DNA from: a virus
Reading direction: 5' to 3' (one strand)
Length of the DNA stretch: 36,919 nt
IMG/VR virus record: IMGVR_UViG_3300027909_000046
Span: 1 to 36,919 of that record
Below are positions 1 through 36,919 of this stretch, piece by piece. Made by a program: the position numbers and the translations under genes. The notes beneath the pieces are model-generated. The model had not been told where the DNA came from. It saw nothing but the letters and a program-made list of their open reading frames with translations, and ran no database searches. How positions within the stretch are numbered: position 1 is the first letter of the stretch; every line of letters begins with the position of its first letter.

Positions 1-115
1 CTTTAAAAAGAGCATTATCCCTTATTTGTAAAAGATTATTGTATGCTTTATCGCATCTCTTAACCCTTTCAAGAACTTCTATTAATTGGTCAATTGTATC
101 ACTTGTATTGCTCAT
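1..115 (-). CDS. Partial small protein, 3' end outside the window
   Basis: The start codon (ATG read on the minus strand, at 115-113) follows a good Shine-Dalgarno (AAAGGATG). The frame stays open for 38 codons to the window edge, so only the N-terminus is seen. The visible part begins MSNTSDTIDQLIEVLERVKR and is charged and helix-forming. It lies 23 nt downstream of the YqaJ-like nuclease gene on the same strand, so it is probably the next gene of that minus-strand operon. I do not recognise it and assign no function. Confidence 0.6.
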   Translation of the reverse strand, partial: MSNTSDTIDQLIEVLERVKRCDKAYNNLLQIRDNALFK

Positions 116-138
116 ACATCATCCTTTTATTCAATTGT

Positions 139-1008
139 TTATTCAATCTCTGTCAATTTCCAGTATGTTGATACAGGCTTTCTGTATTGCTCAAGATCAA
201 TGTTTTTCAATTGTTCTATAGAACTGTAGTCAATTGTTCCTTTTTTGGTAATCTTTTGGGTTTTTAATCCAGCACCCTTACAGTTATACCCTCTACTCAA
301 ATCAATGAGTATATCCCTGTATGTTTGTTCTTGTTCTTCCATCTCTTTAAGACGTTTCTTCGCCATCTTCCATAGTTGGGCAGCCTCATGCCACTTGTCG
401 TCTGGACGGGGCATAAAATCCATGTCTGTCGGCTCAGGGGGAATCTGAACACGCAATAGATGAAGGAATTGCGAAGCCTTTAAGATCATTTTTTGGATGA
501 AATCATTATCACGGGGGATAACAATTATATGTCCTTCTTCACCGTAAAAAGATTCGAAATGACATTGCTCACATCCAGTAACAAACATCTGCCATTGAGT
601 TTGACAGATATATTCTTGATTTATTTTACCGGACAAATGCCGTTGGTGCACCATCTCACCAGGACATTTAGCCTCAACAAGTATTTTACCATCCTCTGAG
701 ATACCATCTAATGAAGCAATAGCCCATTCATACTCCTCAGATTGTACGGTGAAATCATACAGTTTACATCCCAATATACCTTCTGCCCATGCAATAGCTT
801 TTTTTTCTAAAGCACTTCCCCTTTCCATTGCTATGTTAGTTTCTCTTACCCTTAATCCCATCTTTTCTTCCCAAAGCATTAACGGGGAACGATAAGCAGA
901 CATACCCATTATAGGGGCTAAATCTGTGGCGCTTATACATTTACGGCGAATTTCTAGCCATTCTTCGCTTTTCTGTTTAACACTTAATACTTTCATATGT
1001 GTTTCCAT
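139..1008 (-). CDS. YqaJ-like viral recombinase / lambda-type exonuclease
   Basis: This 289-residue protein matches the YqaJ family (lambda exonuclease-like, PD-(D/E)XK fold), which resects dsDNA ends for phage recombination. Visible family signatures, in order, are SEEWLEIRR at about 14-22, MGMSAY at 34-39, MERG at 61-64, LDG with the catalytic-type Asp at 101, and EAK at 112-114 (Glu112, Lys114), followed by a QTQWQMFVTG helix at 136-145. Length is normal for the family. The annotated start at 1008 has only an A-rich leader. A start at 996 (MKVLSV) preceded by GGAAAC is an alternative. The gene sits in one minus-strand operon with an SSB-like gene, the usual partnership for replication and recombination. 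A single-strand annealing protein was not recognised nearby. Confidence 0.88.
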   Translation of the reverse strand: METHMKVLSVKQKSEEWLEIRRKCISATDLAPIMGMSAYRSPLMLWEEKMGLRVRETNIAMERGSALEKKAIAWAEGILGCKLYDFTVQSEEYEWAIASLDGISEDGKILVEAKCPGEMVHQRHLSGKINQEYICQTQWQMFVTGCEQCHFESFYGEEGHIIVIPRDNDFIQKMILKASQFLHLLRVQIPPEPTDMDFMPRPDDKWHEAAQLWKMAKKRLKEMEEQEQTYRDILIDLSRGYNCKGAGLKTQKITKKGTIDYSSIEQLKNIDLEQYRKPVSTYWKLTEIE

Positions 1009-1395
1009 CTTTTTTTGTGTTTTATATTATATATAGTGGAAGGGTTTACATTTAATTCACTAGCCAGAGTAGTCCCAAAAACACCTTTATCCATTTGTGA
1101 TCTTATATGAATAATATCTTCATTTTTAAGTTTTGATAAAGGTGATCTTTCCGTTCTATAATTTATGGACAAATATTCCACTCATTAATTCTTGCTTCAT
1201 CGGCCCATGACTCGTAGACCAGTTTCCTGTTCCGCCGCCAGAGGAGTCTCCACAAGCGTAAATTCCCGGGGAACTCCCGGTATAATAGTTTAACAAATTT
1301 CTTGATTTTTGTGCAGGAAGAATTGAAATAACAAAAAGTTTACCGAATTTTTGTCCAATAAATTTTTCATAAGATTTTTTTTCTTTTTCTCTCAT
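993..1395 (-). pseudogene. Decayed HNH-type homing endonuclease remnant
   Basis: Two overlapping short frames together look like the two ends of one broken gene. The upstream frame (1395-1156) opens with KFIGQKFGKLFVIS, the N-terminal signature often seen in phage HNH/AP2 proteins, and then turns into Gly/Ser-rich sequence unlike any domain. The downstream frame (1181-993) carries SPLSKLKNEDIIHIR and ends INPST-like HTH text finishing KRWKHI. That is the C-terminal DNA-binding tail typical of HNH homing endonucleases; compare the intact gene at 22572-23090, ending GRRWSHVN. No HNH catalytic motif survives between them. It lies between the SSB-like and YqaJ-like genes. The assignment of the N-terminal half is less sure than that of the C-terminal half. 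Confidence 0.5.
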
Positions 1396-1451
1396 TTCAT
1401 TCCTCTAAGCAGGTACACAATCCAGGGGTAGACTGTGTACCCATATTATTA

Positions 1452-2192
1452 TTAAAAGGGCACGTCTTCGTTGTTTAACGCCATATGAACATTTCTCATT
1501 TCACGAGTTTTATCTAATAACCGTTTGAATGAGTCATAAGGTAAATCTATGATTTTTTTACCACTGTCAGTTAATTTTTTATTCACTTCTTTTTGATAAT
1601 CATCGGAGCAACATGATAACATTTCACATAGTTCATCAACTTCATTTTCTGTGGGTCTGCTATTTTCTGTTATTTTTATAAAAATCCCAGGTGTGTGTAC
1701 TCTATGATTTTTGTCAAATGGGTCGCCATTATCAAACAAGGCTTCTAGGTTACAAGGCTTTTCATTAAAAGCATCAATTATTTCAGGGGATAACTCTTTA
1801 TGTGGAAGAGGATTAACTTCATATTCTGTATCTATCCCAGAACCTGTTTTAACAATTTTTATATCATATTGAGATACGTCTCCCCAATCTTTGTCTTGTG
1901 ATAGAGCCTGAATCCTGTTACGGATGCTGGCTTGGGTAAGGTGTAATATTTTTATCTGTCTATCATTATAGCAATAAACCACCATGGCCCAGAAATGGCG
2001 CACAGGTTTACTCGGATCAACAGATTGCGCAGGTTTATTTTCAAACCTAAATCTAATAGGTTTTTTGTCAAGCCAATCCTCCCAACCTAAAATAGGTCTA
2101 GTGAGGATACGAAATTTATTCTCTCCCTCTAATATTTTCATATAGCTTGAGTTTGTTGAGGGAGCCTTATATTCTGGGGGTAAAAATGACAT
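1452..2192 (-). CDS. Phage single-stranded DNA-binding protein (SSB-like)
   Basis: A 246-residue protein of a phage ssDNA-binding type. The N-terminal part has KILEGENKFRIL followed by GWEDW, KKPIRFR and RHFWAMVVYCYN, a pattern I know from phage gp32/SSB-like proteins. The last residues are NNEDVPF, closely matching the acidic SSB tip (E. coli SSB ends DDDIPF) that recruits host replication proteins. The start at 2192 has an AAGGAAAA Shine-Dalgarno. It is in the minus-strand operon with the YqaJ-like exonuclease, which fits coating of single strands made during resection or replication. The fold assignment rests on motif memory, since no search was possible. Confidence 0.75.
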   Translation of the reverse strand: MSFLPPEYKAPSTNSSYMKILEGENKFRILTRPILGWEDWLDKKPIRFRFENKPAQSVDPSKPVRHFWAMVVYCYNDRQIKILHLTQASIRNRIQALSQDKDWGDVSQYDIKIVKTGSGIDTEYEVNPLPHKELSPEIIDAFNEKPCNLEALFDNGDPFDKNHRVHTPGIFIKITENSRPTENEVDELCEMLSCCSDDYQKEVNKKLTDSGKKIIDLPYDSFKRLLDKTREMRNVHMALNNEDVPF

Positions 2193-2243
2193 TTGTTTTT
2201 CCTTTTGTTATGAAACTCACGTTGAGCTTCTTTTTTTGTTTGT

Positions 2244-2519
2244 TTATTCTTGTTGTTGTTTAAGTAAATCTCTTACTAATTCTTTTGTTTTCTCAAAAAG
2301 AAGATTGAATGTTGCATCATCAATTCCTTTTTCTATGAGTGTTTTACAATAAGTTAAACCTAAAGCTGCAATTACTGTATGCTCCTCCTGCGGTAGACTT
2401 TTCAAGAATTTAATTATTTTATTTGATGTAATCATTAATTGAGCTAATTCATTTGACGATTCAATTTCTTTAAGTTTTTCTTCAGCTTTTTTCATAAAAG
2501 CTTTCATTTCTTCACTCAT
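2244..2519 (-). CDS. Small helical protein of unknown function
   Basis: 91 residues, strongly charged and predicted helical (opens MSEEMKAFMKKAEEKLKEIE, ends with DLLKQQQE). No cysteines arranged for metal binding and no membrane segment. Its start overlaps the stop of the upstream gene by 4 nt (ATGA arrangement), indicating translational coupling in the minus-strand operon. It is placed between the acidic and unknown early proteins and the SSB-like gene, so a role in replication or recombination accessory functions is possible but unproven. I do not recognise a family. Confidence 0.7.
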   Translation of the reverse strand: MSEEMKAFMKKAEEKLKEIESSNELAQLMITSNKIIKFLKSLPQEEHTVIAALGLTYCKTLIEKGIDDATFNLLFEKTKELVRDLLKQQQE

Positions 2520-2758
2520 GACTTTAACTCATATTTATTCATGTTGTGTAGATAATCACTCAATCTTTTCAAAGACTCCGATCGTCTTTCAATTTTCAGT
2601 GTCTCTTTTCCCATATCTACATCCAAGATGTAAGACATGTTTGACAAAGCTCTATTAATAATAGCAAGATCAAGTTCACCCTTGGAGGTAAGCTCTCTGG
2701 TTAAAGTTTGTAAACCTAACTTTAAGAGATGTATCTCATTTTGTGTTAAAGTAAGCAT
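2516..2758 (-). CDS. Small early protein of unknown function
   Basis: 80 residues from the preferred start MLTLTQNEIHLLKLG at 2758. That start has an AAGGGGG-type Shine-Dalgarno about 7 nt upstream. An in-frame ATG at 2782 would add eight residues but lacks a comparable site. The protein is helical and mixed-charge and has no recognisable motif. Its start lies 13 nt inside the end of the acidic protein gene (2746-2913), and its stop overlaps the next start, so three consecutive genes are translationally linked. Confidence 0.68.
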   Translation of the reverse strand: MLTLTQNEIHLLKLGLQTLTRELTSKGELDLAIINRALSNMSYILDVDMGKETLKIERRSESLKRLSDYLHNMNKYELKS

Positions 2759-2913
2759 AATTCGCACCCCCTTCGGCAGCATCTAATTTCTTCTTCTTCT
2801 TCATCCATTTCAATGATGGCGTCATCATCGATGGCGTCATCATCCTGATCGTCTATCTCTCTTCCTTGCATTGCCTTAATTTCATCAAAGCTAAACTGTG
2901 TCCAATAGCTCAT
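2746..2913 (-). CDS. Very acidic small protein, first gene of the minus operon
   Basis: 55 residues starting MSYWTQFSFDEIK, with a perfect AAGGAG Shine-Dalgarno 6 nt before the ATG at 2913. The middle is a run of Asp and Glu (DDQDDDAIDDD, EMDEEEEE), partly encoded by a repeated GATGGCGTCATCAT-type unit on the plus strand at 2815-2842. The tail has CCRRGCELC, four cysteines that could bind metal but may be fortuitous, because the downstream gene overlaps here. The acidic body recalls DNA-mimic or SSB-tip-like phage proteins, but this is only a resemblance in composition. It is the promoter-proximal gene of the recombination operon. Confidence 0.6.
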   Translation of the reverse strand: MSYWTQFSFDEIKAMQGREIDDQDDDAIDDDAIIEMDEEEEEIRCCRRGCELCLL

Positions 2914-3000
2914 TTGTTACTCCTTATGTTTTTGTTATCTCGCATCCGCTACAACCGTCAGACCTAAGTCTTTTGGGAGACTGTTTGCTTGATAAACACA

Positions 3001-3030
3001 ATCCTATCAGATAAATGGCATTTAATGCAA
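3001..3030 (-). promoter_or_regulatory. Candidate promoter for the minus-strand recombination operon
   Basis: Read on the minus strand, TTGCAT (3030-3025) and TAGGAT (3006-3001) are separated by 18 nt, a plausible sigma70-type promoter. The -35 box overlaps the palindrome at 3018-3028, so a repressor bound there would block it. About 90 nt of leader would precede the first gene. Inferred from consensus only. Confidence 0.4.
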
Positions 3031-3086
3031 CATGAAAAGAGATAAAACATCACATTTCATGCTAGAAAAATATAACATTTAATGTT
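3018..3086. promoter_or_regulatory. Three operator-like palindromes in the divergent control region
   Basis: Three related sites are seen: GCATTTAATGC (3018-3028, perfect), ACATTTCATGC (3052-3062, imperfect) and AACATTTAATGTT (3074-3086, perfect). Their centres are 34 and 23 bp apart. They lie between the divergent minus operon and the plus operon whose first two genes encode Cro-like HTH proteins, the usual layout of a phage repressor switch. Which protein binds is inference. Confidence 0.55.
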
Positions 3087-3109
3087 ACCATACAATAAAA
3101 GGAGGTCTT

Positions 3110-3646
3110 ATGGAGACTTTTATGAAGAAGGTAATAAAAATGGAAAACGGCTGCTGGGAATGGCAAGGAAATTTAAACAAGCAAGGGTATGGAAGTTTTT
3201 ATTTTGAAAAAAAAAGTATAGGCGCTCATAGAGCATCTTGGTTAATATTTAAAGGTGAAATACCTGAAAAATTATTTGTATGTCACACTTGCGATAACCC
3301 TAAGTGTGTAAATCCCGAACATTTATTTTTAGGAAATGCAAAAATGAACTCAGACGATATGAGGAAAAAAAATAGAAGTTTTTTCCAAAAATTAAAAGAA
3401 GAGGCACATCGTTTCGCTACTAAAAGAGGATGTTATAAACCTCATCCATTGGAAGTATATTTTGAAGAAAACGACATTGCTATTAGTAAAGCAGCAAAAA
3501 GGATGAAAATAAGTATGTCACATTTACATCGAATACTTAGAAAAACACATTATCCATCGTTAAAATTAGCATATAAAATCGAAAGATACACAAAAGGGAA
3601 GGTTTCACTTAAAGAAGTTATACAACCAGACGAAGGAGTTTTATGA
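3110..3646 (+). CDS. HNH endonuclease fused to a C-terminal Cro-like HTH domain
   Basis: 178 residues with two parts. Residues about 14-85 are an HNH homing-endonuclease domain: GCWEWQG at 14-20, GAHRASW at 38-44, and the zinc/HNH core VCHTCDNPKCVNPEHLFLG at 57-75. Residues about 113-170 look like a helix-turn-helix of the Cro/YdaS kind (LEVYFEENDIAISKAAKRM, then SHLHRILR, ending GKVSLKEV). This is close in plan to the next gene, whose protein has only the HTH. The start at 3110 has a strong AGGAGG Shine-Dalgarno. The gene directly follows the operator-like palindromes, and its stop overlaps the next start. HNH proteins often carry small DNA-binding tails, but usually not a repressor-type one, so dual nuclease/regulator use is possible. 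Nuclease family: confident. Regulatory role: inference. Confidence 0.82.
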   Translation: METFMKKVIKMENGCWEWQGNLNKQGYGSFYFEKKSIGAHRASWLIFKGEIPEKLFVCHTCDNPKCVNPEHLFLGNAKMNSDDMRKKNRSFFQKLKEEAHRFATKRGCYKPHPLEVYFEENDIAISKAAKRMKISMSHLHRILRKTHYPSLKLAYKIERYTKGKVSLKEVIQPDEGVL

Positions 3647-3891
3647 AGTTAATAGAATATTTACTTGATAAAGATGAGTATGAATTTGCAGACCGATTAT
3701 TAGTAACAAAGGCATATTTACACTCAATATCGGTTGGGAATGCAAGACCATCGAAAAGATTAGCAAAATTAATTGAAATTCAAAGTGGGGGTGAAGTTAC
3801 TTCTGCTGAATTATTTTTAAATCCACATCCATTAAGAAAAAAATGCCCAGAATGTGGACAATATATGAAGAGGAGAAAAAATGAAGTTTGA
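3643..3891 (+). CDS. Cro-like HTH regulator with C-terminal zinc knuckle
   Basis: 82 residues. The first about 60 form a Cro/YdaS-like helix-turn-helix (IEYLLDKDEYEFADRLLVTK, AYLHSISVGNARPSKRLAKL), where the N-R-P-S segment is typical of the turn after the recognition helix. The C-terminus has CPECGQYM, half of a zinc ribbon. The start overlaps the previous stop by 4 nt and the stop overlaps the next start, so it is made together with the HNH-HTH fusion. It is the best candidate for the protein that binds the palindromes at 3018-3086, by position only. Confidence 0.65.
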   Translation: MKLIEYLLDKDEYEFADRLLVTKAYLHSISVGNARPSKRLAKLIEIQSGGEVTSAELFLNPHPLRKKCPECGQYMKRRKNEV

Positions 3892-4180
3892 ACTTATCGG
3901 CTTCTACGGAGCCAGCGAAGAGCAAAAAAAGAAGAGAAAAAACTTACTCGGAACAATCCATGTTTACTGCATTGATGCAGACTTAGACATCCGAGGGATA
4001 CAAGTATTTAAAACAAGCAACAGCATGTTTTTTGCTATGCCTCACTTCAGAGCGATTGACGAGGATGGAAATAAGGTAACTTATCCGCATCTCAGATTTA
4101 CGGATAAGATCAATCAGAAAAAGTTTATGTGCTTTCTCCATGAAGTTTGTAAGAAAAAGATTGAGAAGGAGCTTAAGTAA
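3881..4180 (+). CDS. Conserved-looking small early protein, function unknown
   Basis: 99 residues, beta-rich in the middle (GTIHVYCIDADLDIRGIQVF, then SNSMFFAMPHF and VTYPHLRFTD) with a basic helical tail. The pattern of short strands followed by a PHLRF-type segment resembles a small early-region protein found in several phages and loosely SpoVG-like sequences, but I cannot place it firmly. It overlaps the HTH gene by 11 nt and is the last gene before a cluster of terminator-like hairpins. Confidence 0.6.
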   Translation: MKFELIGFYGASEEQKKKRKNLLGTIHVYCIDADLDIRGIQVFKTSNSMFFAMPHFRAIDEDGNKVTYPHLRFTDKINQKKFMCFLHEVCKKKIEKELK

Positions 4181-4185
4181 AAAAA

Positions 4186-4201
4186 AGCCCCGAGAGGGGC
4201 T
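4186..4201 (-). terminator. Hairpin with U-run in the minus direction
   Basis: AGCCCC-GAGA-GGGGCT is a perfect 6-bp stem. On the minus strand it is followed by eight T residues, as in an intrinsic terminator. On the plus strand no T-run follows. It lies 5 nt after the stop of the gene ending at 4180. Confidence 0.6.
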
Positions 4202-4248
4202 AAGGTAACAAAAAACATTGGTTGCAATGAAATGAAATGGTTAAAAAA

Positions 4249-4276
4249 GCGACCCCTTATAGGTCGCCGGATTTTT
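4249..4276. terminator. Bidirectional terminator-like hairpin
   Basis: GCGACC (4249-4254) pairs with GGTCGC (4262-4267) around a 7-nt loop. The plus strand continues CGGATTTTT and the minus strand continues with six T residues directly, so it could stop transcription both ways. It probably ends the plus-strand regulator operon 3110-4180. Confidence 0.6.
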
Positions 4277-4298
4277 CTCAAAGGAATCTTTCTCAAAA

Positions 4299-4314
4299 AG
4301 CCCCTTTCGGGGCT
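4299..4314 (-). terminator. Second minus-direction terminator hairpin
   Basis: AGCCCC-TTTC-GGGGCT has the same stem as the hairpin at 4186-4201. On the minus strand the loop reads GAAA and five T residues follow. Together with 4186 and 4249 this makes three consecutive stops for transcription coming from the right. Confidence 0.58.
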
Positions 4315-4420
4315 GCAAACAAGGAATTTTACATGAGAAATTTTATCTTACTTTTGTTGCCTCTGTAAGTCAAGTTTTAATTGCAGAAAATGAAGTGTAA
4401 GAATAATGTAGAAAAAGTGA

Positions 4421-4532
4421 CATGCAAGTATCGAGCTCGCATGCCATAGACTAATTTAAAGTAGATTAGTTAAGGGGACAGCCCGATGGCGATCGGGCTT
4501 CTGATAACTACAGATACAAATCCAAGTTATCA
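4421..4532. repeat. Ladder of consecutive inverted repeats
   Basis: Four separate inverted repeats stand in a row in this gene-free stretch: CATGC/GCATG (4421-4425 with 4439-4443), ACTAAT/ATTAGT (4450-4455 with 4465-4470), AGCCCGAT/ATCGGGCT with a 4-nt loop (4480-4499), and TGATAACT/AGTTATCA (4502-4509 with 4525-4532). None has a T-run, so they are not ordinary terminators. They lie directly upstream of a replication-protein-like gene. A replication origin or a structured 5' leader are the two obvious readings. The rest of 4181-4577 holds only terminator hairpins and no convincing gene. Confidence 0.55.
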
Positions 4533-4534
4533 TA

Positions 4535-4572
4535 ACCCCTCTTTTTTATCAATACGCGATATCATGAGGGGT
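4535..4572 (+). promoter_or_regulatory. Shine-Dalgarno masked by an upstream complementary sequence
   Basis: ACCCCTC at 4535-4541 is perfectly complementary to GAGGGGT at 4566-4572. The latter is the Shine-Dalgarno of the gene at 4578, 5 nt before its ATG. Folding would hide the ribosome site in a 7-bp stem with a 24-nt loop. This is seen directly; that it regulates translation is inference. Confidence 0.55.
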
Positions 4573-4577
4573 AAATC

Positions 4578-5597
4578 ATGTCAGAAAAAATACAAAAATA
4601 TTCATCATCAAAAACAATCACACGAGATCAAGTTTTAGAAGAGTACACAAAAGCTTTCCATTCAACTAAGCGCGGTGGATTTACACAAGTCGCCGATATC
4701 ATCGACGATTTAACATATATTGAAATGAGAGTCGGAAAAGATGGAATCGCAGAATATCATCGAAACAGGCTAACACCACTTGAAAAAGACCTATACCGCG
4801 TTATCTTTAAAACTTGCGGCTACAAAGACACTTGTTGGAAAACAACATTAACACTCGCCGAAGAAGTTAACTGCTCGACAGGCACAATCGTCAATTCAAA
4901 AAGGATTCTTAACGAGTCATTCGAGCAGCTAGATGGACATAGCTTGATTGAAATCGAGGTAAAATCTCAATTCACAATCGCCGCAGATCCCGAGACAGGT
5001 AAAGAACGGATAATCAATAAGAGGGACAAACACTACATCAAATGCAATCATATATATAATTATTCAAAAGCTTACATGAAGGTTAAGAAGCATCTCCCAA
5101 AATTAAAGCTGGGCAAACTATCAGATCAAGAGGCTGAAGTTGCTATTGAAAAGATGAGACAAGGGCAGGAGGGCTTAACTCCTCACTCATTTGTTCATAA
5201 CTGGGGGGCACGTTCAATAGGTGAAAACGCCGATGGGGCAAATTTAGCTAATGAACGCGCCCTTAGGGGGGCAGATTCAACAGATGAAGCTATACATATA
5301 CATACACCCAAATTTCATTCTTATGACAAACCAAACCACGTGCGAACAAGCGCACAAGAAATGCTTTTAAAAGATGATGAAGTAGCAAACAATGCTTCCG
5401 ATGTATTTGCTTGGCTAAAAATGTTCGGCGTAAATGAAAAAGTAGTAAACGACGTACTTCATAGATTTACAGTGAATTCGATTGCCAAAGAAATTAACCT
5501 CTTTATTCGTAATCAAAATCAAATTGTAGTGAAAAAATCCTGGGTAGGTGTGCTTTTGGATAAAATAAACAGAAATTGCTGTAGACCTTGCGACTAA
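4578..5597 (+). CDS. Winged-helix protein, probable replication initiator
   Basis: 339 residues. Residues about 66-140 contain LTPLEKDLYRVIFKTCG and then TLTLAEEVNCSTGTI, the pattern of a winged helix-turn-helix like those in phage and plasmid replication proteins. Strands ending KHYIKCNHIYNYS follow. The middle (about 190-260) is low in structure and polar, and the last about 70 residues are again helical (FAWLKMFGVNEKVVNDVL). The start has a strong GAGGGG site that can be masked by an upstream complement. The gene follows a ladder of inverted repeats, as an initiator next to its origin would. No helicase or primase motif is present. A transcription factor role cannot be excluded. Confidence 0.55.
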   Translation: MSEKIQKYSSSKTITRDQVLEEYTKAFHSTKRGGFTQVADIIDDLTYIEMRVGKDGIAEYHRNRLTPLEKDLYRVIFKTCGYKDTCWKTTLTLAEEVNCSTGTIVNSKRILNESFEQLDGHSLIEIEVKSQFTIAADPETGKERIINKRDKHYIKCNHIYNYSKAYMKVKKHLPKLKLGKLSDQEAEVAIEKMRQGQEGLTPHSFVHNWGARSIGENADGANLANERALRGADSTDEAIHIHTPKFHSYDKPNHVRTSAQEMLLKDDEVANNASDVFAWLKMFGVNEKVVNDVLHRFTVNSIAKEINLFIRNQNQIVVKKSWVGVLLDKINRNCCRPCD

Positions 5598-5612
5598 ACT
5601 TATCGATTTTTC

Positions 5613-5641
5613 TTGATCGCACATTCATATTGTGATATGGT
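5613..5641 (+). promoter_or_regulatory. Candidate sigma70-type promoter
   Basis: TTGATC (5613-5618) and TATGGT (5636-5641) are spaced by 17 nt in the 98-nt gap before the gene at 5696. Each box keeps most consensus bases. Consensus match only. Confidence 0.38.
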
Positions 5642-5695
5642 ATTCACCAAAACACTTTAAGAAATGAACTTATAGTGAGGAAACAGGTGAATAGT

Positions 5696-5983
5696 ATGAA
5701 CGTTATCACATGCGCGGATAGTTTTTTCGAATACTTAATGACTTTGTCCGAGATTGAGCTAAAGTTATTTTTATTCTTGTGCTCAAGAACGCAATCAGCA
5801 CCAGTTCATCTCCTTTTCAAGGAAATAAAAAAGGGGACTGGTCTTTGCAAGAATAGCCAGATTAAAGCAACTAATTTGTTATCGGACAAAAAATTGATAT
5901 GTCGATTGAAAATAGGAAAAAAGGGCACAGAGAAAAGCATCTACTCAGTAAATGTTGAGTATATATTAAAGAATTGGAAATGA
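5696..5983 (+). CDS. Small winged-helix-type DNA-binding protein
   Basis: 95 residues from ATG 5696, which has AGGTGA about 6 nt upstream. A GTG at 5675 would add seven residues without a site. The sequence FFEYLMTLSEIELKLFLFLC, then IKKGTGLCKNSQIKATNLLSDKKLI and a basic hairpin GKKGTEKSIYSV, reads as a winged helix of the MarR/Rep-N kind: recognition helix around KNSQIKATNLL, then the wing. It sits between the putative initiator and replication-associated genes, with its own candidate promoter at 5613-5641. A role in replication or local regulation is inferred. Confidence 0.55.
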   Translation: MNVITCADSFFEYLMTLSEIELKLFLFLCSRTQSAPVHLLFKEIKKGTGLCKNSQIKATNLLSDKKLICRLKIGKKGTEKSIYSVNVEYILKNWK

Positions 5984-5990
5984 AGGTTAT

Positions 5991-6365
5991 ATGGATAAAT
6001 TCAAAATAAATAAATACAACGATGAATTTTTTGTAATTGTAAAATCAAAATTCGATGAAAAAGAATGGGATGTCGTAGGGAAAGGAAAAACTGAATTGGA
6101 AGCAGTTTCTTTTGCATTAAATATGTACATTTCTACTGAAAAAAATTATGTTGATTGCTTTGAAAGCGCATTCAAAGAATTTTCAAATTCGTTAGTAGAT
6201 GATGGGCTATATCTCAAAGAGAAGTTTTCCGCTAAGATTATAAAAACAGTTGTAAGACTTGATAGTGATAACCCTTTTGAGTTCTCACGTTTCTATCAAG
6301 GTGATGATGGGGAAATAGATCCTTTAAATGATTATATATGTATTTCCTCAGTATCGGATGGATGA
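5991..6365 (+). CDS. Hypothetical protein with N-terminal dsRBD-like or DUF-type fold
   Basis: 124 residues starting MDKFKINKYNDEFFVIVKSK, with AAGGT upstream. The first 45 residues alternate strands and a helix (VVGKGKTELEAVSFALNM), as in small phage proteins with an alpha/beta fold. The rest is acidic (DSDNPFEFSRFYQGDDGEI). No catalytic motif is visible and I do not recognise a family. It lies 7 nt downstream of the winged-helix gene and abuts the next gene, so it is co-transcribed. Confidence 0.6.
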   Translation: MDKFKINKYNDEFFVIVKSKFDEKEWDVVGKGKTELEAVSFALNMYISTEKNYVDCFESAFKEFSNSLVDDGLYLKEKFSAKIIKTVVRLDSDNPFEFSRFYQGDDGEIDPLNDYICISSVSDG

Positions 6366-6366
6366 A

Positions 6367-6840
6367 ATGAATGAGCAATACATAAAATCTTTTGAAGAAA
6401 AAGAAAAACAGCAGCAGCAAGCTACTCCATTTGCTGCTGCTGTTTTTTCTTGTCTCAAAGATTTAGATATCCCTGAATCTGATAAACTCGAAATCTCTAG
6501 AACTTATTCCCTAAAAGAAGTAGAGCATGCTGTTAAATTCGCAACCAATCCTTGTACAAAAATCAAAACCACTCTTCAGCAATGCATTAAGTGGGCTTGC
6601 AAAAACAAACCCGATTTACCAACTTCAAAAGAAGAAACAATCATGCAGAATAGAAATAATTCTCAAATCCTTGAGAAAGCTTGTAAAGAAGTTAATGGCG
6701 TGAAAATTGAAGCGTCAGCCACTGAGGTGCTTTTTATTTATACTAATGCACAGCGAAAACCAGAGACTGTCGGATACGATGACGCTCGCTTCAAGGAGAA
6801 AGTCTTGCATTTGCTGATTAAACTCGGGTTCAAGAAATAA
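6367..6840 (+). CDS. Hypothetical protein, possible replication accessory factor
   Basis: About 157 residues from ATG 6367 (MNEQYIKSFEEK), preceded by GGATGGA. An ATG at 6358 is also in frame. A poly-Gln patch and PFAAAVFSCLKDLDIP precede a helical domain with IKTTLQQCIKWACKNKPDLP. That resembles the end of phage replication or helicase-loader proteins, where a conserved N-P-x-x-x-I-x-x-A helix ends the folded part. The C-terminal half (about 100-157) is a separate small alpha/beta region ending KLGFKK. It starts at the stop of the preceding gene. The replication link is inference from position and this helix. Confidence 0.5.
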   Translation: MNEQYIKSFEEKEKQQQQATPFAAAVFSCLKDLDIPESDKLEISRTYSLKEVEHAVKFATNPCTKIKTTLQQCIKWACKNKPDLPTSKEETIMQNRNNSQILEKACKEVNGVKIEASATEVLFIYTNAQRKPETVGYDDARFKEKVLHLLIKLGFKK

Positions 6841-6861
6841 TTAGTAATACTGGAAGATAAA

Positions 6862-7179
6862 ATGAAATATTTAGATCAAGAAAATTACAATAATCTTCTA
6901 AAGAAAAAAATAGGCCATAGAAACTTGTTATGTGATTGGGGTAATGATTGCGTTTATCAAATTTATAGACAAATCGATAACATAGGAACGGTCTCATTAA
7001 TGCTGCGGTGTGAAAAATGTTTAGGTGCTGGGAATTTCATTCCGTTAAGTGAGGATTTTGAAAAATATCCTTTATTTGATGAAGATTTAAAAAAAAAACA
7101 TTCAGAAAAACGTAGATTTCAGTTGGAGATTATCGAGAGAAAGTTAGGAATAAAGTTTCTAAAAAAAACTGACTTATAG
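6862..7179 (+). CDS. Small putative zinc-binding protein
   Basis: 105 residues with a GGAAG Shine-Dalgarno. It contains NLLCDWGNDCVY near residue 22-33 and LRCEKCLGAG near 49-58, giving a C-x5-C and a C-x2-C pair that could form one zinc site. The C-terminal 30 residues are basic and helical. No family is recognised. It is placed between the replication-like genes and the RusA-like gene. Confidence 0.55.
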   Translation: MKYLDQENYNNLLKKKIGHRNLLCDWGNDCVYQIYRQIDNIGTVSLMLRCEKCLGAGNFIPLSEDFEKYPLFDEDLKKKHSEKRRFQLEIIERKLGIKFLKKTDL

Positions 7180-7229
7180 AAATTTATACCCATTTCACGA
7201 TATAAATGGGAATAAATTATAGGTATTCA

Positions 7230-7604
7230 ATGCCATACGTCAAATTGAGAATTCCCATGCGAATTGTCTCACCAAATCGCACCGAGCATTGGACAAAAAC
7301 TGCAAAAAGGAGAAAGAAGCAACATCAGGTTGTTTCTTATCTCCTGCGTACTCAACAACCAATACCCTATCTACCATGTAAAGTAACTCTAACTCGTATA
7401 AGTCCAAGGCCTTATGATTCGGATAACTTGCAATACTCTTTCAAGGGAATTCGTGATTCTGTTGCAGACTGGATAATACCCGGTAAGAAACGTGGCTTAG
7501 CAGATTCTGATCCTCGCATTCAATGGGAGTATGATCAAATTAAAGGTGATGTTGGTGAGCATGCAATCTTGATTGTAATAACCGCAACAGATAAAATAAT
7601 TTAA
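7230..7604 (+). CDS. RusA-like Holliday junction resolvase / phage RusA-family protein
   Basis: 124 residues from ATG 7230 (MPYVKLRIPMRI), with ATAGGT 6 nt upstream; ATG 7206 lacks a site. The key signature is SPRPYDSDNLQYSFKGIRD followed by SVADWI and ADSDPRIQWEYDQIKG. This matches the RusA pattern of a conserved acidic D-x-D-N motif, a K-x-x-R-D helix, and a later D-D/S-D before a W-x-Y strand. RusA resolves Holliday junctions with Mg2+ held by these aspartates. In phages this family often lies in the late part of the replication region, as here. The 3' end of this gene was copied together with the next gene (see 8943-9005). Confidence 0.72.
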   Translation: MPYVKLRIPMRIVSPNRTEHWTKTAKRRKKQHQVVSYLLRTQQPIPYLPCKVTLTRISPRPYDSDNLQYSFKGIRDSVADWIIPGKKRGLADSDPRIQWEYDQIKGDVGEHAILIVITATDKII

Positions 7605-7879
7605 AAGGTAACACTATGTTAACATTTCTTCTCTGTTCATTTGCTTTTACTCTCGGATTCTTCGCTAAACATTATATAGAAAACTTAAAAGACTCCGCAT
7701 ACACCGAATATTATTGCCCCGATTGTAAACTCGTCAGTCGCTTACCAAAATATTGCCGGTGGTCTCATCGTCATGAATGTAATCCCTTTAAATCCGAAAC
7801 CCTCATCTCTCGAAAAACTATCCCCGATCTCGTTGAACCTAAAGAAAAAATATCCGGTGAAGGAAAGACTATCTACTAA
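7542..7879 (+). repeat. Direct repeat, copy 1 (RusA-like 3' end plus zinc-ribbon gene)
   Basis: This segment and 8943-9292 are closely similar, starting in the last 20 codons of the RusA-like gene and running to the end of the small membrane/zinc-ribbon gene. Copy 2 shows scattered third-base changes and some insertions near its 3' end. A four-gene minus-strand block lies between the copies. Confidence 0.85.
7616..7879 (+). CDS. Membrane-anchored zinc-ribbon protein, copy 1
   Basis: 87 residues. Residues 1-17 (MLTFLLCSFAFTLGFFA) are a hydrophobic N-terminal segment that could be a membrane anchor. Residues 32-55 hold YYCPDCKL, then KYCRWSHRHEC, which gives four cysteines and histidines able to bind zinc. 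The C-terminal 30 residues are polar. The start has AAAAGGT 6 nt upstream. Almost the same protein is encoded at 9017-9292, and the zinc region is the best preserved part between copies. Function unknown; no family recognised. Confidence 0.68.
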   Translation: MLTFLLCSFAFTLGFFAKHYIENLKDSAYTEYYCPDCKLVSRLPKYCRWSHRHECNPFKSETLISRKTIPDLVEPKEKISGEGKTIY

Positions 7880-7964
7880 TGAAAATATCTAATAATTTAG
7901 CACATTCTAGCAGATTTTGACACATATTTGTTTCACATTCAACATGACACAAGTTCGTATCAGG

Positions 7965-8192
7965 TCATATTTCATTTAAATTTTCGTCATATTTCTTTCC
8001 TGGTTCGATTGTTTTAAACCCCTCACGTGTTTTGAAACGGATAGGAATTGAGCAACCAAAACCAGTTTCGTCATAAGGTTTATATGATGTCAAAAATTCA
8101 TCAATTTCCTCCAAACAAATTTCATCACTATCTAATCTTCTATAATTTATATAACGTGAATACTCTAATAGTAACTTTTGAATGTAGTCCAT
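7965..8192 (-). CDS. Hypothetical protein, end of the minus-strand cassette
   Basis: 75 residues, start at 8192 directly after the upstream gene's stop, with GGAAGTG as ribosome site. N-terminal helix MDYIQKLLLEYSRYINYRRL, then an acidic helix and a beta-rich tail (SIPIRFKTREGFKTIEPG). No motif is recognised. It is the last gene of a four-gene minus-strand block flanked by direct repeats. Confidence 0.55.
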   Translation of the reverse strand: MDYIQKLLLEYSRYINYRRLDSDEICLEEIDEFLTSYKPYDETGFGCSIPIRFKTREGFKTIEPGKKYDENLNEI

Positions 8193-8390
8193 CTATTTCA
8201 CTTCCTTTATCATGCCAATCGCTATTCGATCCAATCTAGCTTCCTGCTCAATCACAAGCTTCTGTATCTCTCCCATACGCCTAAACTGCGCCCTATTACT
8301 ACGCGTAATATACTCACGCAAATTATCGATCTCACGCCTATTCAATGCCTCTTCGCTATTGTCTTGGAAAAATTCTAATTGAACAGACAT
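8193..8390 (-). CDS. Small coiled-coil protein of the minus-strand cassette
   Basis: 65 residues from MSVQLEFFQDNSEEALNRRE (start 8390, GGAG about 8 nt upstream); five more residues would be added by an in-frame start at 8405. The remainder is helical with heptad spacing (IDNLREYITRSNRAQFRRMG, then EIQKLVIEQEARLDRIAIGM), which suggests a coiled coil. No family recognised. Adjacent genes on both sides follow within a few tens of bases. Confidence 0.55.
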   Translation of the reverse strand: MSVQLEFFQDNSEEALNRREIDNLREYITRSNRAQFRRMGEIQKLVIEQEARLDRIAIGMIKEVK

Positions 8391-8438
8391 TATATATGTC
8401 TCCAATTTCTTCCAATTCCAAACTCCCTCTCGGAAAAA

Positions 8439-8627
8439 TCAAGTTGCGCTGTCATTATCTAGTATCCATGGTAAATTTAATGATTTTCTTTCCGCTAAAC
8501 ACTCGCAAATCGCACCTATTTCATTAATATTTAATCCTAAATCAAGACATTCTGACATTTGTTCGAATGCATTCAAGTCTTCATTATTCAAAATATTAAT
8601 AGCTCGTCTTAATATGCTTTTATTCAT
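8439..8627 (-). CDS. Hypothetical small protein of the minus-strand cassette
   Basis: 62 residues (MNKSILRRAINILNNEDLNA to PWILDNDSAT), all-helical in appearance. It overlaps the stop of the upstream ribbon-helix-helix gene by 4 nt (ATGA), so the two are translated together. The pairing of a DNA-binding ribbon-helix-helix protein with a small co-translated partner recalls antitoxin-toxin pairs, but this protein shows no toxin motif. Confidence 0.5.
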   Translation of the reverse strand: MNKSILRRAINILNNEDLNAFEQMSECLDLGLNINEIGAICECLAERKSLNLPWILDNDSAT

Positions 8628-8902
8628 TTCTCAAACTCCCTCTCGAAAAGCTCCGTCACTATACTTTGCAGCGACTTTCTTTGCAAGTATGCTTTTTCTC
8701 TGATCTTTTCATACAGTTCGTAAGGAACCCGAATTTGCATTGCTTTGCTTTTAACTTGTTCTAGATCATCAAAAGGATCTCTGATACCCCATAATTCACT
8801 ACTTTCTCCAAGATCTAAGCAATCAGTTAACCACTTTTTACCCTTTTTTATAGTTCCAGTATTTCTGTTAATGTAATATTTATTTTCTTCTAGTTTTTTC
8901 AT
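8624..8902 (-). CDS. Ribbon-helix-helix (Arc/CopG-type) DNA-binding protein
   Basis: 92 residues. The C-terminal 45 read MQIRVPYELYEKIREKAYLQ then KSLQSIVTELFEREF. This is the strand (QIRVP) plus two helices of the ribbon-helix-helix fold used by Arc, CopG and many antitoxins to bind operators as dimers. The N-terminal half is polar with a WLTDCLDLGESSELWG segment. It is first in the minus-strand cassette, so it likely represses its own promoter just upstream (8903-8942). Family assignment is fairly sure; role as repressor or antitoxin is inference. Confidence 0.7.
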   Translation of the reverse strand: MKKLEENKYYINRNTGTIKKGKKWLTDCLDLGESSELWGIRDPFDDLEQVKSKAMQIRVPYELYEKIREKAYLQRKSLQSIVTELFEREFEK

Positions 8903-8942
8903 ACTTTACACTTCTTTATTAATTATTTATTTTCTATGTCAT

Positions 8943-9005
8943 AAAGGTGAACCTAAAGAACATGCAATCTTGATTGTAATAACCGCAACAGATAAAATAA
9001 TTTAA
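8943..9005 (+). pseudogene. 3' fragment of the RusA-like gene
   Basis: The last 20 codons before a stop at 9003-9005 read KGEPKEHAILIV and on to ATDKII. They match the end of the RusA-like gene at 7542-7604 except for a few residues. No start or upstream part exists, so it is a duplication remnant carried with the second zinc-ribbon gene. Confidence 0.8.
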
Positions 9006-9016
9006 AAGGTAACACT

Positions 9017-9292
9017 ATGCTAACATTTCTTCTTTGTTCATTCGCCTTCACTATCGGTTTCTTCGCTAAACATTTTATAGAAAATCTTAAAGACTCCGCA
9101 TACACCGAATATTATTGCCCTGATTGTAAACTCGTCAGTCGCTTACCAAAATACTGCCGATGGTCTCATCGTCATGAATGCTCTCATTCGCGAAATGAAA
9201 CCCTCATATCAAGAATGAATATCCCTAACCTCGTAGAACCTCAAGAAATCCACTCAGATCGAGTATCTGGTGAAGGTAGACCAATATGTTGA
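9017..9292 (+). CDS. Membrane-anchored zinc-ribbon protein, copy 2
   Basis: 91 residues, a clear paralogue of the protein at 7616-7879. It has the same N-terminal hydrophobic segment (MLTFLLCSFAFTIGFFAKHF) and the same zinc region (YYCPDCKL and YCRWSHRHEC). The tail is diverged and slightly longer (ends SGEGRPIC). Identical upstream spacing and ribosome site show it came by duplication. Both copies remain open with mostly silent differences in the zinc region, which suggests that both are maintained. Confidence 0.68.
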   Translation: MLTFLLCSFAFTIGFFAKHFIENLKDSAYTEYYCPDCKLVSRLPKYCRWSHRHECSHSRNETLISRMNIPNLVEPQEIHSDRVSGEGRPIC

Positions 9293-9340
9293 CTGAATCA
9301 AACGACTTAACCAATCACATTATACGAAGAATTAAAGACA

Positions 9341-9535
9341 ATGGATGTTAACTTAGATGACATTTGCATAATCCGCATAAAATTAAACAATGATGAGATT
9401 GCAGAACTTATCGCCGGTGAACGCATCCTATTTGATATCGATCAAGCATTACAGATTGAAATCTATCATGTTCCCGATCTAAAATACCCCCCAAGAAAGC
9501 AATACTTGAACGGAGATGGACCAGATGAGCATTAA
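9341..9535 (+). CDS. Hypothetical small acidic protein
   Basis: 64 residues (MDVNLDDICIIRIKLNNDEI to NGDGPDEH), mixed alpha/beta, acidic. No Shine-Dalgarno stronger than AAAGACA is visible before the ATG. Its end overlaps the start of the next gene by 11 nt. No family recognised. Confidence 0.5.
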   Translation: MDVNLDDICIIRIKLNNDEIAELIAGERILFDIDQALQIEIYHVPDLKYPPRKQYLNGDGPDEH

Positions 9536-9788
9536 CCCAGTACATTATCACACCACTATAGTCCCTCCGAATAGCCCCGAAATTATCCGTGCAATTCCTG
9601 TGCAATACACGTGCAATTATGACGCTGACGAATCAGAATCAGATGAAGATATTTCCACTTTTGTCGCTCCCCAATTGGTAACAAATCCGTTAGTAATTCT
9701 AGACAAAAGTAAACCAATTCCCATTCCAGTTAACAACATCAAGAAAGATGTAAACTCAGAATGGAACAATCAACACTGGGGCGATTAG
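9525..9788 (+). CDS. Hypothetical acidic, low-complexity protein
   Basis: 87 residues from MSINPVHYHTTIV at 9525, with GGAG 9 nt upstream; ATG 9516 would sit too close to that site. The centre is acidic (DADESESDEDIST) and the end polar (NNQHWGD). Little secondary structure is apparent. It overlaps the preceding gene and is followed by a perfect 14-bp palindrome. No function assigned. Confidence 0.5.
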   Translation: MSINPVHYHTTIVPPNSPEIIRAIPVQYTCNYDADESESDEDISTFVAPQLVTNPLVILDKSKPIPIPVNNIKKDVNSEWNNQHWGD

Positions 9789-9798
9789 CTATAGCTAA
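9785..9798. repeat. Perfect 14-bp palindrome
   Basis: TTAGCTATAGCTAA is its own reverse complement and overlaps the stop codon of the preceding gene. A third AGCTATA follows at about 9803. Possibly a protein-binding site; nothing else supports a role. Confidence 0.35.
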
Positions 9799-9832
9799 TT
9801 TCAGCTATAACCCTATATAACTAAGAATAACT

Positions 9833-10030
9833 ATGAAATGGAATCCCCATTGCGACTGCGGACAAGAGAAGTCTTATAATAAAAAATGGGATGCTTATTA
9901 CTGCGATAAATGCAATGTTTGGCTTGAACCTTGTTGTAAAGATCCCGAATGCGAATTCTGTAAACATAGGCCAGAGAAACCGCAAAAGATAAAAAAAGAA
10001 TCTCTTGATAGAAAAAACAACAGCAAATAA
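9833..10030 (+). CDS. Zinc-ribbon protein
   Basis: 65 residues with eight cysteines in pairs: CDCG, YYCDKCNV, CCKDPECEFC. This points to one or two zinc sites in the first 45 residues, followed by a lysine-rich tail (KPQKIKKESLDRKNNSK). No enzymatic motif. It is the first of a run of three small genes ahead of the terminase, and probably binds nucleic acid or protein. Confidence 0.58.
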   Translation: MKWNPHCDCGQEKSYNKKWDAYYCDKCNVWLEPCCKDPECEFCKHRPEKPQKIKKESLDRKNNSK

Positions 10031-10062
10031 CATAAGGCTTAACACATACCGAGACTTACAGC

Positions 10063-10191
10063 ATGCATAAGAAAATTAAAGCTATCGAAAAAACAAATGC
10101 AAAAGAAGGCAAGCAACTCAAGTCATTAGAAAAGCTTGACAAAAAACAAGATAAAATGATCGCTAAATCTAAAAAGAAAATAAAGAAATAA
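10063..10191 (+). CDS. Lysine-rich mini-protein
   Basis: 42 residues (MHKKIKAIEKTNAKEGKQLK, ending AKSKKKIKK), nearly half lysine and entirely helical. Its stop overlaps the next ATG (TAATG), which supports translation. Similar tiny basic proteins occur at 15100-15225 and 31047-31157, also overlapping neighbours. Virion-associated or DNA-condensing roles are conceivable but untested. Confidence 0.5.
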   Translation: MHKKIKAIEKTNAKEGKQLKSLEKLDKKQDKMIAKSKKKIKK

Positions 10192-10412
10192 TGACTAGAC
10201 GTGCAATAATGTTTCACAATAAGAAACATAAAACAAAAAAAGTTGTATTAGTTGATTGTGATGATGATTGTATAAACGAAGACCAATACAAACGACTCAT
10301 TAAGTTTCTTTGTGGTGATAAAAATTGTAATTGTGGTGGAATCAATGGACCCGACAATAAATACACTATTACCCAATGTGAACCTTCTAAATATCTGGTA
10401 ACCCCAGCTTAA
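10191..10412 (+). CDS. Hypothetical protein with cysteine cluster
   Basis: 73 residues. The N-terminus is basic (MTRRAIMFHNKKHKTKKV), followed by DCDDDC and FLCGDKNCNCGG. Five cysteines could bind metal, but the spacing fits no family I know. It overlaps the mini-protein before it by 1 nt and ends 1 nt before the terminase small subunit gene. Confidence 0.5.
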   Translation: MTRRAIMFHNKKHKTKKVVLVDCDDDCINEDQYKRLIKFLCGDKNCNCGGINGPDNKYTITQCEPSKYLVTPA

Positions 10413-10413
10413 A

Positions 10414-10851
10414 ATGAATGTAGCTAAAATAAACACACCAGGAAAATACGTATTCGGTAGGCCTGCCATGCATGATATTAAAAAGCTTGCTGAGCATATC
10501 GAAGAATGGTCTAAAAACCCAGTCAATTACGATATATTAGCTTGGATTGACGAGGTTGATATAGACCCCCGTCTACCTAGTGTGTGGGCTAAAAATGACG
10601 AAAACTTTGCCGTAGCGTATTATAAAGCAAAGAACCGTATAGCCCAAAGACGCACAGAAATGGTCATGACTGACGGAATGCAATGGAACCTATACAATAA
10701 GTATCAGCATAATTATGACATCCACAATAAAATCTTAGACTTCGAAGATATGCAAGTTATAGAATCTATGAAAAAGAACGATGACACCTCGAAACAACCT
10801 GTAACAGTCTATATAAATGACAAGCTCGTTAACAGTCAACCTCCCTCATAA
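10414..10851 (+). CDS. terS: Terminase small subunit (probable)
   Basis: 145 residues. Position immediately before and overlapping the large terminase by 35 nt is the standard place for the small subunit, which recognises phage DNA and starts packaging. Internally, a helix ending ILAWIDEVDIDPRLPSVWAK precedes NDENFAVAYYKAKNRIAQRR, as in small terminases with a DNA-binding helix pair followed by a K-A-K helix. The last 25 residues are polar and probably disordered. Sequence similarity is weaker than the context, so some doubt remains. Confidence 0.68.
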   Translation: MNVAKINTPGKYVFGRPAMHDIKKLAEHIEEWSKNPVNYDILAWIDEVDIDPRLPSVWAKNDENFAVAYYKAKNRIAQRRTEMVMTDGMQWNLYNKYQHNYDIHNKILDFEDMQVIESMKKNDDTSKQPVTVYINDKLVNSQPPS

Positions 10852-12133
10852 CTTCACACGCCGCCCCTATCAAGACGAGATCATCAAACAACTTGATGCA
10901 GGTATTAAGAAAGTTGTATGGGCATGCCATCGACGGGCAGGAAAAGATCTCACTATATTCAATTGGGTTATTCGTAAACTTCATGAAGTGGGCTTTATTG
11001 GTGCTGATTGCTTCTATGTATTTCCCTCCTATGCGCAAGCCAAGAAAGCAATATGGGATGCCTCCAACAGCGATGGCTTTCGTATTATAGACTACGCACC
11101 TTCAGCGTTAATCGCTCAAAAGAATCAACAGGAAATGAAAATAAGGTTTAAGAATGGAAGTTTGTTTCAACTTATTGGCAGCGATAATATCGATAGCCTT
11201 ATGGGGACAAACCCCAAGATTGTGGTGTTTAGTGAATACGCACTGCAAGACCCAGCGGCTTGGGATTACATTCGACCTATTCTTAAAGTTAACGGTGGTT
11301 ACGCTATCTTTATTAGTACTCCACGTGGTCGTAATCATTTCTATGAATTATTTCGTACCTCACAAACCACAGAAGGATGGTGGGGACAAAAGCTCACCAT
11401 CAAAGACACAAACGTTTTAACCTGGCAAGATGTTGAACAGGAGATGAAAGACGGCATGTCCGAGGAGTTAGCATTACAAGAGTATATGTGTAGCTTTGAC
11501 CGAGGTATTGAGGGTTCTTACTATGCAAAATTGATAAATAAAATGAGAGAAGAGGAGCGGATTTGTCCTATCAATTACGATCCTTACAAACTCGTTCACT
11601 GTGCCGCGGATTTAGGATGGGATGATTCAACAGCAATAATATTCTTTCAGATTTCCGGTGACACTATAAAGATTATAGATTGTGAAGAAAGATCATCCAC
11701 AACATTATCAGAATGGAAAAAAATATTAATAGATAAAGGTTATAAATATGGTGTTTACCTTTTCCCTCACGATGTTGAACAAATAGACGGATTAGGTTCG
11801 GGATGCACACGAAAAGAAATATTAGAAGACCTACAAATACCTGTCACAACTGTACCTAAGGCATTAATAGCAGATGGTATAGAGACAGTTAAAGCACATC
11901 TTTCATCTAGAATCATGATTGATTCAAAGAAATGTCAAGGATTATTGAAATCACTTGAAAACTATCATAGAGAATGGGATGATAAGCATAAGGTTTATGC
12001 AAATAAACCAAGACATGATTGGGCAAGTCATTATTGCGATGCAATGAGGTATCTTGTTCAAGGTCTAAAGTTTATCGCTAATTCAGGTTCAATCGAAAAT
12101 GACGCAAAAGCAGTCCGAAACTACTTCAGCTAA
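10817..12133 (+). CDS. terL: Terminase large subunit
   Basis: 438 residues, the packaging ATPase-nuclease. ATPase part: Walker A CHRRAGKD at 37-44, Walker B KIVVFSE at 134-140 with Glu140, and coupling motif ISTPRG at 166-171. Nuclease part (RNase H-like): Asp265 in AADLGWDDSTA, Asp319 in PHDVEQ, and Asp401/Asp408 in HDWASHYCDAMRY, giving the acidic cluster that binds Mg2+. The start overlaps the small subunit. The end overlaps an HNH gene by 35 nt in another frame. Length is slightly short but all motifs are present. Confidence 0.95.
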   Translation: MTSSLTVNLPHNFTRRPYQDEIIKQLDAGIKKVVWACHRRAGKDLTIFNWVIRKLHEVGFIGADCFYVFPSYAQAKKAIWDASNSDGFRIIDYAPSALIAQKNQQEMKIRFKNGSLFQLIGSDNIDSLMGTNPKIVVFSEYALQDPAAWDYIRPILKVNGGYAIFISTPRGRNHFYELFRTSQTTEGWWGQKLTIKDTNVLTWQDVEQEMKDGMSEELALQEYMCSFDRGIEGSYYAKLINKMREEERICPINYDPYKLVHCAADLGWDDSTAIIFFQISGDTIKIIDCEERSSTTLSEWKKILIDKGYKYGVYLFPHDVEQIDGLGSGCTRKEILEDLQIPVTTVPKALIADGIETVKAHLSSRIMIDSKKCQGLLKSLENYHREWDDKHKVYANKPRHDWASHYCDAMRYLVQGLKFIANSGSIENDAKAVRNYFS

Positions 12134-12632
12134 TATATGTGCTAATTGTGGTGGATATAGGGAGCCTAGAGGTAGTTCAAAAACAATATGCCAACCTTGC
12201 TATAGAAAAGAACATTTGAAGAATCGTCCCACCTGGTATATTGAACAGCTAAAAAAATCTAATAAAGCCAAAAGAGATGCTGTAAGAATAAAAAGAGAAT
12301 TACCATTAGAACAGCCAAGATGCATTGCTGAAAAAGGGCAAGGATGTACAGAACCAAATGGTTATAGGACTATATTTCTACCAGAATATAAAAAAGGAAA
12401 AAATAAAAATGGAAGAGTGTTAGAGCATGTTTATGTGATGTCGATGCATTTAGGAAGATATCTAGCAAAACATGAAAATGTTCATCATAAAAATGGTATT
12501 CGTGATGATAATAGAATTGAAAACTTAGAATTATGGAGTAAAGCCCAACCTCCAGGGCAACGAGTAGAAGATAAAATAGCATTCTACAAAGAATTTCTTG
12601 AACAATACGGATATAAAGTTGAAAAAAAATAA
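12099..12632 (+). CDS. HNH homing endonuclease between terminase and portal
   Basis: 177 residues. An N-terminal zinc knuckle (ICANCGGYREPRG ... CQPCY, about 13-34) is followed by a basic linker. Then comes an HNH_3-type core, VLEHVYVMSMHLGR (about 108-121) and VHHKNGIRDDNRIENLEL (128-145), with the catalytic His-His and the Asn residues. The final LWSKAQPPGQRVEDKI is also typical of free-standing phage HNH endonucleases. It overlaps the 3' end of the terminase gene by 35 nt, so it has inserted without breaking it. It leaves the portal gene with a weak TTG start 44 nt downstream. Confidence 0.88.
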   Translation: MTQKQSETTSANICANCGGYREPRGSSKTICQPCYRKEHLKNRPTWYIEQLKKSNKAKRDAVRIKRELPLEQPRCIAEKGQGCTEPNGYRTIFLPEYKKGKNKNGRVLEHVYVMSMHLGRYLAKHENVHHKNGIRDDNRIENLELWSKAQPPGQRVEDKIAFYKEFLEQYGYKVEKK

Positions 12633-12676
12633 ATATCTAGTTAATTCACAGATTACCAAATACTCAGGTAATTCTT

Positions 12677-14698
12677 TTGAAGAACGCCGATCCAATCCTA
12701 TACCCATCAAATGAAATAGATCGCTCACTTGCGCAAGCGAGACAGAAAAACTATTCTGATTGCATTAACATACTGCAAACGCAGTGGTATCAAGCCGACG
12801 TAGATCAGCGTTTTGCAATGGGTGATCAAGATATCTGGGGTTTAATCTTCCCGGGTGTGGCCACCTACCGCAGAAAGATGTTCAATTTCAATATTATCAA
12901 CCCAATCTTGCAAGCTATCAGTGGACAGCAGCGCCAAACTCGTAAATCAACTATCGCAATACCTGTTCATGGCGGTATGCAAAAGACTGCCGATCAGCTT
13001 ACTAAATGCTTGTATTACGTGCACAATCAATCAGGGGCTTATCAAGTATATTCTGATTGCTTTGAACAAGGTGCTTTGACGCAAGGTATAGGCTTTATTT
13101 CGATCTTTAAAGATACAACAAATGACCCTGTGTCGGGTGATATCAAACTGCGCTATATAGATTTCAAAAGCTGCCTATGTGATCCCTTTTTCCGTAAGCA
13201 TGATATGTCCGATGCTAGATTCTTTTGGACTAGACAGTTTTTTGGTAGAGAGGAAGCGGCTCAACTTTACTCCAATTTCCATGATGAAATAATGTCACTG
13301 CCAAAAGGAACATATCGCGATGACAAATTCTATTATATGCCAGAAGTCTACCAGATTCAATTTCCTAATATGGTTGCCCTAGATGAATATTGGTATGCAT
13401 CTACTCGTGAATGCGAATATCTCATAGATAAAGAGACAGGTGAGACACAAGAATTCTTTGGTGATGAAGAGGATGCCCGAGCAATCATGCACCAATTCAA
13501 AGATAGGCTAAAGATAGTAAAGAAAACCAAGCCTACAGTTCGCAGAAGCATAATACTCAATGACAGGACACTAATTGACGAGGCTAATCCCTATGGTATT
13601 GACCGATATCCTTACGTTCCTATGCTCGCTTATTTTACTCCCGATACTCCTTATTATGCTTATAAGTTTAGGGGTATTGTTCGTGATATGCGAGATGCTC
13701 AATATCTTTTTAATCGAAGGAAAGTCGCTGATCTTGACATTCTGGAAAGCCAACAGCAAGGGCTTAAAGTCAAAAAAGGTGCGCTTGTTACCCCCGATGA
13801 TAGTCTTAATACAGGTAATGGCCGTGTTCTATTTATAGATCCCAAATTCCAAATGCAAGATGTTGAGCCAATGCAAATTGTGCCTCCCTCCCCTGTTATG
13901 CTTCAAATGGAAGAAATGTTAATGAATATTGCCCATCGCATTGCTGGAGTTGATCCAAATGCTATGGGTATAGATGTAGATGATAAGGCCGGCATCATAT
14001 CTATGATGCGTCAAGCAGCAACAGCACGCAATCTACAGCGTGTGTTTGACCAGTTTGATGAAGCACAACGTCTATGTGGTGATATCATTTGCGAGATGAT
14101 TCAAAAGAATTGGACATTTGGAAAAGTAAAACAAGTCATTGGTGAAGACCCTACAGCCGAATTTGATAACAAAGCGTTTTTCAAATATGGGGCAAAGGTT
14201 GTCCAAGGCGTACTTACGGAATCTCAACAGCAACTTGAATTGGCTCAATTGTTACATGCACAGCAGATATTGCCTCCAGGTATATTCCCCATGGAGGAAA
14301 TACTTGAAGCAATGACCATACAAAATAAAGATCGCATCATCGAAAAGATTACTAAAGCACAACAAGCACAGCAGCAACAGCAGCAGAAGATGGAAGAGCT
14401 ACAAATGCAGCAGTTACAAATCGATAACCAAGCAAAAATATCCTATGCACACTCTCAAGAAGGTCTAGCAGCTGAAAGAATTCAAAAAATTCAAACGGAT
14501 CGTGCGGTAGCGGTTGATAAATTACGTAAATCGCAAGAGGAAGACACAGCCTCTATGCTAAATATCGTCAAGATTATTAAAGAATTGCAATCTATGGATA
14601 CCGAGCATTTAGCAAGTAAAATTGAAATGCTCCATCGAATTAACGAATTAGAATTTAACCCGGCAGCAGAAGCGGTAAAAGAACAGGTTGCCAAATAA
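12677..14698 (+). CDS. Portal protein, P22 type
   Basis: 673 residues. It forms the dodecameric ring at one capsid vertex through which DNA passes. Family features are the length, an early WYQADVDQRFAMGDQDIW helix, FNFNIINPILQAISGQQRQT, DIKLRYIDFKSCLCDPF, a central YPYVPMLAYFTPDT, and the helical barrel-like Gln-rich C-terminus (about 545-620, AQQAQQQQQQKMEELQMQQL). The only start in frame is TTG at 12677 with AGGT 9 nt upstream; no ATG lies between the HNH stop and this point. It follows terminase and HNH and precedes small head genes and scaffold, the normal P22-like order. Confidence 0.9.
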   Translation: MKNADPILYPSNEIDRSLAQARQKNYSDCINILQTQWYQADVDQRFAMGDQDIWGLIFPGVATYRRKMFNFNIINPILQAISGQQRQTRKSTIAIPVHGGMQKTADQLTKCLYYVHNQSGAYQVYSDCFEQGALTQGIGFISIFKDTTNDPVSGDIKLRYIDFKSCLCDPFFRKHDMSDARFFWTRQFFGREEAAQLYSNFHDEIMSLPKGTYRDDKFYYMPEVYQIQFPNMVALDEYWYASTRECEYLIDKETGETQEFFGDEEDARAIMHQFKDRLKIVKKTKPTVRRSIILNDRTLIDEANPYGIDRYPYVPMLAYFTPDTPYYAYKFRGIVRDMRDAQYLFNRRKVADLDILESQQQGLKVKKGALVTPDDSLNTGNGRVLFIDPKFQMQDVEPMQIVPPSPVMLQMEEMLMNIAHRIAGVDPNAMGIDVDDKAGIISMMRQAATARNLQRVFDQFDEAQRLCGDIICEMIQKNWTFGKVKQVIGEDPTAEFDNKAFFKYGAKVVQGVLTESQQQLELAQLLHAQQILPPGIFPMEEILEAMTIQNKDRIIEKITKAQQAQQQQQQKMEELQMQQLQIDNQAKISYAHSQEGLAAERIQKIQTDRAVAVDKLRKSQEEDTASMLNIVKIIKELQSMDTEHLASKIEMLHRINELEFNPAAEAVKEQVAK

Positions 14699-14739
14699 AA
14701 AATATCTCATTATTTGCAAATTTAACCAATAGGTGATTT

Positions 14740-14934
14740 ATGGGAAACTATGGAAACTTAGGAAAAGAGCAAGGCAACATGAAGCCAGATGTTGAGAACT
14801 ATCAACGTCCTGAAGCAGTGTTTTCACAAAAAGAGTTTAACAAAACTACTGAATATATCTCTCGTCATAATGCTCAAGAGTCAAAAGCAGCCGGAAAAAT
14901 AGAAAAACAAGCTTATAAGGGCCGTTACTCATGA
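14740..14934 (+). CDS. Small hypothetical protein after the portal
   Basis: 64 residues, Gly- and Lys-rich with no hydrophobic core (MGNYGNLGKEQGNMKPDVEN to AYKGRYS). AGGTGAT lies 5 nt before the ATG. Its stop overlaps the next start by 4 nt. Small unstructured proteins in this position are common in short-tailed phages; no function is known to me. Confidence 0.6.
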   Translation: MGNYGNLGKEQGNMKPDVENYQRPEAVFSQKEFNKTTEYISRHNAQESKAAGKIEKQAYKGRYS

Positions 14935-15098
14935 AAGAAGGCAAATACAATAAAGTTGCATGCCAAAAAGGCCCTATTGTAGCAGACCAGAAGACTATGA
15001 AGCATATGCCGCTTGCACAAGTTCAACGTGAAAGCGAGGCACAAAATAGACAGCTTCGTGATATGCAAACCCCAACTCTAATGATGCCAAAGCAATAA
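14931..15098 (+). CDS. Short hypothetical protein
   Basis: 55 residues (MKEGKYNKVACQKGPIVADQ to LMMPKQ), starting inside the stop of the gene before (ATGA). The open frame is bounded exactly by its neighbours, and the next ATG follows its stop by 1 nt. Polar, Gln- and Met-rich, with no motif recognised. Confidence 0.5.
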   Translation: MKEGKYNKVACQKGPIVADQKTMKHMPLAQVQRESEAQNRQLRDMQTPTLMMPKQ

Positions 15099-15099
15099 A

Positions 15100-15225
15100 A
15101 TGAAAAACGGTAAGAAAAAAGTTGTTAAAAAGGTTCTTAAGCATTTGAAAGAAGATACTAAAGAGTTCAAAGAACAGATTGCAGATGATAAGAAACTCAG
15201 CAAATCGCTAAAGAAAAAGAAGTAA
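15100..15225 (+). CDS. Lysine-rich mini-protein in the head gene cluster
   Basis: 41 residues (MKNGKKKVVKKVLKHLKEDT to KSLKKKK), helical and very basic with a small acidic patch (KEFKEQIADDKK). Its stop overlaps the next start (TAATG). It resembles the mini-proteins at 10063 and 31047 in composition, though not clearly in sequence. Confidence 0.5.
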   Translation: MKNGKKKVVKKVLKHLKEDTKEFKEQIADDKKLSKSLKKKK

Positions 15226-15767
15226 TGGAAAATAAAAGTCAATACGGTGATCGTAAGACAGTAGGGGCAATTTATCGTGATGCTCAAATTCATGGCGATA
15301 AATCCCCTATTCAAGCTGGTGATCTCACCAACGAGTTAATGTCCTCCCTTGTTTCTGATCTCAATGATACCATTCAATCAAGACCTTACGATGGTGAATG
15401 TGATTACTATATTACAGTACACGAAAAGAAAGACCGTCAGATGCCATGTGCATTACTTCGTCGCATCATTACTACAAAATACCGTCCATACCCGGAAGAT
15501 GACACAGTCGTTTTCAAGATCCATCGCAATGGTGACATTCGCTTTTGCTGGTGTCTCCCCCACTGGTCAGAGATGGATAATATGTTAGCCAACGAAGCTT
15601 TATTTGATTATGACATGCTAAAGGAAATTAGAGCGTGGAAGGGCATACAATTAGAGCATTTTGGATTCATGAAAGATGAAATGGGACATTGGACAGCTAA
15701 CCCCCATTATCAAGATGCCAAGCTTACTGAATTCTATAAGAAACCACCTAAGATTCTAGTCGCCTAA
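15225..15767 (+). CDS. Conserved head-region protein
   Basis: 180 residues. It contains DLNDTIQSRPYDGECDYYITVHEKKDRQ, LRRIITTKYRPYPEDDTVVF and FCWCLPHWSEMDNMLAN. I recall this pattern from a conserved hypothetical protein next to portal genes in several podovirus-like phages. Its biochemical role is not known to me. It follows the mini-protein with overlapping stop/start and ends convergently with a minus-strand gene, overlapping it by 20 nt. Confidence 0.65.
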   Translation: MENKSQYGDRKTVGAIYRDAQIHGDKSPIQAGDLTNELMSSLVSDLNDTIQSRPYDGECDYYITVHEKKDRQMPCALLRRIITTKYRPYPEDDTVVFKIHRNGDIRFCWCLPHWSEMDNMLANEALFDYDMLKEIRAWKGIQLEHFGFMKDEMGHWTANPHYQDAKLTEFYKKPPKILVA

Positions 15768-16044
15768 AGTCTAATGGAGTTTCTTTCCATCCATTACCTT
15801 TATCTTTAAGCTTCAAATACCAGGCGTTTTTTTTCTTTTCTTCGTGGAACTTGTCAGCACACTTTTGTGAGCAGTAGAAACTCCGCCCTTCTTCAATGGG
15901 GGCTTTGCAGAGCTTACAAGCCCTGCCCGAAAGTTCGGGGATGTCTTTCTCTGTTTTGTGTTTGTAAGTGCACCGATAGCATACTTCTTTTCCATAAAAA
16001 TCAGCCTCGCTGTATTCACGTAAACATTTAGGGCATATAGGCAT
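15748..16044 (-). CDS. Double zinc-finger protein on the opposite strand
   Basis: 98 residues with two cysteine clusters: CPKC and CYRC (about 4-26), then CKLCKAPIEEGRSFYCSQKC (about 43-62). The second is a treble-clef-like finger seen in several nucleic-acid-binding proteins. The C-terminal 35 residues are basic. It stands alone on the minus strand inside the plus-strand head operon and overlaps the end of its neighbour, so it is probably an independently acquired gene. A weak promoter-like TTGATT/TATTTA pair (17-nt spacing) lies upstream, within 16055-16100. Confidence 0.6.
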   Translation of the reverse strand: MPICPKCLREYSEADFYGKEVCYRCTYKHKTEKDIPELSGRACKLCKAPIEEGRSFYCSQKCADKFHEEKKKNAWYLKLKDKGNGWKETPLDFRRLES

Positions 16045-16092
16045 TTAATTCACTTTATTAATACTTGAAATTTAAATAATTCCTCTTTATTT

Positions 16093-16126
16093 CGCAATCA
16101 AAGGCTACCGCAAGCCTTAAATTGCG
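16093..16126. repeat. Long hairpin upstream of the scaffold gene
   Basis: CGCAAT pairs with ATTGCG and, inside it, AAGGCT with AGCCTT around the loop ACCGCA, giving a nearly continuous 14-bp stem with a small mismatch. No T-run follows on either strand, so it is not a simple terminator. It lies in the 129-nt gap between the minus-strand zinc-finger gene and the scaffold gene and could be a processing or stability element of the scaffold-capsid message. Confidence 0.4.
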
Positions 16127-16173
16127 TGATTGGTTGTAAAAGGCACTCACCAAGCCAAAAGGATTGTTAGCAC

Positions 16174-16908
16174 ATGGATGATGTCCAAGAAAATAGCGTA
16201 ATGCCAGAGGTCGCAACTCCAGAGACAAACCATGCAGTTCAAGCAGAGGCGCCACCTGTAGAAACTAAACAGGATAAAAACTGGCGTGAAATGCGTATGA
16301 AACAACAACAGCTCGAAAACGAACTGAGAATGCAAAAGGAAATGAATGAAAGGTTAATGCAAATGACATTGGCCAATCAGCCAACTCCTAAGCAAGAAGT
16401 CGATGAGCTAGATTCTCTCAGCGATGATGAGTTTCTTCCTAAAGGCAAAGTGAAAAAGCTTATGCAAAAAGAAAGAGATTCCATCAAGAAAGAAGCTCTC
16501 CAAGAGTTTGAGAATATTCAAAAGCAAAGGGAGCAGTCTAGATTCTTAGACAATCTAAAATCTCGGTTCAGTGACTTCGATGAAGTTGTCAATGCTGACA
16601 CAATGGCACTTTTAGAAGAAAAAGACCCTGAACTTGCCCAAACTATTGTTGAACTCAAAGACCCTTATAAAATTGGTGTACAGACATATAAGTACATCAA
16701 AGCAATGAAGTTATCTGAAAAAGTCCCCGATGCAAGACGTGCTAAGGAAGTTGATAAGAAGCTAGAGCAGAACGCTAAAACCGTTCAAACGCCTCAAGCT
16801 TACGACAAACGTCCGATGGCTCAAGCATTTAAGATGACCGATTCAGATTACAAAGACCTTTATAAGGAGATGATGGGTTACGCAAGTCAAGCAAGCTACA
16901 GTTATTAA
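16174..16908 (+). CDS. Capsid scaffolding protein (probable)
   Basis: 244 residues, very charged and mostly helical, directly before the capsid gene. Residues about 40-70 form a coiled coil (MRMKQQQLENELRMQKEMNE). An acidic stretch follows (ELDSLSDDEFLP), then helices to about 200, and a short C-terminal region ending MMGYASQASYSY. Scaffold proteins guide procapsid assembly and leave before DNA packaging. Composition, length and place between portal and capsid all fit. The start has AAAGGA 10 nt upstream. Sequence-level similarity to a known scaffold was not established. Confidence 0.75.
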   Translation: MDDVQENSVMPEVATPETNHAVQAEAPPVETKQDKNWREMRMKQQQLENELRMQKEMNERLMQMTLANQPTPKQEVDELDSLSDDEFLPKGKVKKLMQKERDSIKKEALQEFENIQKQREQSRFLDNLKSRFSDFDEVVNADTMALLEEKDPELAQTIVELKDPYKIGVQTYKYIKAMKLSEKVPDARRAKEVDKKLEQNAKTVQTPQAYDKRPMAQAFKMTDSDYKDLYKEMMGYASQASYSY

Positions 16909-16921
16909 ACTGAGGTTTTAG

Positions 16922-17169
16922 ATGACAGTTTCCATTTCTACTATGCCTCCGCAAATTCAGCAGAGGTATAATTCCAAGCTTCTGTCAACTCCAGAACGTA
17001 ATTTGATTCACAATCTTTTTGCTATGCCTGTTGAGTTGCCGGATAACCAAGGCTTTATTGATAGACAAAGCCGTTACGATCGATTGGATTTATTTCCAGT
17101 CCCACTAGATGATGCACAAACTAATCCACCTTCTCAGCAGTTGAATAGAGTGGATGTGGATTGCAGGGT
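16922..17169 (+). CDS. Major capsid protein, exon 1 (gene = 16922-17169 + 17933-18568 + 19278-19341)
   Basis: First exon, 82 codons plus two bases, with GAGG before the ATG. Unspliced reading would stop at 17233 after intron text. Joining the three exons gives 948 nt, a continuous 315-residue protein of the N4-gp56 major capsid family. That family has an N-terminal arm, VDVDCRV-type strand, a TNEDPIL...AARLGQ helix, SDMDDIV, and a late SDP...R-T-A-G then NDLW tail. Exon 1 carries the arm (MPPQIQQRYNSKLLSTPERN) up to RVDVDCRV. The splice point after 17169 follows CAGGGT, which pairs with GCCCTG at 17180-17185 with the required terminal U.G pair. Across the join the protein reads DCRV-RVYATYIVL. 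It follows the scaffold gene by 13 nt. Splicing is inferred from structure and reading frame; no RNA evidence is available. Confidence 0.88.
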
Positions 17170-17234
17170 TGACACACTAGCCCTGGATAAATCAGCCCTA
17201 ATTGACTTGGAAGCCTACGAACTAGTTGCATAGT

Positions 17235-17717
17235 TTATGGTGACAAGGGGCAAGTACGATACTGACCTTGTTGGTGAGTATTTATAGAACGTAATTGGAG
17301 ATAATAAGAATGTCGAAGATCATAAACATCATCTGGAACAGCAGTGCAAGCACCGCCTCCAAGAGGATTGGTATATGTTTCTCGCATTTTCATCATTATC
17401 TCGCAATGTTGTTTTTTGATTTTCAAGTATGGATAAATTTTAGCAAGAACAAAATCAAGTTTTTCTCCGCTGATATTGCATTCATAAACTGGTTTACGAT
17501 TACTGTTTTTAATCTGTTTTGTATCAGATTTTTTCCAGTATCCAAAACCAAAAAGTTCAGAAACCCATTTAATTTGGGATTCTGTGACACTTGCAAATTT
17601 CAAAATACAACGATGATGAGGTTTTTTAAGTGGATTTCTGTGCTTAACATAATCCATGTAAAAACATCCATCACCGTCTATATAACCAGCAAGATAAGAA
17701 CAATCAATTTTCTTCAT
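17235..17717 (-). CDS. LAGLIDADG homing endonuclease in intron 1, antisense
   Basis: 160 residues from MKKIDCSYLAG at 17717, which has GAGG 6 nt upstream. The longer frame to 17822 lacks a ribosome site and would read through the P7-P8 core. A single LAGLIDADG motif is at 8-17 (LAGYIDGDGC). Others in the family (I-CreI type) work as homodimers and cut a long intron-insertion site to drive intron spread. A beta-rich DNA-binding region follows (KFASVTESQIKWVSELFGFG), and a second helical part ends YYLQLRSINTHQQG. Its last dozen codons overlap the P4/P5 strands of the intron on the other strand. It is transcribed against the capsid gene. Confidence 0.85.
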   Translation of the reverse strand: MKKIDCSYLAGYIDGDGCFYMDYVKHRNPLKKPHHRCILKFASVTESQIKWVSELFGFGYWKKSDTKQIKNSNRKPVYECNISGEKLDFVLAKIYPYLKIKKQHCEIMMKMRETYTNPLGGGACTAVPDDVYDLRHSYYLQLRSINTHQQGQYRTCPLSP

Positions 17718-17733
17718 ATAAACCTCTATACTG

Positions 17734-17755
17734 CAATGAGTAAATATATAGTATA
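17734..17755 (-). promoter_or_regulatory. Conserved motif upstream of the intron 1 endonuclease
   Basis: On the minus strand TATACTATATATTT then CTCATTG appears 17 nt before the start codon. A similar element (TATACAATAATTAG then TCATTG) lies 32 nt before the endonuclease gene of intron 2. It could be a shared promoter, or simply common ancestry of the two introns. Confidence 0.35.
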
Positions 17756-17932
17756 TGGGCATAAAGAGCAAATAGATTGTGTACGGCCTGAACGACTTAA
17801 GCGGGTAGACATGCAAAAGCATGAAGCGAAAGTCTGCTCTCTATAGAAATATAGAGAGGGAGATCCGAAGAGGTTTCCCCGCCATAATTAGTTAACGAAT
17901 AAACTAAATATGGTTAATAAAGTAACAGAATG

Positions 17933-18568
17933 TAGAGTATATGCAACATATATAGTATTAACCAGGCAGGTTACTATTACTAACGAGGATCCCATATTAA
18001 ATTCAGCAGCAGCTCGTTTAGGCCAAGCCGCTAGAGAAACTCAGGACGCCCTACAGAGAGACAACCTAGAAAGTACAGCTTCCGTGGTAAACTCAGTAGG
18101 CGGTTCGAATGGTGACTTGCCAACAGAGCTTGCACTTAGCGACATGGATGATATTGTGGCATTGTTACAAGATAACGACGCTGAATACATCACAAACATG
18201 ATTCCAGGCGAGCTAAAGATTGGTACATCACCAATTGGTGATGCCTACGGAATGATGTGCTCGACACGTATGATTCCGGTGTTAAATAACGTCCAAGGGT
18301 TTGTACGTAAATTCCAATACCCAAATGTAGATAACGTGCTTTCTACAGAATGGGGAGGAGTAAACAATGTCAGAGTTTTTGTGTCATCCCAAGGTAGTGT
18401 AACACCAAATGCCTCATTAGCGGGTGCTGATGTTGCAAACTGTTTTGTAGCTGCGAAAGAGTCTTACAAAGTGGTGTGGCAAGCAGGCGGTAAGATGAAG
18501 TTTATCTATCTGCCTCCAGGTTATAACTCGGACCCCTGCATGCTTCGGCATACAGCAGGATGCTCGTT
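17933..18568 (+). CDS. Major capsid protein, exon 2
   Basis: 636 nt carrying most of the capsid fold. Starting at the last base of a codon, it reads RVYATYIVLTRQVTITNEDP, then the family helix ILNSAAARLGQAARET, NSVGGSNGDLPTEL, SDMDDIVALL, GTSPIGDAYGMM, NVQGFVRKFQYPN, LSTEWGGVNNVRVFVSS, and ends FIYLPPGYNSDP ... RHTAGCS plus two bases. An ATG at 17910 in the same frame lies inside the intron and is not a real start. The 5' boundary follows intron-terminal AGAATG, and the same bases end intron 2. The 3' boundary follows CTCGTT. Confidence 0.86.
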
Positions 18569-18663
18569 TGACGATATAGACGAGGGTAAATCTTCTCTGA
18601 TTGACTTGGAAGCCTGTGATTACGCTTTGGCAGCGTAATTATGGTGACAAGGCGGAAGTATAA

Positions 18664-19086
18664 TTAATGGTTATTATGATAACGAATCTCGTTAAGATAT
18701 TTTTCTCTAAGATCAAGAATCTCTTGGGTGACCCTATAAGATTCTTTTTCGGTAAATGTTTTACGAAATTCAAGAAGAAGTTCAGCTTGTTTTCTTTTTA
18801 CAATAAGATGCGGGATAACAAGAGGAAACAATTTGTCCATTATAGGACGTGTTGTGTACCAAGTATGTTGAATTTTCCAATTGGAATTTTCATGGTTGCG
18901 ATCTCTGGTTATCACTTTGCCTCCAAAGGTGTTTTGAATCCATCTAATCAATGGTTCATTTGTATTGACGATTTGAAGTCTTGGAAAATAATCAAACCAG
19001 TTAACTCTTTTAACTTTTTGAATATAGATACAACCTTCTCCGTCAATAATGCCAGCCATATACGCAATTTGTTCTTTAGACCACAT
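18664..19086 (-). CDS. LAGLIDADG homing endonuclease in intron 2, antisense
   Basis: 140 residues from MWSKEQIAYMAG at 19086, with AAGGAG 6 nt upstream; the frame extends to 19203 without a ribosome site. A single LAGLIDADG motif is at 9-18 (MAGIIDGEGC), again implying a homodimer. A beta-rich region follows (FPRLQIVNTNEPLIRWI, then FGGKVITRDRN), and a C-terminal helix ends LDLREKYLNEIRYHNNH. It is related to the intron 1 enzyme (shared YxAGxIDGxGC, the I-x-W-I/V segment, and LR-x-x-Y near the end) but well diverged. Unlike the intron 1 gene, it stops 4 nt before the P4/P5 core. Confidence 0.87.
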   Translation of the reverse strand: MWSKEQIAYMAGIIDGEGCIYIQKVKRVNWFDYFPRLQIVNTNEPLIRWIQNTFGGKVITRDRNHENSNWKIQHTWYTTRPIMDKLFPLVIPHLIVKRKQAELLLEFRKTFTEKESYRVTQEILDLREKYLNEIRYHNNH

Positions 19087-19117
19087 ATGAACTCCTTTTT
19101 TAATAAAGATAATATCA

Positions 19118-19137
19118 CAATGACTAATTATTGTATA
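19118..19137 (-). promoter_or_regulatory. Conserved motif upstream of the intron 2 endonuclease
   Basis: On the minus strand TATACAATAATTAG then TCATTG lies 32 nt before the ATG at 19086. It matches the element at 17734-17755 in 18 or so aligned bases apart from small gaps. Candidate promoter; evidence is the pairwise similarity only. Confidence 0.35.
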
Positions 19138-19277
19138 CCGTGATCGACTGAGCGAGAAGAATCCGAAAGGATATGCGACAGTCAAGACTAGTGAGGAAAC
19201 CACTAGAGAAGCTTCCGAAGAGTAGCTTCCGCCCTAGAAATAGGGTCAGTAGGTTGGCAACCGAAAGTAATAGAATG

Positions 19278-19341
19278 TTATCAAGGCCAATGTATTACAA
19301 ACGACCTGTGGATTCAAAACCTACGCTCAACCGGCATATAA
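19278..19341 (+). CDS. Major capsid protein, exon 3
   Basis: 64 nt giving the last 21 residues after a shared codon: YQGQCITNDLWIQNLRSTGI and a stop at 19339-19341. The I-x-N-D-x-W-x-x-N-L-R pattern is the usual end of N4-gp56-type capsid proteins and completes the RHTAG segment of exon 2. The stop codon lies inside the Shine-Dalgarno (AAGGAGG) of the next gene. No ATG-started frame covers it, so it would be missed without the intron model. Confidence 0.8.
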
Positions 19342-19353
19342 GGAGGATCTAAT

Positions 19354-20445
19354 ATGTTACCTTATCAAATGATTGCTGGTGGACGTTTCACTTTGAATGC
19401 TACCACAGTAACAGGAGTTAACGTTCCACTAGTTGGAATGGGAGAGCCTGATTTTGTTATTTGCAGATCCATTACAGGATGGGGTGAGGCAAGTGATGCT
19501 CAAGCTATCCAATGGTGGTGGGCTAAGGGGATGACACAGAATAGCGCAAGAGGTATCTTGCAAAGCTCTGACGCGACTAATCCAGCCTTAACTTCACGTA
19601 TTTTGCCAGCAGCAGCAAGCACAGCGGATGCAATATCATATTTTGATACTGCAAATCCACCAACTTATGCAGCTTTGACAGCAACTACAACAAACAACAC
19701 AACTTTTGTTGTAGCAATGGCAAGCACAGCAGGTATCAGTGTTGGTGATATTGTACGTATGTATAGTGTAACAACTATGCAGCAAATCTCTGGACTAGAT
19801 TTTCAAGTAACTGCAGTAACAGCAAACGTTAGTATTACTTTAGGTATGATGGCGTCAGCAGTTACAGCCTCTGCAAACACATTTGCAGCTTCTGGAACAG
19901 CAGCACAAGTGCTTAAATTTATTCCAGGACGTTTCTATCCTAGGTATAAATATATTGCTGGTATCACAAGAGCAGCTCAAGCAAGAGTATATTTTACTGT
20001 GGCTAATGATTTTACCCCTGGTGAAATTATCTCTTTAAGAATACCTGAAGAATATGGTTCGGGTGCTTGGACATCAATGAATAACAAAGCAGCACGTGTA
20101 TTAAGTGTTGTTAATACAGCAAGTGAATCTTCTGTATTGTTAGATCTTGATACAAGTGGTATTACATCTGCTTATTCATATCCAACAAGTGCAGTTGCAG
20201 CGGCTGGAGTAAGTCCATCTGTTGCTGTACCTTCATCGTCTGGAGTAGTTCCATTCAATGCAAGCGCTACAGTACCTCAACAGCCTCCGGGCATGAATCT
20301 ATTAGACACATTTGATAACAGAAATCAAAGGTTTATTAGATTTGGTAATGACCTATTTAACACTGCTTCATTTACTTCAGATGTAAGTGATGTTTGGTGT
20401 TGGGAAGCTAGAAAGTACGATGATTATAGAATTGATATATTCTAA
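19354..20445 (+). CDS. Virion structural protein, probable capsid decoration or minor head protein
   Basis: 363 residues, starting 7 nt after a perfect AAGGAGG. Ala/Thr/Ser-rich and beta-strand-like throughout, typical of capsid surface or minor head proteins. Two domains are suggested. Residues about 100-180 hold TTTNNTTFVVAMASTAGISVGDIVRM-type text. Residues about 205-305 run from ARVYFTVANDFTPGEIISLR to SVAVPSSSGVVPF and are repeated in the protein at 20878-21240. The end holds DVWCWEARKYDDYRIDIF. It directly follows the capsid gene and is followed by a strong hairpin, so it is probably made with the capsid at high level. The exact role is inferred from position. Confidence 0.65.
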   Translation: MLPYQMIAGGRFTLNATTVTGVNVPLVGMGEPDFVICRSITGWGEASDAQAIQWWWAKGMTQNSARGILQSSDATNPALTSRILPAAASTADAISYFDTANPPTYAALTATTTNNTTFVVAMASTAGISVGDIVRMYSVTTMQQISGLDFQVTAVTANVSITLGMMASAVTASANTFAASGTAAQVLKFIPGRFYPRYKYIAGITRAAQARVYFTVANDFTPGEIISLRIPEEYGSGAWTSMNNKAARVLSVVNTASESSVLLDLDTSGITSAYSYPTSAVAAAGVSPSVAVPSSSGVVPFNASATVPQQPPGMNLLDTFDNRNQRFIRFGNDLFNTASFTSDVSDVWCWEARKYDDYRIDIF

Positions 20446-20450
20446 TAAAT

Positions 20451-20472
20451 AGAGGGGGGAAACCCCCTCTTT
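20451..20472 (+). terminator. Terminator-like hairpin after the capsid/decoration genes
   Basis: AGAGGGGG-GAAA-CCCCCTCT is a perfect 8-bp GC-rich stem with a GAAA loop, followed by TT and an A/T stretch. It lies 5 nt after the stop at 20445. The T-run is short, so it may be a partial terminator or an RNA stabiliser. Confidence 0.6.
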
Positions 20473-20488
20473 AAATAAAGGAAAAATA

Positions 20489-20878
20489 ATGGAAGTAAAA
20501 GAGCATTCAAGAAAGCAAGTTAATAAGCTACCACCAGAAGTTTATGATGAAAAAGTTAAAAAGCTTCGTAGAGAGCACGAGAAGATGGTTAAAGGAATGT
20601 TTGAGTTTATCGATGCTCAAGGCGGCTGGTTAGACTTTAGCTATCGTTTCTTCAGAGGAGAGCCTATTAAAACTATTAGGTTAACACATGGAGAAATTAC
20701 TGAATTGCCAATGGGAATTGTTAAACACTTGAACAATTGCAAAAAGAAAATACGTAAGTTTGGAATGATGAAGGGTCAAGGCGCATCGCAAATAGATGGA
20801 GAATTACCCGATCGTGGATTGCCATCAACTTATGAAGTGCAATCAAGAGTTAGATTTACACCTGTTGAGATGTTCTAA
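20489..20878 (+). CDS. Conserved head-region protein
   Basis: 129 residues with AAGGAAAA before the ATG. N-terminal charged helix (PPEVYDEKVKKLRREHEKMV), then FEFIDAQGGWLDFSYRFFRG, IRLTHGEITELPMGIVKHLN and KKKIRKF. I remember the GGWL-x-FSYRF and HGE-x-x-LP-x-GIVKHLN pattern from proteins near capsid genes of podovirus-like phages. Its role is unknown. It overlaps the next start by 1 nt. Confidence 0.68.
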   Translation: MEVKEHSRKQVNKLPPEVYDEKVKKLRREHEKMVKGMFEFIDAQGGWLDFSYRFFRGEPIKTIRLTHGEITELPMGIVKHLNNCKKKIRKFGMMKGQGASQIDGELPDRGLPSTYEVQSRVRFTPVEMF

Positions 20879-21240
20879 TGACTACCAATGAGTTCGTTCC
20901 TAATGTTGTGTTAATTGAGGACATTACGAACGAACAACATGCAGTAGTGACATTTACAACAGATCATAACTTTGTTTTGAATGAATACATATCACTTAGG
21001 GTAAGTCGACCTTATGGAATGAAAGAGATAAACAATAGAAGAGGGAAAGTGCTAGGACTTACTAGCGATACAGTGACTTTAGACATTGATAGTATAAATT
21101 TCACCCCTTTTGTTGTCCCTGGTGATTTAGCTAAGACAACTCCCCCTTGTGCAGTTCCATCAAGTTCAGGGGTGAATTTAGCAGAGTATTCCCCAACAAT
21201 GATCCTTAACGATTGTTTTGATAATAGGCTTGTGGAATGA
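20878..21240 (+). CDS. Truncated paralogue of the decoration-like protein
   Basis: 120 residues. HAVVTFTTDHNFVLNEYISLRV, NRRGKVLGLTSDTVTLDID and CAVPSSSGVNL line up with RVYFTVANDFTPGEIISLRI, NKAARVLSVV ... SVLLDLD and VAVPSSSGVV of the protein at 19354-20445. The shared end is LNDCFDNR versus LLDTFDNR. It is therefore a one-domain relative of the C-terminal half of that protein. Overlaps on both sides (stop/start) show tight co-translation. Confidence 0.68.
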   Translation: MTTNEFVPNVVLIEDITNEQHAVVTFTTDHNFVLNEYISLRVSRPYGMKEINNRRGKVLGLTSDTVTLDIDSINFTPFVVPGDLAKTTPPCAVPSSSGVNLAEYSPTMILNDCFDNRLVE

Positions 21241-22571
21241 GTATTGCAACCTTGGCAGATATCATAATAAAAGTCCGAAAATTAACGGGTTCGGCAACAA
21301 CTAACCAGTTAACGGATGCTCAGATCATTGACTATATCAATAGCTTTTATCTTTACGACTTCCCAGCGCAATTTCGCAGTCTAAAGTTAAAAGACAAATA
21401 TACGTTCAATACTCAACGGGGAATAGACACATATCCTTTCGACAGTGAGCATTATACTACAATTGAGATGCCTTGCTATGTTGCTAAACGTGAAGTGAAT
21501 TTATTCCAAGACCCTTGGTCATTTTATGGGGTTTGGTACAATTGGCAATACCAAGAGACATTAGCAACAGGGAACGGTAGCAATGGCGGTGAAAATGGCG
21601 CCATAACAGCGGTCTCTTTAGTTAATCCAATACAAATTACAAGTGCAGCTCATGGACTTGCGACAGGTGATGAAATTGCAATAACCGGAATAGTAGGAAC
21701 AACAGCATTAAACAATCTATATTATACCATCACCTTTGTTGATGCCAACAACTTCACACTGGACGGTATTGATGGAACAAACCCTATTTATCAAGCATAT
21801 AGCGCACCAAGCGGTTATTGGACATTTGGCGCATATTCTGGCACTTGCACAGCCCATCCGCTAATTCGCAGCACTAGAAATAAGCCTATGGTGCAGACAA
21901 ATACAGTGCCAACCACTAATTTTTTGACAGATCCAACATCAACCTCATTTCCTCAAGCAAATATTGGCAGGGTTCAAAACCTTTTAATAACAGCAAATCT
22001 ATCTTATGGAAGTACATTGAATGTTACTGATGATGGAGCAGGAAATCTTATAGGAGATTGCTTAGAAGGTGGTGTTATTGATTATGAAACAGGCGAGGTT
22101 ATCGGTCTGATATTTACACAGGCAATACCATCAGGAAACGATATCACAATAGAATATAACCCAGCCAATCCACCAAACTTAGCCATTCCACAAGCTATAA
22201 TGTTCTTTCAGAATCAATTTACTTTACGTCCAGTGCCCGATAAGGGTTACACTGTGGAATTGATAGCTTATAGACAGCCTTCGCAAGCTCTTTTAGGAAC
22301 TACAGATCCAAATAATCCGACATTGACAGGAACTCCAGAACTGTTAGAATGGCATGAAACGCTGGCTTTCGGAGCCGCCAAAAAGATCTACGAAGATCGC
22401 TTAGATCCTGATGGTGTAGCGTTGATGGATAAATCTTTAACCGAACGATATTCTCTTAATGAAACTAGAACTTGCGCACAGTTAGGGAAACAATCTATGA
22501 ATTCCATATTTAGAGACCAACTATCTCAAAATTATGGATCAGGAGGATGGGGGTTTGGAAGTGGTGGATAA
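21237..22571 (+). CDS. Head-tail adaptor / tail-tube-like protein with inserted beta domains
   Basis: 444 residues. The N-terminus (LADIIIKVRKLTGSATTNQL, DAQIIDYINSFYLYDFPAQF) is the helical start seen in adaptors that sit under the portal in short-tailed phages. Residues about 120-190 are a beta insertion of the HGLATGDEIAITGI ... NFTLDGIDGT type (FCCH-like). Near residues 245-305 there is a DDGAGNLIGDC ... GGVIDYETGEVIGL unit like two in the protein at 24269. The C-terminal region (FRPVPDKGYTVELIAY-type, WHETLAFGAAKKIYEDR) returns to the adaptor fold. It overlaps the preceding gene by 4 nt. Confidence 0.65.
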   Translation: MSIATLADIIIKVRKLTGSATTNQLTDAQIIDYINSFYLYDFPAQFRSLKLKDKYTFNTQRGIDTYPFDSEHYTTIEMPCYVAKREVNLFQDPWSFYGVWYNWQYQETLATGNGSNGGENGAITAVSLVNPIQITSAAHGLATGDEIAITGIVGTTALNNLYYTITFVDANNFTLDGIDGTNPIYQAYSAPSGYWTFGAYSGTCTAHPLIRSTRNKPMVQTNTVPTTNFLTDPTSTSFPQANIGRVQNLLITANLSYGSTLNVTDDGAGNLIGDCLEGGVIDYETGEVIGLIFTQAIPSGNDITIEYNPANPPNLAIPQAIMFFQNQFTLRPVPDKGYTVELIAYRQPSQALLGTTDPNNPTLTGTPELLEWHETLAFGAAKKIYEDRLDPDGVALMDKSLTERYSLNETRTCAQLGKQSMNSIFRDQLSQNYGSGGWGFGSGG

Positions 22572-23090
22572 ATGGCAACATGCAGAAAGTGTAATAAAAC
22601 ATTTAAATACACTCATTTCAGAAATGAAAGATACTGTAGTTTTGAGTGTCACATTAAAAAAAACGTATTAGAAAACGAAAACGGATGTTGGTTGTTAAAT
22701 ACCCAACCAAGAAAAGATGGGTATATACAAATGACTTTTAGAAGAATGACAGGGCTGGCACATAGATTATCGTATATGAATTATAAAGGTAATATTGATG
22801 ACGATTTAATCGTTTGTCATACATGCGATAATAGAAATTGCATAAATCCAGATCATTTGTACCTAGGCACACATTCAACAAATGCAATTGATAGACAAAA
22901 CAGAAATCCTAGAGCAGATCAAAAAGGTCAAAACAACCATGCTGCGAAGTTAAATGAATGTGATGTAAAAAACATTAGAAAAGAAGCAAAAAAAGAATTA
23001 GATTTAGAAAAACTGGCTGCAAAATATGGTATAAGCCATCGTTATATAAAAGATGTGATAAATGGCAGAAGATGGAGCCATGTAAACTAG
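22572..23090 (+). CDS. HNH homing endonuclease with N-terminal zinc finger
   Basis: 172 residues, starting with the base after the adaptor stop. A zinc finger CRKCNKTFKYTHFRNERYC (4-22) comes first. The HNH domain follows (NGCWLLNTQPRKDGY, LAHRLSYMNYKG, then VCHTCDNRNCINPDHLYLG at about 93-111), the same core as in the HNH-HTH protein at 3110. The C-terminal tail AKLNECDVKNIRKEAKKELD ... GRRWSHVN binds DNA in this family and resembles the remnant at 993-1181. It is inserted neatly between two tail genes without damaging them. Confidence 0.9.
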   Translation: MATCRKCNKTFKYTHFRNERYCSFECHIKKNVLENENGCWLLNTQPRKDGYIQMTFRRMTGLAHRLSYMNYKGNIDDDLIVCHTCDNRNCINPDHLYLGTHSTNAIDRQNRNPRADQKGQNNHAAKLNECDVKNIRKEAKKELDLEKLAAKYGISHRYIKDVINGRRWSHVN

Positions 23091-23099
23091 GAGAAAATT

Positions 23100-23669
23100 A
23101 TGTCATTTACAGCAGGAATGCCAACGGTCGATGATTCATTGGGAAGCACAAGAGCATCATTTGTTGCTGAATTGGCGGGAATTAGGTCTACAATGTCGGC
23201 AAACCACGTAGATCAAAACAACGCTGGAGCCGGCAAGCATACGTTTTGTCAATTTACTAGTGTTGCAGATGGCGCAACAAGTCTTACCGAACTTGGTTTG
23301 TATAATAAATCAAATGGAGTAGCACAACGTTTCTTCATGCGTCAACCTAACAGTGGAACAATAATTCAGATTAGCGGTGTTGATCCTATTGTTAGTGCAA
23401 CGGCCGGTTGTACATTTCTTCCTGGAGGTCTCCTACTTCAATGGGGCGGTGGCACAACAAATGCGGGTGGCAACAGCACAACGGTAAATTTTGCTAAAAA
23501 TGGAGCCTCCGGGTTTGTTGTTCTAGATTTAGTTGGTTTAAGCCTTGCAGCCAATACCGTAAGGTATAGTTATAGTTCACTAACAAACGATGGTTTTACA
23601 TTTCATGTTTCCGGTTCGGACGGGCGCAATGTTAGTTTTGGTTATTCTGTAATTGGGAGAATGTCTTAA
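23100..23669 (+). CDS. Tail tip/fibre protein with gp53-like C-terminal domain, copy 1
   Basis: 189 residues with AGGAG before the ATG. The N-terminal 60 residues (MSFTAGMPTVDDSLGSTRAS, LAGIRSTMSANHVDQN) match the next gene, and the centre has FMRQPNSGTIIQISGVDP. The end (FLPGGLLLQWGGG, later FGYSVIGRMS) is the pattern I associate with gp53-like tail-fibre C-termini, beta-rich trimer-forming domains that bind host surfaces. It is therefore probably a short receptor-binding or tail-decoration protein. It is placed between adaptor and nozzle genes and is a tandem duplicate with 23688-24272. Confidence 0.65.
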   Translation: MSFTAGMPTVDDSLGSTRASFVAELAGIRSTMSANHVDQNNAGAGKHTFCQFTSVADGATSLTELGLYNKSNGVAQRFFMRQPNSGTIIQISGVDPIVSATAGCTFLPGGLLLQWGGGTTNAGGNSTTVNFAKNGASGFVVLDLVGLSLAANTVRYSYSSLTNDGFTFHVSGSDGRNVSFGYSVIGRMS

Positions 23670-23687
23670 ATTTAAAGTAGAGCTAAT

Positions 23688-24272
23688 ATGTCATTTATAG
23701 TTGGAATGCCTGAAAGCGGTGCAACATTAGGAAGCACAAGAAAATTATTTGTCAATGAATTAGCCGGAATGCGATCTACAATGTCAGAAAACCACGTAGA
23801 TCAAAATACACCTGTAGATTTTGGAAAACATGAATTTATTCAATTTACAAATGTAACCGCTTCAACAACATCAGCAACGGAATTAGCGTTATACAACAAG
23901 TCCGTATCAGGCAATCAACGTTTTTTCATTAGGCAGCCATCATCGGGAACAGAAATACAAATAAGTGGAATAGATCCTATTGCAGAAAAGAAGGGCTGTG
24001 TATTTCTTCCAGGTGGCTTGTTGTTGCAATGGGGAAAAAGTGTTGTTCCTAAAAATACAGGAGGAAAATTAACGTATTTTGCCAAAAAAGGGGCAGACGG
24101 TTTTGTGCGTTTGAGGATTATAGGTCTAACTGTTGCATCTAATGCCGTGACAATTGGACATACTAACGCTTTACCGGTAACTCCCGCAGATGATGGATTT
24201 ACAGCCTTTCTTTCTTCAATTCAAAGTACCGATACAGAATTTAATTATTGGGTAATAGGTACAATGACATGA
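23688..24272 (+). CDS. Tail tip/fibre protein with gp53-like C-terminal domain, copy 2
   Basis: 194 residues, paralogue of the previous gene. MSFIVGMPESGATLGSTRKL, LAGMRSTMSENHVDQN, FFIRQPSSGTEIQISGIDP, FLPGGLLLQWGKS and FNYWVIGTMT align one-to-one with the previous protein, with a shared core and diverged final 60 residues. Changes are concentrated in the C-terminal half, as expected if the two proteins contact different ligands. Its last codons overlap the next start (ATGA). Confidence 0.65.
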   Translation: MSFIVGMPESGATLGSTRKLFVNELAGMRSTMSENHVDQNTPVDFGKHEFIQFTNVTASTTSATELALYNKSVSGNQRFFIRQPSSGTEIQISGIDPIAEKKGCVFLPGGLLLQWGKSVVPKNTGGKLTYFAKKGADGFVRLRIIGLTVASNAVTIGHTNALPVTPADDGFTAFLSSIQSTDTEFNYWVIGTMT

Positions 24273-26812
24273 GCCTTACACCCATACTAATAGCAGGATA
24301 TGACACAAATTCAGGTTATGAGACTGATAAGAAGCCTTTTATGCTTCCAGATCAGGCTTTTCCTGTTTTAGAGAATGCTTATGTATGGAGAAATAGGGTT
24401 GTTAAACGTGATTTAAATGAGAAGCTAGGTAGATTAAGACGGGTATTTTTAGCCCAATCTTTAGGTAATTCGGGTGCTTCACCTTGGACATTCAATATAT
24501 TTTCTTTGTCTAGTATAAATAATTCGAATCCAGTCAATCCAGAATATCAGCCTAACGCCGAATTAGAATGTGGTTCAGTAGTTATCACAATAGGTGTTAT
24601 AGTTTTCACAGATCAAGGAGACGGTACTCTAACAAGCCCGACACCAGGGAATAGCGGTGTAATCAATTACGTTACTGGATCGGTAACTCTCACTCATACA
24701 GCAGGTGCCGGAGTAGCAACAACAGCTAATTTTAACTACTTCCCTTCACTTCCAGCAATGGGAATATGGACAAGAGACCTAACTACCGTAAACGATGAGC
24801 AAACCATATTCTTTGATACCGTTTACGCTTATATAAATACAGGAGCAGGATTTCAAGAGTGGATACCTGGAACGGTGTGGAGTGGCTCGGATTCAGATTT
24901 CTTTCTCGCAACCAACTATAGAGGAATTGAAGCGGCAGATAGATTGTTTTTTGTAACAAATTTTGTAAATAATGCTTCCAATCCAATGAGATATTCAAAT
25001 GGTTCCACGTGGACGGATTTCGTCCCCCTTATTGGAGGACAACAACAGCAAGAATCACTAGGTACAGTAGTAACCCCTTGGCTTGCATTTGCGGGAGGTT
25101 TAACACAACTTCCGATAATTGAAGGAAGTGTTTCTATTACCGTTGGAGATGTTACATTTACCGACGAACAAGAAGATGGGACATTAACAGGATACCCCAC
25201 AAGCAATACAGGCACAATAAATTACAATACCGGGGCAATTACATTAGCATTCAGCCCGGCATTAAAATTAGATACACCTGTTGGTGCTACTTATAATTAC
25301 GGTAACTTCTATCTATTCCAAGCAAAGATATTAATCCCCTATTATGGTAGGTTGCTAGCCCTTAATACATGGGAGGGGGAAACAATTGGCAACAGCCAAA
25401 ACATTTACAATAGATGTCGGTTCTCCCAAATAGGTAGCCCGATTCAAAATGATGCTTGGCGATCTGATGTGTTTGGTAAGGGCGGTTTCATTGACGCACC
25501 TGTTGCAGAAGACATAATAAGTGCAATATTCTATAAGAATACTCTTATTGTATTTTTCGAACGTTCCACGTGGCAACTTCGTTATGTCGGTGAATATGGA
25601 CTACCATTTGTATGGGAAAGGATATCATCCGATTTTGGTTCAGAGTCTACCTTCTCAACAATTCTCTTTGATGATGGCGTCCTAACTGTTGGTGATAAAG
25701 CAATAGTAACCTCAAGTGGAACAAACGTATCTAGAATAGATGAAAAGATCCCCGACCTAGTATTTACCTTTCGTAATGCGAATAATGGGATTGCTCGTGT
25801 ACATGGTGCTAGAAACTTCCAAAAAGAAGTAGTCTACTGGTGCTACGCAGATTCAAACGACCAAGAAGTAGGTCAAAAGTTTCCCAATAAGATATTACTA
25901 GCCAACTATAGGAATAAGACATTTGCCAAAATGCGCGATAGCGTTACTTGCTTCGGTACTTATCAAGCACCAACAGGTGTTACATGGGACGATCTAATGG
26001 CAATGTGGGAGGATACTTCAATATATTGGGAAGATGTAGATTCTCAAAGTGAATTCCCCTTTGTTGTATGCGGAAATCAACAAGGATACATTAGCTACTA
26101 TCAGCAAAGTTCAAATGTTGAGGAATGTCAATCTCTTTCCATAACTGGTGTTGATTTAACGACTACACCGATTCAGTTAACGGTAATCAATCATAATCTA
26201 TTGACCGAGGAAGTAATATACATTCAAGAGATGCACTTTAGGGATAGTGTTACTAAAGCCCCTCTTGCAACGGATTTAAATGATGAAATATACCAAGTAA
26301 CCGTACTCGATACGGACACAATTTCCCTAGCAAAGTGGGATGGTGAAATTTATTCCGTAGATTTTGATTTTACCCCGGTAACAACAGCGGAATATATAGG
26401 TTGCGGAGAGATAACACTACTTCCTAAGATGACCATTCAAACTAAAGACTTTAATCCATTCCAAAAGCAAGGTGTAAATCTAAAGATTTCCTATGTTGAT
26501 TTACTTACAGACGCAACCCCAGATTCTGCCGTTTCAGTCAGTCTATACATAAATTCCGCAACTAATGTTCAAGCAAATGTCCCCGTGGGAAACACTAAAG
26601 TAAATACATCAATACCGGCAACTTACTACCCTAACGTTTTATCCGACTACGCATGGCATAGGTTTTTTGCAACAGCTGCCGGACAATACATGAGAGTTGA
26701 ATTATCATATGATGATAGCCTGATGAATGAAATAACAACACATGAAAGCAAATTTGTATTGAACGCAATGCAATTGTGGATGAGGTCAGGATCTAAAAAT
26801 TTACTAGGATAA
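24269..26812 (+). CDS. Large tail hub/nozzle protein (P22 gp10-like or T7 gp12-like)
   Basis: 847 residues from ATG 24269; a TTG at 24248 would add seven residues but lies inside the preceding gene. Begins MSLTPILIAGYDTNSGYETD with an LPDQAFPVLENAYVWRNRVV strand typical of tail nozzle or hub proteins. The middle repeats YxxIxxAxxxFF ... strands consistent with a beta-propeller (RLLALNTWEGE, SAIFYKNTLIVFFERSTWQL, GIARVHGARNFQKEVVYWCY). Two inserted units ending GTINYNTGAITL and GVINYVTGSVTL match one in the adaptor at 21237. In phages of this layout such proteins close the tail. Family assignment is by architecture and order. Confidence 0.65.
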   Translation: MSLTPILIAGYDTNSGYETDKKPFMLPDQAFPVLENAYVWRNRVVKRDLNEKLGRLRRVFLAQSLGNSGASPWTFNIFSLSSINNSNPVNPEYQPNAELECGSVVITIGVIVFTDQGDGTLTSPTPGNSGVINYVTGSVTLTHTAGAGVATTANFNYFPSLPAMGIWTRDLTTVNDEQTIFFDTVYAYINTGAGFQEWIPGTVWSGSDSDFFLATNYRGIEAADRLFFVTNFVNNASNPMRYSNGSTWTDFVPLIGGQQQQESLGTVVTPWLAFAGGLTQLPIIEGSVSITVGDVTFTDEQEDGTLTGYPTSNTGTINYNTGAITLAFSPALKLDTPVGATYNYGNFYLFQAKILIPYYGRLLALNTWEGETIGNSQNIYNRCRFSQIGSPIQNDAWRSDVFGKGGFIDAPVAEDIISAIFYKNTLIVFFERSTWQLRYVGEYGLPFVWERISSDFGSESTFSTILFDDGVLTVGDKAIVTSSGTNVSRIDEKIPDLVFTFRNANNGIARVHGARNFQKEVVYWCYADSNDQEVGQKFPNKILLANYRNKTFAKMRDSVTCFGTYQAPTGVTWDDLMAMWEDTSIYWEDVDSQSEFPFVVCGNQQGYISYYQQSSNVEECQSLSITGVDLTTTPIQLTVINHNLLTEEVIYIQEMHFRDSVTKAPLATDLNDEIYQVTVLDTDTISLAKWDGEIYSVDFDFTPVTTAEYIGCGEITLLPKMTIQTKDFNPFQKQGVNLKISYVDLLTDATPDSAVSVSLYINSATNVQANVPVGNTKVNTSIPATYYPNVLSDYAWHRFFATAAGQYMRVELSYDDSLMNEITTHESKFVLNAMQLWMRSGSKNLLG

Positions 26813-26813
26813 T

Positions 26814-27305
26814 ATGGCATATAACAGCGATCCTTCAGTACAGGCAAACCAACTTCCATTGTCAATAGACCTTCCACAAGAGGAAGAGCAGCTTAGACAA
26901 AGGTTAACAGATTCTTATAAGAAAACTGTTGATGCTATGAATAATAAAATTGGTGGTTTATTTAGCTTACAAGAGATTGCTAACTTTGAGAGGTGGTTTT
27001 CTGTCAATAGCACAACACAAACTAGAAATGGATATAGAAAAACATTCAAATTCACATCCATTGCAACCGGTGCTAGTTATGTATTTGCACATGGCATACA
27101 GTCGCTAAAGCAAATTACAAATATGCGTGCTATAGTTTATACTGATCAAGGAGACTGGAGAAAAGTGCCTTATGTTGATGATGTGTTAATTACAAATAGT
27201 ATAAGTATGAAAGTAGACGTAACGTCGGTAACAATAAGAAACGGCACAACAGCACCGGCAATAAAAAGCGGGATAGTGGTTTTAGAATATTTAAAGCAGG
27301 ATTAA
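26814..27305 (+). CDS. Tail-associated hypothetical protein
   Basis: 163 residues. The N-terminal 60 are helical (QEEEQLRQRLTDSYKKTVDA, NNKIGGLFSLQEIANFERW). The rest is beta-rich (YRKTFKFTSIATGASYVFAH, NMRAIVYTDQGDWRKVPYVD), ending in a strand pair. It starts 1 nt after the nozzle gene. The helix-then-beta plan is common in short tail-fibre attachment proteins. No specific homologue recognised. Confidence 0.6.
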   Translation: MAYNSDPSVQANQLPLSIDLPQEEEQLRQRLTDSYKKTVDAMNNKIGGLFSLQEIANFERWFSVNSTTQTRNGYRKTFKFTSIATGASYVFAHGIQSLKQITNMRAIVYTDQGDWRKVPYVDDVLITNSISMKVDVTSVTIRNGTTAPAIKSGIVVLEYLKQD

Positions 27306-27309
27306 TTTT

Positions 27310-27972
27310 ATGGGATTTGCAGCAGCAGCACCATTTTTAGCAAGCGGAGCAATGTCATTGCTTTCGGGTCTTATGTCAGGTGACCAAGATTCAATGAGGC
27401 AATTCCAAACACTATCGCCGGAGCAAAAGAAATTCCTCATGGGTGAATTCAACCAATTGCAGCAGATGCAAGGTGGCGGAGCATACGGCCAGGGAATGAA
27501 TATTCTCCAGCAGTATCTTGATCCGCAATCATCCATCTATAAAAACTTTGAAAAGCCTTACATGCAAGAGTTTGAGCAAAGGACAGTTCCAGGACTAGCA
27601 GAAAGATTTTCAAGCTTAGGGGCAATGGGGGGAGGTCTTTCATCATCAGGGTTTGGACAGGCTTTGGGTGCAGCAGGAGCCAATTTGCAAACCAAATTAG
27701 CTGAAATGAAATCAGGTATGCAAAGAAATGCAATTAGCGACATATTCGGTCAATATAACCAAATGGCCAATAGGCAAACACAAACTCCAATGTTCGGATA
27801 TCAGCAAAAAGGTGCTAATCCTTGGCAAACAGCACTTGCACAAGGCGGAGCAGGTTTAATGAACGCCGGATTTCAAGGAATGTCCCAGGGCTGGGGTGGA
27901 GGCGGTGGTGGAAATCAATTTCCTTTAACTTCGATGTATGACAATTTATTTAGATCAGGCGCAATGACTTAA
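27310..27972 (+). CDS. Probable DNA-ejection/internal virion protein (small)
   Basis: 220 residues, Gly/Ala/Gln-rich. A hydrophobic N-terminus (MGFAAAAPFLASGAMSLLSG) is followed by an amphipathic central region (GAMGGGLSSSGFGQALGAAG, NLQTKLAEMKSGMQRNAISD) and a poly-Gly stretch near residues 196-203. P22-like phages carry three ejection proteins after the tail genes, of which the smallest has this composition. It is the first of three such genes here. The assignment is by composition and order. Confidence 0.6.
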   Translation: MGFAAAAPFLASGAMSLLSGLMSGDQDSMRQFQTLSPEQKKFLMGEFNQLQQMQGGGAYGQGMNILQQYLDPQSSIYKNFEKPYMQEFEQRTVPGLAERFSSLGAMGGGLSSSGFGQALGAAGANLQTKLAEMKSGMQRNAISDIFGQYNQMANRQTQTPMFGYQQKGANPWQTALAQGGAGLMNAGFQGMSQGWGGGGGGNQFPLTSMYDNLFRSGAMT

Positions 27973-27983
27973 AGGGGTAATAT

Positions 27984-29591
27984 ATGCCACAAATTCAAAT
28001 TGTAGGCCCATCAAGACAAGACTTAATGATGGAGCAGGTTGGACAATCCATAGGTCAAGGCTTAGGGCAGTTCGCTACCAATTATCTTGCTAACAAGTCG
28101 TTACAGAATGTTTTAAGCGATCCTGCATTAAAAGACGCTCCTTTATCTGAAAAACAATCTCGCTTACAGCAAGCCTTGCAGCCATACGGTGAAGTCGGTG
28201 AAAACATACTTCAAAAGAGAATGGCAATAGCCCAGCAAGAAACGGCTGAAGGGATGATGAATAAGGCTAAAAAGATAGCTTCTAAACCAGGTGCGACACC
28301 TTCTGATATACTTTTTGGATTAATCGAAGCCGGACAAGGAGTTCCAGGGAGTGAACGTTTTATTGCACCTGTATTTCAACAATTAATGCAGCAAAAACAA
28401 AATCAAGCCATTTTGGATTCTATTCCAGGAGGAACAGGTCAACCAACTACAAGTCAATCGTCTGCAACACCACAACCACCTATTTCATCGCCTAATATAT
28501 CTGCGCAAAATCTATCACCTCAACAAATGCAACAGCCTGGGCAAACTTCTTTACCTGTAATACCCCAGCAAGCGCAGCAACCACAACAACAGCAACCTAA
28601 TCAAATATTTCCGCCAGCTGAACAGGGGCAAGGAGTACAAATTGGGGGGACTAGTGGTTTATATGCAGGAATAACACCAGAAGAAGAAATTAATCGAAAG
28701 GCAACAGCAGCGCAGCAGGCAACACAAGACCCAGCCATATACGATTTAGTTTATCAAAGAGAACAAGCAAGAAATGCCGAAAAATTAGCTCAAAATAAAC
28801 AGTTTGTAGAAAGCCAAGCATTAGAGACAGCTAGACAGGCCGATATATTAGCTAGGAATGAGCAATTAGAGAAATTTGCTAAACCTAAGTTACCTGGAGC
28901 TTCACCGGAAGAATTGAATGATTTCATGAGAATGGGACAGAAATACTCAAATCTTTCTCCTGGTGAATGGTATGAAAAGACCAGGCAAGATTTTGATAAA
29001 TTTATGAATGTTAAATCACAATTTGATAAAGCCTTTGTCCCTGGTGCACTTCGAGGGATTTATTTAGGTGGTGCAGAAAGAGAAAAGGAATTAAGCACAT
29101 TAACACCAATTGTTCAAGATCTAAAGAAATATGGAAAAGGTGCATATGCTAGAAATAGATTAGCAGAACTAGGTCTAACTCAAACAGAAATCGAAAAGGT
29201 TTATAATCCATTGCCAAAGACAATCATACCTGAAATTATGAAAATGCCTAAAGGAGTAAATCCACCAGAAACAGGATTGGAAAGTTATAGAAAACAATCA
29301 AGAAATAGCCCTCAAGTTGACCTTGCTTATGGTGGACAGGTTGCAGATCTATTAATGGAACATGGCAAAGGCAACTCTCTTTTAGCATTGCGTGACGAAC
29401 TCATGACTAAGCGTCATTATAGCTGGGAGCAATTCCAAAGAGGATTGCAAATGGCAGAAGATAGGGGGTTTCAATTAAATCCAGAGCAGCAAGCGGAAAG
29501 AGAAGAGTTGCGAAATCCTCCTAGAAGTTCTATAGCAAATATTTTCCGTGGATTAGGTAATATCCTTGATGTGTTTAGGGGTGCAAAATGA
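27984..29591 (+). CDS. Large internal virion / DNA-ejection protein
   Basis: 535 residues with AAAGGGG upstream. N-terminal helices (MPQIQIVGPSRQDLMMEQVG, LGQFATNYLANKSLQNVL) are followed by a long Gln/Pro-rich linker (about 150-215), then helical segments with EEINRKATAAQQATQDPAIY and KQFVESQALETARQADILAR. The C-terminal third holds REKELSTLTPIVQDLKKYGK and HYSWEQFQRGLQMAEDRGF. Long, mostly helical, low-complexity proteins here eject with the DNA in short-tailed phages. It overlaps the next gene by 4 nt. Confidence 0.6.
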   Translation: MPQIQIVGPSRQDLMMEQVGQSIGQGLGQFATNYLANKSLQNVLSDPALKDAPLSEKQSRLQQALQPYGEVGENILQKRMAIAQQETAEGMMNKAKKIASKPGATPSDILFGLIEAGQGVPGSERFIAPVFQQLMQQKQNQAILDSIPGGTGQPTTSQSSATPQPPISSPNISAQNLSPQQMQQPGQTSLPVIPQQAQQPQQQQPNQIFPPAEQGQGVQIGGTSGLYAGITPEEEINRKATAAQQATQDPAIYDLVYQREQARNAEKLAQNKQFVESQALETARQADILARNEQLEKFAKPKLPGASPEELNDFMRMGQKYSNLSPGEWYEKTRQDFDKFMNVKSQFDKAFVPGALRGIYLGGAEREKELSTLTPIVQDLKKYGKGAYARNRLAELGLTQTEIEKVYNPLPKTIIPEIMKMPKGVNPPETGLESYRKQSRNSPQVDLAYGGQVADLLMEHGKGNSLLALRDELMTKRHYSWEQFQRGLQMAEDRGFQLNPEQQAEREELRNPPRSSIANIFRGLGNILDVFRGAK

Positions 29592-31090
29592 ATCCTATTG
29601 GTACAGCTGTCTTAAGTGGTTACAATGCAATTCAAATATTAAGCTATTTGAAAGGGCTATCATCAAATCTTAAGAAAAAAATAAATCAAGCAGAGAAGTT
29701 AGGACATAAGCCAGAAGAGATTGTAAATTATTTTTACGACACAGCTGAATCTGAATTGTCATCAGGTTATAAGACATCAAATAAAATAGAAGCACAAAGG
29801 CGTGCAGATGATGCCGAAAAAGTAAAAAAAGCATTAGGAATAGGAGTCGCAGCTCTAGGAGCATTTGCCCTTACAAAAGGAACACCAACAGCACCAAGCA
29901 ATATAACCCCAACAGGTGCCGTTAGGCCATCAGCTATTTATCAAGGCCCACCGCCTCCAAGACAAATCGGAGCACCGCAACAAAGATTAGGGTTGCCCGC
30001 CCCAGCACAAGCGGCAGGTGTTGCACAACCGACACCGCCGAGTCCAGCAGCACCAAACGCACCAGCACCGCAACCACCAAGCCAACCTATTCAAATGGGA
30101 ATGCGTCCCTCCCAATCTAATCTACCAACCCGGGAAACAATGCTTCAACAAGGCTTCCACCCCAAAGAAGTTGATGCAGTTATTAAAATAAAACAGAAAG
30201 CACAAGAGAGTGAAAAGCTTTGGGAGTTAGCAAAACAGAAAAGAGCCAAAGCACCACCAGAAAATAAAGATTTTATGCGGATTGCTAAAGTTTTAGTACA
30301 AACAGGAACAATCGCAGATCAAGAAAAGTTTGGACAATTCAAAAAGTATTGGGATGCTACAGAAGGCCAAAAACGATTACCACCAGTAGCAGAATTTGAG
30401 AAATTCAGAACATTGACAAAAGGGTGGACAGAGCCGGAAGCACAAGAACTTGCACCAATGCAACAAGAATTACCAGTACAAGAACCAGAAGAAATACAGC
30501 CGATCAAATTAGAAAAGAAAACAAAGATTGTAACTCCTGATGGTGATATTGGCGAAATTTCTCAGATCTCTGGGAAAAATGCTTTAATATCAACTGATGA
30601 CGGTAAAACGAATCAAAAGTTAGATAAGTTAGAAGCGATCACCCCAGAAGTCGATGACGTACTAGAAAATTACAAAAGACTTATTGAATCCATTCCGGAA
30701 GAATATAAATCAGCGGTTGTAAATTTTATAGGTTTCGATCCGGATAGACGTAAGTTATCAGTCCGTTTTCACAGCGGAGACCAATATATTTATGAAGATC
30801 TAGATGAAGAAGATGTAACAAGAATAGCCGAGGCATTTCATTTAGCTAAAACATCAGGTGGGAACGTGTATGGAGCCTGGTCACCAAACGACCCTTCAAG
30901 AGGTGCTGGATTATATAAACTGATCCAAGAACTTCAAAAGAAATATGGAGGAAAGGGTAAAGAGTATTCAGCTAAATTTAAGACACTTTATGATTACTTT
31001 GCGTTACCTAAACAACTGCTAGAAGAAGAAAATAAGAGAATACGAGATGAAAAAAGAGCAAACAAAAAACCCAAAAAAGCTAAGCATTGA
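29588..31090 (+). CDS. Large internal virion protein with Pro-rich linker and KTSC-like segment
   Basis: 500 residues. N-terminal helices and a hydrophobic stretch (KKALGIGVAALGAFALTKGT, about 80-100) could insert in a membrane during DNA entry. A long Pro/Ala/Gln-rich linker follows (about 105-175), then an alpha-helical part. Residues about 375-400 read SVRFHSGDQYIYEDLDEEDV, which resembles a KTSC domain (a small fold with an F-x-G-x-x-Y-x-Y strand pair), and a basic tail ends KANKKPKKAKH-like. Together with the two genes before it, it forms the ejection-protein set. Function inferred from order and composition. Confidence 0.58.
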   Translation: MNPIGTAVLSGYNAIQILSYLKGLSSNLKKKINQAEKLGHKPEEIVNYFYDTAESELSSGYKTSNKIEAQRRADDAEKVKKALGIGVAALGAFALTKGTPTAPSNITPTGAVRPSAIYQGPPPPRQIGAPQQRLGLPAPAQAAGVAQPTPPSPAAPNAPAPQPPSQPIQMGMRPSQSNLPTRETMLQQGFHPKEVDAVIKIKQKAQESEKLWELAKQKRAKAPPENKDFMRIAKVLVQTGTIADQEKFGQFKKYWDATEGQKRLPPVAEFEKFRTLTKGWTEPEAQELAPMQQELPVQEPEEIQPIKLEKKTKIVTPDGDIGEISQISGKNALISTDDGKTNQKLDKLEAITPEVDDVLENYKRLIESIPEEYKSAVVNFIGFDPDRRKLSVRFHSGDQYIYEDLDEEDVTRIAEAFHLAKTSGGNVYGAWSPNDPSRGAGLYKLIQELQKKYGGKGKEYSAKFKTLYDYFALPKQLLEEENKRIRDEKRANKKPKKAKH

Positions 31091-31157
31091 AGATGCTGTC
31101 GCTTTAATGGGTATAGTTCATGACAAAAAATTAAAAAAGAAAAAGAAGAAGCGCTAA
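31047..31157 (+). CDS. Lysine-rich mini-protein at the end of the ejection operon
   Basis: 36 residues (MKKEQTKNPKKLSIEDAVAL, ending KKKKKKR), overlapping the end of the preceding gene by 44 nt in another frame. ACGAG lies before the ATG. It resembles the other Lys-rich mini-proteins of this window in size and composition. Support is only the open frame and its overlap, so it may not be expressed. Confidence 0.38.
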   Translation: MKKEQTKNPKKLSIEDAVALMGIVHDKKLKKKKKKR

Positions 31158-31333
31158 TAATTTATTTTAGCTTTCAAAGCAATAATCTGCCTTTTTAAAT
31201 CTTCCATTTCCAAATCCCTTCTTTGATCATCACAGATCTTTTTTTGATGCGCACAACCGTTATTGTATCCAAACAATACGCCTATGATAACACCAAGAAA
31301 ACCCCAGAAAATAAAATCAGAATTATCATTCAT
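31154..31333 (-). CDS. Small membrane protein with one TM segment and a coiled coil
   Basis: 59 residues from MNDNSDFIFWGFLGVIIGVL, with AGGTGATTT before the ATG. Residues 7-22 form one membrane helix. The rest (QRRDLEMEDLKRQIIALKAK) is a periplasm- or cytoplasm-facing coiled coil. That plan resembles inner-membrane spanins (Rz-like), but the soluble part is short, so a lysis role is only a possibility. It is last in the minus-strand cassette between ejection and fibre genes. Confidence 0.55.
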   Translation of the reverse strand: MNDNSDFIFWGFLGVIIGVLFGYNNGCAHQKKICDDQRRDLEMEDLKRQIIALKAKINY

Positions 31334-31336
31334 AAA

Positions 31337-31579
31337 TCACCTGCTTCTAAAATAATCGACAGTTCCATCACTATAACGAATAGTGCCAGAATTGCCATGT
31401 TGTTGAATATATGTAGTCTGTCCATTTTGATGATTAATCACAGTGGTTTGTGGGTTGTACTGATACGCAGTGCTATATGGAGTTGGATTATAATTAGCAC
31501 CAGTATTATATTGCGGGCCATAATACCCAAACGAATTAGCAGCAATTAAACTAAATATTAATGTAAATATAATTTTCAT
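31337..31579 (-). CDS. Small secreted protein with signal peptide
   Basis: 80 residues from ATG 31579 (AAGGA 7 nt upstream); the TTG two codons earlier is not needed. Residues 1-19 are a Sec-type signal peptide (MKIIFTLIFSLIAANSFG), with probable cleavage near GYYG. The mature part is Tyr-, Asn- and Gln-rich (YYGPQYNTGANYNPTPYSTA) and ends with strands reading TTYIQQHGNSGTIRYSDGTV. Export by the host is expected, so it may act at the cell surface, for instance in superinfection exclusion or lysogenic conversion. The function is unproven. Confidence 0.65.
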   Translation of the reverse strand: MKIIFTLIFSLIAANSFGYYGPQYNTGANYNPTPYSTAYQYNPQTTVINHQNGQTTYIQQHGNSGTIRYSDGTVDYFRSR

Positions 31580-31581
31580 AT

Positions 31582-31800
31582 TCAATCCTTTAAATTTTCT
31601 TTTATAATCTTCATATTTTCTTCGTATCCAACCATGGATAATCGAATAAATTCAGTTTCGCATATTCGATAAGGTGAACGCCCTTTATTAGTTAATTTAA
31701 TAGCGTTAATGCGACCCTCCCTTATAAATTTGCGAATAGTTTGAGGTGTAACTCTTAATATTTCCGCGAACTCTTCAACTGTATAATACTTCTCTTTCAT
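31582..31800 (-). CDS. MerR/excisionase-like HTH protein
   Basis: 72 residues from MKEKYYTVEEFAEILRVTPQ at 31800. This is the start of an excisionase/MerR-type helix-turn-helix (Y-T-V-E-E-F-A-E-x-L, then PQTIRKFIREGRINAIKLTN, then YRICETEFIRLS). Such proteins bind DNA as small winged helices and serve as excisionases or regulators. No integrase gene is in the window. It is first in the minus-strand cassette, and its promoter places the transcript start almost at the ATG. A longer frame to 31836 has no ribosome site. Confidence 0.7.
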   Translation of the reverse strand: MKEKYYTVEEFAEILRVTPQTIRKFIREGRINAIKLTNKGRSPYRICETEFIRLSMVGYEENMKIIKENLKD

Positions 31801-31807
31801 ACTCACA

Positions 31808-31836
31808 AGTATACACAAACAGTCATAAATATACAA
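31808..31836 (-). promoter_or_regulatory. Sigma70-type promoter for the minus-strand cassette
   Basis: On the minus strand TTGTAT (31836-31831) and TATACT (31813-31808) are separated by 17 nt. The start of transcription is expected at about 31801, practically at the ATG, so the first gene may be translated from a leaderless message. The -10 region also lies in the near-palindrome ACAAGTATACACAA, a possible operator for the HTH protein it controls. Confidence 0.5.
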
Positions 31837-31861
31837 GATTACATCTTTATTTTAATTCCAT

Positions 31862-31890
31862 TTGACATTCAAAAAATGCCTGCTTACTTC
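31862..31890 (+). promoter_or_regulatory. Candidate promoter for the repetitive fibre gene
   Basis: A perfect TTGACA (31862-31867) is followed after 17 nt by TACTTC (31885-31890), a weak -10. It lies 23 nt before the ATG at 31914. Support is the -35 match and position only. Confidence 0.4.
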
Positions 31891-31913
31891 GAAGTTTCAC
31901 AAAGAGAGGAAAT

Positions 31914-34493
31914 ATGGCAATCAGAACAAAAATTCAGCAGGCCCTCGGACTAGGTGCACCATTTGTAAATGTTCAACCACCACCAATTATTGCAGAAAGA
32001 GCGCCTGCTAGCACAGACAATCAAGTTGCTATGGGCCAAATGTGGATCGATAATTCCGAAAGTCCTTTTGTAACATATTTCTGGGATGGTGAAGATTGGG
32101 AAGCAGGGGGGAATCCTCATGCAACCACTACAGAATTCGGAATCGTGATCCTCAATGATTCAGTCACTATGGCGGGCGCAACTGATGAGCAAGTGCCAAC
32201 AGCTCTTGCAATAAAAACATATGCCGATAACTTAGCAATTGCAGGATCTCCTGTTGCCACTGAAACAACCGCTGGTATAGGCGAATTAGCAACAGATGCT
32301 CAAGCGGTGGCGAGAACTGCCTCAACTGGCGCATTGGCTTTATTTGTAACCCCCACAAACTTATCACCTGTTTTAGCATCACCAACCCCGATTGGAAGTA
32401 CTGCCGCATCTACAGGAGCCTTCACCACATTGACAGCCACCGCAACAGGTGCAGCCGTTGCACTTACTTCAGATACAGCCTCAAGCTTTGGAGTTACTGG
32501 AGCAGGTGTTGACCTAACTTTATCTAGTGCTGCTGGTAGAGTAATAGTTAATGGTGAAGAGGCCGCAGCTAATGCAATAACCCTTTTATCGGCAGCGGGC
32601 GGAATTGATGCAGATGCAGCCTTACAAGTAAATATTGCAAGTTCCCAGAATGCTGTAGACGCAATTAGAATAGTAGCGAGTGCAGGTGGAATCGACATTG
32701 ACGCGGTTGGCGCTGCCACAGAAGACATAAACATAACCAACACAGGCGGATCGGTCGTAATCGTGGCTACCGAATCAGCAGCGGATAGCGTGGTTATTCA
32801 GTCTACCACTGGAGGTATTGATATTCTGGCGTCAGGTGCAGCAGCCGGTGAGGATATTGACATCGTAGCTACTGGTTCCAGTGTAAATATTACAAGCACA
32901 GAGAACAACGCTGGCGCAATTATTGTCCAAGCCAATGGCGGAGCATCCGAAAGAGTAACGCTACTTTCTTCGCAAGGTACAGGGGCAGACAGCATAAACC
33001 TTGAGTCGACCGCTGGCGGTATTACTTTATCGGCTGCCTTAGCTTCAGCAGATGCTATTAATCTAGCAGCCTCAGCAGGTGGAGTAGATATAGACGGAGC
33101 TTTACAAGTTAATATTGCTTCTTCGCAAAACGCAGTAGACGCAATCCGTATAGTGGCCTCTGCTGGTGGTATTGACATTGATGCGGTTGGCGCGGCTACC
33201 GAAGATATTAATATCACAAATACAGGTGGTAGTGTCTATATTGGCGCAACAGAATCAGCGGCTGACGCGGTAAAACTCGAAGCCACCGCAGGCGGTATCG
33301 ACATTTTTGCTTCAAATGCAGCAGCTGGAGAAGATATCGATATCGTAGCTACTGGTAGCTCAGTGAATATTTCCGCAACCGAAGACAATGCAGGTGCTAT
33401 CACCATTGGTACAAACGGTGGAACTTCTGAAAGAATAACCGTTACATGTGCACAAGGTACAAACGCTGCAAGTATTGGATTAACTTCAACAGCTGGCGGC
33501 ATTACATTAACAGCAGGTTTGGCAACAGCAGACGCAATTAATCTAGTAACTAGCGGTGCCGGCGGTGGAATTGATGTCGATGCTGGAACAGCTGGTTTCA
33601 TTGTAGATACCACAGGCGGGATATCCTTAGATTCAGCAGCAGCAAGCAATTTTACTGCAACAGGAGCCTTTGATATTACCATCCAATCCACAGCTGGATC
33701 AGTAATAGTCAGCGCCTCGGAAGATGCCGCTGACGCTATCCAGGTTCTATCCACAGCAGGAGGAATTGACATCCTGGCCACAGGCGCCGCAGCTCAAGAC
33801 ATTGATATTGTCAATACCGGAGGCAGCTTAAACCTATCGGCCACAGAAAGCGCAGCGGATAGTATCACAATTATTTCTACGGCTGGTGGTATAGATATAC
33901 TCGCTTCCGGAGCGGCAGCTGGAGAAGATATCGATATCGTAGCTACTGGTTCCAGTGTAAACATTACAAGTACAGAAAGTGCAGCTGACTCAATCGTTAT
34001 CACTTCCAGTGCGGGCGGTATAGACATTCTAGCCTCTGGAGCAGCAGCTGGAGAAGATATAGACATTGTCGCAACAGGTTCTAGCATCAATATTACGGCT
34101 ACTGAAAGTGCAGCTGATGCGGTCGTAATTACTGCCGCCGGAGCAGCAGGCGGAATAAGTCTAGCAGCGGGAACAGGTGCGGTCAATTGCAATACAGATT
34201 TCAACTTAACTTCTGTTGCAACAAAGATATCTATGAATGGCGGTGCTGTAACTGACTTCATCGGACGAGCAACCCTAGTAGCCGGTACTGTCACAGTAGC
34301 TAATACAAACATTGCAGCAGGAGATAGAATCTTCGTAACACGTTCAGCGTTGAACGGATCACCTGCCCTAGGATTTCCCATTACAACTATAAGTGCGGGA
34401 GCTTCTTTCACAATTGCGGCATATAGCGCAACGGGCGCAGCGGTTGTAACGGATGTTTCAACATTCGATTATGTAATCGTAAGACAAACCTGA
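31914..34493 (+). CDS. Repetitive beta-helix-like tail fibre/spike protein
   Basis: 859 residues. The first about 130 (PPPIIAERAPASTDNQVAMG, GNPHATTTEFGIVILND) look like an attachment region. From about residue 170 to 780 the chain is built from repeats of the type ESAADSIxIxSxAGGIDILA, GEDIDIVATGSSVNIT, Ala/Gly/Thr/Ile-rich with regular short strands, consistent with a beta-helical or beta-solenoid shaft. A unit of about 43 residues recurs at the C-terminal side, and a larger block of about 160 residues recurs at 32621 and 33101. The final 110 residues are non-repetitive and may form a tip or trimerisation end. AGAGAGGAA lies before the ATG. Role as fibre is inferred. Confidence 0.65.
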   Translation: MAIRTKIQQALGLGAPFVNVQPPPIIAERAPASTDNQVAMGQMWIDNSESPFVTYFWDGEDWEAGGNPHATTTEFGIVILNDSVTMAGATDEQVPTALAIKTYADNLAIAGSPVATETTAGIGELATDAQAVARTASTGALALFVTPTNLSPVLASPTPIGSTAASTGAFTTLTATATGAAVALTSDTASSFGVTGAGVDLTLSSAAGRVIVNGEEAAANAITLLSAAGGIDADAALQVNIASSQNAVDAIRIVASAGGIDIDAVGAATEDINITNTGGSVVIVATESAADSVVIQSTTGGIDILASGAAAGEDIDIVATGSSVNITSTENNAGAIIVQANGGASERVTLLSSQGTGADSINLESTAGGITLSAALASADAINLAASAGGVDIDGALQVNIASSQNAVDAIRIVASAGGIDIDAVGAATEDINITNTGGSVYIGATESAADAVKLEATAGGIDIFASNAAAGEDIDIVATGSSVNISATEDNAGAITIGTNGGTSERITVTCAQGTNAASIGLTSTAGGITLTAGLATADAINLVTSGAGGGIDVDAGTAGFIVDTTGGISLDSAAASNFTATGAFDITIQSTAGSVIVSASEDAADAIQVLSTAGGIDILATGAAAQDIDIVNTGGSLNLSATESAADSITIISTAGGIDILASGAAAGEDIDIVATGSSVNITSTESAADSIVITSSAGGIDILASGAAAGEDIDIVATGSSINITATESAADAVVITAAGAAGGISLAAGTGAVNCNTDFNLTSVATKISMNGGAVTDFIGRATLVAGTVTVANTNIAAGDRIFVTRSALNGSPALGFPITTISAGASFTIAAYSATGAAVVTDVSTFDYVIVRQT

Positions 34494-34507
34494 TAAAGGG
34501 GTAATAA

Positions 34508-34855
34508 ATGTCAGAAAATAGCTCTAGATTAAGGCTAGATACCCTAAGAAGTGCTGCGGGTGGTTCTTGGGCAACTTATCAAGTTTTAGGATCGGCATTG
34601 TCCGATCCTGCTCGTATTTTGAAATTTACCAATAACGGCACTCTTGATGTTTTTGTTTCAGTAGATGCGACAAATGCATTTGATATTTTACCGGCTAATA
34701 GTTTTCTTTTGCTTGACCTGGCAGCTAATAAGCAAATGGACGGAGTTTTCTATTGGCCTGCCAATACACAATTCTATGTAAAGAGTGTTTCTGGCGCTGC
34801 TGGTGCTGTCACTGATATTGTTTATCTCTCAGTCTATCATGACGGAGGGTTATAA
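34508..34855 (+). CDS. Tail fibre-associated protein
   Basis: 115 residues with AAAGGGG before the ATG. It contains SWATYQVLGSALSDPARILK, FVSVDATNAFDILPANSFLL and MDGVFYWPANTQFYVKSVSG, a single beta-sandwich-like module with hydrophobic strands. The absence of any enzymatic motif and its place between two fibre genes suggest a small structural or adhesion module. It is joined to the next gene with no gap. Confidence 0.55.
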   Translation: MSENSSRLRLDTLRSAAGGSWATYQVLGSALSDPARILKFTNNGTLDVFVSVDATNAFDILPANSFLLLDLAANKQMDGVFYWPANTQFYVKSVSGAAGAVTDIVYLSVYHDGGL

Positions 34856-35413
34856 ATGAGCCAGGCGGGAATCATTAATGTAGCCGGTGGCGGAGGCGGT
34901 GGCTCGCCAATTCAGACGCTCACTGGAGACACAGGGGCGGCAGCCGAACCGGTTGCAAATAATATCAATATTCTCACTACAGATGAAACGGCAAATAATA
35001 CTAATGGCATAAGAAGCGAGTCAAGCTCACCAACGGGTGATGACGTAACTATATTTTTGACTAATCGTATCACGGGGACAGGAACAACAACAGACGATTC
35101 AACACTAGTTCCTTTGTTCAGTTTTGATTTAGGAGCGACTCCAGGCACTTATCTTTTCCAACATAATGTAATAGCTTACAACGTAACAGATACAACATCG
35201 TTAGGTTATGTAATTTATAAAGTTGTGCGAACAGATGGCGCATCGGGAACAGGAATTAGCTCACAGCCAGGGATTCAAGGCGATGAAGATGACATGGTTA
35301 ATGCTTTAGTGCAGGGGGCAATAATTGGAAACACCGTGGCGATTAGAGTCAGAGGATTAGCAGGAAAGACTATCAATTGGTACACAAAAACAACGTATGA
35401 TTTCATAGGGTAG
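34856..35413 (+). CDS. Glycine-rich spike/fibre protein
   Basis: 185 residues. N-terminal linker AGIINVAGGGGGGSPIQTLT followed by GDTGAAAEPVANNINILTTD. This is the glycine-rich then G-D-T/S-G motif also seen in the next gene (QTITGDSGGALSPTAGNWNVL). The rest is beta-rich (LVPLFSFDLGATPGTYLFQH, IAYNVTDTTSLGYVIYKVVR), compatible with a trimeric fibre domain. Its length and the shared motif suggest parts of a modular fibre set. Confidence 0.55.
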   Translation: MSQAGIINVAGGGGGGSPIQTLTGDTGAAAEPVANNINILTTDETANNTNGIRSESSSPTGDDVTIFLTNRITGTGTTTDDSTLVPLFSFDLGATPGTYLFQHNVIAYNVTDTTSLGYVIYKVVRTDGASGTGISSQPGIQGDEDDMVNALVQGAIIGNTVAIRVRGLAGKTINWYTKTTYDFIG

Positions 35414-35416
35414 ACA

Positions 35417-36367
35417 ATGCCAGGCTTATATAGTTCTATATCAAATGATCAAGATATTGTTTTTGCTGACAACGCAGATTTCAGCGGAGCAGATATACCT
35501 AGCCAAGCAAATGGTCTTCAAGATGATGGTCAATTATGGATCGGAAGAACAACTGTGCCAGTTGGCGAAACGCATGTAGTTGTTGGAAATATTACATCAT
35601 CATCATTAACTGTAGATTTCTCAGATCCCAACATCACCATAGAAACCAATGGCGGCGGAGCACCTGTTGAGGAATTTATATTGCAATCGGGAACAACCCC
35701 AGTAGTTCCAAACGCAAGCGGTCAAGTAGGATTTATCGGTGGAATTGATGTAGCGGGAACAAATCCAATAAGATCATACGGAGTTTCTGCTTCTCAAATG
35801 GCTGTAGTTGCTCAAATGAGTCAAGCTATAGCAGCGACGGATCCAACAAAGATCGGTCTTTGTAATTTCGATTCAGCAGATTTCACGGTTGACGCTAATG
35901 GTTTTGTTGCATTAGCAGGAGGTGGCGCAGGTCAAACGATAACTGGGGATTCAGGTGGCGCCCTATCCCCTACAGCAGGCAACTGGAATGTATTAGGACG
36001 TTCAGGTAGTAAGACAAGAGGTTCAGGAAGCACAATAACCGTTGACAGTCCACCATTTTCACAAGTGGGAGGAAGTGGTACAAGCGTATTAAATTCTGGT
36101 GAATTTGTAACAGCAACAGCAACGCGAACACTTCCCGCCACAGCAGGTCTAATCGATGGCGACTTAGTAATTTATTACTGTACAACAGCCAACATACTAA
36201 CTATTACAGCCAATACAGGACAAACCATACGTCACGGAGCCGGTATTTCATCGACAGGAGGAACTTGTGTTTCCACAGCAATTGGTGATTCGATAACCCT
36301 GCGTTTTGATGCGACAGCTGTATCATGGAGATCTGTGGGATCAATAGGTCTTTGGACAACAACTTAA
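35417..36367 (+). CDS. Modular tail fibre/spike protein
   Basis: 316 residues. It begins with ISNDQDIVFADNADFSGADI and SQANGLQDDGQLWIG, typical of a fibre collar. A second region shows GGGAPVEEFILQSGTTPVVP and the G-D-S-G motif (GQTITGDSGGALSP). The C-terminal part is a beta-rich domain with ATATRTLPATAGLIDGDLVI and ending SVGSIGLWTTT. The GDSG unit is shared with the preceding protein, suggesting duplication of fibre modules. Receptor-binding role is inferred. Confidence 0.58.
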   Translation: MPGLYSSISNDQDIVFADNADFSGADIPSQANGLQDDGQLWIGRTTVPVGETHVVVGNITSSSLTVDFSDPNITIETNGGGAPVEEFILQSGTTPVVPNASGQVGFIGGIDVAGTNPIRSYGVSASQMAVVAQMSQAIAATDPTKIGLCNFDSADFTVDANGFVALAGGGAGQTITGDSGGALSPTAGNWNVLGRSGSKTRGSGSTITVDSPPFSQVGGSGTSVLNSGEFVTATATRTLPATAGLIDGDLVIYYCTTANILTITANTGQTIRHGAGISSTGGTCVSTAIGDSITLRFDATAVSWRSVGSIGLWTTT

Positions 36368-36376
36368 GGAAAAAAA

Positions 36377-36919
36377 ATGGTAAGAACTTCAGCAGATAAT
36401 CTATATTCCCATGCCTCATATATTGTAGATGCATCCGCAGCAAAAGGATCCCATACAACCATTGCGTCAGCAATAACCACCGCAGGAGCTGGCCCTGCAA
36501 CTATAGCTATTAGAGCGGGAACATATACTGAAAATTTTACATTACCAGAAAATATAAACTTGGTTTCTTATGACGCAGATGCATTAACACCCACGGTAAC
36601 AATAGTTGGTAAAATAACTGCAACAAGTGCTGGAACAAGAAGCATTTCAGGGATAAGATTACAAACTAATGGTGATTTTCTTTTAGCAGTAACAGGTTCA
36701 GAAGCTACTGTCATATATTTAAAAAATTGTTATCTAAACATGACTAATAACACTGGAATATCACATACTTCATCAAGCGCTAGCTCATTGATTGTTTTAG
36801 ATTATTGCAGGGGAAGTTTAGGGACTACCGGAATAACACTATTTGTTAGTACAAGTTTAGGTGGTATTGTTTTACAAACAAGTCAAATTGGAAACTCTGG
36901 CGGTTCAACGACTGCATCA
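36377..36919 (+). CDS. Beta-helix fibre/spike protein, 5' part only
   Basis: 181 codons are open to the window end, so the C-terminus is missing. ATG at 36377 follows AAGGA. The visible chain has SHTTIASAITTAGAGPATIA, IRAGTYTENFTLPENINLVS and TVTIVGKITATSAGTRSISG. This is the start of a right-handed parallel beta-helix like those of pectate-lyase-fold phage spikes. It continues the run of fibre genes. Enzymatic activity cannot be judged without the rest. Confidence 0.62.
   Translation, partial: MVRTSADNLYSHASYIVDASAAKGSHTTIASAITTAGAGPATIAIRAGTYTENFTLPENINLVSYDADALTPTVTIVGKITATSAGTRSISGIRLQTNGDFLLAVTGSEATVIYLKNCYLNMTNNTGISHTSSSASSLIVLDYCRGSLGTTGITLFVSTSLGGIVLQTSQIGNSGGSTTAS

What the first reader, a model, noticed from the sequence alone, without database searches (positions are those of the whole stretch)
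16922..19341. Major capsid gene in three exons split by two related group I introns
Unspliced, the frame stops at 17233 and restarts only inside intron text. Removing 17170-17932 and 18569-19277 yields one continuous 315-residue N4-gp56-type capsid protein whose joins read DCRV-RVYATYIVL and RHTAGCS-F-YQGQCITNDLW. Both introns show P1 with a terminal U.G pair, P3, P4, P5, P7, P8 and P9 pairings and end in AGAATG. Two introns in a single capsid gene, with the last exon only 64 nt, is unusual.
Basis: partly seen in the sequence, partly recalled or inferred. Interest (0 to 1): 0.9.

Follow-up and report, generated by a model that had tools for sequence, protein, structure and literature searches.

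The report
Phage capsid gene split by ribozymes
This phage's shell-protein gene is cut into three pieces by two self-removing RNA introns, and many of its relatives also carry tiny introns without a catalytic engine that appear to borrow the engine of the next intron, which, if shown at the bench, would be a natural first.

Summary
Confirmed. Joining 16922-17169, 17933-18568 and 19278-19341 gives a 315-aa N4-gp56-family major capsid protein (TIGR04387, 116 bits, cut-off 60). 79-80 uninterrupted IMG/VR homologues (78-89% identical) read gap-free across both joins. Both insertions are group I introns: the P3-P9 core, with P3/P7 pseudoknot and bulged P7, covaries strongly across 31 sequences, and a covariance model built only from relatives hits exactly these two places (E 1e-17, 6e-19). 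Rfam misses them. Nearest precedent: the capsid intron of mycobacteriophage LittleE.

The larger result lies in relatives. Half of the sampled capsid genes carry introns, up to six interruptions in one. 86 distinct 'mini-introns' of 28-59 nt keep group I splice signals (U.G-ended P1, P10, terminal G) but have no catalytic core. All 69 that could be checked (clade B) lie just upstream of a full-size intron, and their tails pair with the exon 7-9 nt before that intron's 5' splice site, wherever that site is. I infer excision by the neighbour's ribozyme. The window has no mini-intron; splicing is untested.

The parts
16922..17169 (+). Major capsid gene, exon 1 (248 nt; ends CAGGGT)
17170..17932 (+). 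Group I intron 1 (763 nt), after codon 82 plus 2 nt. IGS GCCCTG 17180-17185 pairs with CAGGGT 17164-17169 (U.G at the joint); P10 CTA 17177-17179 with TAG 17933-17935; P7 A17792 + GACTT 17794-17798 with AAGTC 17830-17834 + T17835; P3 has one A.A mismatch
   Evidence: direct reading; alignment A2; CM hit 17785-17910 E 1.4e-17
17235..17717 (-). LAGLIDADG homing endonuclease gene 1 (160 aa from MKKIDCSYLAGYIDGDG, single motif), antisense, in L6 of intron 1; its 3' end overlaps the antisense of the P4/P6 core (17235-17257)
   Evidence: Pfam LAGLIDADG_1 E 2.5e-4 (just under the curated cut-off), PHROG 5046 E 2.8e-17
17933..18568 (+). Major capsid gene, exon 2 (636 nt; ends CTCGTT)
18569..19277 (+). 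Group I intron 2 (709 nt), after codon 294 plus 2 nt. IGS GACGAG 18579-18584 pairs with CTCGTT 18563-18568; P3 18591-18597 with 19154-19160; P7 T19144 + GACTG 19146-19150 with CAGTC 19179-19183 + A19184; weak P10 candidate GATA 18573-18576 with TATC 19279-19282
   Evidence: direct reading; alignment A2; CM hit 19137-19253 E 6e-19
18664..19086 (-). LAGLIDADG homing endonuclease gene 2 (140 aa from MWSKEQIAYMAGIIDGEG), antisense, in L6 of intron 2; preceded by AAAGGAG
   Evidence: Pfam LAGLIDADG_1 E 7e-7, above the curated cut-off; 27-28% identical to endonuclease 1
19278..19341 (+). Major capsid gene, exon 3 (64 nt including stop)

Best explanation
The major capsid gene (N4-gp56 family) of this uncultured tailed phage holds two mobile group I introns. 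After transcription each RNA folds into a P1-P9 core, a guanosine attacks after the U of the U.G pair in P1, and the exons are ligated after the terminal G, so that the 315-aa capsid protein can be made. Each intron carries in L6, on the opposite strand, a single-motif LAGLIDADG endonuclease that presumably cuts intronless capsid genes and drives homing. Shown here: gene structure, exact joints, group I architecture by covariation, endonuclease homology, and gain or loss between near-identical phages. Inferred: splicing activity, endonuclease activity, homing. The gene is an intron hot spot in this phage family. In relatives the same machinery has reached a further state: coreless mini-introns (28-59 nt, only P1/P10 signals, a terminal G and a docking tail) that I infer are removed by the core of the next full intron downstream.
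For: Joints. Covariation: (P7 pair across the bulge AU 22, GC 6, UA 3; all 7 P3 pairs covary). Model from relatives hits only these two places, and none of nine intronless loci scanned. Endonucleases. Gain or loss: contig L085, 97.6% identical over 14238-18658, keeps intron 1, lacks intron 2 and has an 801-nt intron after codon 285 instead. Other relatives carry related introns at other capsid sites (after codons 78, 88, 95, 102, 103, 115, 117, 143, 183, 227, 260, 264, 279, 285). Mini-introns.
Against: No RNA data of any kind. Rfam RF00028 does not match. P3 of intron 1 has an A.A mismatch and P10 of intron 2 is weak. No convincing promoter for the antisense endonuclease genes (2 promoter-like sites found against 8.1 in shuffles).
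Confidence: 0.95

Rival explanations
1. The insertions are dead or degenerate and the capsid gene is a pseudogene or is made only as a truncated N-terminal fragment.
For: Unspliced, the frame stops at 17233; no expression data.
Against: All three exons stay 78-89% identical to intact homologues over all 315 residues with no stop or frame error; the window shows no second capsid gene in the family scans made; the intron cores keep their pairing in both copies.
Confidence: 0.03
2. The insertions are removed by something other than group I splicing (group II intron, intein, translational bypassing).
For: Rfam's group I model does not match.
Against: The reading frame is closed inside both insertions (no intein); take-off and landing codons do not match; group I P1/P3/P7/P8/P9 pairs covary in detail.
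Confidence: 0.02
3. For the mini-introns of relatives: they are bypassed by the ribosome, like the T4 gene 60 coding gap or the mitochondrial byp elements, instead of being cut out of the RNA.
For: Similar size range, out of frame, and a hairpin that includes the last codon before the gap, as in gene 60 (PMC5009743; byp sizes from memory).
Against: Take-off codon (GAT or GGT) and the last triplet of the gap never match in the lists; P10 and the tail helix have no role in bypassing; every checkable case has a full-size intron downstream (69/69).
Confidence: 0.1
4. Mini-introns occur next to full introns only because they hitch-hike in co-conversion tracts during homing of the full intron, not because they depend on it.
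For: They lie 26-86 nt from the full intron, inside a plausible co-conversion tract.
Against: The mini tail is complementary to the exon that ends 7-9 nt before the downstream 5' splice site in 68 of 76 cases, whether that site is 26, 48, 50, 66 or 86 nt away; tails taken from loci with another downstream site do not fit (helix score 21.0 against 12.1). In L108 the tail skips a nearer intron (after codon 88) and pairs beside the one after codon 102.
Confidence: 0.1

Closest known systems
Mycobacteriophage LittleE (Cluster J) major capsid intron (Pope et al. 2013, PMC3706429)
   Same: About 0.8-kb intron in the major capsid gene, exon ends in U, intron ends in G, LAGLIDADG-like frame on the bottom strand; splicing shown there by RT-PCR and N-terminal sequencing.
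   Different: One intron instead of two; the authors left the intron class open ('most likely a group I'); no family-wide intron hot spot and no mini-introns described.
Group I introns of Bastillevirinae and other phages (PMC11878797)
   Same: Group I introns with loop-encoded endonucleases; small exons between neighbouring introns; exon skipping seen in the SIOphi terminase.
   Different: The word 'capsid' does not occur in that paper and the endonucleases listed are mostly HNH; no coreless introns described.
Engineered trans-excision ribozymes and 'spliceozymes' (PMC4094466)
   Same: A group I core removes an internal RNA segment that has no core, using P1, P10 and further recognition helices; earlier engineered versions excised up to 28 nt in vitro.
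   Different: Man-made and acting between molecules. The mini-introns of relatives appear natural, carry their own IGS and dock by a tail helix beside the next intron of the same RNA.
T4 gene 60 bypassing and mitochondrial byp elements (PMC5009743)
   Same: Short out-of-frame inserts in coding sequence with a hairpin at the 5' edge.
   Different: [quoted passage not shown] group I splice signals are present; tied to a neighbouring intron.

Membership tests
Group I introns (window introns 1 and 2) | 5' exon ends in U paired with G of the IGS (P1); intron ends in G | tested here: met
   CAGGGU/GCCCUG and CUCGUU/GACGAG; both introns end AGAATG
Group I introns (window introns 1 and 2) | Core helices P3, P4, P5, P6, P7, P8 with P3/P7 pseudoknot and bulged P7 | tested here: met
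   39 pairs over 31 sequences, 97.5% paired, 27 pairs with changes on both sides, covariation 0.584 against 0.182 shuffled and at most 0.113 slid. P4 hardly varies in that set.
Group I introns (window introns 1 and 2) | Match to Rfam RF00028 (Intron_gpI) | tested here: not met
   No match to E = 10; also none for HEG-less relatives. A convenience test of one model, not a defining property of the class; the model from relatives matches at 1e-17 and 6e-19.
Group I introns (window introns 1 and 2) | Guanosine-dependent self-splicing | not testable with these tools
   needs RNA
N4-gp56 family major capsid protein (TIGR04387) | Score above the curated cut-off over most of the protein | tested here: met
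   116 bits against 60, residues 6-307; PHROG 1357 major head protein E 3e-22; Pfam PF25209 only 17.7 bits against 27
LAGLIDADG homing endonucleases | LAGLIDADG motif and domain match | tested here: met
   Endonuclease 2 30.5 bits against 23.1; endonuclease 1 22.3 bits, just under the cut-off, but PHROG 5046 E 2.8e-17; motifs LAGYIDGDG and MAGIIDGEG
LAGLIDADG homing endonucleases | Cleavage of the intronless site | not testable with these tools
   needs protein
Group I introns (mini-introns of relatives) | P1 with U.G, P10, terminal G | tested here: met
   P1 6-10 bp in 86/86, P10 at least 3 bp in 82/86; P10 follows the Thr codon: ACCT/AGGT 38, ACGT/ACGT 10, ACTT/AAGT 10, ACAT/ATGT 6. P1 was partly a search criterion and U/G ends were favoured by the aligner; P10 was neither.
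Group I introns (mini-introns of relatives) | Own catalytic core P3-P9 | tested here: not met
   28-59 nt in all, too short for a core. They work like group I introns in their splice signals but are not autonomous group I introns.
[quoted passage not shown]
   GAT or GGT against AGG, ATG, TTG, AAG and the like

The most novel reading that the evidence does not exclude
In this phage family group I introns have split into autonomous introns and dependent, coreless mini-introns of 28-59 nt. A mini-intron keeps only its guide (P1/P10), its terminal G and a tail that docks on the exon beside the next intron, whose ribozyme core then removes first the mini-intron and later itself. This would be the first natural case of one group I ribozyme serving several introns, a small-scale parallel to the way spliceosomal introns are thought to have lost their catalytic parts to a shared machine. 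The window carries the autonomous form only.
Probability: 0.75. Interest if true: 0.95.

Novelty: new variant of a known kind. Interest (0 to 1): 0.8.

Why it matters
For the window alone: a very highly expressed, essential structural gene that must be spliced twice, with antisense homing genes and introns that Rfam does not detect, so such capsid genes are probably annotated as broken or missed in metagenomes. For the family: a rich natural series (no intron, one to five full introns, full intron or coreless intron at the same site) in which the loss of the catalytic core by an intron and its dependence on a neighbour can be followed and tested. If the dependence is confirmed, a step that is usually only postulated for the origin of spliceosomal introns would have a living group I counterpart.

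Tried and rejected
Rfam scans at gathering level and up to E = 10 on the window and on 13 relatives: no group I hit; kept as a negative. tRNA scan: none. Search for other interrupted genes in the window with 877 frames of intronless relatives: two gaps (21560-21820, 25020-25300) lie inside open frames and look like in-frame protein domains, so no further intron or mini-intron was found. Isolated phages: only 21-25% identical capsids. Genome contigs: seven hits in metagenome-assembled bins of unrelated taxa, no reliable host. Translational bypassing for the mini-introns: codons do not match. A guide in trans for a 4-nt insertion at codon 117 in four relatives: none found. Papers on naturally coreless group I introns or on introns in N4-gp56 genes: none found in the held library, which lacks most subscription journals; one further search was rejected for its syntax.

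Full report
OBSERVATION. The window is a 36,919-base virus record. Joining 16922-17169, 17933-18568 and 19278-19341 gives 948 nt and 315 aa, an N4-gp56-family major capsid protein (NCBIfam TIGR04387, 116 bits against a cut-off of 60; PHROG 1357). It sits after terminase (10817-12133), a P22-like portal (12677-14698) and a 244-aa gene at the usual scaffold position (16174-16908; no family match). A search of IMG/VR gave 80 loci (78-89% identity) that encode the protein without interruption; 80 span join 1 and 79 join 2, none with a gap. The exon ends are therefore fixed by homology, independently of any intron model. Five near-identical contigs show that intron 1 is not an assembly error.

INTRON CLASS. 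Rfam gives nothing. I therefore collected related introns. From capsid genes of relatives, resolved with a spliced protein-to-DNA aligner, I took 29 introns of 195-228 nt without an endonuclease gene and aligned them with the two window introns, the endonuclease insert cut out. The structure P3-P9.2 with a P3/P7 pseudoknot and bulged P7 is paired in 97.5% of cells; 27 of 39 pairs change on both sides; the covariation score is 0.584 against 0.182 for shuffles and at most 0.113 for slid partners. A covariance model of the 3' half, built from 35 relatives without the window, has two significant matches in the window: 19137-19253 (6e-19) and 17785-17910 (1.4e-17); the next is E 0.048. Nine intronless loci gave no match. 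These are group I introns; I did not assign a subgroup.

ENDONUCLEASES. Both introns carry, antisense and in L6 (between the strands of P6a), a single-motif LAGLIDADG gene: 17235-17717 and 18664-19086. Both start codons have purine-rich ribosome-binding-like sequences upstream (GAGGTTTAT, AAAGGAG). Relatives of endonuclease 1 (35-50% identity) lie in introns after codon 102, and a relative of endonuclease 2 (44%) after codon 103, so introns or their endonucleases have moved between sites of the same gene. Contig L085, 97.6% identical to the window over 14238-18658, has intron 1 but instead of intron 2 an 801-nt intron after codon 285: recent gain or loss. This arrangement has a tested precedent, the LittleE capsid intron (PMC3706429).

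HOT SPOT. In clade B (about 45% identical to the window's capsid), sampled by an exon-1 pattern that ignores introns, 46 of 93 complete genes are intronless, 21 have one interruption, 26 two or more; L296 has six. So two introns in one capsid gene is ordinary here, though I know of no such description in the literature.

MINI-INTRONS. Some relatives have an extra insertion of only 38-59 nt after codon 80 (clade A) or 28-59 nt after codon 87 (clade B). In 86 distinct cases the insertion cannot be read through (16 of length divisible by three contain a stop; the others shift the frame), while the flanking protein is continuous with homologues. Each holds a guide complementary to both flanks: P1 of 6-10 bp with U.G at the joint, and P10 in which the mini-intron follows the free third base of the Thr codon of the 3' exon (ACC/GGT, ACG/CGT, ACT/AGT, ACA/TGT). 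In clade B the P10 mean is 4.64 bp against at most 3.82 in 1000 shuffles; in clade A, with 12 cases and almost one exon sequence, P10 does not exceed shuffles, but a few compensatory changes are visible (GTCGAT with GTCGAC in L097, L099, L100; TGTAG with CTACA in L103, L122). All end in G. There is no room for a core.

DEPENDENCE. All 69 clade-B mini-introns whose gene is covered to codon 150 have a full-size intron after codons 88-117; in the unbiased sample it is 16 of 16 with a mini-intron against 14 of 79 without (Fisher p = 2.6e-10). The clade-A cases with enough sequence have one after codon 102 (0 of 79-80 of the uninterrupted set by construction). Core matches of the covariance model occur in all 58 clade-B mini-intron loci scanned. 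The tail of the mini-intron forms a contiguous helix with the exon, and the exon strand ends 7-9 nt before the downstream 5' splice site in 68 of 76 cases, although that site is 26, 48, 50, 66 or 86 nt away. Several exceptions show the same helix with a one-nucleotide bulge or mismatch (L305, L348, L383, L111). The helix score is 21.0 against 12.1 for tails from loci with another downstream site, 15.5 for tails swapped within a site and 12.4 for shuffled tails. In L108 the tail skips an intron after codon 88 and pairs beside the one after codon 102. Seven to nine nucleotides is the length of the exon strand of the downstream P1, so the tail helix would abut that P1. Two loci (L275, L311) have a full-size intron at the mini-intron's own site, as expected if mini-introns are introns that lost their core.

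MODEL. The downstream core first accepts the P1/P10 of the mini-intron, held at its entrance by the tail helix, removes it, then splices its own intron. Signals, coupling and absence of a core are shown by sequence; the catalysis and its order are inferred. Engineered group I ribozymes do such trans-excision (PMC4094466).

LIMITS. Two of the mini-intron searches used P1 as the search pattern, so P1 is not independent evidence there; it is independent for L087-L089 (found by endonuclease), for ten clade-B loci found by the intron core and for the loci. The aligner favours U and G at intron ends. Related sequences are not independent events. Nothing here is RNA evidence. The window itself contains no mini-intron.

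VERDICT. Window: confirmed, a new variant of a known kind (two group I introns with antisense LAGLIDADG genes in an N4-gp56 capsid gene). Family: a strong candidate for something not described before.

Noticed in passing
L087 (3603-3643, minus), L140, L313 and 83 other distinct cases: Coreless 28-59-nt mini-introns with group I splice signals and a tail that pairs beside the next intron's 5' splice site.
   Followed up: yes
L207, L354, L355, L410, capsid codon 117: A 4-nt out-of-frame insertion (TATG, TTCG, TACG, TATG) at exactly the site where other relatives have a ~200-nt group I intron; all four have a ~1.14-kb intron after codon 143. No guide in trans was found.
   Followed up: partly
L275, L311, capsid codon 87: Full-size introns (731 and 720 nt) at the site that in most relatives with an interruption there holds a mini-intron.
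   Followed up: partly
window 3110-3646, 12099-12632, 22572-23090: Three free-standing HNH_3 endonuclease genes on the plus strand, besides the two intron-borne LAGLIDADG genes.
   Followed up: no
window 21560-21820 and 25020-25300: In-frame stretches of about 250 nt absent from relatives inside genes 21237-22571 and 24248-26812; probably inserted protein domains.
   Followed up: no
window 7616-7879 and 9017-9292: Two nearly identical small genes (MLTFLLCSFAFT...), a local duplication.
   Followed up: no
window 31914-34493: Long repetitive glycine/alanine/serine-rich fibre-like protein (859 aa).
   Followed up: no
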